DNA of 57,374 nucleotides from contig JAFPWU010000030.1 in NCBI GenBank assembly GCA_017412715.1, positions 1-57,374 on the forward strand, given 5' to 3'. The DNA comes from Clostridia bacterium (lineage in GTDB: Bacteria > Bacillota > Clostridia > Christensenellales > Aristaeellaceae). The position numbers were made by a program, and so were the translations under genes. Below, piece by piece: positions 1-57,374 of this stretch; position 1 is the stretch's first letter, and the number at the start of each line of letters is the position of its first letter. A model generated the notes under the pieces. That model saw only the letters and a list, made by a program, of their open reading frames with translations. It searched no databases and was not told where the DNA came from.

Positions 1-27
1 CTGAGCCAGGATCAAACTCTTGCGTTT
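1..27 (-). rRNA. rrs: 16S rRNA, 5' end only
   Basis: The reverse complement of the first 20 bases is the universal bacterial 16S 5' motif (the 27F primer site, AGAGTTTGATCCTGGCTCAG). The gene runs leftward out of the window, so only about 27 bases of the mature 5' end are present; the exact end is estimated by comparison with E. coli 16S. The leader up to about 200 is GC-rich and can fold, as expected for an rRNA leader. Confidence 0.93.
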
Positions 28-202
28 AATCCTTAACAGTCCGTCCGTCCCGGCCTCTCGGCCTCCCCGGACGTCCCGCTAAACTCTTTGGAATCTTCGC
101 TGTCAATCTTTCTTGCGCGTTTCTCTTCTATATCGTTTTCAAGGTTCGGTCCGCTTCCTCCCGCGGGCTTCCTTTCGGACCCCCTCGCGAGCGAGCTTTT
201 CT

Positions 203-231
203 AGGATATCAAAATCCAGTTCTCTTGTCAA
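203..231 (-). promoter_or_regulatory. rRNA operon promoter with A/T-tract upstream element
   Basis: On the minus strand TTGACA (226-231) is followed after exactly 17 bases by TATCCT (203-208). Directly upstream, 232-262 is a run of A and T tracts that resembles an UP element, typical of strong rRNA promoters. Positions 28-202 are the transcribed leader; I see no gene in them. Confidence 0.8.
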
Positions 232-414
232 CCCCTTTTTTCAAATTTTTTCAAAAAATTTTTGGACTGCTTTTTCCGTTTCCGCGAGCAGTCTGCTTTC
301 CCCTACATATCGCTGTTTCTTCTATTATATATGTCCACATTTTGTGGCCGGGTGTGGACAAGGGCCCGGCCTGCTGATAAAATATTCCCGCAATCTTTTT
401 TCCCGGAGGACTGG

Positions 415-1764
415 ATGATGCAGAAAAACGACCTGCTTTCCCTGCGCGCGGAGAATCTTGGCGCCGACATGGAGGGTGTCTGCCGGCATGAGGGCCTGGC
501 GGTCTTCGTTCCCGGCCTCCTGCCTGGGGAAGAAGCGCCGGTCCGCATCGTTAAAACGGAAAAGCGCTTCGCCTTCGGGAAGCTGGAATCCCTTCCGGCC
601 TCTCCCTCCCCTTTCCGCCAGGAGCCGGACTGCGCGGCTTATCCCCGGTGCGGCGGATGCACCGCCCGGCACATGACCTATGACGCCACGCTGGAAAGCA
701 AGCGAAGGCATGTGGCGGACTGTTTCCTCAGGATCGGGCATCTGGCGGTGGATGTTCCGCCCCTGCTCGGCATGGAGGCTCCCCTGGCCTACCGGAACAA
801 GACCGCCCTTCCCGCCGGGGGAGCCGTACAAGATCCTCAGCTCGGCTTTTTTGCGCCACGCAGCCACCGGCTGATTCCCATGACCGACTGCCCCAACGCC
901 ATGGCTCCCTCCGGGGAGATCGCCCGGGCCGTGCAGCATTGGATGAAGGAATTCCGGATTGCCCCCTACGATGAATCCACGGGCCAGGGAATCCTCCGCC
1001 ATCTGGTTCTGCGGGTCAACCGGGAACACCGGACCATGGTTACGCTCGCCGCCGCGAAGAAGCCCGCCCATCTGGCGGAGCTTTGGGACCGGCTTGAGCC
1101 ACTCGGCGCGGTCAGCCTCTATTATAATGAGAATCCGGACCGGACCAACGTCATCTTCGGAAAGCGGTTCTTCCTTATTTATGGACAGGAAACCCTTTCC
1201 GACACACTCTGCGGACTGCAGTTCGAGTTGTCCCCCGCCTCCTTTTTTCAGGTGAACCCCTCCCAGACCGAAATCCTCTACCGGACCGCGCTGGAGTTCG
1301 CCGGGCTTCACCCCGGGGACACCCTATGCGATGTCTATTGCGGCGCGGGAACCATCTCCCTGATGATGGCGGAGCACTGCCGCCAGGTCACCGGGATCGA
1401 AATCGTTCCGGAAGCCGTGATCAACGCCCGGGAAAACGCGGAGCGGAACGGCATCCGCAACGCGGTCTTCCATCAGGGAAAGGCGGAAGATCTGCTTCCC
1501 CGGATGGTAAACGATGGGCTCCGGCCGGAGGTCATCGTAGTGGATCCACCCCGGAAGGGGCTGGAGCTCTCCGTCATTGACGCCGTCGCCCAGGCCCGGC
1601 CGGACCGCCTGGTCTATATTTCCTGCAATCCCGCCACCCAGGCCCGGGACGCCGCCCTGCTGAAGGAACGGGGCTACGAAATCCGCCGCATCCAGCCCGT
1701 GGACATGTTCCCTTTTACTTCACACATAGAGACTATAGTGTTGCTACAAAGACAGAACTCGTAG
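415..1764 (+). CDS. rlmD: 23S rRNA (uracil-5-)-methyltransferase, RlmD/RumA family
   Basis: S-adenosylmethionine-dependent enzyme that makes 5-methyluridine in 23S rRNA (RlmD/RlmCD type). An N-terminal TRAM-like RNA-binding domain is followed by the iron-sulfur cysteine pattern CAAYPRCGGC, the SAM-binding motif DVYCGAGT, the motif DPPRKG and the catalytic-Cys motif YISCNP. GGAGGA at 405-410 supports ATG 415 or the adjacent ATG 418; the in-frame extension to 262 lies upstream of the ribosome binding site and is not family-like. The last residues, HIETIVLLQRQNS, lie in the known integration hotspot at the 3' end of rumA genes, so they may be supplied by the inserted element and not be the original host end. 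Confidence 0.9.
   Translation: MMQKNDLLSLRAENLGADMEGVCRHEGLAVFVPGLLPGEEAPVRIVKTEKRFAFGKLESLPASPSPFRQEPDCAAYPRCGGCTARHMTYDATLESKRRHVADCFLRIGHLAVDVPPLLGMEAPLAYRNKTALPAGGAVQDPQLGFFAPRSHRLIPMTDCPNAMAPSGEIARAVQHWMKEFRIAPYDESTGQGILRHLVLRVNREHRTMVTLAAAKKPAHLAELWDRLEPLGAVSLYYNENPDRTNVIFGKRFFLIYGQETLSDTLCGLQFELSPASFFQVNPSQTEILYRTALEFAGLHPGDTLCDVYCGAGTISLMMAEHCRQVTGIEIVPEAVINARENAERNGIRNAVFHQGKAEDLLPRMVNDGLRPEVIVVDPPRKGLELSVIDAVAQARPDRLVYISCNPATQARDAALLKERGYEIRRIQPVDMFPFTSHIETIVLLQRQNS
1717..1745 (+). other. Attachment-site-like segment 1 at the rlmD 3' end
   Basis: Encodes HIETIVLL at the end of rlmD. Clostridial and streptococcal integrative elements are known to insert at this place in rumA. Two more segments encoding HVETVLLM (5091-5119) and IETVLLM (6638-6663) occur in the next 5 kb. 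At DNA level, segment 1 shares mainly the GAGAC core with them, whereas segments 2 and 3 share 23 identical bases. The recombination point is inferred, not mapped. Confidence 0.6.
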
Positions 1765-1910
1765 AAATCCTTTATTTTAAGCACTTTTACGAGCATTTCA
1801 CCTTTGGTGAGACAGACTGGTCAAAGAGGGGTAAACGCCTCGAAAAGTACCTCCGGGTGGCCATCGCCATAGAACTCGTAACAGTAGGAACAAGGATCGA
1901 GGACTTATAG
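1722..1910 (+). pseudogene. Short element-end ORF fragment, unknown function
   Basis: A second reading frame opens inside the rlmD tail and runs to TAG at 1908-1910. The part after the attachment core reads as a plausible 55-residue C-terminus rich in charged and aromatic residues (for example HFTFGETDWSKRGKRLEKYL, then RVAIAIELVTVGTRIEDL). No start codon with a ribosome binding site is visible. I read it as the tail of an element gene left at the left junction. I do not recognise the family. Confidence 0.4.
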
Positions 1911-1932
1911 ACAACTGAATATCTGATCGATC

Positions 1933-1980
1933 ATGGACGTTTATGAACTGCATTTCCGCAGTAAATAGACGTCCATTTTT
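1933..1980 (+). terminator. Hairpin plus T-run upstream of repA (terminator or attenuator)
   Basis: ATGGACGT at 1933-1940 pairs with ACGTCCAT at about 1969-1976, with partial pairing of the flanking A/T bases, and is followed by TTTTT. It sits about 40 bases before repA. It either ends transcription coming out of rlmD or attenuates repA. Confidence 0.6.
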
Positions 1981-2015
1981 GCGTTTACGGAAGAAATGAG
2001 AAAGGAGGAGAGCGG

Positions 2016-2954
2016 ATGGAGTTTGATTACTTCTATGGACCGGAAGATGCAGAACAATATCAGTTTTACCGGATCCCGAAGCTGCTGATCACCAGTGATC
2101 AGTTTAAAGATGTTTCCGTCGAGGCAAAGCTTTTATACGGCCTGATGCTTGACCGTCTCTCCCTGTCCATAAAGAACGGATGGTTTGATGCGCTCAACCG
2201 GGCGTATATCATCTACACCATTGATGAAGTCATGGAAGATATGCACTGCCGGAGCCAGAAAGCCTGCAAGCTCGTTGCGGAGCTGGAAAAGACAGCCGGT
2301 CTGATCAAGAAGAAGCGTCAGGGGCTTGGAAAGCCGTCTTTGATCTATGTTCTGAAGTTTTCCACAAGTTCTCCACAGAACTCTTCAGAATCAAAACTCT
2401 TGAATTTTGAAAATCAAAATTCTGGAGATGTGAAAATCAAAAATCAAGAATTTCGCAAATCACAAGGTAATAAAACTAATCAAAACAAGACTGAAATTAA
2501 TAAGACTAATCCTATCCTTCTATCCGTGAATGTCGCAGGAATGGACGAGGATTCTGATGAGATGGGAGAGGATCCGATGGAATCCAGAAAATCTTATGAG
2601 AAATATTTCAGATACCGTCTTGCGATTGATGATCTCAAACAGAGCTATCCGTATGATCACGGACGCATTGATGAAATCCTAGAGCTGCTTGTCGATACAG
2701 TCTGCAGCACAGCCAAGACGATCCGATGCGCCGGGGAAGACAGACCTGCGGAAGTTGTGAAAAGCCGGTTCATGAAGCTGGATTACGGACATATCCAATA
2801 TGTCCTGGACTGCATTCATGACAATACGACAGAGGTCCGGAATATCAAGGCATATATGCTGACGACGCTATACAATGCGCCGATTACCATTGATCACTAT
2901 TACCAGACGAAAGTGAACCATGACATGTATCACCGGGACGGAGGAGGAAGCTGA
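2016..2954 (+). CDS. repA: RepA_N-family replication initiator of an integrative element
   Basis: 312 residues. The N-terminal 120 residues match the RepA_N (PF06970) winged-helix initiator type: FYRIPKLLIT, LLYGLMLDRLSLS, IYTIDEVM, then a lysine-rich segment ending in IYVLKF. This family replicates plasmids and is common in Tn1549/CTn-type elements of Clostridia. A low-complexity Asn/Lys/Ser-rich linker (about residues 115-170) leads to a separate C-terminal domain. AAAGGAGGAGAG precedes the start. It overlaps parA by one base (TGATG), so the two are co-translated. Base composition is clearly more AT-rich than the flanking chromosome. Confidence 0.85.
   Translation: MEFDYFYGPEDAEQYQFYRIPKLLITSDQFKDVSVEAKLLYGLMLDRLSLSIKNGWFDALNRAYIIYTIDEVMEDMHCRSQKACKLVAELEKTAGLIKKKRQGLGKPSLIYVLKFSTSSPQNSSESKLLNFENQNSGDVKIKNQEFRKSQGNKTNQNKTEINKTNPILLSVNVAGMDEDSDEMGEDPMESRKSYEKYFRYRLAIDDLKQSYPYDHGRIDEILELLVDTVCSTAKTIRCAGEDRPAEVVKSRFMKLDYGHIQYVLDCIHDNTTEVRNIKAYMLTTLYNAPITIDHYYQTKVNHDMYHRDGGGS
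2358..2457 (+). other. Candidate replication origin inside repA
   Basis: Within the linker-coding part of repA are TTTTCCACA (2358-2366), TTCTCCACA (2369-2377), a perfect inverted repeat GAATTTTGA/TCAAAATTC (2402-2410 and 2414-2422) and repeated AAAATCAAAA words up to 2457. RepA_N plasmids are known to carry their origin as repeats inside the rep gene between the two protein domains, which is where this lies. That it is used for replication is inference. Confidence 0.45.
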
Positions 2955-3781
2955 TGAAAGATAAACCAACTGTGATTGCCGTAGTCAATCAGAAGGGCGG
3001 GACAGCCAAGACGACTACGGTAGAGAATCTCGGGATCGGACTTGCCCGGCAGGGAAAGAAAGTCCTCCTGGTGGACACGGATCCGCAAGGAAGCCTGACG
3101 ATCAGCCTGGGATATCCAAGACCGGATGAGCTGGATGTCACCTTATTCGATCTTCTGAATAAGACGATCAATGAGGCTGCAGTGAATGCCGGTGAAGGGA
3201 TCCTGCACCAGCCGGAAGGGATCGACCTGATCCCGGCAAACATCTCGCTGGCAGGTCTGGAGGTTGCCTTGGTGAATACGATGAACCGGGAACGGGTACT
3301 GAAGCAGTTCCTTGAACCCATCAAGGGCAATTACGACTATGTGCTGCTGGACTGCATGCCGAGCCTGGGAATGCTGACAGTGAATGCGCTGGCTGCCGCA
3401 GATGCTGCTCTGGTTCCGGTGCAGGCGAATTATCTTTCAGCCAAAGGATTGGAACAGCTCCTGCAGACGATCAATAAGGTCAAGCGGCAAATCAACCCAA
3501 AGCTGAGGATTGAAGGGATCCTGCTGACGATGGTGGATGGCAGGACGAATTACGGCAAAGAGATCTCTTCCCTGATCCGCGATACGTATGGCGGACATAT
3601 CAAGATCTTCACTGCGGAGATCCCCAGATCCGTCAGAGCTGCTGAGATCAGCGCAGAAGGCAAAAGCATCTTCCTTCACGATCCGAAGGGCAAGGTTGCC
3701 GAGTCTTATCAAGATTTAACGAAGGAGGTACTGAGAAATGCCGAAAAAAGGCGCAAACATCAGCTTGAGCAGCTACGATGA
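2954..3781 (+). CDS. parA: ParA/Soj-type partition ATPase
   Basis: 275 residues. Shows the deviant Walker [12 protein letters not shown] near the N-terminus, the switch region [12 protein letters not shown] and the Walker B-like segment [18 protein letters not shown]. With ParB it would segregate the excised circular form of the element. It follows repA with a one-base overlap and overlaps the start of the parB remnant (3738), so repA-parA-parB was one operon. The partner is truncated, so this copy probably no longer works as a partition system. Confidence 0.88.
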
Positions 3782-3980
3782 CATCTTTTCCACCCAGGAA
3801 AGCAGACAGAAAACCGGTGAACATGTCGTTATGCTGCCGCTGGAGGCAATACATCCCTTTAAGAATCATCCGTTCAGGATCGTGGATGACGAAGAGATGC
3901 GGAAAACTGCTGAAAGCATCCGAGAATACGGCGTCCTGGTTCCGGCAATCGTCAGACCACTGGAGAACGGTGAATATGAA
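3738..3980 (+). pseudogene. parB: Truncated parB (N-terminal part of a ParB/Spo0J nuclease domain)
   Basis: Begins inside the end of parA behind GAAGGAGGTACTGAGA. Residues 24-79 are a normal ParB N-terminus ([19 protein letters not shown], then [20 protein letters not shown] and RPLENGEYE). Where intact proteins continue with a GHRR motif, the sequence switches at about 3975 into another gene whose ATG is 3976; the parB frame then runs out-of-family to a stop at 4031. The DNA-binding helix-turn-helix and dimer domains are missing. Confidence 0.8.
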
Positions 3981-4965
3981 ATTAGAAACCGAACGACTCT
4001 TTCTCCGCCCGTGGGAAGAAAAGGACGCTGAAGAATGCTATAAATACGCAAAGGACCCACGTGTTGGTCCGATTGCCGGATGGCCGGTACATACCAGCGT
4101 GGAAAATAGCCGTCAGGTCATCCGGGATGTTCTGATGGTGCCGGAGACGTATGCCATCGTGCTGAAGGAAACAGATCTGCCCATCGGAAGCATTGGCCTG
4201 CACCATAATGATCTTGCAGAGAAGGACGACGAGGCGGAGCTTGGCTATTGGCTGGGCGTTCCTTACTGGGGACAAGGGCTTGTGCCAGAGGCATCGAGAG
4301 AACTGCTTCGGCATGCCTTTGAGAATCTGAAACTTGCGCGAGTCTGGTGCGGCTACTACGACGGGAACGACAAATCCAAACGGGTGCAGGAGAAACTCGG
4401 ATTCAGATATCAGTGGACTTCCGAAGACGCGCCTGTTCCTCAGATGGGCGAGACGCGAAAAGGGCACGTCAATCTGCTGACCAGAGAGGATTGGTCAGAG
4501 ATGATTACTCCATGCGTTCCTTCCCTTGATGATCTGTGGTTCCGTCAGGCCATGATGGCCGATCCTGAGACCATGTCCTACAACCATGCATGGGGCGGCA
4601 CAATCCCGTTCCCGGAAGACAGCTGGAAAGACTGGTATGATTATTGGATTGTGAACCATGAGAATAAACGTTACTACAGATATTTGAAGAATCCGGCAGA
4701 TCGTTATGTCGGAGAGATCGCCTATCACTACGATGATGACCGCCGTATTTTTGTGGCAGATGTCATCATTCATGGTCCATGTAGGGGTACAGGTTATGGT
4801 GGCAGAGGCTTGGATCTGCTGTGCGATGCCGCAAAAAAGAATGGTGTCGCTCTCCTGTACGATGACATTGCCATTGAAAACCCGGCTATTACGCTCTTTC
4901 TGAAGCATGGGTTTGTCGAAGAATACAGAACAGATGAAATCATCATGTTGAAGAAAGAACTGTAG
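3976..4965 (+). CDS. Two-domain GNAT acetyltransferase (tandem fusion)
   Basis: 329 residues with two GNAT (GCN5-type N-acetyltransferase) units in one frame. Unit 1 (about residues 1-172) is RimJ/RimL-like: it opens [11 protein letters not shown] and has the acetyl-CoA loop [16 protein letters not shown]. Unit 2 (about 178-329) opens [12 protein letters not shown] and has the loop [16 protein letters not shown]. The start ATG sits at the exact point where parB breaks off, and no clear ribosome binding site precedes it (GAACGGTGAAT), so the gene may be translated from within the parB message. The substrate is not predictable. The two units resemble proteins normally found separately, suggesting fusion during element decay, though a native didomain enzyme is possible. 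Confidence 0.75.
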
Positions 4966-5001
4966 GAAGATGAAAGATATGGCGTTTCTGAGGGTGCCGT
5001 T

Positions 5002-5096
5002 ATGAGAATTGAACTGATTGAGCTATCAGAAAATAACTTGCAGCAGTGCTTTGATCTGAATGTTGCAAGCGATCAAAAACAATATCGAGCCATGTT
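5002..5096 (+). pseudogene. N-terminal fragment of another GNAT acetyltransferase
   Basis: ATG 5002 starts a GNAT-like N-terminus (MRIELIELSENNLQQCFDL) of about 30 residues. It stops being family-like exactly where the second rlmD-tail attachment sequence begins at about 5091; the open frame continues meaninglessly to 5178. This is what is expected if recombination at that site cut the gene. Confidence 0.6.
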
Positions 5097-5119
5097 GAGA
5101 CGGTACTTCTTATGTCCCA
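5091..5119 (+). repeat. Attachment-site-like segment 2 (rlmD-tail sequence)
   Basis: In one frame the segment encodes HVETVLLMSQQ, the typical C-terminal motif of rumA genes carrying integrative elements. Bases 5097-5119 are identical over 23 positions to 6641-6663. No rlmD body precedes it, so it marks a former element boundary. Positions 5120-5228 hold nothing else recognisable. Confidence 0.75.
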
Positions 5120-5228
5120 GCAAAACAATCTGTTGTCATATATTTTGCCAAGTATTAATTAGCCTAATTACAATTTGACAAAAATACGGAAATCGGATAT
5201 ACTACGCCTGCAGCAGGAGGTGACGAGT

Positions 5229-6605
5229 GTGTTCTATTTTCGTGATGAAGAGTTCCGGCATCTGGATCAGTTCCTTAACCATCCCAGCGCGAAAGCCATG
5301 GCGGTTTACGGGAAAAGACGCACAGGAAAAACGAGGCTGCTCACAGAATACATCAGCAAAGGACATGGGAAGTACACCTTCCTGTATTATCAGTGTACAA
5401 GCTACGATTACCAGACATGCCTGAAGGATTTCCTGGCTGTAGCCATGCGCCTTTTCCCAAAAGATATCTTCCTTTCGTCCATGCCCTCTTTCAGGGAAGC
5501 AATCTCCCTTTTATCGCAGATACATCCGGAAAACCTCTGTATAATAATTGATGAATTCCCTTTCCTTGCAAAAAAGAATGAAAGCGCTCCCGTTGAATTT
5601 CAATGGCTCATTGATCATGGATTGGGTGCAGACAAGCTGATTCTGTCAGGATCAAATCTTTCTTTTATGAAAACACAGATCGGGAACCTTGAAGCGCCTC
5701 TCTATGGCCGCTTTGACGAGATCATGGAAGTCCGTCCGTTTACATTTCAGCAGGTGCTTTCCCTGTTCCCATCCGCAGAGGATGCAATGAAAGTTTATTC
5801 CATGACAGGCGGCGTGGCGCAATATGTCGTTTTCTTTCTGGAATACCCCTCAGTACAGGAAGCTACCGCTTCCCTGTTCTTTTCCCCGGACGGCCGTCTG
5901 ATCCGGGAAGCTCCGAATATGCTGCTGCAGGAGCTCCGGGATCCCACCACATATGAGCAGATCCTCCGCGCTATCGGCGGAAGTGATAAAAGCACCCCCC
6001 AGATTGCGGGCCTGAGCGGCCTTGACAGCAAAGGTCTCTCTCCGTACCTGGCCCGCCTGCAGGATCTGCAGCTGGTAGCTCCTGTAGCTAATCCCCTTTC
6101 CACGGAGAAAAGAAAACAACGCTTCCGGATCACAGATGCGCTGTTTCGGTTCCACTATACTTTCATTGAACCGAACATGTCGATGATCAATGCCCTTCGG
6201 GAAAAAGCGATCCATCATATATTGGATCATCGTTATCAGGAATTCATCGGCATTACATATGAGGATATCATTCGTAACAGCTGTTTTCAATATGCCCTGG
6301 ATCACGTCATTCCTTTTATGCCCAATACAACCGGAAAATGGTGGGGCTCTGTCTGCATGGACGGTTCATGGCAGGAATCGGAAGTGGATCTGGTCGCTTA
6401 TGATGATCATCATCTGCTTGTGGGTGAATGCAAATACAGGTCCAAAGCAGCGGGCATACAGGAACTGGATGGTCTGAAGCTGAAAGCTCAGTTTATTCCC
6501 TCCAAAGGTCGGGAACTCTATTATCTGCTTGCTAGCAAAAGCGGTTTTACGCAGGAACTCCGTTCCCTGAAGGATTCACATGTCATACTGATTGATCAAA
6601 TCTGA
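5229..6605 (+). CDS. AAA-type ATPase with C-terminal PD-(D/E)XK-like (DUF234) domain
   Basis: 458 residues from GTG 5229, chosen because AGGAGG lies 8 bases upstream; the upstream TTG at 5175 has no such site. Walker A is GKRRTGKT (27-34) and Walker B is CIIIDEF (D108, E109). A winged-helix-like middle is followed by a C-terminal segment EVDLVAY...LLVGECKY, matching the (E)xD...ExK core of PD-(D/E)XK nucleases. This family (archaeal ATPase/DUF234) is widespread, often on mobile DNA, and lacks an established function. It fills the space between attachment segments 2 and 3 and so looks like the cargo of a small or deleted element. Confidence 0.8.
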   Translation: MFYFRDEEFRHLDQFLNHPSAKAMAVYGKRRTGKTRLLTEYISKGHGKYTFLYYQCTSYDYQTCLKDFLAVAMRLFPKDIFLSSMPSFREAISLLSQIHPENLCIIIDEFPFLAKKNESAPVEFQWLIDHGLGADKLILSGSNLSFMKTQIGNLEAPLYGRFDEIMEVRPFTFQQVLSLFPSAEDAMKVYSMTGGVAQYVVFFLEYPSVQEATASLFFSPDGRLIREAPNMLLQELRDPTTYEQILRAIGGSDKSTPQIAGLSGLDSKGLSPYLARLQDLQLVAPVANPLSTEKRKQRFRITDALFRFHYTFIEPNMSMINALREKAIHHILDHRYQEFIGITYEDIIRNSCFQYALDHVIPFMPNTTGKWWGSVCMDGSWQESEVDLVAYDDHHLLVGECKYRSKAAGIQELDGLKLKAQFIPSKGRELYYLLASKSGFTQELRSLKDSHVILIDQI

Positions 6606-6637
6606 TCCCGTTGAATATGTTCCGCCGGATCACTTTC

Positions 6638-6787
6638 ATCGAGACGGTACTTCTTATGTCCCAACAGAAGCCAGACGACACCATTCATGTGGGAATCGAC
6701 CTGAAACCTGAAGATATAACGGTGGCCGAAAGCAAAGCCACTTATCTGTCGCAAAATATGCGACAGTTGAGGCAGTACAGCAATTGA
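6638..6787 (+). pseudogene. Attachment-site-like segment 3 with rumA C-terminal extension
   Basis: From 6638 one frame reads IETVLLMSQQKPDDTIHVG and continues IDLKPEDITVAESKATY. This is the C-terminal extension that integrative elements add to rumA genes in Clostridia. Bases 6641-6663 repeat 5097-5119 exactly. After KATY the frame leaves the family and stops at 6787. It is a leftover right or left end of an element that once fused to rlmD. Confidence 0.75.
6746..6766. repeat. Perfect 8-bp inverted repeat near the element end
   Basis: CTGTCGCA (6746-6753) and TGCGACAG (6759-6766) separated by AAATA. It lies exactly where the rumA-like extension loses its reading-frame similarity. It could be a recombinase or regulator binding site; the sequence alone cannot decide. 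Confidence 0.5.
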
Positions 6788-6824
6788 TGAAATGAAAGAA
6801 TCCATAATTGACGGGAGGTTTATC

Positions 6825-6929
6825 ATGAATCATAAGGAAAGAATGCTGGCCGGTCTGCCATATAAAGCCTGGATGGACGGCTTGAGTCAGGAGCGTCTGG
6901 ATTCCGGTCCCGGGGGACCGTTGAAATGA
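6825..6929 (+). pseudogene. Fragment of a maltose/sugar O-acetyltransferase
   Basis: GGGAGG precedes ATG 6825. The first 24 residues (MNHKERMLAGLPYKAWMDGL and following SQER) are the typical start of maltose O-acetyltransferase (Mac domain). The frame then turns into unrelated residues and stops at 6929. More than 80% of the gene is missing, so it is a deletion scar. Confidence 0.65.
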
Positions 6930-6969
6930 CCGAAGCAAAGCTTTTATGAAAAAATTATCAAAAATCTCC

Positions 6970-6996
6970 CTGCGTAAGGTATTGCTTGTTACGCAG
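6970..6996 (+). promoter_or_regulatory. Dyad operator upstream of the MerR-type gene
   Basis: CTGCGTAA (6970-6977) and TTACGCAG (6989-6996) form a perfect 8-bp dyad with an 11-base spacer, about 40 bases before the regulator gene. MerR-type proteins bind such dyads between -35 and -10 boxes. I cannot identify the boxes confidently. Self-regulation is inferred from position. Confidence 0.5.
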
Positions 6997-7036
6997 CGTC
7001 ATGTTGCAGGATACATGGCGAAAGGAGGCGAAGGCT

Positions 7037-7762
7037 ATGTCAAAATACACGACGGGAGAGCTTGCAAAGCTCTGCGGCGTCACTGTCCGGACGGTTCAGT
7101 ATTATGATACCAGAGGCATCCTGATTCCCAGTGAGCTTTCCGAAGGCGGAAGGCGGCTCTACTCGGAAGACGATCTGAAGCGCATGAAGATTATCTGCTT
7201 TCTTCGGGAACTGGATCTTTCCATCGACGCGATCTCTCAGATCCTGAAGGAAGAGCATCCTGAGAAGGTGATATCCCTGCTGATTGAACAGCAGGAAACT
7301 GATCTTTCGGATGAGATTTCCGAGAAACAGGAAAAGCTGGAAAAGCTTCGTGAACTGAAAAACGGACTGAAGGGCAAAGCAGACTTCTCTCTCGAAACCA
7401 TCGGTGACATAGCCGTCATTATGGAAGGGAAGAAAAAGCTGAAAAGAATGCGCTGGATGATGATCCTGACCGGAATTCCGGTCACGGCGCTGCAATGGTT
7501 TTCCATCATTTTCTGGATCGTCAGAGGCATCTGGTGGCCTTTCATCATCTGGGTGCTGGCGGCTGCTGTCTGGGGTACAGCGGTCAGCCATTACTACTTC
7601 AATCATGTAAAATACATCTGCCCGGAATGCCACGAGATATTCAAACCCGCCCTGAAGGAAGCCTTCTGGGCAAATCATACGCCAACCGCCCGCAAGCTGA
7701 CCTGCACCGGATGCGGGCACAAGGGCTTCTGTGTCGAGATCTGGGGAGGTGACGATAAATGA
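7037..7762 (+). CDS. MerR-family regulator with two membrane segments and a zinc ribbon
   Basis: 241 residues; ATG 7037 follows AAAGGAGGCG. Residues 3-70 are a MerR winged helix (YTTGELAKLCGVTVRTVQYY, then GRRLYSEDDLKRM). Residues 75-112 are a charged coiled-coil-like segment. Two hydrophobic stretches follow (about 139-161 and 164-184), then two Cys pairs (C195/C198 in CPEC and C223/C226 in CTGC) that should form a zinc ribbon. Ordinary MerR proteins are soluble, so this one is probably held at the membrane and senses something there or through its zinc site. Its stop overlaps the next gene by four bases, so the two probably act together. Confidence 0.8.
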   Translation: MSKYTTGELAKLCGVTVRTVQYYDTRGILIPSELSEGGRRLYSEDDLKRMKIICFLRELDLSIDAISQILKEEHPEKVISLLIEQQETDLSDEISEKQEKLEKLRELKNGLKGKADFSLETIGDIAVIMEGKKKLKRMRWMMILTGIPVTALQWFSIIFWIVRGIWWPFIIWVLAAAVWGTAVSHYYFNHVKYICPECHEIFKPALKEAFWANHTPTARKLTCTGCGHKGFCVEIWGGDDK

Positions 7763-8577
7763 CGGAATTCGAGAATATCGTCATTGGCAAAAGCAGCGTA
7801 CCGTCGCTCATCATCACGGTCGTTCTGATGATCGCCATTCCCGCTGCCTTTTTCATCTACTGGCGCAGGAAGCATAAAGAGCGGACAAAGATCAGCTGGC
7901 TAATTGCCGGCGCGATTGGATTTATCGTTTCCGCACGTGTTCTGGAACTCGGCGTGCACTACGTCTGCATTATTGCGGACAACCCGGTTTCTCGATTCAT
8001 CAACGGAAACACTGCCGCTTTCGTCCTTTACGGAATCATCATGGCGGGCGTTTTCGAGGAGTGCGGGCGGCATATCGTTCTGAAATACATCCTGAAAAAG
8101 AACCGCACCCGTGAAAATGCGGTCCTGTACGGCATCGGCCACGGCGGAATTGAGATTCTGACGGTTCTTCTGCCGGCTATAATCCTCTATCTTGTCATTG
8201 CGGTGCTGTTTTCCCAGGGAGATACGGCCAACGCGATGAAGGCCCTGAACATCACGGAGGAGACCGCAGCCGCAGCGCTTCCATCCGTTCAGGCCGCAGC
8301 CTCGTTTGATTATGCCATGATGGCCATGAACGTCATTGAACGGCTGCTGGCGATGCTCCTCCATATCGGGCTGACGGTCATCGTGTATTACGGCGTCATC
8401 AACGCAAAGAAGGCATATCTTCCGATGGCGGTCCTGCTGCATATGCTGATGGATACATTCCCCGCTTTGTACCAGAGAGGTGCGGTTCCGCTATGGTCAG
8501 TCGAGGTCTGGGCCGCCGTATGGACTGCCGTAATTGTATTCATCACCGGGAAACTATACAGGAAGATCAAGGCCTGA
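7759..8577 (+). CDS. YhfC-family polytopic membrane protein (putative intramembrane protease)
   Basis: 272 residues with about seven hydrophobic segments. The motifs FEECGRHIVLK, GIGHGGIE and LHMLMD supply Glu and His residues inside or beside membrane segments, the pattern of the YhfC family (PF10086), which is related to CPBP-type intramembrane metalloproteases. The start overlaps the MerR-type gene by four bases (ATGA). Proteolytic activity is suggested by the motifs and not proven for the family. A simple model is that one protein controls or processes the other at the membrane. Confidence 0.75.
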   Translation: MTEFENIVIGKSSVPSLIITVVLMIAIPAAFFIYWRRKHKERTKISWLIAGAIGFIVSARVLELGVHYVCIIADNPVSRFINGNTAAFVLYGIIMAGVFEECGRHIVLKYILKKNRTRENAVLYGIGHGGIEILTVLLPAIILYLVIAVLFSQGDTANAMKALNITEETAAAALPSVQAAASFDYAMMAMNVIERLLAMLLHIGLTVIVYYGVINAKKAYLPMAVLLHMLMDTFPALYQRGAVPLWSVEVWAAVWTAVIVFITGKLYRKIKA

Positions 8578-8594
8578 AGCAGACAGGAATTACG

Positions 8595-8627
8595 GCGCTT
8601 CGCCTTCGGGCGGGGCGCTTATTATTT
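8595..8627 (+). terminator. Rho-independent terminator after the MerR/YhfC pair
   Basis: GCGCTTCGCC (8595-8604) and GGCGGGGCGC (8609-8618) pair, including two G-U pairs, around a TTCG tetraloop, followed by TTATTATTT. Confidence 0.75.
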
Positions 8628-8718
8628 CTGGATTTTGGCAATAAAGTGTGGTAGGCTTTCTGATGATCGGTTTTGATGTTGACGATTATTGGGACCGGAG
8701 TTGGAAAACCGGGGATTC

Positions 8719-8847
8719 ATGCCAATAGGAAGGTCTTCAGCCCTTGCAGCCCTTAAGAAACTTACTGAAGAAGGACTTATCATTCCGGAAGGATCCGGAA
8801 GAAGAACGAATAACAGGGGGAAAAAGATATGGCGTCTGAAAGAATAG
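8719..8847 (+). pseudogene. Winged-helix C-terminal fragment
   Basis: ATG 8719 opens 42 codons (SSALAALKKLTEEGLIIPEG, then SGRRTN) that look like the recognition helix and wing found at the end of many regulator or AlbA/Fic-type proteins. No ribosome binding site precedes it, and its last codons overlap the GH3 gene. It is probably the 3' remnant of a larger gene lost at the island's right edge. The rest of 8628-8828 shows no gene. Confidence 0.35.
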
Positions 8848-10937
8848 AAAACCTGGTCCGGCAAATGACTCTGGAGGAAAAAGCGGCCCAGATGGTGCAG
8901 ATTCCCTACGCGCAGACGGGAAGAGAGGAATCCCTTCGCTGGGCGAAAATGGGCGCGGGTTCCTTTCTGCACGTGCTGGGAGACGACGCCCGGGAGGTGC
9001 AGCGGGCAGCCCTGAGCAGCAGGCTTGGCATTCCCGTGCTGTTCGGCATTGACGCGGTGCGGGGCCACGCCCTCAACGACCGCGCCACCATCTTTCCCAC
9101 CCAGTTGGCCTGCGCCTGCGCGTGGGACCGGGAAATCGCAAAGGACATGGGCAAAGTGACCGCCCGGGAGGTCGCCACGGACGGGCTGCACTGGACATTC
9201 TCTCCCCTGCTGTGCCTGTCCCGGGACGCCCGGTGGGGCCGAGTCGATGAAACGTTTGGGGAGGATCCCTATCTGACCGGCGAACTGGCCGCCGCCATCA
9301 TCGAAGGCTACCAGGGCGGCGATCTGGCTTCCCCTGAAAGCATAGCAGCCTGCGCCAAGCATTTCATCGCCTATGGGGAGGCCACCGGAGCCCGGGACGC
9401 TTACGATTCCTCCGTTTCCTGCCGCAAGGTGCGGGAGGTGTTTCTGCCGCCCTTCCAGAAGGCCGTGGACGCGGGCTGCGCCACCTTTATGACGGCCTAC
9501 GGCTCCATCGACTGCACGCCCCTGACGGCGGACCCCCATATGCTGCGGGACATTTTGCGGGACGAAATGGGCTTTCAGGGCTTTGTGGTCACGGACTGGA
9601 GCAACGTGACCAGTCTGGTCCGGAACCAGCGCGTGGCAAAGGACGCGGACGAAGCGTCCCTGCTGGCCGCGCTGGCGGGCAACGATATGATGATGAACAG
9701 CCCGGAATTCTACGAAAGCGTGATCCGGCTGGTCAAAGAAGGAAAGCTGGAGGAAGCGGTGCTGGACGAGGCGGTTCGCCACATCCTGACCGTGAAGGAG
9801 CGGATGGGCCTGTTTGAACAGCCCGAAAAGACCGGGAAGCCCGGCTGCATCGGGTGCGAGGAGCACCAGCAAATCGCTCTCAACGCCGCCCGCCGCAGCA
9901 TTACGCTGCTGAAAAACAACGGTATCCTCCCGCTGAAAAAAGTGAAAAAAATTGCCGTCATCGGCGGCAACGGGGACGATATCCGCGCCCAGTACGGCGA
10001 TTGGACCTACTTTACCCATCCCGAGCCCATTCCCGGCAGGCAGCCGGTACGCCCCTACACCACCGTACGGGAAGGCCTTGAGAAGCTGGCCGCGGAAAAA
10101 GGGATCGCCTGCGAATACGCCTACGGCTGCGGGCCGGTGCCATCCGAAAAGGATGACCTGGACGCCGCAGTGAAAGCCGCCGAAGGAGCGGACGCTGTCA
10201 TTCTGGTGGTGGGTGACGTGGTGAGCCAGTTCGGCGAAAACAGGGACCGGGCAGAATTGACGCTTTCCGGGAAGCAGCTGGAGCTGTTTGCCCTGCTGCG
10301 GGCTTTACAGATTCCCATCGTGACGGTGCTTTTGTCCTCCAAGCCCCTGGTGATGGGCACCATTCCCGATGAAACGGATGCGCTGGTGGCAGCTTTCAAC
10401 GGCGGGGCTCACGGGGGCCAGGCCGTGGCGGAAGCCCTGTTCGGCCTGTTCAACCCTTCCGGCCGCCTGCCCATTTCCTTCCCCCGCCGAACCGGCCAGG
10501 TGCCCGTCTACTATAACCAGCTGCCCGGCTGGCACGGCGGCAAATACTGCGATCTTCCGAATACGCCTCAGTTCGTTTTCGGCGAGGGTCTTTCCTACAC
10601 GGATTTCGCTTACCGCGATTTGACCATGGATGCCGAAACGCTGACAGCTTCCGTCTCGGTGCAAAATGTGGGAAAGGAAGCGGGACTGGAAACCGTGCAG
10701 GTGTATTTCCGGGACTGCGTTTCCTCCGTGATCACCCCGGTGAAAAATCTGATTGCCTTCCGCCAGGTCGCCCTGCAGCCCGGCGAATCCCAGCGGGTCA
10801 CCATCCAATTGAACCGCTCCGATTTTTCCCTGGTAAACCGGCAGGAGCAAAGAGTGGTGGAAGAAGGGGAATTTACGCTGATGGTCGGCCGCAGTTCCCG
10901 CGATGAGGATCTGCTGATGGTCAATTTCACATTATGA
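8829..10937 (+). CDS. Glycoside hydrolase family 3 beta-glucosidase, cytoplasmic
   Basis: 702 residues. The N-terminal barrel opens with LVRQMTLEEKAAQM and carries the substrate motif KHFIAYG and the nucleophile motif GFVVTDWSN with Asp256. The second domain starts around RRSITLLKNNGILPL, and a C-terminal fibronectin-III-like domain follows FGEGLSYTDF. It removes terminal glucose or a related sugar from short oligosaccharides. There is no signal peptide, so it should act inside the cell on imported sugars. AGGGGGAAAAAGAT precedes the ATG. It lies first after the island and is not obviously part of an operon; exact substrate unknown. Confidence 0.88.
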   Translation: MASERIENLVRQMTLEEKAAQMVQIPYAQTGREESLRWAKMGAGSFLHVLGDDAREVQRAALSSRLGIPVLFGIDAVRGHALNDRATIFPTQLACACAWDREIAKDMGKVTAREVATDGLHWTFSPLLCLSRDARWGRVDETFGEDPYLTGELAAAIIEGYQGGDLASPESIAACAKHFIAYGEATGARDAYDSSVSCRKVREVFLPPFQKAVDAGCATFMTAYGSIDCTPLTADPHMLRDILRDEMGFQGFVVTDWSNVTSLVRNQRVAKDADEASLLAALAGNDMMMNSPEFYESVIRLVKEGKLEEAVLDEAVRHILTVKERMGLFEQPEKTGKPGCIGCEEHQQIALNAARRSITLLKNNGILPLKKVKKIAVIGGNGDDIRAQYGDWTYFTHPEPIPGRQPVRPYTTVREGLEKLAAEKGIACEYAYGCGPVPSEKDDLDAAVKAAEGADAVILVVGDVVSQFGENRDRAELTLSGKQLELFALLRALQIPIVTVLLSSKPLVMGTIPDETDALVAAFNGGAHGGQAVAEALFGLFNPSGRLPISFPRRTGQVPVYYNQLPGWHGGKYCDLPNTPQFVFGEGLSYTDFAYRDLTMDAETLTASVSVQNVGKEAGLETVQVYFRDCVSSVITPVKNLIAFRQVALQPGESQRVTIQLNRSDFSLVNRQEQRVVEEGEFTLMVGRSSRDEDLLMVNFTL

Positions 10938-10973
10938 CCCGCACTGTATCAGAGGATTGAAGGGAGAACTGCC

Positions 10974-11549
10974 ATGAAGCTGAAGAAACTGAACGCGGCC
11001 CTCGGCCTTTTATCGATTGCGGCCCTGTTGGTGCACATCGGATACACCGTGGTGGCGTACCTGATGTATTACTATAACCCGACGCTCAAGGTGCTGACGG
11101 CGCTGCCCTTTATGGTGCTGGTCTGTCTGCATGCGGTCTGCGGCATGCTGACGGTATTCCTTCAGGCGGACGGAACGCGCCTGGATCTGTATCCAAAGCA
11201 GAATCTGCGGACCGTCCTGCAGCGGGTTTCCGCAGCCCTCATGCTGCCGCTGCTGATCCTGCACATCAATACCTTCGGGATGCTTCAGTCCGCCGCCGAG
11301 GCGGGGCAGTGGCTCTGGTTTGCGCTGCTGATGATCAGCCAGCCGGTCTTCTACGGCGTTGCACTGACCCATGTGGCGGTATCCGTCACCCGGGGACTGA
11401 TCACCCTGGGGCTGCTGACCTCCCGTGAAAAGCAGAAGCGCATCGACTTCGTCATCTATCTGCTCTGCGGGGCCGCCTTCGCGGTCTCGACCTATGTGGT
11501 GATCAAGACGGAACTCGCCATGTTCCTGACCGGAGGTGGAGCGCCATGA
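10974..11549 (+). CDS. sdhC: Succinate dehydrogenase/fumarate reductase cytochrome b membrane anchor
   Basis: 191 residues with five hydrophobic segments. Four membrane-located histidines (H21, H53, H97, H133) have spacing similar to the four haem ligands of the Bacillus subtilis SdhC di-haem cytochrome, so a di-haem, menaquinone-reactive subunit is likely. Gene order C-A-B also matches B. subtilis. GGGAGAACTGCC precedes the start, and the stop overlaps sdhA by four bases. Confidence 0.8.
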   Translation: MKLKKLNAALGLLSIAALLVHIGYTVVAYLMYYYNPTLKVLTALPFMVLVCLHAVCGMLTVFLQADGTRLDLYPKQNLRTVLQRVSAALMLPLLILHINTFGMLQSAAEAGQWLWFALLMISQPVFYGVALTHVAVSVTRGLITLGLLTSREKQKRIDFVIYLLCGAAFAVSTYVVIKTELAMFLTGGGAP

Positions 11550-13180
11550 AGGATGTGCTGATCATCGGCAGCGGAATCTCCGGGATGGCCTGCGCGGTGC
11601 GATGCGCGGCCCGGGGCGTGCACGTGACGCTGGTCTCCCCCTTCCCGTCGGAGCGGTCCCAGTCGGTTATGGCCGCCGGCGGCATCAACGCCGTACTGCC
11701 CGGCGGGGAACCGGGAGACTCCGTCCTAAGCCATGTGGAGGATACGCTGAAGGGCGGGTGCCTGCTGGGCGGCGAGCGGGCGGTGACCGGCCTGTGCGAG
11801 CACGGGGAAGAGATCCTGCGGTACCTGGAGAGCATCGGCACGGTATTCTCCGTGGACGGGCAGGGACGCCCGCTGCGCAGGGCCTTCGGCGGCCAGTCCC
11901 ACAAGCGGACGTATTACTGTGGCGCCTCCACCGGCAAGCAGATCGTATCCGCGCTGGTCATGGAGGCCCGGCGATTCGAGGCGGCGGGACTGATTGAGCG
12001 CAGGCTCTGGTGCTGCTTCCATTCGGCGCTGATCCGGGACGGCGTCTGCCATGGGGCGATGCTGTTCGATGAAGCCCGCGGCGGGCTGCAGGCGGTCTGC
12101 GCCGACGCGGTGGTGGTCGCAACCGGCGGCCAGAACGCGCTCTTCGGCAAGACCACGGGCTCCACCCAGTGCGACGGGTACGCGGCGGGCCGGCTGTTCA
12201 TGCAGGGCGCCGAGCTCAAGAACCTGGAGTTTATTCAGTACCATCCGACCACGATGGAAACCCGGCAGAAACGCATGCTGATCTCCGAGGCGGCCCGCGG
12301 CGAGGGCGGCAGGCTGTTCACCCGGAAGGACGGGCGGAACGTATACTTTATGGAGGATAAATACGGCCCCGGCGGCAACCTGATGACCAGGGACATCGTG
12401 TCGCGGGAAATGGGCGCGCTGGAAGGTCCGGCCTGGCTGGATCTGTCCTCCCTGGACAGGGCAGTCATCGATGAACGGCTGCCAGAGGTGCGGGACCTCT
12501 GCGCGAAATATGCCGGAATCGACGTGACCCGGGAGCCGATCCCGGTCCAGCCCTCCGTGCATTTCTTTATGGGCGGCCTGGCGGTGCATCTGAATCACGA
12601 GACGAATATCCGGAACCTTTTTGCCATCGGCGAATGCGCCTCCATGTACCACGGAGCGAACCGGATTGGCGGCAACTCCCTTCTGTCCGCCATTTACAGC
12701 GGAAATGTCGCCGCGGAGGAGGCCGCCGGAAGAAAAGGCGGCATCCGCCATCCTGATTTCAGCGGCGATCTGGAGCGGGAGAGGAACCTGCTCCGGCGGA
12801 ACATGGACACCCAGAGCCCCTTCCCGGTCATGTACATGCGGGATATGCTGGCCGAAACGATGCGGAAGCATCTGGGAATCGTCCGCAGCGAGGAAAACCT
12901 GACCCAGGGGCTGACGGATATCGACTACGATCTTTCAATTGCCGAACGCATCCGCTACGATTCCAGCGTGATGCCCTATTTCAACTACAGCCTGACCGGG
13001 ATTCTGACCCTGGCCCGGGCCACCGTGACCTGCGCACTGGCGCGCCGGGAGAGCCGCGGCGCCCATTACCGGAGCGATTACCCGGAAACGAAGGAGGCCT
13101 CCGGGTTCGCGACGATCATCGCATATGACGGAGGAAACTACAGCGTGCGGCTGGATAAGGAGCGTGCCTATGAAAGTTAG
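11546..13180 (+). CDS. sdhA: Fumarate reductase/succinate dehydrogenase flavoprotein subunit
   Basis: 544 residues. Shows the FAD-binding start VLIIGSGISGMACAVR, the quinol-fumarate motifs FIQYHPTTM, ISEAARGEGG and HFFMGGL, and HGANRIGGNSLL with the catalytic Arg region. Aligned by eye with B. subtilis SdhA, the His in RSH that binds FAD covalently is replaced by Gln39 (RSQSVMAAGG). FAD should therefore be bound non-covalently. In E. coli FrdA, changing this His leaves fumarate reduction but loses succinate oxidation, so this enzyme is predicted to work as a fumarate reductase. It overlaps sdhB by 11 bases. Confidence 0.88.
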   Translation: MKDVLIIGSGISGMACAVRCAARGVHVTLVSPFPSERSQSVMAAGGINAVLPGGEPGDSVLSHVEDTLKGGCLLGGERAVTGLCEHGEEILRYLESIGTVFSVDGQGRPLRRAFGGQSHKRTYYCGASTGKQIVSALVMEARRFEAAGLIERRLWCCFHSALIRDGVCHGAMLFDEARGGLQAVCADAVVVATGGQNALFGKTTGSTQCDGYAAGRLFMQGAELKNLEFIQYHPTTMETRQKRMLISEAARGEGGRLFTRKDGRNVYFMEDKYGPGGNLMTRDIVSREMGALEGPAWLDLSSLDRAVIDERLPEVRDLCAKYAGIDVTREPIPVQPSVHFFMGGLAVHLNHETNIRNLFAIGECASMYHGANRIGGNSLLSAIYSGNVAAEEAAGRKGGIRHPDFSGDLERERNLLRRNMDTQSPFPVMYMRDMLAETMRKHLGIVRSEENLTQGLTDIDYDLSIAERIRYDSSVMPYFNYSLTGILTLARATVTCALARRESRGAHYRSDYPETKEASGFATIIAYDGGNYSVRLDKERAYES

Positions 13181-13853
13181 AATCCTGCGGCAGCAGTCGC
13201 CTGTAAGCGCGCCTTACTGGGAATCCTTTGTATACGACGGCCCCGCGGACAATTCCGTGGCCGGGGCGCTGGACTATCTCAACTATCACGACGACATCAT
13301 CAACGCGGAGGGAAAACGGACGACGCGCATCGGCTGGGAATGCTCCTGCCTTCAGGGGATCTGCGGCGCCTGCGCCATGGTGATCAACGGAAGGCCCGCC
13401 CTCGCCTGCGAAACCTTCCTGAGGGATCTGAAGGGAGAGGAGATCGAGATCCGGCCCCTGCGCAAATTTCCGGTCATCCACGACCTGGTGGTGGACAGGT
13501 CCTCCATTCAGGAGAATCTGAAGCAGGCCAACATGTATATCGGGGAATATCAACCCGCGGAAGACGGGGATCACTCGCACCAGTACGCCGCCGCCAAATG
13601 CCTGAAATGCGGGCTCTGCCTGGAGGTATGCCCGAATTACGTAAACGGCCGGACCTTCTTCGGCGCGGCCTTTGCCAACGACTGCTATCTGGTCGCGACC
13701 CGGAACCGCTCGAAGGGCGGAAGCGTCCGGACCCTCTACGCGGAGCATTTCGGAAAAACCTGTTCCAAATCCCTGTCCTGCATGGAAATTTGCCCCATGA
13801 AGATCTCCACCCTGGCCTCCATGGCCCATTTGAACAGGAAGCCCCGCAAATAA
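13170..13853 (+). CDS. sdhB: Fumarate reductase/succinate dehydrogenase iron-sulfur subunit
   Basis: 227 residues from ATG 13170 (inside the end of sdhA). Cys60, 65, 68 and 80 form the plant-ferredoxin-like [2Fe-2S] site (CLQGICGACA...LAC). C144/C147/C150 and C154, with C198, C204 and C208, supply the [4Fe-4S] and [3Fe-4S] clusters (CLKCGLCLEVCP and CSKSLSCMEICP). It passes electrons from the quinol side in SdhC to the flavoprotein. A 160-base GC-rich gap follows, with no convincing terminator before the convergent MATE gene. Confidence 0.88.
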   Translation: MKVRILRQQSPVSAPYWESFVYDGPADNSVAGALDYLNYHDDIINAEGKRTTRIGWECSCLQGICGACAMVINGRPALACETFLRDLKGEEIEIRPLRKFPVIHDLVVDRSSIQENLKQANMYIGEYQPAEDGDHSHQYAAAKCLKCGLCLEVCPNYVNGRTFFGAAFANDCYLVATRNRSKGGSVRTLYAEHFGKTCSKSLSCMEICPMKISTLASMAHLNRKPRK

Positions 13854-14014
13854 GGGCGGTCGCGAATGTTTCGCCCCCTACGAAGCGGCATCGCGAATCC
13901 GTTCAGCCCGCCGCGGGCGGGGCGGGACAGCCCGGCCGGAATGATCGGCGGAAGGGCAGCCCCTCCGGTTTGCCTGCTGATCCTTCAGCGAAACGGGTCC
14001 TTCGGAAGGCCGCC

Positions 14015-15373
14015 TCAGCGCGCGATTTTCCGGATCCATTTATCGCCCCTCATCCGGAAAGCGCACCATACGGTTTTGATGATATAATCGATCTTCATGA
14101 AAAAATAAATCCAGAAGGGATCCAGATTCCAGACAAAGGCCGAAAGGTATCCCAGGGGAATGGACAGCAGCCAAAGGAAAATGATATCTCCGAAAACCAG
14201 GAAGCGGGTGTCTCCCCCTCCGCGGAGAACCCCTTTGGTCAGCATGGACTGGGTTCCCTGAAAGACCACGGTCACCGCGACGGATTTCATCAGCTGGAAA
14301 GCGATTCGCCTGGTTTCCTCATTGATCTGATAGGCGCTGATCACCGCCGGGGAAATCAGCAGAATGATGCAGCTTGCCGCCAGCCCGAGGAGGACGCTCA
14401 GGAACAGGAAGGTAAATCCCTGCCTTCTGGCCCGTTCCACATCCCCCTCCCCCAGGGTGTTGCCGGTCATGATGCTTCCGGAATTGGCAAAGCCCTGGTT
14501 CATGACGGTAGAGAGGCGGACCACCATGGCCACGATGGAATTGGCCGCGACGAAGGAAGCGCTCATATGTCCCATGATCATGGATACGGCGGAATTCCCC
14601 AGCCCCAGCAGGAAATCGGACAGCACCACGGGGGCGCTGTATCTCCAGTATTCCGGAAGATACTCCCCGCATTTCTCCTTCAGATGCCGGAGGCGCAGGC
14701 CGATTTTCTGATCCCTGCGGAAGAGATAGAACAGCAGAACCCCGGTTTCCACCAGCCGGGCGATGACCGTGGCCAGCGCCGCGCCGCGAATCTGCAGCTC
14801 CGGAAAGCCCAGTCTTCCGAAAATCAGCATCCAGTTGAAAAACAGGTTGGAAAAGAAGGAAATCACCGAGTTGATCAGGGGAAGGCGCACCTCCCGGACG
14901 GAACGGAGCACGATGGTCAGCGTCTGGCTCAGCCCCGTCAGGAAAAAGGTCGGCGCCATGATCCGAAGATAGACGGCCCCGGCATCCAGCACCTGGCTGT
15001 CCGCCGTATAGATTCGCATGATCTCCCGGGGAAGCAACAGCGCAGCCAGGAAGAAGATCAGGGAAAAAACCATGCTGATCCGGACCATCAGCACCGTCGT
15101 TTTCCGGACCGCCTCCCGGTTTTCCGCTCCCCAGTACTGGGCCGTCAGCACCGCCGCGCCTCCGCCGATGCCCATGCAGAGGATCTGATGAATGCCCACG
15201 AAACTGTTGGCCAGGGAGGAGCCGGAAAGCTGGATCTCTCCATACCTGCCCAGCATCATGGTGTCCAGCATATTCACCATGATGGTGATCATGTTCTGGA
15301 GCACCACCGGAGCGGCCAGAACGGCGGCCGTCTGATAGAAGGCCCGGTCCCGGACAAGCCACTTCATTCTCAT
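14015..15373 (-). CDS. MATE-family multidrug/metabolite exporter
   Basis: About 452 residues with roughly 12 hydrophobic segments. Shows MATE features: LAAPVVLQNM near the N-terminus, VDTMMLGRYGE-like segment (LDTMMLGRYGEIQLSG), and GGGAAVLTAQYWGA in the loop after the second helix. The start at 15373 follows AAGGAGGGGCGGAAC on the minus strand; a longer frame upstream is not family-like. It exports cationic drugs or metabolites using an ion gradient. It is the last gene downstream of the sugar-import genes, so it may be co-transcribed by read-through past the hairpin at 15410-15440. Confidence 0.85.
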   Translation of the reverse strand: MRMKWLVRDRAFYQTAAVLAAPVVLQNMITIMVNMLDTMMLGRYGEIQLSGSSLANSFVGIHQILCMGIGGGAAVLTAQYWGAENREAVRKTTVLMVRISMVFSLIFFLAALLLPREIMRIYTADSQVLDAGAVYLRIMAPTFFLTGLSQTLTIVLRSVREVRLPLINSVISFFSNLFFNWMLIFGRLGFPELQIRGAALATVIARLVETGVLLFYLFRRDQKIGLRLRHLKEKCGEYLPEYWRYSAPVVLSDFLLGLGNSAVSMIMGHMSASFVAANSIVAMVVRLSTVMNQGFANSGSIMTGNTLGEGDVERARRQGFTFLFLSVLLGLAASCIILLISPAVISAYQINEETRRIAFQLMKSVAVTVVFQGTQSMLTKGVLRGGGDTRFLVFGDIIFLWLLSIPLGYLSAFVWNLDPFWIYFFMKIDYIIKTVWCAFRMRGDKWIRKIAR

Positions 15374-15409
15374 GTTCCGCCCCTCCTTCCCCTTTTCTGC
15401 TGAAAAGCC

Positions 15410-15440
15410 GGGGTCTGCCCGGCCAAAGCGAACAGACCCC
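15410..15440 (-). terminator. Intercistronic hairpin after the binding-protein gene
   Basis: GGGGTCTG (15410-15417) pairs with CAGACCCC (15433-15440). On the minus strand the stem is followed by a short CGGCTTTTC, so it is a weak terminator or an mRNA-stabilising stem for the highly expressed binding-protein message. Confidence 0.5.
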
Positions 15441-15467
15441 AACCTATATCCCTGATTCCGCGCTTTC

Positions 15468-16928
15468 TTACGGATTCATCACCGCAAGCCAGGCATCCAG
15501 CTGGGCCTGCTTTTCCGCAATGATGTCGTCCACGCCGTTGTTCTTCAGTTCCTCCTGGAACTGGGCCAGCATGGCGTCGTCTCCCATGCCGAGCATCAGC
15601 GTGCCGAGATACTTGTCGCACACGTTGTTGCATCCCGCAATCTGGTCTTCGACCTCCACCGTATTGAAGCTGAAGCCGAAGGCCGGGCTCTTCCTGCAGG
15701 TTTCGTTGGATTCCCTGTACATATCATACAGTTCGGGCAGGTTCGGCGCCTGAGGCGCGGCGATCCAGCTGTTGGGCATGAATCCGGGAGGGGAGGCCCA
15801 GCCGACGTTGGTCATGGTGACGCCTTCCGGATAGACGAAGTTGCCTTCCTCCTGCAGGATGTAATGCTCTCCCTCGATGCCGTTGATAATCAGGTTGGCC
15901 ACATCCGAATCCGTATACAGCAGGTTAAGCAGCTGCATGGCTTCCGCCTTATGCTGGCTCTTTTCGGTGATGCACCAGGTAAATCCGGCCGCCATCGTGG
16001 TGGTGGCCCAGGGCTCCTTCTCCGCGGTTACGCATCCCAGCGGGAAATTGTAGCTGCCGGAGCTGGTCATCAGAACGAATTCGGGGCTGATGTCGTCGGA
16101 GAAGGTTCCGAAGGAAACCTCTTCCCCGAAGAGGGCCTGGGTCGCGTTCTGGCCGTTGATCGCGTCCTTGACGAAGAAGCCGTTGTCCGCCCAGACGTGA
16201 GCCATTTCCAGATCCTTTTTGAAGAGATCCGTCTCGTAATAATTCACGATTTTGGGTTCCGCGTTGTCGTCCAGGATGATGCAGGCGTAGTAATTGTCGC
16301 TGCCCAGCGTATCCATGTTCGGCCAGAACCATTTTCCGCCGTATCCCGTGGAAATCATGGCCTTGTCCGGATAGGCCTTCTTGACCTTCAGCATCTCCTG
16401 GGTCAGGGTATCATAGTCCACCACGTTCTCCGGCACGAAGCCCGCCTTATCCGCCCACTCCTTGTTATAGCGGAAGCAGTTGCGCTTGCTGATAGACTTG
16501 ATGGCGGGAGTTCCGTAGACCTTTCCGTCCACCATGACCGTGCTGATATAGGGACTGATCAGCTCCCGGGTTTCCTTGCCGTATTCCTCCAGCAGGTCAT
16601 CCAGGCAGGCAATCGCCTCGGAATCCGCTCCGGCCGCCAGGGACATGGCGCCGAACATGTTGAACAGGTCCACGCTGCCGTCGGCCACGGCCAGCTTCAC
16701 CAGATTGCCGTAGTTGCCGTAATCAAAGGGAACGATTTCCACCTTGAAGGAATACCCCTTCGCTTCCAGGAGTTCGTCCAGCCTGGCCTCCACCGCTTCG
16801 CGGTCTCTCAGGTCGCTGAATACAATGCATGTATTCATCCGGACGGTCACCTTATCCTCCGCGGCCGCCATCGGCAGGATGGAGACCAGGAGAATCAGGC
16901 ACAGGATCATGGATAACCATTTTTTCAT
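15468..16928 (-). CDS. Extracellular sugar-binding protein of a CUT1 ABC importer (YtcQ/LplA-like)
   Basis: 486 residues. A signal peptide (MKKWLSMILCLILLVSILPM, AAAED cleavage region) is followed by a family-1 binding-protein fold with a DUF3502-like C-terminal part, the kind paired with YteP/LplB and YtcP/LplC permeases. There is no lipobox Cys at the cleavage site, unusual in a cell without an outer membrane; the protein may be held by its uncleaved signal or by the transporter. Upstream AAAGGGAGGTCATTCC fits the start. It would capture oligosaccharides for the permeases encoded at 17895-19727. Confidence 0.85.
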   Translation of the reverse strand: MKKWLSMILCLILLVSILPMAAAEDKVTVRMNTCIVFSDLRDREAVEARLDELLEAKGYSFKVEIVPFDYGNYGNLVKLAVADGSVDLFNMFGAMSLAAGADSEAIACLDDLLEEYGKETRELISPYISTVMVDGKVYGTPAIKSISKRNCFRYNKEWADKAGFVPENVVDYDTLTQEMLKVKKAYPDKAMISTGYGGKWFWPNMDTLGSDNYYACIILDDNAEPKIVNYYETDLFKKDLEMAHVWADNGFFVKDAINGQNATQALFGEEVSFGTFSDDISPEFVLMTSSGSYNFPLGCVTAEKEPWATTTMAAGFTWCITEKSQHKAEAMQLLNLLYTDSDVANLIINGIEGEHYILQEEGNFVYPEGVTMTNVGWASPPGFMPNSWIAAPQAPNLPELYDMYRESNETCRKSPAFGFSFNTVEVEDQIAGCNNVCDKYLGTLMLGMGDDAMLAQFQEELKNNGVDDIIAEKQAQLDAWLAVMNP

Positions 16929-16971
16929 TTTGGAATGACCTCCCTTTCTTGATTTATAACATCTTCCGCAT

Positions 16972-16989
16972 CCGGAAGACTGTTACGGG
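16972..16989 (-). other. Small intercistronic hairpin
   Basis: TCTTCCG (16972-16978) and CGGAAGA (16983-16989) with a CATC loop, between the metallo-hydrolase and binding-protein genes. No T-run; probably a processing or stability stem. Confidence 0.4.
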
Positions 16990-17004
16990 ATCATGCCGCC
17001 GGAT

Positions 17005-17898
17005 TCATTCCGGCGAACTGAGCACCAGCGCCCATACCTTGTTGTCAAGCCCGTGATCCCCCTGGCGGATCCGCTCGATCGTCTCCTGAGAGGGGGGCGC
17101 GTCCGGCGGAAAGCAGACCCGGGCGTTCGGGTCAATCGGATTGGGCAGCGGGATTCCGGTTTCGAAAACCGCGGTCTCCGCCGTATGGACCGCCTTCCGG
17201 ATGAATTCATGATCAAAGGGCTCGATATAATGCCCGCTCAGGATCTGCTCGAAGGGCAGGGCGTCCAGCTTCTTCAGCCCTTCGATAAACTTTTTCCTTC
17301 CGGCGGAACCCCGGCCGAAGCAGAGGGTGCAGGCGAAAACCGCGTCTCCGGTATAGAGGATTTTCTTCTCCTCCAGGTAATAGGCCCGGCCCCCGAGGGA
17401 ATGGCCCGAAATGGCGAAAACGCTCAGATGCAGGCCGCCGAGGTCGAATCTTTCCCCCTCCTCGCAGGGAACCAGCTCCCCCGCTCCCCGGTTCAGATAT
17501 TCCTCCCTGTCCATTCCCGCCACGGATTCCGGCCCGAGCCGGGCGATCCGATCGTCCCAGCTGTGAACCCGGAAGGCGGCATAATTGCTCTTTCGGGCGG
17601 CTTCGATATCCTCGCGGCCCATATGCACCGGCAGTCCGAAGGGGGCGTTGCCTCCCACATGGTCCACATGGCAGTGGGTATTGAACAGAAGCAGCGGCTT
17701 ATCCGTCAGCTTCCGCACCGCCTCCGGCAGATCCCCGAAGCCGAAGCCGGTATCGATCACCGCGGCCTTTTCGCTGCCGATGATCAGCTCCGTATTGCAG
17801 TATTGCCGGTCCACCAGAATCCTGTACACCCCGTCGGTCACCTTCAGATAGCTGAACGTGGGGTCCAGCGGAACCTGATTCTTCAGATCCAGATTCAT
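17005..17898 (-). CDS. Metallo-beta-lactamase-fold hydrolase
   Basis: 297 residues. Has the di-metal motif THCHVDH (H75, H77, D79, H80), GHSLGG for the next His and TGDAVF for the bridging Asp, plus SGHYIEP near the end. A glyoxalase-II-like hydrolase acting in the cytoplasm. Its start overlaps the stop of the permease gene by four bases, so it belongs to the sugar operon. A role on an acyl, lactone or ester sugar derivative is plausible but not shown. Confidence 0.78.
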   Translation of the reverse strand: MNLDLKNQVPLDPTFSYLKVTDGVYRILVDRQYCNTELIIGSEKAAVIDTGFGFGDLPEAVRKLTDKPLLLFNTHCHVDHVGGNAPFGLPVHMGREDIEAARKSNYAAFRVHSWDDRIARLGPESVAGMDREEYLNRGAGELVPCEEGERFDLGGLHLSVFAISGHSLGGRAYYLEEKKILYTGDAVFACTLCFGRGSAGRKKFIEGLKKLDALPFEQILSGHYIEPFDHEFIRKAVHTAETAVFETGIPLPNPIDPNARVCFPPDAPPSQETIERIRQGDHGLDNKVWALVLSSPE

Positions 17899-18776
17899 CC
17901 CTTAACACCTCCAATGACAATTCCCTTGATAAAGCCCTTCTGGAAAAACGGATAGACGAGAAGCATCGGCAGCATGGCAAAGACGGAAATCGCCATCCGG
18001 GCCCCGACGCTGGGAATATTCATCCCCTGCTTGAAGAGCTCGTCCGCCGTGCTGTTCTTCAGGGCGTCCGCGGAGGACTGAATCCGGTTCAGCAGATTCT
18101 GAATCGTGAACAGATCCGTCCGGCGGACCAGGTAATACAGCCCGTTCTGCCAGTCGTTCCAGTAGGCCAGGCCGCTCATAAACCCCACCGTCGCCAGAAT
18201 CGGGAGGGACATGGGGATCACGATGCGGAAAAAGATGCAGCTCTGGGACGCGCCGTCGATTTCGCCGGCGTCCAGGATCTCCCTGGGGATGTTGGTGGTC
18301 AGATACGTTCGGACCAGAATCACCGAAAATCCGTTCATCAGCAGCCCGGGAACGATCAGCGCCCAGATCGTATCCTTGATATGAAAGGTCTGGGAATACA
18401 CCAGGTAGGTCGGAATCAGTCCGCCGTTGAACAGCATGGTGAAGAAAATAAAGAAGGAGAAAAATCCCCGTCCGGGCAGCTCGGGCTTCGACAGCGGATA
18501 GGCCAGGAGCGTAGTGATCAGAATGCTGCAGGCAGTGCCCGCAAAGGTCACCACGAAGGACAGCAGATAGGCCCTCAGCAGCTGATCCTTGGACGTCAGC
18601 AGATATCGGTAGGCATCCAGGCTGATTTCCGAAGGGAAAAGGGAATAGCCGTAGAGATACAGCGCCTTCTCCGACGTAAAGGAGGAGGTAACGACCAGAA
18701 TCAGCGGAACGACGCAGAGCAGGGAAAGCAGGATCAGAATGATCAGGGCGGCCCGCTCCAGTCCTTTGCTTCTCAC
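17895..18776 (-). CDS. CUT1 ABC sugar permease, YtcP/LplC-like
   Basis: 293 residues, about six membrane segments, with the cytoplasmic coupling loop DAGEIDGASQSCIFFRIVIP (the EAA motif that contacts the ATPase). It pairs with the permease at 18792-19727. No ATPase gene is present in the locus; CUT1 systems of this type usually share a general MsmX/MsiK-like ATPase encoded elsewhere. Confidence 0.87.
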   Translation of the reverse strand: MRSKGLERAALIILILLSLLCVVPLILVVTSSFTSEKALYLYGYSLFPSEISLDAYRYLLTSKDQLLRAYLLSFVVTFAGTACSILITTLLAYPLSKPELPGRGFFSFFIFFTMLFNGGLIPTYLVYSQTFHIKDTIWALIVPGLLMNGFSVILVRTYLTTNIPREILDAGEIDGASQSCIFFRIVIPMSLPILATVGFMSGLAYWNDWQNGLYYLVRRTDLFTIQNLLNRIQSSADALKNSTADELFKQGMNIPSVGARMAISVFAMLPMLLVYPFFQKGFIKGIVIGGVKG

Positions 18777-18791
18777 GTGTCTCCCCCCCTC

Positions 18792-19727
18792 TCAGAACAG
18801 CGCGCTCTCAGCTTCGATCCGGCGGACGACGGCGTTGGCCGTCAGCACGCAGACGAAGCCGGCAATCGACTGGATGAAGCCTGCCGCGGACGCCCGGCCC
18901 AGATTGTTCTCCTCCATCAGCCCCCTGTACACATAGGTATCGATGGTGCAGGTGGTGTTGTACAGCATGCCCGAATTCATCGGCACCTGATAGAAGAGGC
19001 CGAAATCCGAATAGAAGATATGCCCGATGGAGAAAAGGGTCAGCGTAATGATGACATGCTTGAGCAGCGGCAGCGTGATTCTGAAGATGCACTGGAACTT
19101 GTTGGCGCCGTCCACCAGCGCCGCCTCATACAGCGCCCCATCGAAGCCGACGATGGTCGCGTAATAGATGATGCTGCTGTAGCCGAATGATTTCCACAGA
19201 TAGACCGCGGTGATGATATACGGCCAGTGCTTATCCTCCGTATACCAGGAGACCGGAGCAATCCCAAGGGGCCTCAGAATGGAGCCGTTGATCATGCCGT
19301 ATTCCCCCCCGAAGAGGGCGTAGACGATATAGGCGATAATCACATAGCTCATCAGGTGCGGAATCAGGATCAGGGTCTGAAAGGTCTGCTGCATCCGCTT
19401 GCTCCGCAGCTCATTCAGCAGGACCGCCACCGCAATGGAAAGCACCGTTCCGAGCACGATGAAGGCCAGGTTATACAGCAGGGTGTTCCGCAGGAGCAGC
19501 GACAGATCCCGGCTGTTGACCAGGAAGGTGAAATTCTTTACGCCCACCCAGGGGCTTCCCCATACGCCTTTGGTATACTTGAATTTTTCAAAGGCCATCA
19601 TCAGCCCCGGCATGGGCATATAGTTGTTGATCACCAGATAAACCAGCCCCGGAACCATCATCACATAAAGCGGAAGAAAGCGCTTCAGGGGAAGCTTTTT
19701 CCGGAGCGGTTTCATTTTCATCGTCAT
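18792..19727 (-). CDS. CUT1 ABC sugar permease, YteP/LplB-like
   Basis: 311 residues, about six membrane segments, with the coupling-loop motif EAALVDGANKFQCIFRITLP. The protein type (PGLVYLVINNYMPMPGLMMA near the N-terminus) matches the permeases that, with DUF3502-type binding proteins, import pectin-derived (rhamnogalacturonan) oligosaccharides in Bacillus. Located 19 bases downstream of the esterase gene. Confidence 0.87.
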   Translation of the reverse strand: MTMKMKPLRKKLPLKRFLPLYVMMVPGLVYLVINNYMPMPGLMMAFEKFKYTKGVWGSPWVGVKNFTFLVNSRDLSLLLRNTLLYNLAFIVLGTVLSIAVAVLLNELRSKRMQQTFQTLILIPHLMSYVIIAYIVYALFGGEYGMINGSILRPLGIAPVSWYTEDKHWPYIITAVYLWKSFGYSSIIYYATIVGFDGALYEAALVDGANKFQCIFRITLPLLKHVIITLTLFSIGHIFYSDFGLFYQVPMNSGMLYNTTCTIDTYVYRGLMEENNLGRASAAGFIQSIAGFVCVLTANAVVRRIEAESALF

Positions 19728-19746
19728 GATGAAAGCCTCCCTGCCC

Positions 19747-21312
19747 TCATTTCAGGCCGTGGGAAACGGCGAAAGCATCCAGCAGCACCTTCATGACCGG
19801 GGAGGGATCTGCTTTTGTCCGCTCCGCTGTTTCTCCGAATTCCATCCGCCAGGGCGTATCCTCGCCAAGCCTGGGCCAGTTTGGAAGCATTTTTCCGTCG
19901 GTGCCCATCCCGTTGGGATTCCCCGTTCTCATGAAGTTCGCCCAGTAGTCGCACATCTGCCGGGACAGATCGTAATGCTTTCCGGTGAATACCCGCCAGC
20001 ACTTGGCCAGATTCTCAAAATAGAACCAGATGTCGCTGGAATGGAAGCAGCCGGGATGATCCCAGCCGGGAATCTCCGCCGAGAAGCGGCCCATCCAGAC
20101 CGGGCTCTCCAGGGATTTCGCCATGGCATGCCCCGCCATTTCGATTCCGGAGACCGCCGCCGCGTCCAGAATGGCTTCCGGATCCTCCAGCCCCTCAAAC
20201 AGCTTCAGGAAGGCGTTCCGATCCAGGCCTTCCAGGCCGGCCGCCAGCTTTTCCAGGTCCTCCCTGGACTTCAGATTCCGGGGCCGCATGATCATCTCGA
20301 TATCCGTCGAAGTCATGAACACGGGACAGTCGATATGTCCGGGCTGGAGGAACCATTCATAGGCGGGGCCGTTCATATACACGCCGTCGATCACGGAATC
20401 AAACCAATGGGGCGGCATCTGATTGGCCGCTTCCAGAATCGCCTCCGCCGGGATCTTCCGGGCTTCCTCGATCGTGCGGACCCCCAGTTTTTCCAGGAAG
20501 ACTTTTCCGTGTTCCTCTCCGCCGGCCAGATCCGTTCCGAAGATGAATTTCGGCGCATAGGCGGGAATGAAAACCGCGCTTTCCAGCACCGCCCGCCGGA
20601 ACAGCCCACGGTTAGCCGGATTGGCCAGATGCACGCAGACGCTCATGCCGCCGGAGGACTGACCGCCGATCGTGATATTCCCCGGATCCCCGCCGAAGGC
20701 CGCGATATTCCGTTTGACCCATTTCATCGCAAACTGCTGATCCAGGAAGCCGAAATTGGCGGGCGCGGCGGGATCCTCCCGGGTCAGATCCGGATGGCTC
20801 AGGAATCCGAACGCGTTCAGCCGATAATTCACCGTGACCACGACCACCCCGCGGCGGGCAATTCTCTCTCCGTCAAACTCCATCTCCGCCGTATTGCCGA
20901 CCTGCAGTCCGCCCCCGAAGAACCAGACGAAAACCGGCAGATTTCCGGGTTTCTTTACGGGATCGTCCTCATGCTTCCTGTACTGTTCCGCATCCCCGAC
21001 CGCGTATCCGTCGGCCGGCGCCCAGACGTTCAGGTACAGGCAGTCCTCGCTCATAGGCAGATCAAAGTCCACCGCCCATTCCCGGGACCAGAAATTGTCC
21101 CGCCCCGGCTTCCCCTTATCCTGCATGGAGATCGGGCCGAATTCGTAAGCCTTCAGCTCCCCTTCCCAGTCCTGGCAGGGCTGAGGCGCGCGCCACCGGT
21201 TTTCGCCCACGGGCGGAGCCGCGAAAGGAATCCCCTTGAAACTGGTAATCCGGGGATCCGAAGCCGGAAGGCCCCTGATCAGGCCGTTTTCTGTGCGTAC
21301 AACACGGTTCAT
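19747..21312 (-). CDS. Type-B carboxylesterase
   Basis: 521 residues of the para-nitrobenzyl/carboxylesterase type: SEDCLYLNVWAP, the oxyanion-hole segment VFVWFFGGGLQVGN, YRLNAFGFL, and the nucleophile elbow GGQSSGG with Ser219. Most family members have GESAGG; the E-to-Q and A-to-S changes next to the nucleophile are unusual but keep G-x-S-x-G. No signal peptide, so it would act on imported substrates, for example acetyl or methyl esters on pectic oligosaccharides (inference from context). GGGGAGGTTAGTTT precedes the ATG. First gene of the operon facing the LacI regulator. Confidence 0.85.
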   Translation of the reverse strand: MNRVVRTENGLIRGLPASDPRITSFKGIPFAAPPVGENRWRAPQPCQDWEGELKAYEFGPISMQDKGKPGRDNFWSREWAVDFDLPMSEDCLYLNVWAPADGYAVGDAEQYRKHEDDPVKKPGNLPVFVWFFGGGLQVGNTAEMEFDGERIARRGVVVVTVNYRLNAFGFLSHPDLTREDPAAPANFGFLDQQFAMKWVKRNIAAFGGDPGNITIGGQSSGGMSVCVHLANPANRGLFRRAVLESAVFIPAYAPKFIFGTDLAGGEEHGKVFLEKLGVRTIEEARKIPAEAILEAANQMPPHWFDSVIDGVYMNGPAYEWFLQPGHIDCPVFMTSTDIEMIMRPRNLKSREDLEKLAAGLEGLDRNAFLKLFEGLEDPEAILDAAAVSGIEMAGHAMAKSLESPVWMGRFSAEIPGWDHPGCFHSSDIWFYFENLAKCWRVFTGKHYDLSRQMCDYWANFMRTGNPNGMGTDGKMLPNWPRLGEDTPWRMEFGETAERTKADPSPVMKVLLDAFAVSHGLK

Positions 21313-21336
21313 AAACTAACCTCCCCTGTCATTGAT

Positions 21337-21348
21337 ATTTTGCAAAAT
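21337..21348. promoter_or_regulatory. Palindromic operator candidate, esterase side
   Basis: ATTTTGCAAAAT is a perfect 12-bp palindrome with a central CG-type axis (GC), 25 bases before the esterase start. It shares the TTTGCA half with the dyad at 21486-21523 beside the LacI gene. LacI-family operators are short palindromes, so both are candidate sites for the divergent regulator. Confidence 0.55.
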
Positions 21349-21485
21349 CGTTTTTGCTTTCTGCTGACCTTATTATAGCCACAACCCCGCCCGCTGTCAA
21401 TCCCTTTTGGGGATTCTTTTTGTATCCGACCGTATTCATCCCAGAAAGCACAATTCATTTTGTCGGTCAAAATAGCAAAAACATA

Positions 21486-21526
21486 TTTGCATATCTATTG
21501 ACATCCGCCGGCATTTATGCAAAGAT
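21486..21526 (+). promoter_or_regulatory. Promoter of the LacI-family gene with overlapping operator dyad
   Basis: TTGACA (21498-21503) and AAAGAT (21521-21526) are 17 bases apart. TTTGCATA (21486-21493) and TATGCAAA (21516-21523) form a perfect 8-bp dyad that straddles the promoter, suggesting the regulator represses its own transcription. Confidence 0.55.
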
Positions 21527-21597
21527 ACCTGTTGGGGATACAGACCTGAATCAATAAAGGACGGATGCCGGCATACCACCGCCGGGCGGGATGAATC

Positions 21598-22617
21598 ATG
21601 GAAAAGAACAGGGTAGGCTTAAAGGAAATCGCAGAGCTTTCCGGCATGAGCGTCGGAAACGTTTCCATGGTCCTGCGCGGTCTGGGAGATGAAGCCCGGA
21701 TCAGCAAGGCCAGCCAGGAAAAGATTCAGAACGCCGCCAGGCAGCTGAATTACAAGCCCAACGTATACGCGAAACGGCTGCGGATGAAGGCGGATCGCAT
21801 GATCGTCGCCGTCTTTTTCGCCTCCTCCCGGCATCTCTCCGTGATGGGGGCCTTCTTCTCCGGTATTCATGAGCTGTTAAGCGGAACCGGAGACATGAAG
21901 CCGGAGATCACCCTCTATCCCTATACTCAGGGCCAGCTGGACAGGATGGACTCCGTGATTCGCGAAGAGTGCTTCAACGGCGCCATTTTTATGGGGATGT
22001 CCTCCGAGGATATGGACTATCTCGAAACCGTCCGGATCGATACGCCCATCGTTGTGTTCAACCGCATTTCAAAGATCCATCACTACGTCTACGCGGACAA
22101 TCAGAACGTCGGGGAGCTGGCCGCGAGGCTTTTCTCCCGGGCCGGAGACGCCGGAGTCTGCCTTGTTTCCGGCCGGAAGCTGTCCACCGCCGGCAGGGAG
22201 CGCCGGGACGGTTTCATCGGGGAATGCGCCCGCCTCGGGATCCCGCTGCCCCCGGAAAGGATTCTGCAGGTCACGCCGGGCTATGAAGGCGGCCGGGAAG
22301 CGGCGGAAGCCGTCGCCGCCTTCGGGGATTCCTGCCGGGCCGTTTTCTTCTCCGACGATCAGATGGGAATCAGCGCGCTGCATGAGCTGCTGATCCGGGG
22401 GATCCGGGTGCCGGAGCAGATCAAAATCATCTGCTACAACGGCTCCAACAGCGATATGTATTCCATTCCCTCCCTGTCCAATATCCGGATTCCGCTGGAG
22501 GAGATCAGCAGGGACTGCCTGGTCCTGCTGGACAAGGCGATCCGGAATCCCGAAAGCGGACAGATGAATATCGTCCATAAGCCGATTCTGATCCTTCGGG
22601 AAAGCACTGGCGCATAG
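21598..22617 (+). CDS. LacI-family transcriptional regulator
   Basis: 339 residues. N-terminal helix-turn-helix (GLKEIAELSGMSVGNVSMVL) and hinge helix region (ASQEKIQNAARQLNYKPN), then a periplasmic-binding-protein-like effector domain. It is divergent from the esterase-ABC operon and upstream of the PL11 lyase, with shared TTTGCA-type palindromes in the 285-base intergenic region. It likely represses the pectin-oligosaccharide genes until an inducer sugar binds. Confidence 0.88.
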   Translation: MEKNRVGLKEIAELSGMSVGNVSMVLRGLGDEARISKASQEKIQNAARQLNYKPNVYAKRLRMKADRMIVAVFFASSRHLSVMGAFFSGIHELLSGTGDMKPEITLYPYTQGQLDRMDSVIREECFNGAIFMGMSSEDMDYLETVRIDTPIVVFNRISKIHHYVYADNQNVGELAARLFSRAGDAGVCLVSGRKLSTAGRERRDGFIGECARLGIPLPPERILQVTPGYEGGREAAEAVAAFGDSCRAVFFSDDQMGISALHELLIRGIRVPEQIKIICYNGSNSDMYSIPSLSNIRIPLEEISRDCLVLLDKAIRNPESGQMNIVHKPILILRESTGA

Positions 22618-22703
22618 CCGGCGCGGATTTCCCCGAAATCAATTCCCGCTGTTTCTCTGAACCTCAGCGCAGGCTTCAGGGCTTACGAGGACCGATGGAC
22701 GCA

Positions 22704-22734
22704 GCCTGTCCCCCGCGGACAGGCCGCTTTTTTT
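22704..22734 (+). terminator. Rho-independent terminator after the LacI gene
   Basis: GCCTGTCC (22704-22711) and GGACAGGC (22717-22724) with a short loop, then CGC and seven T residues. Confidence 0.8.
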
Positions 22735-22752
22735 CATGCAGGAAGAAAACAT

Positions 22753-22789
22753 CGAAAGCGATTCCATCTCCCGCCGTTTGTGATATACT
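22753..22789 (+). promoter_or_regulatory. Extended -10 promoter with cre-like site before the PL11 gene
   Basis: TGATATACT (22781-22789) is an extended -10 box. CGAAAGCGATTCCA (22753-22766) matches the CcpA catabolite-repression consensus at about 12 of 14 positions and overlaps the weak -35 position. Carbon-catabolite control is inferred. Confidence 0.45.
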
Positions 22790-22869
22790 GTTTCCGCAAG
22801 AAAAAACACCCGGCATTTGTAAAAAAACCTTCCGGAAAATGAGGATCAGAACAGGATCAGGAAAGAGGG

Positions 22870-25701
22870 ATGAACAGCATGCGGAAAATGGAACGGCTGA
22901 ACCGGGGGCTGATTGCGGCCCGGCTGGAAAAGGGCATGTATCTGAGCTGGCGATATCTGGGCAACGAGCCGGACGGCATCGCCTGGCGGATTTACCGGAA
23001 CCGCGGAACCTGGGAAAAGCTGGCGGACATCCTGCCCCGGGACGTAGCCCCGGAGAGCCATTACCCGGAGAATCCCGGCATCGTAAAGAAGAACACCACC
23101 CCCTGCTGCTACATCGATCCGGAGGGCACGCCGGAGGACCGGTACGCGGTCTGCCCCGTGATCGACGGGGTGGAAGGCGCCCGGGAGGAGCCCATGCTGC
23201 CGGTGCTGGAGCCGCTGGCTGGGGCGGAAGGCCAGGCCTTCCGGGCCGCGGTGCACCGGATTCCCATGTGCCCGCCGCCGGAAAGGGTGCCGCTGGCGCA
23301 TTTCAGCTACCGCGGCGTATCCGTGGGCCCCGGGTGCAAGCCGGATCCCGCGGTCTTCCGGCTGGAGAACGGCGAGGACTGGTACCGGGTGGATATGGAT
23401 CTGCTGCGGTCCTTCCGGGAACCCTATGAGAACGGGGAAATTGTAACCCTGGAATGGCTGGACGGAATCCGCGGGAAGCTGGAGGCATATCTCGGCGAAC
23501 CCCTGGCGCTGCACGGCAGCCTGGAAAATGGACGGATCCCTGAGGATCTGTACCGGGAGCTGGAAGCCGCGTTCATCCGGTACGTCCGGCAGCTGGACAG
23601 CGGAGAATCGCTGCCCTTCGCCCGCACTGCGGAGGGCGCGATCGAGACATCCCTGTCCGCCGCCTACCAGACCCAGGACATGAGCGTGGGCGACTTTGAC
23701 GGGGACGGGGAGTACGAGATCGTCGTGAAGTGGCGGGCGGAAAGCCCGGACCCCATGTTCTCGGATCCGATCTACCGGTCCGACTTCAACCTGAGCGCGC
23801 CGGAATACATCGACGTATACAAGCTGAACGGAAAGCTGCTGATGCGCATCGACATGGGCTACAACGTGAAATCCGGCAATGACCACGAAACCATGCTGCA
23901 TGTGCAGGATTTCAACCGGGACGGACGGGCGGAGATCATCCTGAAGAGCGCCCCGGGCACCCGGATCGGCTACTGGGACGAGGCGGAACAGCGCGTCGTT
24001 TACCCCCATGACGAGGCGCACGTGGTGGGCGGCGCCGACGGCCTTCAGTGCACGACGGACCAGTTCATCCGCTATTTCGCGGAGGGCAATGAGGCGGAGC
24101 TGAAAAAGCGCTGGTCGCTGCTCAACAATTTCGATATCTGCTACCGGTCCCCCGTGCGCTCCTCCGACAACGACGGGCCGAACGATCCCGCTCAGAAGGC
24201 CTGGATCAAATCCTACCACATCGGGCCCATGGGCCCGGGGCACCGGGAATACGTCAGCGCCATCGGGTACGACGGAAAGCAGGGCGTGCTGCTGGATACC
24301 GTGGACTACGCCTTCCCCTGGACCCAGGTCGCATCAGACGGGGACAGCTTCGCCCTGGATCCCATGACCCAGCGGGGCAACTTCTGTACGATCGTCACCC
24401 CCCTGCCCGGAGCGGATACCATGGACAGCTACAAGGTGCAGGTCATGCAGAAGAAGGACGGCTATTTCCTGTCCCACCGGTGGAAGTATCCGGTATGGGG
24501 CGACGGCCAGGGCAACCGGGCCAACCGCTACGCGGGGGGCGTCGCCTGCCTGGACGGAGAAAACTACTATGCCGTGATCCAGCGGGGGTATTACCAGCGG
24601 ACGACCTTCGCGGCCTACACGATGCGGGGCTCAAAGCTGATGCCCCCCGCAACCTTTGACTCCGAGGATCCCGCCTGCTGGACGCTGGGCGAGGGACCGG
24701 AGCTTTACCGGGCCCGGGGCAACCACTTCACCGACATGGCGGATATCGACGGGGACGGCCGGGACGAGGTCATCCTGAAGGGCATGAACCTGAAGCTGTC
24801 CGAGGACGGGAAGCATCTGCTTCCCCGGGTCCTCTGCGGGGATATTCTGCCCATGCTGGGCGGAACCGGAAAGCAGCCGGCCTTCGGCGAAAATCTGGCC
24901 ACGGAGGCGATCCGGACCACAGCGGGCAACTTCTGGGCCGGGCTGCAGCACGGAGACCGCAGCGCCCTGCTGCCCGTAAACGCGGAGGGAGACATCCGGC
25001 TCTATTCCGGCACGGAGGAGTATACCCTGGACAACCGGCATACCGGCGAACAGTTCGGCTGGCTGCCCGGACCGGAAGCCCATGACCCGAACAGAGGACT
25101 GAGGTGGCGGGACGGAAAGCTGGTCCGGGAAAGCTCGCTGGTCTTCGGTGAATTTTCCGGGGACGATGACGAGGGCTCCGTGGCCGGAAACTTCTCCAAC
25201 CGCTGGGCCGGCGCCATGGCGGGCGGATCCGAATGCGGCCATCGGGTGCGGAGCCTGGTGGACGGACGGGTGCTGACCGAGACGGACTGCGAGCGGGGCA
25301 TCCCCCAGGGCGAGAACGCCGTGTGGTTCGGGCCGGGGCTGACCCACTGGGCCTGCAACGGGAGCGAAATCCATGTGCCTGATCCGGATACGCTGAAGTT
25401 TGAGCCCTATCTGACGACGGGACTGATTTCCACCGGCGGCAAGAAGACGCCCACGCTGAAGGCGGATCTGTTCGGAGACTGGCGGGAAGAGCTGATCCTG
25501 ACGGACGGAGGGAACCATATCGTCATCGTGCGGACCCTGGCGCCCACCGAATACGGCATCCGCTGCCTGATGCACGATCCCTGGTACCGCAACTCCGCGG
25601 CCAACCAGAACATCTGCTATAACCAGGTGGGATTCGCCTCCTTCTATCTGGGGGACGAAGCGCCGCTGCCGGAGAAAAGGAACGATCTCTGTTTTGAATA
25701 A
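22870..25701 (+). CDS. PL11 rhamnogalacturonan lyase, no signal peptide
   Basis: 943 residues. Polysaccharide lyase family 11 type: N-terminal MERLNRGLIA and YLSWRYLGNEPDGIAWRIYR, then repeated calcium-binding turns DFDGDGEYEI (about residue 275), DFNRDGRAEI (347) and DIDGDGRDEV (624), which belong to the beta-propeller that holds the RG-I backbone. It cleaves rhamnose-galacturonate linkages by beta-elimination. It is longer than the usual 600-odd residues because of an extra segment at about 140-260. No signal peptide is visible, so like B. subtilis YesX it probably works inside the cell on imported oligosaccharides. The start may instead be ATG 22879. Confidence 0.87.
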   Translation: MNSMRKMERLNRGLIAARLEKGMYLSWRYLGNEPDGIAWRIYRNRGTWEKLADILPRDVAPESHYPENPGIVKKNTTPCCYIDPEGTPEDRYAVCPVIDGVEGAREEPMLPVLEPLAGAEGQAFRAAVHRIPMCPPPERVPLAHFSYRGVSVGPGCKPDPAVFRLENGEDWYRVDMDLLRSFREPYENGEIVTLEWLDGIRGKLEAYLGEPLALHGSLENGRIPEDLYRELEAAFIRYVRQLDSGESLPFARTAEGAIETSLSAAYQTQDMSVGDFDGDGEYEIVVKWRAESPDPMFSDPIYRSDFNLSAPEYIDVYKLNGKLLMRIDMGYNVKSGNDHETMLHVQDFNRDGRAEIILKSAPGTRIGYWDEAEQRVVYPHDEAHVVGGADGLQCTTDQFIRYFAEGNEAELKKRWSLLNNFDICYRSPVRSSDNDGPNDPAQKAWIKSYHIGPMGPGHREYVSAIGYDGKQGVLLDTVDYAFPWTQVASDGDSFALDPMTQRGNFCTIVTPLPGADTMDSYKVQVMQKKDGYFLSHRWKYPVWGDGQGNRANRYAGGVACLDGENYYAVIQRGYYQRTTFAAYTMRGSKLMPPATFDSEDPACWTLGEGPELYRARGNHFTDMADIDGDGRDEVILKGMNLKLSEDGKHLLPRVLCGDILPMLGGTGKQPAFGENLATEAIRTTAGNFWAGLQHGDRSALLPVNAEGDIRLYSGTEEYTLDNRHTGEQFGWLPGPEAHDPNRGLRWRDGKLVRESSLVFGEFSGDDDEGSVAGNFSNRWAGAMAGGSECGHRVRSLVDGRVLTETDCERGIPQGENAVWFGPGLTHWACNGSEIHVPDPDTLKFEPYLTTGLISTGGKKTPTLKADLFGDWREELILTDGGNHIVIVRTLAPTEYGIRCLMHDPWYRNSAANQNICYNQVGFASFYLGDEAPLPEKRNDLCFE

Positions 25702-25735
25702 GCGCCGCCGGAGCGCAGAGGAGGAGATGAAACGG

Positions 25736-26695
25736 ATGAAGGAGATTCCCATTACGGAGATAGGCCCTGTCCGGATCGGCCAGACCGAAAACCGGGACGC
25801 GGCCACGGGCTGCACGGTTTTTATCTGTGAGGACGGCATGCGCGCGGGCCTGGATGTGCGGGGCGGCGGGCCGGCCTCCCGTGAAAGTCAGCTGCTGAAT
25901 CCCCTGATGGCCGCCCAGTCCATTCACGCAATCCTCCTTTCCGGAGGGAGCGCCTACGGGCTGGGCGCCGCCAACGGGGTCATGGCCTACCTGGAAGAGC
26001 ACGGCATCGGATACGATACCGGCTTCGCGCTGGTTCCGCTGGTGGCCCAGGCGGATATCTATGACCTTTCCGTCGGGGATTCCTCGGTGAGACCCGATGC
26101 GGCCATGGGCTATGAGGCGGCCCGGCGGGCCTTTGAGGCGCCGAATTATCGGGACGGAAACTATGGCGCCGGCTGCGGCGCCTCCGTCGGAAAAATCGCC
26201 GGCATGGACTTCAGCATGAAAACCGGCATCGGGAGCTATGCCCTGCAGATCGGCGACCTGAAGATCGGGGCGTCGGTCGTGCTGAACGCCCTGGGCGATG
26301 TGTATGACTGGAAAACGGGGACGCAGATCGCCGGCCTTCTGACGGAGGACAAAGCCGGCCTTCGCAGCACCATGGAGTATATGGCCTCCTCCATCCAGGT
26401 CGTGGAGAACCGGTTTACCGGCAATACGACCCTGGCCGTCGTAATCACGAACGCGGATTTTCAGAAGTCCTCCCTGTGCAAGATCGCGGGGATGGCCCAC
26501 GACGGATACGCCAGATCAATCCGCCCGGTGCACACCTCCGCCGACGGCGACAGCATCTATGCCGTATCCGTGGGAAATGTAAAGGCGGATCAGGATCTGG
26601 TCGGCGCCCTGGCCGCCGAGGCGGTCAGCGGGGCCATCCGCAATGCCGTATACCATGCGGAAAGCGCCTACGGCCTCCCGGCCCGCGGAAGCTGA
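25736..26695 (+). CDS. P1/DmpA-type (S58) aminopeptidase-like protein
   Basis: 319 residues from ATG 25736, which has GAGGAG nine bases upstream; ATG 25727 and the frame from 25694 (overlapping the PL11 stop) are possible. The family self-cleaves into two chains with a Ser or Thr at the new N-terminus: here GNTTLAVVITN around residue 231. GGSAYGLGAANGVM and GAGCGASVGK are conserved segments. Members hydrolyse N-terminal D- or beta-amino acids or L-aminoacyl peptides; substrate here unknown. Co-transcription with the lyase is likely from the overlap or tight spacing. Confidence 0.82.
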   Translation: MKEIPITEIGPVRIGQTENRDAATGCTVFICEDGMRAGLDVRGGGPASRESQLLNPLMAAQSIHAILLSGGSAYGLGAANGVMAYLEEHGIGYDTGFALVPLVAQADIYDLSVGDSSVRPDAAMGYEAARRAFEAPNYRDGNYGAGCGASVGKIAGMDFSMKTGIGSYALQIGDLKIGASVVLNALGDVYDWKTGTQIAGLLTEDKAGLRSTMEYMASSIQVVENRFTGNTTLAVVITNADFQKSSLCKIAGMAHDGYARSIRPVHTSADGDSIYAVSVGNVKADQDLVGALAAEAVSGAIRNAVYHAESAYGLPARGS

Positions 26696-26702
26696 ATCAC
26701 CG

Positions 26703-26890
26703 GTAACTATTCAGTCCAAAAAGCGGAGCGCTGAGGTATTCCACTTCCGGGGGCCTCGATTCTCGCCGGTTCTTAGCAATTGGCAAGCCGTAAGGCGCAG
26801 ACAGAGCTTAGAACCGTTGCGTAAGTGAGCGGAGCCGAGAGGCGTCCCCCGGAGTGGAATAACCTCAGAGAGCGGAGCGACCGAATAGAT
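26703..26890. repeat. Large imperfect palindromic repeat (about 190 bp)
   Basis: The ends GTAACTATTC (26703) and GAATAGATAC (to 26890) are inverted copies. Inner arms CTGAGGTATTCCACT(T)CCGGGGG and CCCCCGGAGTGGAATAACCTCAG, and CGGTTCT/AGAACCG, also pair. AGCGGAGC occurs three times. The same end sequence builds a 41-bp palindrome at 38654-38694. It contains no ORF and may be a MITE-like or REP-like element, or a structured RNA. Confidence 0.6.
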
Positions 26891-26917
26891 ACACAGGCTC
26901 GCCTGCCTGTGTTTTTT
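26891..26917 (+). terminator. Rho-independent terminator
   Basis: ACACAGGC (26891-26898) and GCCTGTGT (26905-26912) pair perfectly around TCGCCT, followed by TTTTT. Abuts the palindromic repeat and ends transcripts from the P1 peptidase side. Confidence 0.85.
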
Positions 26918-26972
26918 GATGCCGCTTCCCTGTTCTTTTCGTGAGTTTTCATCCGCGAAAAGAAGGAAAGGG

Positions 26973-27002
26973 TTGATTTTCTGTAGCTCTTTCCTGTAAA
27001 AT
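26973..27002 (+). promoter_or_regulatory. Putative carB promoter
   Basis: TTGATT (26973-26978) and TAAAAT (26997-27002) with an 18-base spacer. The transcript leader has a short stem CCGGGC/GCCCGG (27014-27033) just before the ribosome binding site AAGGAGG; I see no T-run or known riboswitch. Confidence 0.5.
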
Positions 27003-27063
27003 CTGTCGGAGGTCCGGGCAAATCCGTGCCCGGCCTGTCCGCAACGGCTACAAGGAGGTTTTC

Positions 27064-30000
27064 ATGGCACAGAGAACGGACATCCACAAGATTCTCATCA
27101 TCGGTTCCGGTCCCATCATCATCGGTCAGGCCTGCGAGTTCGATTATTCCGGCACCCAGGCCTGCAAGGCCCTTCGGAGTCTGGGGTATGAAATCGTTCT
27201 GGTCAACTCAAATCCCGCCACCATCATGACGGATCCCGAAATGGCTGACGTGACCTACATTGAGCCGCTGAACGTGCCCCGGCTGGAACAGATTATCGCC
27301 AAGGAACGTCCCGACGCGCTGCTGCCGAACCTGGGCGGCCAGTCCGGCCTGAATCTGGCTTCGGAGCTGTATAAGGAAGGCATCCTGGACAAATACAACG
27401 TGCAAGTCATCGGCGTCCAGGTGGACGCCATCGAGCGGGGCGAGGACCGGGTTGCCTTCAAGGAAACCATGGACAGCCTGGGCATCGGCATGGCCCGCAG
27501 CGAGGTTGCCTATTCCGTGGAAAAGGGCCTGGCCATCGCGGAAGAGCTGGGATATCCCGTGGTGCTCCGGCCCGCCTATACCATGGGCGGTTCCGGCGGC
27601 GGCCTGGTCTATAACCGGGAAGAGCTGAAAACCGTCATGGCCCGCGGCCTGCAGGAATCCATTGTCCACCAGGTGCTGGTGGAGGAGTCCGTGCTGGGCT
27701 GGGAGGAGCTGGAGCTGGAGGTGGTCCGGGATCGGGAAAACCACATGATCACCGTCTGCTTCATCGAAAACGTGGATCCGATGGGCGTGCATACCGGCGA
27801 TTCCTTCTGCACCGCCCCCATGCTGACCATTTCCAAGGACCTGCAGCGCCGCCTGCAGGAGGCGGCCTATAAGATCGTGGAGCATATCGGCGTCATCGGC
27901 GGCACCAACGTGCAGTTCGCCCATGATCCGAAGACGGACCGGATTATCGTGATTGAAATCAATCCCCGGACCTCCCGCTCCAGCGCCCTGGCCTCCAAGG
28001 CCACCGGCTTCCCCATCGCGCTGGTGTCCGCCAAGCTGGCCACCGGGCTGACCCTTTCCGAGCTTCCCTGCGGCAAATACGGCACGCTGGACAAATATTA
28101 TCCCGACGGGGATTACGTGGTGGTCAAATTCGCCCGCTGGGCCTTTGAGAAGTTCCGGGGCGTGGAGGACAGGCTGGGAACCCAGATGCGGGCCGTGGGC
28201 GAGGTCATGGCCATCGGCAAAACCTATAAGGAAGCCTTCCAGAAGGCCATCCGCTCCCTGGAAAAGAACCGGGCGGGCCTGGGCCATGTGGCGGGATTCG
28301 ATGCCCTGCCCCTGGAGGAGCTGCTCCGGCGGCTGGCCGTTCCCTGCTCCGAGCGGCATTTCCTGATGTATGAAGCCCTCCGCAAGGGGGCCACCGTGGA
28401 GCAGCTCCACGAGCTGACCCATGTGAAGGCTTACTTTATTGAACAGATGAAGGAGCTGGTGGACGAGGAGGAGGCCCTGCTGAAATCCGCGGGTTCCCTG
28501 CCCGATGACGAGGCTCTGATCCAGGCCAAGAAGGACGGCTTCTCCGACCAGTACCTGAGCCAGATCCTGCGCATCCCCGAGGCGGAGATCCGGGACCGGC
28601 GCCTGGCCCTGGGGCTGGAGGAGCACTGGGACGGGGTGCATGTCTCCGGCACGGAGGACAGCGCCTACTACTACTCCACCTATAACGGAGCCGATCACGA
28701 TCCCGTTTCCGAAGGCCGGCCCAAGGTCATGATCCTGGGGGGCGGCCCCAACCGGATCGGACAGGGCATCGAGTTTGACTACTGCTGCGTCCACGCGGCC
28801 CAGAGCCTGCGGAAGCTCGGATTCGAGACGATCATCGTCAACTGCAATCCGGAGACGGTCTCCACGGACTATGACACCTCCGACAAGCTGTACTTCGAGC
28901 CCCTGACCCTGGAGGATGTGCTGAGCATCTACCGGAAGGAAAAGCCCGCGGGCGTCATCGCCCAGTTCGGCGGACAGACGCCCCTGAACCTGGCCGGCGA
29001 GCTGCAGAAGAACGGGGTGAAGATCCTGGGAACCACCCCGGAGGTCATCGACCTGGCGGAGGACCGGGATCAGTTCCGGGCCGTGATGGAAAAGCTGGGG
29101 ATTCCCATGCCCCAGTCGGGCATGGCCACCACCGTGGCCCAGGCCCAGGAGATCGCCGGGAAGATCGGCTATCCCGTGATGGTCCGCCCCTCCTACGTGC
29201 TGGGCGGAAGAGGCATGGAAGTGGTCTACGACGACGAGGCCATGGCCGGATATATGAATGCCGCGGTGGGCGTGACCCCGGACCGGCCCATCCTGATCGA
29301 CCGGTTCCTGAACCACGCGCTGGAATGCGAGGCAGACGCCATTTCCGACGGCACCCACGCCTACGTGCCCGCCGTCATGGAGCACATTGAGCTGGCCGGC
29401 ATCCACTCCGGCGACTCCGCCTGCATCATTCCCTCCAAGCATATTTCTCCGGAGCACCTGAAGACCATTAAGGACTACACCCGCCGCATCGCGGAAGAAA
29501 TGCACGTGGTGGGCCTGATGAATATGCAGTACGCCATCGAGAACGATGTGGTCTACGTGCTGGAGGCAAATCCCCGGGCCTCCCGGACCGTGCCGCTGGT
29601 CTCCAAGGTCTGCGGCATCCGCATGGTGCCCCTGGCCACGGAGATCATCACCTCCGGCCTGACCGGGCTTCCCTCCCCCGTGCCGGGGCTCAGGGAGCGG
29701 AAGATTCCCTATTACGGCGTGAAGGAAGCGGTCTTCCCCTTCAACATGTTCCCGGAGGTGGATCCGGTGCTCGGCCCGGAGATGCGCTCCACGGGCGAGG
29801 TGCTGGGTCTGGCGGAAACCACCGGTGAAGCCTTCTTCAAGGCGGAGGAGGGCGCCAACGCCACCCTGCCCCTGGAAGGTACCGTGCTGATCTCCGTAAA
29901 CCGCAAAGACAAGCCCGAAGTGGAGGAGATCGCCCGCCTGTTCAGCGAAAACGGATTCCGGATTCTGGCCACCGGCGGCACCTATGACATCATCTCCCAG

Positions 30001-30291
30001 GCCGGCATTCCCGCCGAGAAGGTGAAGAAGCTCTATGAAGGGCGGCCGAACATCCTGGATCTGATGACCAACGGGGACATCCAGCTGATCGTCAACAGCC
30101 CCATCGGTAAGGACTCCGCCCATGATGACAGCTATCTGCGGAAGGCCGCCATCAAGTACAAGATTCCCTATATCACCACCATCGCCGCCGCCCGGGCCGC
30201 CGCGGAAGGAATTCATCGGGTGCTCCGCCACGACCGGGGCAATGTCCGTTCCCTGCAGGAGTGGCACCGGCTGATTCAGGAAAAGGACTGA
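27064..30291 (+). CDS. carB: Carbamoyl-phosphate synthase large subunit
   Basis: 1075 residues, the full family length. Two homologous ATP-grasp halves begin with ILIIGSGPIIIGQACEFDYS and VMILGGGPNRIGQGIEFDY; a C-terminal methylglyoxal-synthase-like allosteric domain starts near residue 940. It makes carbamoyl phosphate from bicarbonate, glutamine-derived ammonia and two ATP for pyrimidines and arginine. AAGGAGG lies eight bases before the ATG. carA is not adjacent; the gene stands alone with its own promoter and terminator, so the small subunit must be elsewhere. Confidence 0.96.
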   Translation: MAQRTDIHKILIIGSGPIIIGQACEFDYSGTQACKALRSLGYEIVLVNSNPATIMTDPEMADVTYIEPLNVPRLEQIIAKERPDALLPNLGGQSGLNLASELYKEGILDKYNVQVIGVQVDAIERGEDRVAFKETMDSLGIGMARSEVAYSVEKGLAIAEELGYPVVLRPAYTMGGSGGGLVYNREELKTVMARGLQESIVHQVLVEESVLGWEELELEVVRDRENHMITVCFIENVDPMGVHTGDSFCTAPMLTISKDLQRRLQEAAYKIVEHIGVIGGTNVQFAHDPKTDRIIVIEINPRTSRSSALASKATGFPIALVSAKLATGLTLSELPCGKYGTLDKYYPDGDYVVVKFARWAFEKFRGVEDRLGTQMRAVGEVMAIGKTYKEAFQKAIRSLEKNRAGLGHVAGFDALPLEELLRRLAVPCSERHFLMYEALRKGATVEQLHELTHVKAYFIEQMKELVDEEEALLKSAGSLPDDEALIQAKKDGFSDQYLSQILRIPEAEIRDRRLALGLEEHWDGVHVSGTEDSAYYYSTYNGADHDPVSEGRPKVMILGGGPNRIGQGIEFDYCCVHAAQSLRKLGFETIIVNCNPETVSTDYDTSDKLYFEPLTLEDVLSIYRKEKPAGVIAQFGGQTPLNLAGELQKNGVKILGTTPEVIDLAEDRDQFRAVMEKLGIPMPQSGMATTVAQAQEIAGKIGYPVMVRPSYVLGGRGMEVVYDDEAMAGYMNAAVGVTPDRPILIDRFLNHALECEADAISDGTHAYVPAVMEHIELAGIHSGDSACIIPSKHISPEHLKTIKDYTRRIAEEMHVVGLMNMQYAIENDVVYVLEANPRASRTVPLVSKVCGIRMVPLATEIITSGLTGLPSPVPGLRERKIPYYGVKEAVFPFNMFPEVDPVLGPEMRSTGEVLGLAETTGEAFFKAEEGANATLPLEGTVLISVNRKDKPEVEEIARLFSENGFRILATGGTYDIISQAGIPAEKVKKLYEGRPNILDLMTNGDIQLIVNSPIGKDSAHDDSYLRKAAIKYKIPYITTIAAARAAAEGIHRVLRHDRGNVRSLQEWHRLIQEKD

Positions 30292-30358
30292 GGACGCGCC
30301 GAGGAATCCCGCGGGACTTGAACCGCCCCGGCGGGATCCTCCGGTCCTTATGCGCATG

Positions 30359-30399
30359 AAAAACCCTCCGGGAGTTTTCTCCCGGAGGGATGTTTTTTT
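30359..30399. terminator. Bidirectional terminator between carB and the ABC operon
   Basis: CCCTCCGGGAG (30364-30374) and CTCCCGGAGGG (30379-30389) are perfect arms, with an A-run before and a T-run after, so it can stop both converging transcripts. Confidence 0.88.
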
Positions 30400-30410
30400 C
30401 AATGGGTTTC

Positions 30411-31262
30411 TTATCCCTTGACCGCCCCGGCGGTCAGGCCCTTGATGAAGGACTTGGACATGGTCAGGTAAAGGGCGATGACGGGCAGGGCCGACATGGC
30501 CAGCACTGTCAACACCTTCGGCCAGTCCGTGGTGTACTGGCCCTGCAGCCGGGTCACCGCCAGCAGCACCGTCTTGGAGGATTCCTTCGTGATGAAGATC
30601 AGCGGAAACCACAGATCATTCCAGATCGGCACCAGGTTATAAATGGCCACGGTGGCCAGGGCCGGCCGGATCAGCGGAATCACGATCCGGTACCAGATCT
30701 TGAACCGGCCCGCGCCGTCCATATAGGCCGCCTCATACAGCTCTCCCGGCAGGCCGTGCACAAACTCCGTCAGAATAAAGACCGCGGTGGGCAGGCCCAT
30801 GGCGATATAGACCGGATAGAGGCTGAACAGGGTATTCAGGGTGTTCAGCGCCTTCATGATCTGCAGCAGGCGGATCGTCGCGATCTTGATCGGCAGCATC
30901 ATGCCGATGACGAAGAAGAAATACACCACGCGGGAAAACCGGGTGCGCCAGTGGGCCAGCGCATAAGCCGCCAGGGACCCCAGCAGCAGGATCATGAACA
31001 GGCTGATGACCACCACCAGGAAGGAATTCCGGAAATAGGCGAAAAAGTCACTGTTGGCAAAGAGCGCCTGGTAGTTCTCCAGCGTCCATTTCTTCGGCAG
31101 GCCGAAGAAGTTGGTATAGATTTCCTTTTTTACCTTGAAGGTGTTAATCAGCAGAAAGTAGAGCGGGAACGCCGCGATGAAGGACCAGATGATCATGACG
31201 ATATGATAGGGAATATGCATATTCATGATCCGGAGGGAGCGGGTTTTCTTCTCTTTCGCCAT
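30411..31262 (-). CDS. CUT1 ABC sugar permease, MalG-like
   Basis: 283 residues, six membrane segments, with the coupling-loop motif EAAYMDGAGRFKIWYRIVIP. It forms the channel with the MalF-like protein encoded just upstream (six-base gap). Last gene of the cutC operon. No ATPase gene is present. Confidence 0.88.
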   Translation of the reverse strand: MAKEKKTRSLRIMNMHIPYHIVMIIWSFIAAFPLYFLLINTFKVKKEIYTNFFGLPKKWTLENYQALFANSDFFAYFRNSFLVVVISLFMILLLGSLAAYALAHWRTRFSRVVYFFFVIGMMLPIKIATIRLLQIMKALNTLNTLFSLYPVYIAMGLPTAVFILTEFVHGLPGELYEAAYMDGAGRFKIWYRIVIPLIRPALATVAIYNLVPIWNDLWFPLIFITKESSKTVLLAVTRLQGQYTTDWPKVLTVLAMSALPVIALYLTMSKSFIKGLTAGAVKG

Positions 31263-31268
31263 GCTTCA

Positions 31269-32219
31269 TCACTCCTTTCCCTGGGTCTTGATCAGCGTGG
31301 GAACCACGCCGCACAGGAGCATCGCGAAAATGGAGGTGGAAATCGCCGACCCGACGCCGGGCTCGGGAATGCCCACCGGATGCTGGCCCGCCACGCCGTA
31401 GCGGTAGAACAGGGTGCCGATCAGATCCGTGGAATAGTCCGGCGCGCCGTCCAGGGTTTCCATCGCGAAGACCACGTCAAAGGCGTTGAAGTTGGAAACA
31501 AAGGTCATGATCGCCACCATGCCGATGACCGGCACGATCAGCGGAATCCGGATCCGGGTGAACTGCTGCCAGGCATTGGCGCCCTCGATGGAGGCCGCCT
31601 CAATCAGATCATCGTCAATGCCCTGGAAGGCCGCCACGAACATCATCGTGGGAATGCCCACCCACTGCCATACGGAAACCAGGGAAACCGCCGAAAGGGC
31701 CGTTCCGGGATCTCCCAGCCAGCCGGAGGGGATATGCACCAGAAAGCCCAGGCCCGCCGCCTCCAGGGGAGCCTTGGTCCACTGGGGATTCATCATGATT
31801 TTGAACAGATAGCCCGTCACCAGCACGGCCACCGTGCAGGGAATGAAGATCAGCGTCTGATAGAACTGCCGGCCCCGCATGGTCCGATTGGTCAGAATCG
31901 CCGCGAAGGTGATGCCCAGGGCGTTCTGCAGGATCATATGATAGGCGAAGAAGATCCAGTTGTTGAAAAAGGCGTTCCAGAACCGCTTGGAGACCACCTC
32001 ATCCGTAAACAGCCGCACATAGTTGGCCAGTCCCACATACTGCCGGACGCCGGCGGTGCCCTCATACAGGGACAGGCGGACGGAATCCAGCATGGGATAG
32101 GCCATAAAAACCACATAGAAAATCAGGGCGGGAATCACATACCGCATCCAGTAAAAGCCGCCCGGCCGGATACTTTTTCCGCCCTGGAAGGCCTGGGCGG
32201 TTCTGGATTTCGCAGCCAT
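31269..32219 (-). CDS. CUT1 ABC sugar permease, MalF-like
   Basis: 316 residues, six membrane segments after a short basic N-terminus, with the coupling-loop motif EAASIEGANAWQQFTRIRIP. Follows the binding-protein gene after a 142-base gap containing two stable stems. Confidence 0.88.
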   Translation of the reverse strand: MAAKSRTAQAFQGGKSIRPGGFYWMRYVIPALIFYVVFMAYPMLDSVRLSLYEGTAGVRQYVGLANYVRLFTDEVVSKRFWNAFFNNWIFFAYHMILQNALGITFAAILTNRTMRGRQFYQTLIFIPCTVAVLVTGYLFKIMMNPQWTKAPLEAAGLGFLVHIPSGWLGDPGTALSAVSLVSVWQWVGIPTMMFVAAFQGIDDDLIEAASIEGANAWQQFTRIRIPLIVPVIGMVAIMTFVSNFNAFDVVFAMETLDGAPDYSTDLIGTLFYRYGVAGQHPVGIPEPGVGSAISTSIFAMLLCGVVPTLIKTQGKE

Positions 32220-32259
32220 CGCATTTCACTCCTTATCCTTTTTCCGGAATCGCGGATCC

Positions 32260-32346
32260 TTTTCAGCGGTCCTCCGGAAAGAGCCGCTGAAAAGGACCCG
32301 CCGTTCATAACAGGAAGGGCAGGGCAGGCCCAAGGCCTGCCCTGCC
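32260..32346 (-). other. Two intercistronic hairpins between binding protein and permease
   Basis: TTTTCAGCGG/CCGCTGAAAA (32260-32269 and 32284-32293) and a 13-bp perfect stem GGCAGGGCAGGCC/GGCCTGCCCTGCC (32318-32330 and 32334-32346). No T-run follows either on the minus strand. Such stems usually protect binding-protein mRNA so it is made in excess over the permeases. Confidence 0.65.
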
Positions 32347-32361
32347 GGAAAAAAATCCTGA

Positions 32362-33582
32362 TTACTTGGCCAGTTCAGCTTCCCAGGTGGCGTTGATCAC
32401 GTCAGCGGCGCCTTCGGGAGTCTGCTCACCGCGGCAGATGGCGTTCAGCTGCTCCACGATGGGGGTATACAGCGCCATCATGTTCCACACGAAGCGGCGG
32501 TCGGCGTTCTTGCCTTCGCCCAGAGCATTCATCTCGGCGATGATGCTGCCTTCGGGGGCCACGTCCGCGTTGATCAGGGGCAGGAAGCCTTCCGGAATCA
32601 CCTCAGCGGTGACCTTGGCGCCGTCCACGGAAGCCAGCCAGGCCAGGAAGGCCTTGACTTCTTCCGGATGAGCGGAAGCGGCGTTGCCGGCGATACCGAA
32701 GTCGGGATGCAGGCTGAAGCCGGCCGCATTGCCTTCGGGAGCGGGGATCGGGAAGAAGCCCACTTCAATGTCATAATCGTCGCCGTTCAGGGCGCCGTAG
32801 CTCCAGGAACCGTCGATCAGCATGGCGCTCTGGCCCAGGCCGAACATCACGTTCGCCTGATCGTTGTCGATGGAGGCGAAAGCTTCGGGCAGATAGGGAA
32901 CCAGCTTGGAGAAGTCGGTCAGGATCCGGACCCAGACTTCGTCGTTCAGCTTCTTTTCGCCCTTTTCATAGGCCACGCGCTCTTCAGCGGTGATGTAGTT
33001 CGGAACCATGCCGCACAGCACGCACTCCAGAATATCCCAGTTGGCGGCGATGCCGTTGGACAGGGGCGTAATGCCGGCAGCCTTCAGCTTTTCGCACACG
33101 GCCAGGAATTCTTCAAAGGTGGCAGGCACTTCGATGCCGTTATCGGCAAAGATCTGCTTGTTGTAATACACGAAGTGGCTGACAGCCGCGAAGGGGATGG
33201 CGAAGATGTTGCCGTCCGCGGCGGTGAAGCCGTCCAGCGCGGTCTCGGTGAAGTTTTCCTTCACGCCGGGGATGTCGTTGCACACGACATTGAAGCCGTT
33301 TTCATACAGTTCAGCGCCGGTGGTATAGGTGCGGCTGTAGAACAGATCCGGGCCGATGCCGCCGTCCAGCTGCTGACGCAGGGTCGCGTTATACTGGGTG
33401 GAGGTGGTGGGCTGGAAGACAATCTTCACACCGGTCAGTTCCTCGTACTTGGCCAGCAGGGCAGTTACCTGCTCCATATCGTCCGTACGCCAGGAACCCA
33501 TGGTCAGCTCGCCCTCCGCCAGGGACATCACGGGCAGCAGCGCCATCAGCGCAGCCAGAGCAATAGCCAACAGTTTCTTCAT
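32362..33582 (-). CDS. Extracellular sugar-binding protein (CUT1)
   Basis: 406 residues from ATG 33582, which has AGGAGG nine bases upstream; the TTG at 33591 overlaps that spacing. A signal peptide MKKLLAIALAALMALLPVMS ends near LAEG, again without a lipobox Cys. The mature part is a family-1 solute-binding protein (ELTMGSWRTDDMEQV; later FFPIPAPEGNA). It delivers an oligosaccharide to the MalF/MalG-like permeases. Context (glycosylasparaginase, GH20) suggests a GlcNAc-containing ligand. Confidence 0.86.
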   Translation of the reverse strand: MKKLLAIALAALMALLPVMSLAEGELTMGSWRTDDMEQVTALLAKYEELTGVKIVFQPTTSTQYNATLRQQLDGGIGPDLFYSRTYTTGAELYENGFNVVCNDIPGVKENFTETALDGFTAADGNIFAIPFAAVSHFVYYNKQIFADNGIEVPATFEEFLAVCEKLKAAGITPLSNGIAANWDILECVLCGMVPNYITAEERVAYEKGEKKLNDEVWVRILTDFSKLVPYLPEAFASIDNDQANVMFGLGQSAMLIDGSWSYGALNGDDYDIEVGFFPIPAPEGNAAGFSLHPDFGIAGNAASAHPEEVKAFLAWLASVDGAKVTAEVIPEGFLPLINADVAPEGSIIAEMNALGEGKNADRRFVWNMMALYTPIVEQLNAICRGEQTPEGAADVINATWEAELAK

Positions 33583-33664
33583 TTGGGACAACCTCCTTGA
33601 TATATTTTATTTCCATCCCGGATCCTTCCGGGAAACTGGAACCTTTAATACGGGAGTACCCTCC

Positions 33665-34579
33665 TCAGGGCTGCTCCTCCATTTCCGCCTCCGTCACCTG
33701 CCGGGGCCGGGGGGCGTCCTTTCCCACAGCCCGCAGACCGGCGCCCTGAGGCCCGCCGACGGCGAAGGGGAAAATCTCCAGCGTCGTGGCGGCGCCGGTC
33801 TCTCCCCGGGGATTCAGGGCGATCACGCTGATGGATCCCTCATCCTCCCCCAGTTCCACCTTCCGGGAGGACAGGAACCGCAGCGCTTCCCCGCAGGCCT
33901 CCGTCGGGGACGCTCCCCGCCGCATGAGGCTGACAATCTCATAGCTCAGGCAGCCCCGCATGATATCCTCGCCCAGGCCGGTGGCCGCCGCCGCGCCGAA
34001 CCGTGCGTCGCAGTAGAAGCCTGACCCGATGACCGGGGAATCGCCTACACGGCCGGGCTCCTTCAGGAACAGCCCGGAGGTGGAGGTGCCCGCCACCATC
34101 CCGCCCTGATCATCCAGAGCCAGCACGCATACCGTATCATGCCCTGTATAGGCGGTCAGCCTTTCCGGAATATTCGCCCGCTCCGCCTGCCATTTTTTCA
34201 TGGAGGCTTCCGTCCGCATATCCTTCATCGGCAGCCCGAAGGCCACCGCCGCCTGCTCCGCCCCGCGGCCCGCCAGCAGCCAGTTGGTATCCCGCCCGCA
34301 GAGCTTTCGCGCCAGGCGGATCGGATTTGCCACGTTTTCCACGCTCATGGCCGCGCCGGCCCGCAGGCGGCTGCCGTCCATAAAGGCGCAGTCCGTCATC
34401 ACATGGCCGTCCCGATCCGGCAGCCCGCCGTACCCGACGGAGGTATACCCGGGGTTATCCTCCACCCGGACGATCGCATGCTCCGCCGCGTCGCCCGCGC
34501 AGCCTCCTTTTCCCAGCAGCTCCGCCGCTTCCCGGATGCCGTCCAGGCTCATTTTCCAGGTTCCGATAATCTGATACAT
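33665..34579 (-). CDS. Glycosylasparaginase (N4-(beta-N-acetylglucosaminyl)-L-asparaginase)
   Basis: 304 residues of the Ntn-hydrolase asparaginase-2 family. The self-cleavage site is HD-T149-VCVLALD, where Thr149 becomes the N-terminal nucleophile; NPGYTSVGYGGLP, FMDGSRLRAGA, GRVGDSPVIGSG and ATGLGEDIMR are typical segments. The enzyme frees GlcNAc (as the glycosylamine) and aspartate from GlcNAc-Asn, the last step in breaking down N-linked glycoproteins. No signal peptide, so it acts in the cytoplasm. It lies 10 bases after cutC and upstream of a sugar-binding protein gene, in one operon. Confidence 0.86.
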   Translation of the reverse strand: MYQIIGTWKMSLDGIREAAELLGKGGCAGDAAEHAIVRVEDNPGYTSVGYGGLPDRDGHVMTDCAFMDGSRLRAGAAMSVENVANPIRLARKLCGRDTNWLLAGRGAEQAAVAFGLPMKDMRTEASMKKWQAERANIPERLTAYTGHDTVCVLALDDQGGMVAGTSTSGLFLKEPGRVGDSPVIGSGFYCDARFGAAAATGLGEDIMRGCLSYEIVSLMRRGASPTEACGEALRFLSSRKVELGEDEGSISVIALNPRGETGAATTLEIFPFAVGGPQGAGLRAVGKDAPRPRQVTEAEMEEQP

Positions 34580-34589
34580 GCTTTTTTCC

Positions 34590-35330
34590 TCAAAGCCTCG
34601 CCTTCACGGCCGCCACATACTTTCCGTCCGTAATCTCGAACCGGTCCTCCGGGGGATACAGCGCGCCGCCGTAATAAATGCTCCGGTTATTGGCCACGGA
34701 GGTTTCCGGATATGCCTTATGGCAGGCCAGATGAATCTGGCTGCAGCCGGTTTCCTTTACCACCCGGTCCACATTCCGCAGCGTGATGCCCGCGCCGGGC
34801 AGGATCTCGATGGCATCCCCGGCAAAGGCGATCATTTCCCGGATGGTATCCAGCGCAAAGAAGACATCGCTCTCCTGTCCGCTGGTCAGCACCCGGGTGA
34901 CGCCCAGGCGGATCAGGGTATCCAGGCCGCGCTTCCAGTCCGGAACCACGTCGATCGCCCGGTGGAACACGCAAGGCTTTCCCTCCGCCAGCTCCACAAA
35001 GGCGCGGGTCCGGTCCTCATCGATGGTTCCGTCCCCGTGCAGAAAGCCGAACACCAGCCCGTCGGCCCCCGCGTCCAGCAGCGCCCGCGCGTCCGCCCGG
35101 GCGGTTTCCATTTCGATATCCGTATAACAGAAGCCGCCGGCCCGGGGCCGCACCATGGCCATCACCGGAATGCCGGTATGCTGTTTTACGACCTGCAGCG
35201 TTCCCACGGAAGGGGTCAGCCCTCCCTGGAACAGATTATTATTCAGCTCCACCCGGTCCGCACCGTTTCGCGCCGCGACAATAGCGTCCTCCGCCGAACC
35301 ACAGCAGATTTCCATCAGAATCTGTGACAT
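34590..35330 (-). CDS. cutC: CutC-family protein
   Basis: 246 residues from ATG 35330 (GAGGTGTATAT upstream). TIM-barrel CutC type: MEICCGSAEDAIVAARNGAD, RVELNNNLFQGGLTPSVG, VMVRPRAGGFCY, LPGAGIT. Named for copper homeostasis, but its biochemical role is unsettled. Here it is first gene of a glycosylasparaginase-sugar transport operon, which points to a role in sugar or amino-sugar metabolism; that is inference. Confidence 0.87.
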   Translation of the reverse strand: MSQILMEICCGSAEDAIVAARNGADRVELNNNLFQGGLTPSVGTLQVVKQHTGIPVMAMVRPRAGGFCYTDIEMETARADARALLDAGADGLVFGFLHGDGTIDEDRTRAFVELAEGKPCVFHRAIDVVPDWKRGLDTLIRLGVTRVLTSGQESDVFFALDTIREMIAFAGDAIEILPGAGITLRNVDRVVKETGCSQIHLACHKAYPETSVANNRSIYYGGALYPPEDRFEITDGKYVAAVKARL

Positions 35331-35365
35331 ATATACACCTCTGCAACAGGTTTTTCTGGAATCAT

Positions 35366-35394
35366 ATTTTACCTTTCTTCTCATGGCCTGTCAA
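35366..35394 (-). promoter_or_regulatory. Promoter of the cutC-glycosylasparaginase-ABC operon
   Basis: On the minus strand TTGACA (35389-35394), 17 bases, TAAAAT (35366-35371): near-consensus. Confidence 0.8.
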
Positions 35395-35478
35395 CCGGGC
35401 GTTTTCCCCGCGGAGGGCATGCTCACTGTCCCTTCCGCCGCTCCGCTTATAGGATTGAACCGCTGCGGCGGCCGCTTA

Positions 35479-35507
35479 TTGACGGGGAGAAAAACACCCG
35501 TTACAAT
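35479..35507 (+). promoter_or_regulatory. Promoter of the lactonase-GH20 genes
   Basis: TTGACG (35479-35484), 17 bases, TACAAT (35502-35507), about 70 bases before the lactonase start. It is divergent from the cutC promoter, with an 85-base gap that could hold a shared regulator site. Confidence 0.72.
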
Positions 35508-35578
35508 AAACGGTACGAAGGAAAAAAGACCTTTTTGATCCCTGTATTCTGAAAATTATTTCAGGGGGGTATTCCGCA

Positions 35579-36673
35579 GTGAGGCTGTATGTCGGTACCT
35601 ATTCGGAACCCATCCTTTTCGGCACGGGAGAGATTTTTCAGGGCCGGGGGGAAGGGCTCTATGCCTGTGACTTCGACGGAGAGGACCTCCGGGTTCTGCA
35701 GGTTCTGAAGCTGGCCAACCCGTCCTTTTTCGCGCTGCATCCGGAAAAGCGGAAAATCTATGCCGTCAATGAGGGAAAGACCTTCCGCGGCGCCTACGGC
35801 GGTGGCGTCACCGAAATTGACCTGATGCCGGACGGATCCCTGTCGGCTGCCGCGTCCTTCCCCGCGGGAGGCACGGATCCCTGCCACGCCGCAATTTCCC
35901 CGGAGGGGCGGCTGCTGGCCGTTTCCAACTATGCGGACGGCTCCGTGACCTTCTTTCCCCTGGACGGGGAGGGCCGTATCGCCGGGGAGGGCACCCGTTT
36001 TCTGCACGCCGGCGGCGGCCCGGATGCCGGCCGTCAGCAGGGGGCCCATGCCCACAGCGTGCTCTTCGGCCCCGGCGGCCGCGCCTGGGCGGTGGATCTG
36101 GGAGCGGACGCCCTGTTCGGTTATAGGGTGGAAGGAGAAACCGTCCGACCGGATGACTGGATCACCCTGCGGACCGCGCCGGGCAGCGGCCCCCGGGCCG
36201 GCGTCCTTTCGCCGGAGGGGCACCGGCTCTATCTGATTCACGAAATGGCCTGCACGGTTTCCTGTCTGGAGGTTCCGGCCGCCGGACCCCCGCGGCCGGT
36301 ATGGACCGTACCCCTGCTTTCCGAAGAGGAAGATGCCGCCGGGGTCAGCGGCGCCGCGCTGCAGCTCTCCCCGGACGGACAGTATCTGTACGCTTCCCTG
36401 CGGGGGCGGAATACCCTTTCGGTTTTCGCCCTGAACCCGGAGGGTCCTCCGGAGCTTCTGCAGACCGAATCCACCCGGGGCAGCTGTCCGCGTCATTTCA
36501 CAATTTCCCCGGACGGCGCCTTCGTGCTCGTCGGCAATCAGGACAGCGACAGCATTTCCCTTTTCCGGCGCCGGGCAGACGGGAGGCTCCGCTTCCTCCG
36601 CTCGCTGCCCTTTCCCACCCCGGTCTGCCTTCAGTTCGCTCCGGGCAACGCCGATGGAGGCCCATCGGGCTGA
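35579..36673 (+). CDS. Lactonase-family beta-propeller (6-phosphogluconolactonase-like, YbhE type)
   Basis: 364 residues starting at GTG 35579, which has AGGGGGG eight bases upstream. Seven-bladed propeller pattern with repeated SPDG- and NPEG-type turns; LYVGTYSEP at the start, GTDPCHAAISPEGRLLAVSNY, and GAHAHSVLFGPGGRAWAVDLG are typical. Family members hydrolyse 6-phosphogluconolactone, but many homologues have unknown lactone substrates. It precedes the GH20 gene by 118 bases and probably shares its transcript. Confidence 0.82.
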   Translation: MRLYVGTYSEPILFGTGEIFQGRGEGLYACDFDGEDLRVLQVLKLANPSFFALHPEKRKIYAVNEGKTFRGAYGGGVTEIDLMPDGSLSAAASFPAGGTDPCHAAISPEGRLLAVSNYADGSVTFFPLDGEGRIAGEGTRFLHAGGGPDAGRQQGAHAHSVLFGPGGRAWAVDLGADALFGYRVEGETVRPDDWITLRTAPGSGPRAGVLSPEGHRLYLIHEMACTVSCLEVPAAGPPRPVWTVPLLSEEEDAAGVSGAALQLSPDGQYLYASLRGRNTLSVFALNPEGPPELLQTESTRGSCPRHFTISPDGAFVLVGNQDSDSISLFRRRADGRLRFLRSLPFPTPVCLQFAPGNADGGPSG

Positions 36674-36791
36674 AACCGTCTTCGCTCCGGCGGACTTCAG
36701 CCCTCGGGGCCATGATTCCGCGTTTCCCTTCTCAACCGCCTGTCCTGTGGGATATCCCGCTGACCAATATGATGGAAAGGTCTGATGCATC

Positions 36792-38621
36792 ATGAATTTT
36801 CTTCCCATGCCCCACGAAGTCTTTGAGGACGAAGGTTTCTTTCATATCCGCTGGAACACGCCGGCCGTGCTGAAAAACACGGAGCCCGGCGCCCGGCTCT
36901 GGGCCGGCATGCTGCAGGAGGAGATCCGCCGGGCCTGCGGGCTGGACATCCCCGTCCTTCGGGGAGAAGCGCCGGAAGGCGCCATCCTGCTGGAGCAATG
37001 CGGCGATCTGGCCGAGGATCACTATGAAATCCGGATTGCTCCCGACGGCATCCGGGCCGCCGGCGGCAGCGATGAGGCGCTGCTCCACGCGGTGACGACC
37101 CTGAATCAGTGTATCCGCCGCCATGGGGCGGTGCTCCCCTGCCTGCGGGTGCGGGACTGGCCGGATCTGCCCCACCGGGGATATTATCTGGACTGCTCCA
37201 GAGGCCGGATCCCGACCATGGATTTCCTGAAGAAGACCGTGGATCTGCTCTGCGCTTATAAAATCAACGAGTTCCAGCTCTACATCGAGCACACCTATCT
37301 GTTCCGGAACATGAGCGAGATCTGGCGGGACGACGATCCCCTGGAGGCCCAGGACATCCTGGAGCTGGATGCCTACTGCCGGGAGCGCCATATCGAGCTG
37401 GTTCCCTCCCTGGCCACCTTCGGCCATATGTTCCGGATCCTGTCCTCGAAGAGCTACGCGGACTTGTGCGAGCTGCGGGATTCGGATCGGATGCCCTACA
37501 CCTATACCAACGAAATGCGGCATCACACGATCAATTCAACCCATCCCGGCGCGCTGCCCCTGGTCAAGGAAATGATCCGGGAATACGCCGCCCTGTTCAC
37601 CAGCAGGAAATTCAACATCTGCTGTGACGAAACCTTTGACCTGGCGAAGGACCGGAGCGCCGCGGCCGCGGAAAAGGAAGGCGCTCAGACGCTGTATGTC
37701 CGCTATCTGGGGGACCTGTGCCAATGGCTGCTGGAACAGGGCATCACGCCGGTCTACTGGGGGGACATCCTGGGGCGGGAGCCGAAGAGCTATGATGTGC
37801 TGCCCAAGGGCGGCATCTGTCTGAGCTGGGGCTATGCCCCGGACTATCCGGAGGATGAAATCCGGGAGCTGGCGGAAATGGGCGCCGTTCAGTACGCCTG
37901 CCCGGGGCTCAGCACCTGGTGCCGGCTGATCCCCCAGATTCCGGACAGCTTCTCCAATATCCGGTGCATGTGCCGCTACGCCCACAAATACGGCGCCATC
38001 GGCCTGCTGAATACCGACTGGGGGGATTACGGCCATGTCTGCCCGCCGGAATTCACCGTTCCCGGCATTCTCTACGGCGCGGCCTTCTCCTGGAACAAAC
38101 AGGAATATTCCCTGGAGGAAATGAATGACGCCGTTTCCTTCCTGGCCTTCGGGGACCGGACCGGGGACTTCATGCGGGCGGTGACGGATCTGAGCGGCAA
38201 CGAAACCTTCCTCTGGGCGAACGCCATGCGCTGGCTGGAAAAGGACAGCGGGGAACGGACGCCGTATCTGAAGCAGCTGCTGCCGGAGATTCTCCGGGGG
38301 CCGGAAGCCAACGCCCGGCTGGATGCCGCCCTGACGGCACTGGACCGGGCCGTACCCTCCCTTTCGGCGGATCAGCGGAGCCAGGTGCAGACCATGCAGG
38401 TCGCCGCGGCCGGGGTCCGGCTGCTCAACGAAATCGGCCTCTGCCTGGCCCGGCGGGACGCGGGGCAGGATGTGGAGGCCCGGAATCCCCGGGAACTGGC
38501 CTCCGAGCTGGAAAGATGGGAGCTGGCCTATATCCGCTGCTGGCGCAAAACCAGCCGCCAGAGCCTGCTGGAGTTTATGCGCCGCATGACCGACGAGCTG
38601 GCCGACGCGCTGCGCGCGTGA
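36792..38621 (+). CDS. GH20-type beta-N-acetylhexosaminidase, cytoplasmic
   Basis: 609 residues. N-terminal GH20b-like domain, then a barrel beginning at HRGYYLDCSRGRIP. The catalytic Asp-Glu pair is D279-E280 in FNICCDETFDL. It would remove terminal GlcNAc or GalNAc from imported glycans or glycopeptides; lack of a signal peptide puts it in the cytoplasm. A long helical C-terminal domain (about 450-609) is present. The ribosome binding site is weak (GGAAAGG, 12 bases upstream). It pairs functionally with the divergent glycosylasparaginase operon. Confidence 0.83.
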   Translation: MNFLPMPHEVFEDEGFFHIRWNTPAVLKNTEPGARLWAGMLQEEIRRACGLDIPVLRGEAPEGAILLEQCGDLAEDHYEIRIAPDGIRAAGGSDEALLHAVTTLNQCIRRHGAVLPCLRVRDWPDLPHRGYYLDCSRGRIPTMDFLKKTVDLLCAYKINEFQLYIEHTYLFRNMSEIWRDDDPLEAQDILELDAYCRERHIELVPSLATFGHMFRILSSKSYADLCELRDSDRMPYTYTNEMRHHTINSTHPGALPLVKEMIREYAALFTSRKFNICCDETFDLAKDRSAAAAEKEGAQTLYVRYLGDLCQWLLEQGITPVYWGDILGREPKSYDVLPKGGICLSWGYAPDYPEDEIRELAEMGAVQYACPGLSTWCRLIPQIPDSFSNIRCMCRYAHKYGAIGLLNTDWGDYGHVCPPEFTVPGILYGAAFSWNKQEYSLEEMNDAVSFLAFGDRTGDFMRAVTDLSGNETFLWANAMRWLEKDSGERTPYLKQLLPEILRGPEANARLDAALTALDRAVPSLSADQRSQVQTMQVAAAGVRLLNEIGLCLARRDAGQDVEARNPRELASELERWELAYIRCWRKTSRQSLLEFMRRMTDELADALRA

Positions 38622-38653
38622 CGCGCCCGCTTCTGATTTACAGCAACATAAAA

Positions 38654-38694
38654 GTAACTATTCAGTCGCTCCGCTTGCTGGACTGAAAAGTTAC
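38654..38694. repeat. 41-bp palindromic repeat, short form
   Basis: GTAACTATTCAGTC (38654-38667) and GACTGAAAAGTTAC (38681-38694) pair with one mismatch around GCTCCGCTTGCTG. The outer sequence and the GCTCCGC motif match the ends of the element at 26703-26890, so both belong to one family. Lies just after the GH20 stop and before a terminator. Confidence 0.65.
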
Positions 38695-38698
38695 GTAA

Positions 38699-38746
38699 AA
38701 TAAAGGATGCTGACCGCCCCCATAAAGTCGGTCAGCATCCTTTATT
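38699..38746. terminator. Bidirectional terminator between GH20 and DUF1015 genes
   Basis: 18-bp perfect arms AATAAAGGATGCTGACCG (38699-38716) and CGGTCAGCATCCTTTATT (38729-38746) around a 12-base loop; the A- and T-rich stem bases serve both directions. Confidence 0.85.
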
Positions 38747-38752
38747 GATATC

Positions 38753-40009
38753 TCAGATCTTCTTGCACTCCATATAGAAGCGTTTCTCGTCCGCCTCTCC
38801 CATGGAGAAGGTCTTCCGGGGAAGCACCCCCAGCTTTTTCACATCCTCAAAGAAGGTGTGCTTGTCGATATTCGGCAGGATGAACCCGACCGAATCCTTC
38901 TGCTGCACCAGCTTCCGCAGGGCGTCCGCCCCGTGAATGTAATCGATGGCGGCCTTGGGATGTCCCTCCAGGAAGTTATCCAGGAAGAGCTGAAGGGTTT
39001 CGCAGGGAATCTCCCCTTCCGGATTGGCGACCACCGCGGGATATTCGTCCCTGCGGATCAGCATCTGGAAAATATGCCCTTCTCCTTCCTCCGATACGGT
39101 CATTCCCCGGGCCTCCGCGTACCGCTCCCAGCAGTCGTACAGCTCCTCCGGCGTCGTTCCGGTCACCAGCCGGTGAATCGGTTCAAAGCAGAGGGCCTCA
39201 TCATGCAGGTTCTCCACCTCGCACAGGGCAAACCGGGCAGGGTGATGCTCCCGTTCCGCCGGGGACAGGCTCTCCCGGATCTCGTTCCAGTAAGCTTTCG
39301 CCGTTGCCAGGGAATGATTGCCGTCTCCCACCGCCAGCAGCAGCGGATCCTCCCCCAGCTTTTCCTTCAGCGCCTCCAACGCGCTTTCCACCCGGGCAAG
39401 ATCCTCCCGGGCCTCCACCGCGTAGCCCTCCAGATGTCCCCCGTTCTTCATCAGGTCAAAATCATACAGCTTCCGCAGGGAGTTCGCTTTTTTCGCCAGG
39501 GGCTCCAGCACCGTCCGGTCCGGATCGTCGATCAGGATCAGGATATGACTCAGCTCCACCGGCGCGTTCCGGCGGATCTTCAGCCGCGGCGGCAGGCGTT
39601 CCGCGATGGTCTGCTCCGTCGGACGGACCAGGGAGCGGCTCCCCGCCGTAAAATCATATTCCTCCAGATCCACCGTTCCCACCAGGCCCAGCCGGGCGCC
39701 GGAAGGAGTCGTCCGCCGGCAGAGCACGAACCCCCGCTCCACCGCGGGCTGCAGAATGCCCCCGGCCAGATAGTCCCTCATGGCCTGGTGAATCGCAGGA
39801 ATCCGCTCCTCGCTGGATCCCAGATCACATTCCGGAAGCATCAGCCGCAGGGTGGACGGCCGGTCCCCCACCAGCTGCTCCACCTCCCGCCAGTATTCCG
39901 GCTGGGATGTATACTGATCGCAGGCCAGGCAGGCCCATGTTTCCGCGGGAACCCCCGCCCCGGGCAGCAGAATCTCCGCCGGCCTGAACGCCGAACGCTT
40001 TTCAGACAT
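38753..40009 (-). CDS. DUF1015 family protein
   Basis: 418 residues from ATG 40009; a longer frame to 40090 is not family-like and runs into a terminator. Opens SAFRPAEILLPGAGVPAETW and contains DQYTSQPEYW, AVGDGNHSLATAKAYW and DYIHGADAL, all characteristic of DUF1015 (PF06245). In other Clostridia the family often neighbours serine or phosphoglycerate metabolism genes, but its reaction is not established. No signal peptide or membrane segment. Confidence 0.85.
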   Translation of the reverse strand: MSEKRSAFRPAEILLPGAGVPAETWACLACDQYTSQPEYWREVEQLVGDRPSTLRLMLPECDLGSSEERIPAIHQAMRDYLAGGILQPAVERGFVLCRRTTPSGARLGLVGTVDLEEYDFTAGSRSLVRPTEQTIAERLPPRLKIRRNAPVELSHILILIDDPDRTVLEPLAKKANSLRKLYDFDLMKNGGHLEGYAVEAREDLARVESALEALKEKLGEDPLLLAVGDGNHSLATAKAYWNEIRESLSPAEREHHPARFALCEVENLHDEALCFEPIHRLVTGTTPEELYDCWERYAEARGMTVSEEGEGHIFQMLIRRDEYPAVVANPEGEIPCETLQLFLDNFLEGHPKAAIDYIHGADALRKLVQQKDSVGFILPNIDKHTFFEDVKKLGVLPRKTFSMGEADEKRFYMECKKI

Positions 40010-40079
40010 ACCCTTGTTCTCCTGTTCCACCGGCCAGTCCGCCGGTTTTATCGCCGCGTAACCGCGCAAATAAGGTACA

Positions 40080-40108
40080 CAAAAAATCATCCTCCGGAAG
40101 AGGATGAT
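40080..40108 (-). terminator. Minus-strand terminator upstream of the DUF1015 gene
   Basis: ATCATCCTC (40086-40094) and GAGGATGAT (40100-40108) pair perfectly; on the minus strand the stem is followed by a T-run (A-run at 40080-40085). It stops transcripts from polA and the FakA-like gene before DUF1015. Confidence 0.8.
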
Positions 40109-40251
40109 ATAGTTTACACCAAAAAGGAACCTTATACAATGGATTTTCAGGGAAAAAGTTCTTCCGGTTCGGCTTCCTGATTTTTCCGCCCTTCCCCGGG
40201 CGGATTTTATCAGGGAAAAACTGAATCACCGTTTCCTTCCGGATTCCGGCC

Positions 40252-40503
40252 TCAGCCCTTCAGCCCCTGCTCCTGGCGTTCCATGTTTTCCACGACGATA
40301 TCGTAAATCTCTCCCTTGGTGGCGGCGTATTCCAGCACCTGCCAGGGCTCGTTGGTATGGAAATGAATCTTGATCAGCTCATCGTCCCCCACAGCCAGCA
40401 GGCAGTCGCCTTTGAAATGCTCCGTAATGTATTCATTGATCTCGTCTTCGTCCAGGTCCGTGCCCTCGATCAGCAGCTGCGTATCAAATTTATATTCCAG
40501 CAT
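40252..40503 (-). CDS. Stand-alone FakA/DAK-phosphatase C-terminal-type domain
   Basis: 83 residues. LEYKFDTQLLIEGTDLDEDE, then LLAVGDDELIKIHFHTNEP and VLEYAATKGEIYDIVVENM closely resemble the C-terminal part of the fatty-acid kinase ATPase subunit FakA (YloV), including the conserved IHFHTNEP. The kinase and middle domains are absent and no piece of them is nearby, while AAGGAGAAGGAAGA gives a clear ribosome binding site, so this is a small real gene and not a visible fragment. It may bind a FakA, DegV/FakB or DhaM-like partner; function unknown. Confidence 0.7.
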   Translation of the reverse strand: MLEYKFDTQLLIEGTDLDEDEINEYITEHFKGDCLLAVGDDELIKIHFHTNEPWQVLEYAATKGEIYDIVVENMERQEQGLKG

Positions 40504-40618
40504 TCTTCCTTCTCCTTCCGCTCATTCAGGCTCCGGCCGTCCCGGCCGGGCCGCAGGAAAGAATATACCCCCCCATCCCTGAAAAGTCAAGGACGGGCGG
40601 CTTCCGGGAGCCGATCCT

Positions 40619-43261
40619 TTATTTCGCCTCATACCAGTTCCGTCCCCGGTTGACCTCCGCCACCAGGGGAACCTTCAGCTGAATCACCTGCTCCATGGCC
40701 TCCTGCAGCAGCTTCGCCGCCCGGTCCGCCTCCTCCGGAGGACATTCCAGCAGCAGCTCGTCGTGCACCTGCAGGATCATTCTGCTCCGCATGTTTTCCC
40801 GCCGCAGGGCCTCGTCCACCCGCACCATGGCCAGTTTCATGATGTCCGCCGCCGTCCCCTGGATCGGGGTGTTCATGGCCGCCCGTTTTCCGAACTCCCG
40901 CACCATGGCTTTGGTGCTCCGGAGCTCCGGCAGATAGCGGCGGCGGCCCATCAGCGTTTCCGCGTATCCCTTCTGAATCCCTTCGGAGACCGCCTGATCC
41001 ATAAAGCGCTTCACCCCGGGATACTTTTCAAAGTACTTTTCGATAAAGGAGGCGGCTTCCTGACGGCTGACCCCGGTATTCCGGCTGAGACCGAATCCGC
41101 TGATTCCGTAAATCAGCCCGAAATTCACCGCCTTGGCCCTGCTCCGCAGCTCCGGCGTCACCCATTCCGGGGGCACCTCGAAAATCTCGCTGGCGGTCCT
41201 TGCGTGAATATCCTCTCCCTTCCGGAAGGCATCCACCAGCGCTCCGTCCCCGGAAAAATGCGCCATCAGCCGGAGCTCGATCTGGCTGTAGTCCGCGTCC
41301 AGCAGAATCCATCCGTCCCGGGGAATAAACACCTTCCGAAGCTCCCGGCCCTCCTCGGTCCGGACGGGTATATTCTGCAGATTCGGCTCCGAGGAGGACA
41401 GGCGCCCCGTGGCCGTGGCCGCCTGATCAAAGGTGGAATGGATCCGGCCCTCCGCGTCCACCAGGGGAAGCATTCCCTCCACATAGGTTCCGTTCAGCTT
41501 GCTGAGTTTCCGATACCGCAGAAGGGGTTCTATGATTTCGGGGGCTTCCCAGCGCAGGCCCTCCAGCACCTCCACCGCCGTGGAATACCCCTTGCTGGTC
41601 TTCTTTCCGTGGGACAGCTTCAGCTTTTCGAACAGCACCTCCCCCAGCTGCTGGGTGCTGTTAATATTGAATTCTCCCTGTCCGCAGGCTTCGATTACTT
41701 CCCTGCGCCGGCCGGCCAGTTCCTCCGTATATTCCTTTCCCAGCTCCCGCAGATAGGCCGTATCCACCCGGAATCCTTCCCGTTCCATCCGGAACAGGGC
41801 GAAGCTCAGGGGCATTTCCACCTCTTTCATCAGGGATTCCATGCCCTCCTGCCGGATTTTCTCCCGCTGCCAGGCCCACAGGGAACAGACCGCAGACGCG
41901 TCTTCCTCCCATCCGGGGCGCAGATCCCCGATCCGGTAGCTCTTCTCCTGCGGATTCAGCAGATAGGCCCCCAGCAGCGTATCCCATAGAAACGCGTCCG
42001 GCAGCTGACGGCCCATCCTGCTCATCCGGTGAAGCAGTTTTTTTCCGTCATGCACGACGACCCTGCCCTCCCGCATCGCGGGAAGCAGCTCCCCGATGAC
42101 CTCCGCCGGATCCAGCCCCGGCATCAGCAGATCTCCTCCCAGGGCCGCCCGCAGGCGGCTTCCTCCCTCCGCGGCCAGGGAGCATCCGGTATCACTGATC
42201 CAGACGCACAGGGGATTCTCCCCGTTTTTCCCAATCCAGGCCCGCAGGGCTTCCAGATCCGCGGCCTCCTCCCAGGCTCCGAAGGAGAGCATTTCCGCCC
42301 CGACGCTTTCTTCCCCGGATTTCGGCATCTCCTGCGGAAGATCCTTTTTCTTTTCCGCGGCAGCTTTTTTCTCCTCCGGCTTTGTCTTTTCCCCTGTTCC
42401 GTTCCGGCCGCTGATCCTGCCGATAATCGCGAACAGCTTCAGCTTCTGCAGGGCCGGAACCGTATCCTTCCACTCCGGAACCCTGCACTTTTCCAGGTCA
42501 AAGGTCACCGGCGCATCCCTGTGAATCGTGGCCAGCTCCTTGCACAACCTGGCCTGATCCGCCCAGGCCGCCAGCTTTTCACCCAGCTTGCCCTTAATCT
42601 CCCCCGCGTGGGCCAGCACATTTTCCAGCGTGCCGTATTCCTGCAGCAGCTTTACCGCCGTCTTGTCTCCCACCCCGGGAACCCCGGGAATATGGTCGCT
42701 GCTGTCCCCGGCCAGTCCCTTCCAGTCCGTGACCTGGTTCGGCAGAAAGCCGTATTCCTCCATCACCTTTTCCGGCGTAAAAATCGTCGTCTCGCTTATT
42801 CCCTTCCGGGTAAACATCAGCTGGGTTTCCCCGCCTACCAGCTGCAGCGCGTCCCGGTCTCCCGTCAGCAGCATGGGCGTTACCCCCGCTTTTTCCCCCA
42901 GCAGGCTCAGGGTTCCAAGCAGGTCATCCGCCTCCCATCCCTGCAGGGAAAACCGGGAGATCCCCATTTCGTCCAGCAGGGTCCGAACCGTGCCCAGCTG
43001 CTGGATCAGCTCCGGCGGCGTGGGCGTTCTGCCCGCCTTGTACTCCGGATAGATGGTATGCCGGAAGGTGGGTCCATGCTCATCAAAGCATACCGCCAGA
43101 TACTGCACGTTCTCTTCCTTTACCACCTTCAGCAGCATATTCAGAAATCCGTGAATCGCGTTGGTATAGATTCCGTCCGCATCCATCAGCGGCAGCGCGT
43201 GAAATGCCCTGTGAATCATGCTGTTTCCGTCCACGATCAGAAAGATATCCTTCATTTTCAT
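40619..43261 (-). CDS. polA: DNA polymerase I
   Basis: 880 residues. N-terminal 5' nuclease (IFLIVDGNSMIHRAFHAL; GDSSDHIPGVPGVGDKTA), a central 3'-5' exonuclease-like domain that lacks the usual DxE start (VWISDTG) and is probably inactive as in Bacillus, and the polymerase with motif A DYSQIELR, the finger helix RSRAKAVNFGLIYG and motif C VHDELLLE. Fills repair gaps and removes RNA primers. Its promoter on the minus strand is TTGAGT, 16 bases, TATAAT (43300-43327). Confidence 0.96.
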   Translation of the reverse strand: MKMKDIFLIVDGNSMIHRAFHALPLMDADGIYTNAIHGFLNMLLKVVKEENVQYLAVCFDEHGPTFRHTIYPEYKAGRTPTPPELIQQLGTVRTLLDEMGISRFSLQGWEADDLLGTLSLLGEKAGVTPMLLTGDRDALQLVGGETQLMFTRKGISETTIFTPEKVMEEYGFLPNQVTDWKGLAGDSSDHIPGVPGVGDKTAVKLLQEYGTLENVLAHAGEIKGKLGEKLAAWADQARLCKELATIHRDAPVTFDLEKCRVPEWKDTVPALQKLKLFAIIGRISGRNGTGEKTKPEEKKAAAEKKKDLPQEMPKSGEESVGAEMLSFGAWEEAADLEALRAWIGKNGENPLCVWISDTGCSLAAEGGSRLRAALGGDLLMPGLDPAEVIGELLPAMREGRVVVHDGKKLLHRMSRMGRQLPDAFLWDTLLGAYLLNPQEKSYRIGDLRPGWEEDASAVCSLWAWQREKIRQEGMESLMKEVEMPLSFALFRMEREGFRVDTAYLRELGKEYTEELAGRRREVIEACGQGEFNINSTQQLGEVLFEKLKLSHGKKTSKGYSTAVEVLEGLRWEAPEIIEPLLRYRKLSKLNGTYVEGMLPLVDAEGRIHSTFDQAATATGRLSSSEPNLQNIPVRTEEGRELRKVFIPRDGWILLDADYSQIELRLMAHFSGDGALVDAFRKGEDIHARTASEIFEVPPEWVTPELRSRAKAVNFGLIYGISGFGLSRNTGVSRQEAASFIEKYFEKYPGVKRFMDQAVSEGIQKGYAETLMGRRRYLPELRSTKAMVREFGKRAAMNTPIQGTAADIMKLAMVRVDEALRRENMRSRMILQVHDELLLECPPEEADRAAKLLQEAMEQVIQLKVPLVAEVNRGRNWYEAK

Positions 43262-43299
43262 CTGTCTCCCCTGCTTTTTCTTTCCGATTTTCGTTTCGA

Positions 43300-43327
43300 A
43301 TTATACCATACATTTTTCCAAACTCAA
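43300..43327 (-). promoter_or_regulatory. polA promoter
   Basis: Minus strand TTGAGT (43322-43327), 16 bases, TATAAT (43300-43305). Confidence 0.65.
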
Positions 43328-43356
43328 AAAGCTTTCTTTTCAAACCCGCCTTTTCA

Positions 43357-43365
43357 TGCTATAAT
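43357..43365 (+). promoter_or_regulatory. Extended -10 promoter of rimO-pgsA
   Basis: TGCTATAAT (43357-43365) is a consensus extended -10 box, 28 bases before the rimO ATG; the -35 region (TTTCAA) is weak. Confidence 0.65.
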
Positions 43366-43393
43366 CGTTTCATTCATCAAAGGAGGAACATTC

Positions 43394-44713
43394 ATGGGAT
43401 ATTCTGTTGGAGCGGTTTCCCTGGGCTGCAATAAAAACCGTGTGGATACGGAAACCGCTCTCGGCCTGCTGCAGGACCGGGGATACCGCATTGTGTCCGA
43501 CCCTTCCCAGGCTGATATTCTTCTGGTGAATACCTGCGGATTTATCGATCCCGCCAAGGAGGAATCCATCAACACGATTCTCGAGATGGCGGAATATAAA
43601 CAGACCGGCCGCTGCAGGCTGCTCGTGGTAACCGGATGCCTGGCCCAGCGATATGAAAATGATCTGCTGACCGAACTGCCGGAGATCGATCTGCTGCTGG
43701 GCGTCAATCAGTACGCCACCCTGGCGGACCGGATCGAGCAGGCGCTGGCCGGAAAACGGATTCATGCCTGTCAGGATGACCTGACTTATTTCGAGCAGGA
43801 CCGGGTTCTGACCACGCCCTTCTATACCGCCTATACCCGCATCGGGGAAGGCTGTTCCAACCGCTGTACCTTCTGCGCCATTCCCCTGATCCGGGGACCC
43901 TACCGCAGCCGCGGGGAGGAGGAGATTCTCCAGGAAATACGCAAGCTTTCCGCCCGGGGCGTCCGGGAGCATGTGCTGGTCGCCCAGGATACCACCCGAT
44001 GGGGGACGGACCGGGGCGGACACAGCCAGCTTCCCTCCCTGATGAGAAAAATAGCACAGATTCAGGGCGTGGACTGGCTTCGGGTGCTCTACTGCTATCC
44101 GGACGAAACCAGCGATGAGCTGCTGGACCTGCTGGCGGGAACCCCGGGCGTTTGCCCCTATCTGGATATTCCCATTCAGCATATTCATCCGGACATTCTG
44201 CACCGCATGCACCGCCTTGGAACCCGGGAGGATATCATCCGCTGCGTCCGGGGCGCAAAGGAACGGGGACTGACCCTCAGGACCACTCTGATTACCGGAT
44301 TTCCCGGGGAAACGGAGGACCAGTTCCGGGAACTGCTGGACTTTGTCCAGGAGGCTGAGTTTGACAGACTGGGCGCTTTCGCCTATTCTCCTGAGGAGGG
44401 AACTCCCGCGGCCCGCATGAAGGACCAGATTCCTGAGGAAGTAAAACAGGAAAGGCTGGACCGGCTGATGACCCTGCAAGCGGGGATTTCCCTGAAGCTG
44501 AACCGGAAGAGAATCGGAACCACGGAGCAGATTCTGGTCACGGACGTGAATCCGGAGAAGCATCTCGCCCTCGGCCGCAGCCGGCTGGAAGCTCCCGAGA
44601 CGGACGGGGAAATCGTCTTCACCTGGCAGGATAAGGCTCCTGAAATCGGCTCTTTCGTCCCTGTCCGCCTTACCCGGGCGGAGACTTATGACCTGATGGG
44701 AGAAATGATATGA
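43394..44713 (+). CDS. rimO: Ribosomal protein S12 methylthiotransferase RimO
   Basis: 439 residues from ATG 43394 (AAAGGAGGAAC upstream); the open frame extends much further left only because it is antisense to polA. N-terminal MTTase domain (VGAVSLGCNKNRVDTE, LVNTCGFI, VTGCLAQRY) binds one cluster. The radical SAM motif is CSNRCTFC, with the segments IPLIRGPYRSR and RTTLITGFPGETE. A C-terminal TRAM domain follows. It adds a methylthio group to an Asp of ribosomal protein S12. Overlaps pgsA by four bases. Confidence 0.94.
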   Translation: MGYSVGAVSLGCNKNRVDTETALGLLQDRGYRIVSDPSQADILLVNTCGFIDPAKEESINTILEMAEYKQTGRCRLLVVTGCLAQRYENDLLTELPEIDLLLGVNQYATLADRIEQALAGKRIHACQDDLTYFEQDRVLTTPFYTAYTRIGEGCSNRCTFCAIPLIRGPYRSRGEEEILQEIRKLSARGVREHVLVAQDTTRWGTDRGGHSQLPSLMRKIAQIQGVDWLRVLYCYPDETSDELLDLLAGTPGVCPYLDIPIQHIHPDILHRMHRLGTREDIIRCVRGAKERGLTLRTTLITGFPGETEDQFRELLDFVQEAEFDRLGAFAYSPEEGTPAARMKDQIPEEVKQERLDRLMTLQAGISLKLNRKRIGTTEQILVTDVNPEKHLALGRSRLEAPETDGEIVFTWQDKAPEIGSFVPVRLTRAETYDLMGEMI

Positions 44714-45237
44714 ACTGGCCAAACCGATTGAGTATTCTTCGGGTCTGCTGCGTTCCGGTGCTGATTTTGCTGCTGGCCCTTTCCGAGCCCTGGTGCAGAT
44801 GGGCGGCGGCGGCCGTCTTTGCCCTGGCCTCCTTCTCCGATTTTCTCGACGGGTATCTGGCCCGGAAAAACGGATGGGTGACCACCTTCGGAAAATTCAT
44901 TGATCCCGTAGCCGATAAGCTGCTGGTGGTATCCTCGCTGATCCTGCTTACCTCCCTTTCCCTGGTTCCCGCCTGGATGACGGTGCTGATTCTGGCGAGG
45001 GAGCTGAGCGTGGACGGCCTGCGGATGATCGCCATTTCCAACGGCAAGGTCATTGCCGCGGGTCCCCTGGGAAAGATTAAAACCGCCAGCCAGATGCTGA
45101 TGATTCTGATGGTGCTGATTCTACGAACCCCCCTGTTTTCATGGCCTGTCGGCATCATCCTGGGCATCTGGGTCTGTCTGATCACCCTTTGGAGCGGGAT
45201 TGATTATTTCCGGAAAAACATGGATCTGTTTTCCTGA
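44710..45237 (+). CDS. pgsA: CDP-diacylglycerol-glycerol-3-phosphate 3-phosphatidyltransferase
   Basis: 175 residues, about four to five membrane segments. Carries the CDP-alcohol phosphotransferase motif SDFLDGYLARKNGWVTTFGK followed by FIDPVADK, with all four Asp. Makes phosphatidylglycerol phosphate from CDP-diacylglycerol and glycerol 3-phosphate. Co-translated with rimO, an arrangement common in Bacillota. Confidence 0.93.
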   Translation: MNWPNRLSILRVCCVPVLILLLALSEPWCRWAAAAVFALASFSDFLDGYLARKNGWVTTFGKFIDPVADKLLVVSSLILLTSLSLVPAWMTVLILARELSVDGLRMIAISNGKVIAAGPLGKIKTASQMLMILMVLILRTPLFSWPVGIILGIWVCLITLWSGIDYFRKNMDLFS

Positions 45238-45255
45238 GGAGTTTTCCAGAGGTAT

Positions 45256-45537
45256 TTTTCCACAGGCCGGTTAATTCCCTGAAAACCGTGGAAAACATGT
45301 TTCTGTTTTATGAAGCATTTTCAAATCGTTTCATACTTTTGAAACTTATGATGAAAATGACTGGCAAAGCTCCCCGGCGGCCCCGCTTTTTCCCGAAAAC
45401 CTGTGGATGGATTCGCCCGTTTATTCAACTGTTTTCCACAGAGCAGATCCCTTATTTCATCCGCTTTTCGGATGTTTTCCACAGAATCCACACCCCTTAT
45501 TACGATTACGATATTATTTTATATATATTATGATTAT
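45256..45537 (+). other. oriC: Putative chromosomal replication origin (oriC)
   Basis: The 347-base gap before dnaN contains DnaA-box-like nonamers TTTTCCACA at 45256, 45432 and 45475, a reversed TTTTCCACG at 45287-45295, a reversed CCATCCACA at 45402-45410 and GAATCCACA at 45484. They are followed by an AT-rich stretch (45497-45537, with ATTACG repeated and a run of TAT) that fits an unwinding element. A stem CTCCGGG/CCCGGAG (45541-45559) lies in the dnaN leader. No box matches TTATCCACA exactly. dnaA is not adjacent. Nearby parS sites support the call. Confidence 0.65.
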
Positions 45538-45584
45538 GACCTCCGGGTTTTTCCCGGAGCGGCTGCTGAAAGGAAGAAAAACCG

Positions 45585-46700
45585 ATGAAATTCAACATGA
45601 ACAATCAGGATCTGCTGGAAGGACTGAATACGGTAACCCGGGCCCTTTCCTCCCGCCCCGCCAAACAGATTCTTGACGGGGTGCTCCTCGTGGCTCAGGA
45701 CGGACGGATCACCATGACCTGCTCCGACGGATCTCTGACCATCGAGTATACGAATGTGGCCGAGGTTCTGGAGGAAGGCCAGACGGTGCTGCCGGGAAGA
45801 ATCTTTTCGGAGCTGATCCGGAAAATGCCCGACGGACAGGTGCAGGTCAGCGTTCAGAATGACAGGTCCGCTTCCATTCGGTGTCAGAAATCCCGCAGCA
45901 ATCTGGCGATTATGAATCCGGACGAATATCCGGAAATCTTCGCGCTGAAAAATCTGAACTCCATTAAAATTCCGCAGAAAAAGCTCAAGGAGATGATTTC
46001 TCATGTGAGCTTTGCCATCGCCACGGACGAGAGCCGGCAGATTCTGACCGGATGCCTGCTGGAAGTGAGCCGGAACGAAGCCAGGCTCGTGGCGCTGGAC
46101 GGTTTCCGCCTGGCCATGCAGAAGCTCTTCCAGCCCTTTGATCTTCCGGAGGGAGTGGATGTGCTGAAGGCAGTCATTCCGGGAAAGGTGATCAATGAGC
46201 TGAGCCGGATTCTTCCGGACGACGACGCTTTTTGCACCCTTCTCTTCGACCAGGGCCGCATGCAGTGCATGTTCGGCAATATCCGCCTGAGCGCGGTGCT
46301 GCTGGCCGGGGAATACATTGATTATCGGAGGATTATTCCCACCCAGTTCAAGACCAGGGCCAAAGCGGACCGTTTCGTGGTAAACGATGCCATCGACCGG
46401 GCCAGCCTCATGGCTAGGGAGGGTAAGAATAATCTGATCAAGATGAGCTTCCGGGATCAGATTCTCCGCATCACCTCCAACGCTGAGCTGGGCGACGTGG
46501 AGGAGGAAATGGAGGCGGACCTTCAGGGGGATCCGATCGATATTGCCTTCAATGCCAGATACATCGTGGATGTGATCAAGAATGTGGAAGACAAGGATCT
46601 GTTCATGAACTTCAATTCCAGCGTCAGCCCCTGCGTGGTGATGCCCCCCTCCGGGGATCAGTACGTCTATCTGATCCTGCCGGTTCGCATGTTCGGCTAA
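45585..46700 (+). CDS. dnaN: DNA polymerase III beta sliding clamp
   Basis: 371 residues. Three clamp folds; typical segments are NTVTRALSSRPAKQILDGVL, PGRIFSELIRKMPDG, LDGFRLAMQK and the C-terminal VVMPPSGDQYVYLILPVRM. Tethers the replicase to DNA. AAAGGAAGAAAAACCG precedes the ATG. Followed by recF, as in the classic origin cluster, but dnaA is replaced upstream by pgsA and rimO. Confidence 0.95.
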   Translation: MKFNMNNQDLLEGLNTVTRALSSRPAKQILDGVLLVAQDGRITMTCSDGSLTIEYTNVAEVLEEGQTVLPGRIFSELIRKMPDGQVQVSVQNDRSASIRCQKSRSNLAIMNPDEYPEIFALKNLNSIKIPQKKLKEMISHVSFAIATDESRQILTGCLLEVSRNEARLVALDGFRLAMQKLFQPFDLPEGVDVLKAVIPGKVINELSRILPDDDAFCTLLFDQGRMQCMFGNIRLSAVLLAGEYIDYRRIIPTQFKTRAKADRFVVNDAIDRASLMAREGKNNLIKMSFRDQILRITSNAELGDVEEEMEADLQGDPIDIAFNARYIVDVIKNVEDKDLFMNFNSSVSPCVVMPPSGDQYVYLILPVRMFG

Positions 46701-46778
46701 GGATTTCCAGGGCTTTCAGGCAGCGCGATGAGATATATTCCCGCGCTGCTTTTCTCACTTTTACCGCAAGGAGACAAG

Positions 46779-47945
46779 ATGGTCATTGAAAGAATTGAAC
46801 TGAACCATTTTCGGAATTATGACCGGCTGGTTCTTGAGCCCCATGAAGGAATCAATATTTTTTTCGGCCAGAATGGCTCCGGCAAGACAAACCTCCTGGA
46901 AGCAATTCATTACTGCGGGCTCGGCAAAAGTCACCGCATCACCCAGGATATCAACGCGGTCCAGATGGGAGCTTCCGGATGTTCCTGCAGGCTTTCCGTC
47001 AAAAACAGATTATCCCGGAACGATCTGGAGATTCGCCTTCAGCCCGGCGACGAGTCAGTGAAATCCGTATGGATTGACCAGAAGCGGGCCGCCCGGCTTT
47101 CTGAAATGATGGGGGTCCTCCGGTGCGTGATCTTCAGCCCGGAGGATCTTGATCTGATTAAGGACGGACCTTCGGTCCGACGCCGATTCCTGGACATGAT
47201 GATCAGCCAGATCAGCAGGCCCTATTTTATCGCTCTGCAGCAGTACCGGACCGCGATGAACCAGCGAAGCGCCATTCTTCGAAAAGCCCGGCTGGAAAAT
47301 ACCCGGATTGATCCCATGATTGAAGATTTTGAGGCGGCCATGTGCGAGCAGGCGAAGCTGATCTGCGGGGAGCGCATTAAATATACGGGAGAGCTGGCTC
47401 AGGCGGGACACACGCTGTACCAGCAGATCAGCGGAAAAGAATCGGAGGACTTTCTGATTCAGTATCGCCCCTCCGTCCGGGAATTTCAGGAGGATCCCTC
47501 CTCCCTGCTTCACCGGTTAAAGGAATCCAGGGAAGAAGATCTGAAAAACGGAACCACCTCCGCGGGGCCCCATCGGGACGATCTTCTGCTTTCGCTGAAT
47601 CAGAAGAGCATGAAGCTGTATGCGTCCCAGGGTCAGATGAGAACCGGAGCCCTCAGCCTTAAGCTGGCCCAGATGCGGATTTATCAGCAGACGGTTCAGG
47701 ATCAGCCGGTGCTCCTGCTGGACGATGTCATGAGCGAGCTGGATCTTGAACGCAGAATGAATCTGCTTCGGGTAATGGATGGGGTTCAGACCTTTATTAC
47801 CTGCAGCGATGAAGGGGATCTGGCCTCCTGGCAGAATCACAGGACGTATGAGGTTAAAAACCTGAAGGGCTCCGCCAGCATCGAAATTCGGAAACAGGGA
47901 TCTGAAAAACCCGCAGTATCATGGAGCGAGCCGATCTTTGAATAA
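46779..47945 (+). CDS. recF: DNA repair and recombination protein RecF
   Basis: 388 residues from ATG 46779 (AAGGAGACAAG upstream); the frame from 46728 lacks such a site. Walker A is FGQNGSGKTNLLEAI, the SMC-like signature is ASQGQMRTGALSLKLA and Walker B VLLLDDVMSELD. Loads RecA at gapped DNA with RecO and RecR. Third step of the dnaN-recF-addA run. Confidence 0.94.
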   Translation: MVIERIELNHFRNYDRLVLEPHEGINIFFGQNGSGKTNLLEAIHYCGLGKSHRITQDINAVQMGASGCSCRLSVKNRLSRNDLEIRLQPGDESVKSVWIDQKRAARLSEMMGVLRCVIFSPEDLDLIKDGPSVRRRFLDMMISQISRPYFIALQQYRTAMNQRSAILRKARLENTRIDPMIEDFEAAMCEQAKLICGERIKYTGELAQAGHTLYQQISGKESEDFLIQYRPSVREFQEDPSSLLHRLKESREEDLKNGTTSAGPHRDDLLLSLNQKSMKLYASQGQMRTGALSLKLAQMRIYQQTVQDQPVLLLDDVMSELDLERRMNLLRVMDGVQTFITCSDEGDLASWQNHRTYEVKNLKGSASIEIRKQGSEKPAVSWSEPIFE

Positions 47946-47968
47946 ATTCTGCTCGGGCTTTTCTTAAA

Positions 47969-47984
47969 TGTTTCACGTGAAACA
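47969..47984. other. parS centromere site 1
   Basis: TGTTTCACGTGAAACA, the exact 16-bp consensus bound by Spo0J/ParB in Bacillota, in the recF-addA intergenic gap. Such sites cluster near the replication origin. Confidence 0.93.
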
Positions 47985-48004
47985 TTCGACAGAGAGGGAT
48001 CAAA

Positions 48005-51000
48005 ATGCCAGAATGGACAGCAGCACAGCAGGCCGTTATTCAGTCTGAGGCGCCGGAGCTGATTTGCAGCGCGGCTGCGGGCAGCGGAAAAACGGCGGTC
48101 ATGATTGAACGGATCGTACGGCTTCTCCGCGGGGGCGCGGAACCCGACAGCTTTCTGATTATGACCTTCACCAACGCGGCCGCCGCGGAAATGAAGGAGA
48201 AAATCAGGAACCGGCTGTATCAGGAAAAAAACAATCCTGTGCTTCGGGAAGCCCTGGACCGGATTGACAGCATGCAGATATCCACCATCCATGCCTTCTG
48301 CCAGCAGCTGATCCGCAATCAGTTTCAGCTGGTGGATCTGGATCCTGATTTTCAGATCTGTGACGCGTCCCAGAGCAGAATTCTCTTTCATCAGGCCTTT
48401 CAGGATGCCTGCGGACAGATGGAAAAGAATCATCCCGAACAATTTCGTCTGCTGAAATCCAGATTTGAGCTGAAAAAGGCGGAAGCCCTGATTCAGAACC
48501 TGTACCCTTTTCTCATGTCCCAGCCGAATCCCATGGAATGGATGAAGCAGGTGATTGACAGCATTCCTTTTTCTTTCTCTCCGGAACATCCCTGGATGAA
48601 ATGCCTTCTGCAGATGGCTCAGGAGCAGCTGATGATCGCGGAAATTCATCTCCACAGGATGTATGTGATGTTTCAGGAACCCTTCTCCCTGGAATCCTTT
48701 CGGGAAACCTGGAAAAAGGACGCGGAATTGTTTCACGTGAAACAGGAAAACGTCCTGCATCCGGGTCATGCTTCCGGAAAGGCGGAATTTGCGAGGCAGA
48801 AGACCGTAAAGGGTCTGACGGTCCAGGAAAGCGACTGGAAGGACAGATACGGAAAGCTGCGGGATGAATATAAGAAAAAAATCACCAGGGCGGATGAACT
48901 TCTTTTAAACGACGCGGAAAAGACCGTGCGGGAATGGCAGAACATGAAGGAATCCCTGCAGGTTCTGCAGCTGTTTATCCAGACCATGTCGGACCTTTTT
49001 CAGATCATGAAAAAAAGCAGAGTGCTGGCGGACTTTCAGGATCTGGAACAGTACGCGGTTCAGATTCTGCAGGATCCCCGGGGAGCGGAGGAGGCCCGTT
49101 CCGCCTGGCGGTATGTATTTATTGACGAATGTCAGGATAATTCGGCCGTACAGAATAAAATAATCGAACTGCTTCAGCATCCGGAAAACCACCTGTTCAT
49201 GGTAGGGGATATCAAACAGAGCATCTATCGCTTCCGCCTGGCGGAACCGATGCAGTTTATCCGGAAAATTCAGGATTACCGGAATGATCAGCGAAACAGG
49301 GAAGTCATTTATCTGCAGTCCAATTTCAGATCCAGGCCGGAAATTCTGGAAACCACGAACCGGGTATTCCGATCCGTCATGAAGGAAGGCGTGACGGAAA
49401 TTACCTATGGCCCGGAAGAAGAGCTGGTTGCGGGACGAAAAACGGAAGGATATGATCCGGTGCAGATTATCCGGATCGACAGGGGCCAGCAGGATCTGAG
49501 CAGCCTGGAAGCGACAGCCGCCTTTCTGCAGGATGAAATACTGACCCTGCTGCAGACCCCCTATCCGGAAAAAGGCAGGAATTATCAGTATCGGGATATG
49601 GTGATCCTGATGCCGGCCGTTCATACCGACGGCCCGCTGCTGGCCCAGGAGCTGGAAAAAAGGAATATACCGGTGTTTTACGACGGTTCCGGGGATTACT
49701 ATCAGCTGCGGGAAATTCAGATGATCCGGAATCTGCTGGAATGGATCGACTATCCGCTGCAGGATCTTCCGCTGATCTCCGTGCTGCAGGAAAATCCTTT
49801 TCTGTTTACGGAGGAAGAGCTGAGTGTGATCCGGCTGAAATATCCGGAGAAGGATATTCCCTTTTATCGGGCCTTTGCCAGGTGCGCGGAAGAAACCTCC
49901 GACCTGGGAGAAAGGTGCCGCCAGGTAGAAAAAAAGAGAGTCCGCTGGCAGCAGCTGGCGGAAGGAATGCATGTCAGCGAACTGATCTGGCAGCTGTATC
50001 ACGAGACGGGAATCTACTATATTCTCGGATCGGATCCGGCCGGAGAAGTAAAGCAGGCCAATCTGCGAATGCTGGCCCAGCAGGCGGCGGACGCGGAGAG
50101 CAGGGGCATTCGCACCCTGAGGCAGTTTCTTTCCCATATGAGGGACCAGCAGGCCTATGGGGAGCAGCAGAGCGCCACGCTGCTGGGGGATCAGGACGAC
50201 CTGGTGAGAATCATGACGGTCCATAAGAGCAAGGGACTGCAGTTCCCCGTGGTATTCTGCGCGGGGATGGATAAAAGTCCGCTGGGAAAGGATCCGGCAG
50301 GAATTCTGGCCCACAGTGAGTTGGGACTTTGCATGGATTATAAGGACCCGGATCACCGGATTTCCCGGCCGACCCTGGCCTCGGCGATCTTCCAGTGGAA
50401 ACGCAGGCGGGAAGAAATGGCGGAAAAGGTGCGCCTGCTTTACGTGGCGATGACCAGGCCCCAGGAAAAGCTGTATATGATGACCTGTCAGGAGACGAAT
50501 CCGCTCTGGTCCATGCCGGAGAGTGACGGAAGAATTCTGCTGGCGGAGTCCTTTACCGACTGGTGGATGCCAGTGATGATGCAGGAAAACGCGAAAAAAA
50601 TATCCACAGGTTATGCACATGATGAAAAGCCTTATGAAATAAGGACATTTGAGATTAATCAACAAAAAATTGTGGAAAATGTAAATAATATCCACAGTTT
50701 GGCAGGATGGCTTGAGGCAACGCTTTCGGCGCCGGTTGTGGATAATCTGTGGAAAAAAACGGAGGAGCAGAAGGAACCCCCCGTCCTGGTGAAAAGATCG
50801 GTGACTTCCCTGGTCAGATCCGCTCAGCAGGAGGTAGCGCCGGAGGAAGAAGAGGATCTGGAGGAGGAAACCGCGGAGAAAAAGAGAATGCCGGACGCGC
50901 TGAGCCGAAGGCTGAAAACCGGGGAGATGCCGGATATGCCGGCCTTCATGAAAAAAGAGGGAAAGGGCGGGGCGGCCTGGCGGGGAACCCTGACCCACAG

Positions 51001-51460
51001 AATTCTGTCCCTGATGGATCTTGAAAAAATGAGAAGGGGAATCCCGCCCGAGGAGGTGCTCCGGGAAGAAAAGGAGCGGATGATCCGGAATCATATGGCC
51101 ACCCCCCAGGAGCTGGAGCAGGTCAGCGACGCGCAGATTGCCGGCTTCTGGAAATCCGGAACGGGACAGCGGATTCTTCAGTCTCCGGAGGTCCATCGGG
51201 AATGGAACTTTAACCTCCTGATCCGGCGGGAGGAACCCATGATTCTCCAGGGAGTGATCGACTGCGTCTTCCGGGAAGGAGAGGAATGGGTGATTCTGGA
51301 TTACAAGACCGACAGCGTTCGGAAGGTGGAGGAGCTGAAGGAAAAATACACGGCCCAGGTGATGTGGTACGCGAAAGCCGTCGGGGAACTGACGGGCAGA
51401 AAGGTGAAGGAAGCGTCCCTGTATGCGCTTTCAAAGGACGCGCTGCTGAGGATTCTGTAG
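48005..51460 (+). CDS. addA: ATP-dependent helicase/nuclease subunit A
   Basis: 1151 residues. UvrD-like helicase with Q motif and Walker A (WTAAQQAVI; CSAAAGSGKTAVM), TFTNAAAAEMKEKI, STIHAFCQQLI, VFIDECQDNS and VRIMTVHKSKGLQFPVVFC. The C-terminal RecB-type nuclease has VILDYKTDS. With AddB it processes double-strand breaks for recombination. addB, normally just upstream in Bacillota, is not here. A parS site (48729-48744) and six DnaA-box-like sites (50600-50756) lie inside the coding sequence, the latter in a locally AT-rich part between helicase and nuclease domains. Confidence 0.92.
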   Translation: MPEWTAAQQAVIQSEAPELICSAAAGSGKTAVMIERIVRLLRGGAEPDSFLIMTFTNAAAAEMKEKIRNRLYQEKNNPVLREALDRIDSMQISTIHAFCQQLIRNQFQLVDLDPDFQICDASQSRILFHQAFQDACGQMEKNHPEQFRLLKSRFELKKAEALIQNLYPFLMSQPNPMEWMKQVIDSIPFSFSPEHPWMKCLLQMAQEQLMIAEIHLHRMYVMFQEPFSLESFRETWKKDAELFHVKQENVLHPGHASGKAEFARQKTVKGLTVQESDWKDRYGKLRDEYKKKITRADELLLNDAEKTVREWQNMKESLQVLQLFIQTMSDLFQIMKKSRVLADFQDLEQYAVQILQDPRGAEEARSAWRYVFIDECQDNSAVQNKIIELLQHPENHLFMVGDIKQSIYRFRLAEPMQFIRKIQDYRNDQRNREVIYLQSNFRSRPEILETTNRVFRSVMKEGVTEITYGPEEELVAGRKTEGYDPVQIIRIDRGQQDLSSLEATAAFLQDEILTLLQTPYPEKGRNYQYRDMVILMPAVHTDGPLLAQELEKRNIPVFYDGSGDYYQLREIQMIRNLLEWIDYPLQDLPLISVLQENPFLFTEEELSVIRLKYPEKDIPFYRAFARCAEETSDLGERCRQVEKKRVRWQQLAEGMHVSELIWQLYHETGIYYILGSDPAGEVKQANLRMLAQQAADAESRGIRTLRQFLSHMRDQQAYGEQQSATLLGDQDDLVRIMTVHKSKGLQFPVVFCAGMDKSPLGKDPAGILAHSELGLCMDYKDPDHRISRPTLASAIFQWKRRREEMAEKVRLLYVAMTRPQEKLYMMTCQETNPLWSMPESDGRILLAESFTDWWMPVMMQENAKKISTGYAHDEKPYEIRTFEINQQKIVENVNNIHSLAGWLEATLSAPVVDNLWKKTEEQKEPPVLVKRSVTSLVRSAQQEVAPEEEEDLEEETAEKKRMPDALSRRLKTGEMPDMPAFMKKEGKGGAAWRGTLTHRILSLMDLEKMRRGIPPEEVLREEKERMIRNHMATPQELEQVSDAQIAGFWKSGTGQRILQSPEVHREWNFNLLIRREEPMILQGVIDCVFREGEEWVILDYKTDSVRKVEELKEKYTAQVMWYAKAVGELTGRKVKEASLYALSKDALLRIL
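48729..48744. other. parS centromere site 2, inside addA
   Basis: A second exact TGTTTCACGTGAAACA, 760 bases from the first. It is read as codons for LFHVKQ at about residue 241 of AddA, so protein and centromere functions are encoded by the same bases. Confidence 0.92.
50600..50756. other. DnaA-box cluster inside addA
   Basis: Six nonamers in 157 bases: ATATCCACA (50600), TTATGCACA (50611), reversed TTTTCCACA (50671-50679), ATATCCACA (50688), reversed TTATCCACA (50737-50745) and reversed TTTTCCACA (50748-50756). Two fit TTATNCACA perfectly, better than any box before dnaN. The segment is AT-rich compared with the rest of addA. It could titrate DnaA or be part of a split origin. Confidence 0.55.
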
Positions 51461-51547
51461 CTCGATTTGTAAAAACCCGCATGAAAAAAGACCAGAAAGT
51501 TTTCCACAAGCCGGAGGCCTTGAAAAATAAGGAGAGTTAAAAAAGAA

Positions 51548-51590
51548 AAAACCGGAAGCCTTGAAAAATAAGGCTTCCGGTTTTACACAA
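51548..51590 (+). terminator. Rho-independent terminator after addA
   Basis: 15-bp perfect arms AAAACCGGAAGCCTT (51548-51562) and AAGGCTTCCGGTTTT (51570-51584). The sequence CCGGAGGCCTTGAAAAATAA with GG just upstream (51511-51532) is a near copy of 51552-51573, so the first arm and loop are duplicated. Confidence 0.85.
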
Positions 51591-51615
51591 GCAACAAAGA
51601 TAATAAATTCCTGAA

Positions 51616-51645
51616 TGTGGAAAACCTGTGGAAAAAAGTGGAAAA
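51616..51645. other. DnaA-box triplet after addA
   Basis: TGTGGAAAA at 51616-51624 and 51627-51635 and AGTGGAAAA at 51637-51645, all reversed TTTTCCACA-type boxes about 10-11 bases apart (one helical turn), with another box at 51500-51508. They follow an AT-rich stretch (51585-51612). Confidence 0.5.
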
Positions 51646-51679
51646 AATCCTGAAGGGCGGGACCCCGGAGAAAAAAGAA

Positions 51680-52582
51680 TCACTCCGAGGTTTCTTCCTC
51701 CCCGGACTGCGGGAGCTGGGACTCAGGCTCCGCCAGCTGGGGCAGGGGGAGGTCCGATTCCGCGAAGGGACTGTCTTCCATGGTATCCAGGGTTACCTCC
51801 TCCGCCTCCGCGGGGGGCGTTTCCTTCACGGGGAAGGAGATGTTCATATAACCGTCCTCATCGAAATCCAGCAGGATACAGTCCCCGATTCCGGGCATGG
51901 CCAGGACCTCCGTAGTCCGGGAACTGGCGGTGCGGGCATATTCCAGGATGATTTCCGTCCGGTGAAAATAATGCATGGGGATCAGCAGCCGGGGCTTGAC
52001 CTGCAGGATGAAATAATTGGCGCCGGCTTCGAACATGGTGCCCTGCCGGGGATCCACCGGGAAGAAGGCCACGTCCACCTGCTCCCTGCTCAGCGGTTTA
52101 ACAGCGCGGACAAATTCCTGTTCGGCCTCGTCAATCTCCTGGAGCGTGGATTCATCCCGCCAGTGCCAGAAATTCAGATCCCCGGCGTGGAAAAAGGTCC
52201 GGCCGTGGATATTCAGCAGGAAGGAGACCCCCAGATCGGTGGACTCAAAAGCGGTCACGGTAATCCCCGGATCCAGGGTCAGGGAGTCTCCCGGCGCCAT
52301 GCGCTTTCCCCGGGTTCCGACGGGCATGTCGGAAGAAACGAAATAGGACACATCGGCCTGTTCCTTCCAGGTAAACACGATGGGATCCAGATGATCAATA
52401 TGCTCGTGGGAAATGAATACGAAGACCTTACGGTATCGGGAAAGCTGGCTGGGGAGAATCTGACGGGAACCCGTCAGCTCCTGTCTTTCTCCGCGCCAGT
52501 AATCAAATACAAAGAACAGATCATCCGCTTCAATGGAAAACCCGCTATGAAAATAGTGCGTTATCCTGAATTGAGAGACCAT
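51680..52582 (-). CDS. Metallo-beta-lactamase-fold (UlaG-like) hydrolase
   Basis: 300 residues from ATG 52582 (CGGAGGTGCAG upstream); the longer frame to 52690 covers the promoter leader. Opens FRITHYFHSGFSIEADDLFF, then has the metal motif SHEHIDHLD, FHAGDLNFWHW and IPMHYFH near residue 220. The type is close to UlaG/YycJ-like lactonases and nucleases of unknown substrate. The last 60 residues are acidic and Glu/Pro-rich, probably disordered. Confidence 0.78.
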   Translation of the reverse strand: MVSQFRITHYFHSGFSIEADDLFFVFDYWRGERQELTGSRQILPSQLSRYRKVFVFISHEHIDHLDPIVFTWKEQADVSYFVSSDMPVGTRGKRMAPGDSLTLDPGITVTAFESTDLGVSFLLNIHGRTFFHAGDLNFWHWRDESTLQEIDEAEQEFVRAVKPLSREQVDVAFFPVDPRQGTMFEAGANYFILQVKPRLLIPMHYFHRTEIILEYARTASSRTTEVLAMPGIGDCILLDFDEDGYMNISFPVKETPPAEAEEVTLDTMEDSPFAESDLPLPQLAEPESQLPQSGEEETSE

Positions 52583-52744
52583 AAAAAGCTGCACCTCCGC
52601 AAGGACAGACCTCCCCCCTCTTTCCAGCGGCGCTTCCGCGGGAAGAGAAGTCCCCGGACCTGTTGTCCAGATTCCTGTGAAAACACACAAAATCTATTCA
52701 AAAGCCACCCGGAGCGAAGGCGGCGAAAAAACTTTCGTTACGAG

Positions 52745-52773
52745 ATATTAACATACAGTCCCACTTTTGTCAA
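52745..52773 (-). promoter_or_regulatory. Promoter of the metallo-hydrolase gene
   Basis: Minus strand TTGACA (52768-52773), 17 bases, TAATAT (52745-52750). A TTTTCCACA box (52777-52785) sits directly upstream of the -35, so DnaA might influence it. Confidence 0.75.
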
Positions 52774-52865
52774 TTTTTTTCCACAATTAAGCCATAAAAT
52801 TGCCCTAAAAAAGAGAAAATAAAGAAAAAATAGGTGGGTAAAACCCACCGAAAGGAAGAACAGGA

Positions 52866-54086
52866 TTACAGGAGGATTTCCCGGGAGTGATCCATTCCCC
52901 TGGCGGAGGGAAGAGGGACGCCCATGAGACCGGCAATCGTCGGGGCCACGTCCCGCATGGGCATGGAGGGAAGTTCAATTCCCTTCCGGATCCCTTTTCC
53001 GAAGACCGCGAAGAGGCAGTTTTCCCCAGGGTGCCCCGGACCGAAGCCATGGGTGGCTTTCTCCCGCTTATTCTCATCCAGCCCGTCGCTGAAAACCACC
53101 TGATCCGCGGCTTCGCAGGCGAAGACGGGGCCGGGAACCGCATGCATCCTCCTCAGATCCTCCGGACCATAGAGGCGCCGGATGCCGTTTTCCTTCAGAC
53201 GGGACTGGAGAAGGGACAGGGCCCTGGCCGGATCCGCCCCTTCCCTCCGGGCGAAAAAATAGGCGCTCTCTCCGTTGCTCTGAACCCCGAAGTCATCGGC
53301 CAGGTCAAGTTTTTTCAGGGTTTCCGTCAGATTGACCGTGACGGAAATATCCGACTGGCCATGATCGCTGACGGCGATCAGCAGGGCGTCCTCCATCCCG
53401 GGGGTTTCCCCCATGGCCTGCAGAATCCGGTCCAGCCGTTCCTCATTCCGGCGGATCGCGTCCCGGGCCTCGGGGCTGAAGGTGCCGTGATGATGACGCA
53501 TCTCATCCAAGTCGATGAGATGAACCGCGGTCAGATCCGGCCTGTGCCTGCGGATGGCCCGGCAGGTGATGGCGGCCGCATAGTTGCTCAGTCCCGGCTC
53601 GGAAATCCCCTGCCGGAGGGAGCCGAAGCGCCGCTCCCCGTCCAGGATGAAGGCCGGGGAGCCGTATCGGAGCGTTTTCAGGACGATATTCTCTCCGGGA
53701 AGAGGGTGAACCTCCGGAAAGCACCAGGAGACGGCGGGGTTTTTGCAGCAGACGGGCCAGAGCACCGTACAGCTCTTCCTCCGGGCCGCCTTCACCGCGT
53801 CGAAGAGGGTGGGCACGGCAATATGCTTCCGCTCCCAGTACCAGACCCGATGCCGGTTCGGCGTGTCCGGCTGCCAGGGCTGGTTCTGTCCCACCAGGGT
53901 ATCCTCCGGATCGCATCCGGTCACCAGGGTTACATGGGCCGGATAGGTTAGGGCGGGAAAGACGGTCTTCACCTGCCGGCAGAAAACCCCCTCCCGGAGC
54001 ATCCGGCTGAGGGTGCTGTCCGGCTGAAGTTCTTTGATATCCGCGTCAAAAAACGCGTCCAGGGAAACGAGTACTGCTTTTCTCAT
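52866..54086 (-). CDS. Alkaline-phosphatase-superfamily phosphodiesterase/pyrophosphatase
   Basis: 406 residues from ATG 54086; the longer open frame to 54830 is antisense to the radical SAM gene. Type I phosphodiesterase fold (PF01663): VLVSLDAFFDAD for the first metal Asp, nucleophile Thr47 in FPALTYPAHVTLVTG, HLIDLDEMRHHHG and VSDHGQSD for the remaining metal ligands. Hydrolyses phosphate mono- or diesters; substrate unknown. No signal peptide, so cytoplasmic. Divergent from the PflA-like gene. Confidence 0.83.
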   Translation of the reverse strand: MRKAVLVSLDAFFDADIKELQPDSTLSRMLREGVFCRQVKTVFPALTYPAHVTLVTGCDPEDTLVGQNQPWQPDTPNRHRVWYWERKHIAVPTLFDAVKAARRKSCTVLWPVCCKNPAVSWCFPEVHPLPGENIVLKTLRYGSPAFILDGERRFGSLRQGISEPGLSNYAAAITCRAIRRHRPDLTAVHLIDLDEMRHHHGTFSPEARDAIRRNEERLDRILQAMGETPGMEDALLIAVSDHGQSDISVTVNLTETLKKLDLADDFGVQSNGESAYFFARREGADPARALSLLQSRLKENGIRRLYGPEDLRRMHAVPGPVFACEAADQVVFSDGLDENKREKATHGFGPGHPGENCLFAVFGKGIRKGIELPSMPMRDVAPTIAGLMGVPLPSARGMDHSREILL

Positions 54087-54113
54087 CTTTTGCGTCCGCC
54101 TCAGGAAAAGAGT

Positions 54114-54142
54114 TTGACAGACAAAACAACCGGCCATATGAT
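54114..54142 (+). promoter_or_regulatory. Promoter of the PflA-like gene
   Basis: TTGACA (54114-54119), 17 bases, TATGAT (54137-54142). The -10 box overlaps that of the opposing promoter. Confidence 0.78.
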
Positions 54143-54167
54143 AAGATGAAACCCCCGGAAATGTCAA
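54138..54167 (-). promoter_or_regulatory. Promoter of the phosphodiesterase gene
   Basis: Minus strand TTGACA (54162-54167), 18 bases, TATCAT (54138-54143). Five bases of its -10 are shared with the plus-strand -10, so only one promoter can be melted at a time. Confidence 0.72.
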
Positions 54168-54230
54168 TTTCAGCCGGGAGGATCCCCGCGAAGAACCCGC
54201 GGATCCCGCCGGCAAAGAGAAGGAAACCGA

Positions 54231-55103
54231 ATGAAATGTAATCTTTGCCCCCGGAGATGCGGGGCGGACAGAGCGGAAAAAAAAGGATTCTGCGGACTGG
54301 GGCAGGAGATGCTGATTGGCCGGATCGCGCCCCATCTGTGGGAGGAACCGCCCATCTCGGGCCTCCGGGGAACGGGGGCCGTGTTCTTCTCGGGATGCAC
54401 CCTGCGATGCGCCTACTGCCAGAATGGGGATATTTCTCACCGGAACCAGGGAAGAACCTTTACGCCCCGGGAGCTGGCGGAAAGCATGCGCCGGCTGGAG
54501 GAGGCAGGGATGGAATCCATCTCCCTGATCACCGGCACCCCCCATCTGCCCGGCATTCTGGAGGCCCTGGAAATCTATCGCCCTTCTCTCCCCCTGGTGT
54601 GGAACACCTCCGGATATGAGACGGTGGAAACGCTGAAAAGGCTTGAGGGAGTGGTCGATGTCTATCTGCCGGATCTGAAGCACTGGTCCGCCCGGATGGG
54701 AGAGGTGTGCGCGAAGGCGCCGGATTATTTTGAAAAGACCTCCCTGGCCATCCGGGAGATGTGCAGGCAGACGGGGATTCCGCAATACAGCGACCGGGGA
54801 ATCATGACCCGCGGAACGCTGATCCGGCACCTGATTCTTCCAGGGCTGACGGGAGAAAGCATGAAACTGCTGACCTGGGTTAAGGATACCCTACCCGGGG
54901 GAACGCCCGTCAGTCTGATGCGGCAGTATATTCCGTACAACGGCGTTCGGATTCCGGGACTGGACCGCCGGGTGACGGAGGATGAATACAGAAGGGTAAG
55001 GGATCATATGATCGCGCTGGATCTGCCGGGCTTCCTGCAGGAGCCGGAGGCAGCGGATCCGGATTTTGTGCCGGCGTTTAACCGGGAGGACAGCTTTATT
55101 TAA
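54231..55103 (+). CDS. PflA-like radical SAM protein
   Basis: 290 residues. The radical SAM cluster motif is CTLRCAYC (C56, C60, C63). An extra N-terminal Cys set (C3, C6, C10, C21 in MKCNLCPRRCGADR...FCG) resembles the YfkAB/PflA-like proteins with a rubredoxin-like or second-cluster start. ITGTPHLPGILEAL and YLPDLKHW follow. Annotated homologues are called pyruvate-formate-lyase activating enzymes, but no glycyl radical enzyme gene is nearby, so the true substrate is open. The start follows GAGAAGGAAACCGA. Confidence 0.83.
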   Translation: MKCNLCPRRCGADRAEKKGFCGLGQEMLIGRIAPHLWEEPPISGLRGTGAVFFSGCTLRCAYCQNGDISHRNQGRTFTPRELAESMRRLEEAGMESISLITGTPHLPGILEALEIYRPSLPLVWNTSGYETVETLKRLEGVVDVYLPDLKHWSARMGEVCAKAPDYFEKTSLAIREMCRQTGIPQYSDRGIMTRGTLIRHLILPGLTGESMKLLTWVKDTLPGGTPVSLMRQYIPYNGVRIPGLDRRVTEDEYRRVRDHMIALDLPGFLQEPEAADPDFVPAFNREDSFI

Positions 55104-55207
55104 AGAAAAGTGGAATAATTGCTCCAGGGGCTGAAATCCGCCTGAGCGAAGAGGGCTCAGAACGAAGGGAAGAAATGGCCTTTTCCGGAAAAAAAGGTTT
55201 GAAAACA

Positions 55208-55249
55208 ATTGGGCGGCCAGCGCCTGAACAGAGGCGAAGGCCGCCCAAT
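55208..55249. terminator. Terminator-like stem between convergent genes
   Basis: ATTGGGCGGCC (55208-55218) and GGCCGCCCAAT (55239-55249) pair perfectly with an inner GCGCC/GGCG stem. It lacks a long T-run but separates the PflA-like gene from fumC. Confidence 0.6.
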
Positions 55250-55299
55250 GGATATGGATTTATCGTTTCCGGAGTCCGCATTTCCGCGGAAGGGCTGTC

Positions 55300-56676
55300 T
55301 CAGATCATTTCCTCCGGATGGAAAACGGCGTCAAATTCCTCAGGGGTCAGGAATCCGAGGCGAACGCAGGCCTCCTTCAGGGAGATGTCCTCCTGAAAGG
55401 CCAGTTTCACCGTTTTGGCGGCGTTTTCATATCCGATATGAGGGTTCAGGGCGGTGGCCAGCATCAGGGAATGATGCAGGTTCAGCCGCATCTTTTCCCG
55501 ATCGGCCCGGATGCCGGAGGCGCAGCGGTCCGTGAAGGAAAGAATGGATTCGCTCAGCAGCCGGACGGACTGGAGAAAATTATAGGCGATGACGGGCATG
55601 AAGACATTCAGCTCGAAATTGCCCTGGGAGGCGGCGATGCCGATGGCCGCGTCGTTTCCCATGACCTGGACGGCCACCATGGTCACCTGTTCGCACTGGG
55701 TGGGATTCACCTTTCCGGGCATGATGGAGCTGCCGGGCTCATTTTCCGGAATCCGGATCTCCCCCAGGCCGCAGCGGGGTCCGGAGGCCAGCCAGCGCAC
55801 GTCGTTGGCGATCTTCATCATATCCGCCGCCAGGGCTTTGACGGCACCGTGGGCAAAGACGATCTCGTCCTTGCTGGTCAGGGCGTGGAATTTGTTTTCC
55901 GCCGTGCGGAAGGCTTTTCCCGTCAGGCGGCTGATTTCCTCCGCGGCCTTTTCCGCAAACCCCTTCGGCGCGTTCAGCCCCGTGCCGACCGCGGTGCCGC
56001 CCAGCGCCAGTTCCCGCAGCGGATTCAGGGAGAGGCGGAGCATTTCCGTATCCCGGGTCAGGGAAGCACGCCATCCGCTGATCTCCTGGCCGAAGGAAAT
56101 GGGCACCGCGTCCTGCAGATGGGTCCGGCCGCTTTTGACCGCGTCCCGGTTTTCCGCCTCCAGACGCTGAAGCACGGAGATCAGCCCTTCCGCCGCGGGG
56201 ATCAGCCGATCCTCCAGGGAGAGCACCGCGGCGATATGCAGCGCGGTGGGAAAGGTATCGTTGCTGCTCTGGCTCATGTTCACATCGTCATTGGGATGGC
56301 AGAGCCTGCTCCCCGCCAGCTCGTTCGCCCGGTTGGCGATAACCTCGTTGGCGTTCATATTGCTCTGGGTGCCGCTGCCGGTCTGCCAGACCACCAGAGG
56401 AAAATGATCCATCAGCTTTCCTTCCGCCACCTCCCGGGCGGCGGCACAGAGGGCCCGGCATTTCTCCCCGGTCATCTTTTCCGGCCTCAGGGAGGCGTTG
56501 GCCAGGGCGGAGGCTTCCTTCAGCACTCCGAAGGCGCGGACGATCTCCTCCGGCATGGTCTCCCGGCCGGCGCCGATGGGGAAATTATCCCGGCTCCGCT
56601 GGGTCTGGGCGCCCCAATATTTCTCCTCCGGAACCTGTACCTCTCCCATGGAATCATGTTCAATCCGAAAACTCAT
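55300..56676 (-). CDS. fumC: Class II fumarate hydratase
   Basis: 458 residues. Carries the fumarase/aspartase signature GSSIMPGKVNPTQCEQ, the SSNDTFPTA segment and GRTHLQDAVPI. Interconverts malate and fumarate without iron-sulfur cofactors. With the fumarate-reductase operon at 10974-13853 it would supply fumarate for reduction to succinate. TTTGGAGGAAAGGATACG lies just upstream, and an extended -10 TGCTACAAT (minus strand, ATTGTA at 56722-56727) is a likely promoter. Confidence 0.94.
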   Translation of the reverse strand: MSFRIEHDSMGEVQVPEEKYWGAQTQRSRDNFPIGAGRETMPEEIVRAFGVLKEASALANASLRPEKMTGEKCRALCAAAREVAEGKLMDHFPLVVWQTGSGTQSNMNANEVIANRANELAGSRLCHPNDDVNMSQSSNDTFPTALHIAAVLSLEDRLIPAAEGLISVLQRLEAENRDAVKSGRTHLQDAVPISFGQEISGWRASLTRDTEMLRLSLNPLRELALGGTAVGTGLNAPKGFAEKAAEEISRLTGKAFRTAENKFHALTSKDEIVFAHGAVKALAADMMKIANDVRWLASGPRCGLGEIRIPENEPGSSIMPGKVNPTQCEQVTMVAVQVMGNDAAIGIAASQGNFELNVFMPVIAYNFLQSVRLLSESILSFTDRCASGIRADREKMRLNLHHSLMLATALNPHIGYENAAKTVKLAFQEDISLKEACVRLGFLTPEEFDAVFHPEEMI

Positions 56677-56752
56677 GGATTTCGTATCCTTTCCTCCAAA
56701 AAATGCGTGGGATCCGGGAAGATTGTAGCAGATATTTTTTTAGAAAAAAAGG

Positions 56753-56781
56753 TTGCAAAACAAAGGAAAAACAAGTAGAAT
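56753..56781 (+). promoter_or_regulatory. gap promoter
   Basis: TTGCAA (56753-56758), 17 bases, TAGAAT (56776-56781), about 60 bases before the gap start. Confidence 0.7.
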
Positions 56782-56841
56782 AAGGTTTGGGGCTCGATTT
56801 GCGCCTCTCAATACGTATTATTGAAACAGGAGGTTTTTCCC

Positions 56842-57374
56842 ATGGCTGTGAAAGTTGCGATCAATGGCTTTGGACGGATTGGCCGTCTGGCGTTCCGTCA
56901 GATGTTCGGCGCGGAAGGATACGAGGTTGTTGCGATCAATGACCTGACCTCTCCTGCCATGCTGGCCCACCTGCTGAAGTATGACACCGCCCAGAAGGGC
57001 TATTGCGGCGTGATTGGCGAGAATAAGCACACCGTCGCTTCCAAGGAGCCCGTCTTCGAAGAAGACGGCAAGACCGTGAAGGTCCCCGGCTCCATCACCG
57101 TGGACGGCAAGGAAATCACCATCTATGCCGAGCCCAAGGCTGCGAACCTGCCCTGGAAAGAGCTGGATGTGGACGTGGTGCTGGAGTGCACCGGTTTCTA
57201 CACCTCCAAGGCCAAGGCTCAGGCGCACATTGACGCCGGCGCCAAGAAGGTCGTTATCTCCGCTCCTGCCGGAAACGATCTGCCCACCATCGTTTACAAC
57301 GTGAACCACAATGTGCTGAAGCCCGAAGACACCGTGATCTCCGCCGCTTCCTGCACCACCAACTGCCTGGCCCC
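56842..57374 (+). CDS. gap: Glyceraldehyde-3-phosphate dehydrogenase, type I (5' part)
   Basis: About 177 residues before the window ends; the full protein is about 335-340. Opens [20 protein letters not shown] (NAD-binding), and the visible end [12 protein letters not shown] holds the catalytic Cys. Oxidises glyceraldehyde 3-phosphate in glycolysis. CAGGAGG precedes the ATG. Its codon use looks biased and uniform, fitting a highly expressed gene. Confidence 0.96.

Follow-up and report, generated by a model that had tools for sequence, protein, structure and literature searches.

Probable left-end relics of two rum-type element families behind rlmD in a genome of the Clostridia

We analyzed a stretch of 57,374 nucleotides from a Clostridia bacterium (contig JAFPWU010000030.1; hereafter, the window), in which rlmD is followed by cut genes and by further copies of an rlmD-type tail. 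The following features were annotated, all of them on the forward strand.

415-1764 (+): rlmD (rumA), open (TIGR00479 rumA, 391 bits); last codons replaced by a foreign tail, tail A
1705-1733 (+): primary attachment site, ATGTTC-N18-GAGAC (encoding MFPxTxHxET), core of attL
1729-1808 (+): predicted left-end arm of rum-type element A, i.e., tail A and the block AAATCCTTTATTTTAAGCACTTTT behind the stop codon
2016-2954 (+): repA, element A (Pfam RepA_N and DUF6017)
2954-3781 (+): parA, element A (Pfam AAA_31)
3738-3985 (+): parB', cut after GEYEI (ParB_N positions 2-55 of 95)
3976-5084 (+): fragment of a GNAT gene cluster, ordinary genes; the second GNAT gene (from 5002) is cut at 5084
5085-5125 (+): tail B fragment 1 (5090-5125 alignable)
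5139-6624 (+): accessory ATPase unit (Pfam ATPase_2 and DUF234) with its own flanks; ORF from 5175 or 5229 to 6605
6617-6645 (+): rlmD-like site, ATGTTC-N18-GAGAC; its core lies 35 nt past the stop codon of the ATPase gene
6641-6745 (+): tail B fragment 2, 105 nt, predicted left end of a CTn5-like rum element
6746-6766 (+): palindrome with a perfect stem, abutting tail B fragment 2
6825-6929 (+): possible, weak trace of a gene similar to maltose acetyltransferase (Pfam Mac, E 0.0046, short of the cut-off)

The rlmD product ends in ...HIETIVLLQRQNS*, with the stop codon at 1762-1764 and the GAGAC core of the site at 1729-1733; this tail was compared to those of 109 other loci, including three duplicates. 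The C-terminal codons have been exchanged, as by insertion at the rumA/rlmD 3' end, and the role of this end as an attachment site for mobile elements is supported. The gene is presumably still functional despite the exchanged tail. The GC content is 0.42-0.55 in every 500-base window starting from 1751 to 8501, and is higher in the flanks, i.e., 0.61-0.65 within rlmD and 0.55-0.68 in the windows from 8751 onwards.

The tail A arm matches four streptococcal phage records at 84-86% over 1736-1798 and the 3' end of the pAPRE01 recombinase gene at 79%, and rlmD ends in a tail A arm in ten genomes from five other families. The block behind tail A was matched in 13 of 391 genomes, 11 of which (the source genome included) carry it at the rlmD end; in L199, neither rlmD nor the tail was seen, and L200 has an att-like sequence on a contig that ends 42 nt upstream, too short to show rlmD. 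Among the ten rlmD-tail A loci (45 pairs), mean pairwise identity is 0.57 ahead of a split placed 3 nt before the core and climbs to 0.92 behind it; against these loci, the arm of the window reaches only 0.66 behind the split, and 0.50 ahead of it. The genes behind tail A are, in order, repA of the DUF6017 type, parA, and the cut parB (Pfam); such a combination at a left end marks the left module of Tn1549-like ICEs, which the genes of the window, with parB incomplete, may represent. Intact parB products of relatives have 307-313 amino acids; the cut, at about 3976-3985, adds to the gene breaks noted initially. A DUF6017-type repA stands behind tail A in two of six loci read downstream (L204 and L211), and, as in the window, repA follows the tail A arm in both streptococcal rum records read by annotation, MN270258 and MN270269; the next gene is a methylase in these records, in contrast to parA-parB in the window. 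Because the arm occurs at rlmD ends of five other families and before repA in streptococcal rum records, the segment 1729-3985 represents, as predicted from sequence, the left end of an ICE of the rum type, with the break falling within parB.

The remainder of such an element was sought with negative results. Neither a large serine integrase spanning a right attachment site nor a right end of either element is present in the annotated stretch, a rum-type integrase was not found in the source assembly (54.7% complete), and the annotation from rlmD up to 8.6 kb, with ten proteins, includes no relaxase, coupling protein, or VirB4-type gene. Since conjugation genes were not found, the claim is limited to a relic of a rum-type ICE. 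The repA-parA pair also resembles plasmid modules (58 plasmid records; parA in 160 records of a phage collection), so that ICE identity is not provable from gene content alone. RepA relatives were detected in 23 of 396 genomes of the order, own included; no rlmD was found in the stretches fetched for 29 loci, and thus repA gave no route to an intact element A. The parA product matches those of G021, G068, and G061 at 64-65%, and these genes adjoin an intact parB; the stretches of five parA loci yielded no rlmD.

The initial annotation placed rumA-tail segments at 1717, 5091, and 6638, and all three are present, with HVETVLLMSQQ encoded at about 5091 and IETVLLMSQQKPDD from 6638 onwards. The last two share, as claimed, 23 identical bases (GAGACGGTACTTCTTATGTCCCA, at 5097-5119 and 6641-6663). 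A search with up to three mismatches found these two sites only, and none of 100 dinucleotide shuffles gave two; with extension, the match covers 29 nt at 93%. All three segments have the encoded motif and the core in common; however, the 23-mer is absent from the own tail of rlmD (tail A), which differs in kind from that of the two distant copies (tail B). In viral_contigs, pattern scans matched neither the 23-mer nor a tail A core. The breaks of genes near the repeats are real, but the GNAT homology ends at 5084 rather than at 5091, and the match of the rumA extension to intact relatives ends already at 6745 rather than after 6750.

Tail B DNA is fused to rlmD in a close relative (L032) and in a congener (G062), which are identical at 113 of 150 positions before the core and at 141 of 141 after it. 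Fragment 1 matches both rlmD-tail B junctions at 94% (36 nt in L032, 35 nt in G062), with 28 of 29 positions identical from the core on, and fragment 2 is identical to each of them at 101 of 105 nt; by this identity, the pieces descend from the tail ORF. In L032 this ORF is fused in frame to rlmD and TnpV adjoins it; in the window, only fragments are present, at a distance from rlmD. On this evidence, segments 5085-5125 and 6641-6745 are predicted to derive from the left end of another rum-type element, different from A, for which the term CTn5-like denotes only the rumA fusion and the TnpV neighbor. A serine integrase, sought in relatives, is present in two congeners: G063 has an apparently complete 18-kb element at this rlmD site, with a related tail fused to rlmD from C15:1809 and an integrase gene whose end, at about C15:19849, forms an rlmD-like tail, and in G004 such a tail forms the end of the integrase, 75 bp upstream of DUF1015.

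The genes between the repeats had been read as cargo in clean compartments, and this reading was abandoned. Positions 3977-5084 match one contiguous stretch of a congener (G019:C11), an ordinary cluster, at 88.8%, and the ATPase unit, homologous at the DNA level to G024 over 5139-6596 and to G011 as far as 6624, is found in 8 of 45 genomes of the genus (own included), among them congeners without tail B. The palindrome was considered as a repeat element and rejected, being single-copy in the incomplete source assembly; similarly, the rlmD-like site before 6641 was rejected as the right arm of an element, since scans of G063 and pAPRE01 did not show the pattern where their integrase genes end. 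In 25 relative loci (three pairs on the same contig, some of only a few kb, and protein matches of up to 35% identity not listed), repA, parA, and GNAT of the window were found in none, and the ATPase only in L123 and L125. The genomes compared included no same-species strain and hence no same-species empty or intact site.

It is quite probable that two element families inserted at or near rlmD and then decayed, leaving a mosaic of relics. The rlmD 3' end would be a landing site for elements using a single large serine integrase. As comparison with other loci shows, element A, with tail A, repA, parA, and parB at its left end, recombined in at the GAGAC core, and tail A took over the last rlmD codons while the gene stayed open. 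The rest of A (conjugation genes, integrase, and right end) would then have been lost, and parB' may have been joined to the GNAT cluster fragment over roughly 9-10 nt fitting both sides. A tail B element, with tnpV beside the tail as in the close relative, may have inserted and been lost, leaving two short left-end pieces whose starts coincide with this core or precede it by a few nt; the larger one lies at the rlmD-like site behind the accessory ATPase gene. The end state would be a scrap heap without an integrase. The fragments are so short that other rearrangements could have moved them.

That a tail B element entered ATGTTC-N18-GAGAC behind the ATPase gene, with 6641-6745 as its left-end remainder, falls just short of probable in our assessment. 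The G011 orthologue has this site, likewise 35 nt from the stop codon, followed by unrelated sequence without tail B (L125 9128), although that flank may bear the site by chance or from an older, lost insertion, and the orthologues of G024 and G010 are without it. The pattern ATGTT[CT]-N18-GA[GA]AC is rare, and on the forward strand of the window it occurs only at rlmD and here; the pattern also occurs in coding regions, as does the single match on the reverse strand, at 42817, and shuffles gave 0.08 matches per strand. Insertion away from rlmD has precedents, i.e., rumA-type ICEs are known at secondary sites, according to the accessible part of the literature, and G007 carries a 73-nt tail B piece within a MutS-like gene (named by eye) on a contig where rlmD was not found; this insertion, however, lacks ATGTTC at that spacing.

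A stack at the primary site is possible but rather doubtful: the tail B element would have entered rlmD first and decayed, A would have been inserted between rlmD and tail B, and both tail B copies would be displaced rlmD ends. Neighboring pairs are on record, with CTn5 directly behind CTn7 at rumA in Clostridioides difficile (accessible part of PMC4320837), a near-identical stretch (by eye) before tail A at ~52.7 kb and before an rlmD-like tail at ~106.2 kb in phi-SgaBSJ27_rum, relatives of tail B at 47.9 kb and of tail A at 58.75 kb in pAPRE01, and a tail-family copy 3.7 kb behind rlmD in G011. Against this, the copy at 6641 is preceded by the own flank of the ATPase gene and not by an integrase or element end, and the intervening GNAT block is ordinary congener DNA. 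An unlikely further reading is that small DUF234/DUF4143 AAA-ATPase genes carry the rlmD-mimicking ATGTTC-N18-GAGAC in their 3' flank as a portable landing pad for rum-type elements, so that stacks are built beside rlmD and not in it. A tail accompanies the site in the window and also in G011, there behind an AAA_14/DUF4143 gene (L125 5416). In L203, tail A is succeeded by an ORF resembling an AAA ATPase (named by eye). Of the three close ATPase orthologues whose flanks could be read, however, two lack the site.

An assembly chimera is very improbable; the source draft has 36 contigs, and contigs of relatives (L112, L205, and L207-L210) break off no more than about 160 nt from such junctions, but several independent wrong junctions would be needed in 5 kb, at repeats of 23-29 nt or less, and the GC drop is continuous to about 8.7 kb. 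Chance or convergence on a motif common at rlmD ends has virtually no standing, given the 23-mer shuffles and, for both distant copies, the identity to the rlmD tail of the close relative.

Under the preferred reading of two decayed families, the serial insertion and loss proposed initially stands insofar as two broken rum-type families lie behind rlmD; stacking and insertion order are unreadable, and a "clear fossil record of serial insertion" is therefore an overstatement. The locus is a further case of a known insertion hotspot, with two kinds of mobile elements, and no new system. As described in the accessible part of PMC4701971, streptococcal rumA-type ICEs use one serine integrase, target the rumA/rlmD 3' end, and, like the element in the window, provide a new C-terminal tail of the methyltransferase; their attR lies inside the integrase gene, as in G063 and G004, whereas the window has the left end only. 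CTn5 of C. difficile 630 and 630-delta-erm, a member of the Tn1549 family, moves between a secondary gene and rumA, which it fuses to the tail ORF CD1844A (PMC4320837, accessible part); it is whole and mobile, unlike the left-end remnants in the window, which measure about 36 and 105 nt. The records phi-SsuHCJ3_rum, phi-SgaBSJ27_rum, and phi-SgaBSJ31_rum share the tail A arm (86%), but are streptococcal and large, combining phage and other modules, and are not decayed fragments. Anaerococcus prevotii pAPRE01 has a tail B-like arm and, about 10.8 kb from it, a tail A-like arm in which an open serine recombinase gene ends; in contrast to the window, it is a plasmid with the order tail B, then tail A.

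These results extend the rumA hotspot of streptococci and C. difficile to a genus of gut Clostridia, and indicate that, in this genus, one and the same rlmD end is used by two families of tails. They also suggest that left-end tails outlast their elements as readable scars. Given its position at the rlmD end in most matched genomes, the block behind tail A is, together with its variants, convenient for detecting such insertions in contigs that lack annotation.

The draft genome to which the window belongs, as contig C28, spans 1.77 Mb in 36 contigs and is 54.7% complete. Clostridia of roe deer, sheep and goat gut are among its nearest named relatives when compared by rlmD. The contig begins within a minus-strand 16S rRNA gene, at its 5' end (positions 1-20, the 27F primer sequence); such genes are a common break point of contigs. 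The features discussed below are as follows:

415-1764, rlmD (rumA; TIGR00479, 391 bits)
1729-1808, arm, the conserved DNA of tail A, the foreign end of rlmD
3976-5084, GNAT block
5085-5125 and 6641-6745, two pieces of tail B (the 5097 and 6641 copies)
5139-6624, ATPase unit (ATPase_2 and DUF234)
38753-40090, inverted, DUF1015 gene, 37 kb from rlmD

The three segments encoding an rlmD-like motif sit where the initial annotation placed them, and the 23-mer that it reported in both distal segments is exact (none of 100 shuffles had two matches). No third place within the window matches it with up to three mismatches; when lengthened, the repeat covers 29 nt at 93%, and the 23-mer is present in 3 of 45 genomes of the genus, source included. 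The end of rlmD itself does encode the same motif, as had been stated, but its tail is different from that of the two distal segments.

The DNA past the last native codons of rlmD (1736-1798) matches four streptococcal phage records at 84-86% identity; three of these are named rum. The Anaerococcus plasmid pAPRE01 has a serine recombinase gene whose 3' end shares 79% identity with 1729-1798. In MN270269 and MN270258, the two records whose adjoining annotation was read, the arm is followed by repA, as it is in the window (repA at 2016). The 24-mer AAATCCTTTATTTTAAGCACTTTT was matched with at most two mismatches in 13 of 391 genomes of the class and lies at the rlmD 3' end in 11 of these 13, source included in both counts; the sequence of L200 ends 42 nt upstream of the match, and at L199 neither rlmD nor the tail was found. 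The ten other genomes with this junction belong to five families, none of them the window's. Among their loci (45 pairs), mean pairwise identity rises from 0.57 (0.46-0.71) before a split placed 3 nt before the GAGAC core to 0.92 (0.72-1.00) after it, and that of the window to the ten rises from 0.50 to 0.66. Downstream sequence was read at six loci, namely L200 and five of the ten. Two of these, L204 and L211, have a gene that matches the window's repA in its DUF6017 part, at 46% and 55%. Given the arm comparisons and these repA-like genes, 1729-3985 is best read as the left end of a rum-type ICE, comprising tail A, repA, parA and parB'; the window's ParB ends after GEYEI, whereas its relatives (307-313 aa) go on past that point. 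It is the arm, rather than repA and parA, that indicates an ICE at rlmD, because relatives of those two genes also occur in plasmid and phage records.

Tail B is assigned by sequence comparison to a second element. At locus L032 (RGIG4336), an rlmD 72% identical to the window's is fused in frame to a 101-aa tail with the window's QQKPDD sequence, and TnpV (PF14198) comes after the fusion; the congener G062 has the same fusion, as far as its contig end. L032 and G062 are identical at 113 of 150 positions before the core and at 141 of 141 after it, a step that marks the crossover point and a recent transfer. With either of them, the 6641 copy shares 101 of 105 nt and the 5097 copy 28 of 29. The tail family was found in 8 of 45 genomes of the genus, source included; a member follows rlmD at 3.7 kb in G011, and a 73-nt piece sits within a MutS-like gene (named by eye) in G007. 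Outside the genus, relatives occur in 95 plasmid and 11 phage records.

At the G011 locus (L125), an ORF at 2018-3358, between rlmD and the displaced tail, resembles an IS605-family TnpB by eye. In G009, a full-length tail (L034, 1722-2010) is still fused to rlmD, and the genes downstream look ordinary, with no element gene spotted by eye; this is perhaps a scar left after element loss. A palindrome with a perfect 8-bp stem, CTGTCGCA-AAATA-TGCGACAG, lies at 6746-6766, exactly at the end of tail B homology, and has one copy in the source assembly (54.7% complete).

The suggestion that the GNAT and ATPase blocks are element cargo was not borne out. Positions 3977-5084 are 88.8% identical to one contiguous piece of G019, part of a run of GNAT-like genes, and flanks homologous to those of the ATPase unit are present in G024 and G011. 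At the left edge of the GNAT block, about 9-10 nt fit both this block and parB, the parent sequences being approximate. Relatives of the ATPase unit occur in 8 of 45 genomes of the genus, source included; as in the window, the unit is near rlmD in G024 (within 4.3 kb) and in G011 (within about 6.5 kb), whereas in G010 the two are on different contigs. GC content is 0.42-0.55 in every 500-base window starting from 1751 to 8501.

Tail B could have been stacked at rlmD, or inserted beside the ATPase gene. The rlmD genes of these loci carry ATGTTC-N18-GAGAC or close variants, and the plus strand of the window has ATGTT[CT]-N18-GA[GA]AC twice, once in rlmD and once 35 nt past the ATPase stop, against an expectation of 0.08 per strand (50 shuffles); the minus strand has one match, at 42817, which is coding. 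The ATPase orthologue of G011 has the pattern at the same 35-nt distance, without tail B. However, the orthologues of G024 and G010 lack it, as does the tail insertion of G007. The genus loci scanned, which partly overlap, total 565 kb; outside rlmD, the pattern matched a conserved coding family in six loci (DNA polymerase I-like), one other coding site and two G011 sites, 5416 with the tail and 9128 without it; 1.69 Mb of shuffled sequence gave none. This distribution slightly favours insertion beside the ATPase gene over a stack at rlmD.

Three of 45 genomes of the genus have a relative of the recombinase in pAPRE01 (E up to 1e-40); none was found in the source genome (54.7% complete). In G063, the rlmD tail, which starts at C15:1809, is 47% identical to that of L032, and an integrase gene with Resolvase, Recombinase and zinc-ribbon domains terminates in LAETVVLLTRENG at about C15:19849. 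Since both ends and the integrase are present, this segment of about 18.0 kb is apparently a complete element (the Pfam search covered four of its proteins); DUF1015 lies 3 kb further on. The integrase of G004 ends in VENVALLSRKMF, and DUF1015 begins 75 bp after it. By inference, DUF1015 is rlmD's native neighbour. The two were found on one stretch in 11 of 27 loci scanned, on the same strand and spaced 1.2 to 14.0 kb in 10 of the 11, and on opposite strands 10 kb apart in G011. In the window, dnaN and a recF-like gene come after DUF1015 (45.6-47.9 kb).

Elsewhere, 18862-22889 and 25608-26683 are 96.9% and 96.0% identical to contig C47 of the congener G008. The shared DNA covers genes for a permease of a sugar-type ABC transporter and for a regulator-like protein; its end in G008 is some 400 bp away from a fragment of a C-terminal tail (C47:11497-11622). 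Recent transfer and contamination of G008 (listed at 4%) are both possible.

In the parts of the literature consulted, CTn5 sits in rumA of C. difficile 630-delta-erm, with rumA fused to CD1844A, and can be positioned behind CTn7 (PMC4320837); rumA is targeted by single serine integrases with exchange of 3' ends, attR lies within the integrase gene, and secondary sites are also used (PMC4701971). In S. suis, ICEs occupy rumA, and tandem accretions are described, for Tn1549-related elements mostly at rplL (PMC7168690). The initial reading is right in outline but was drawn too definitely in its detail. The region is a hotspot of a known kind, now in a further genus, and holds pieces of two decayed element families.
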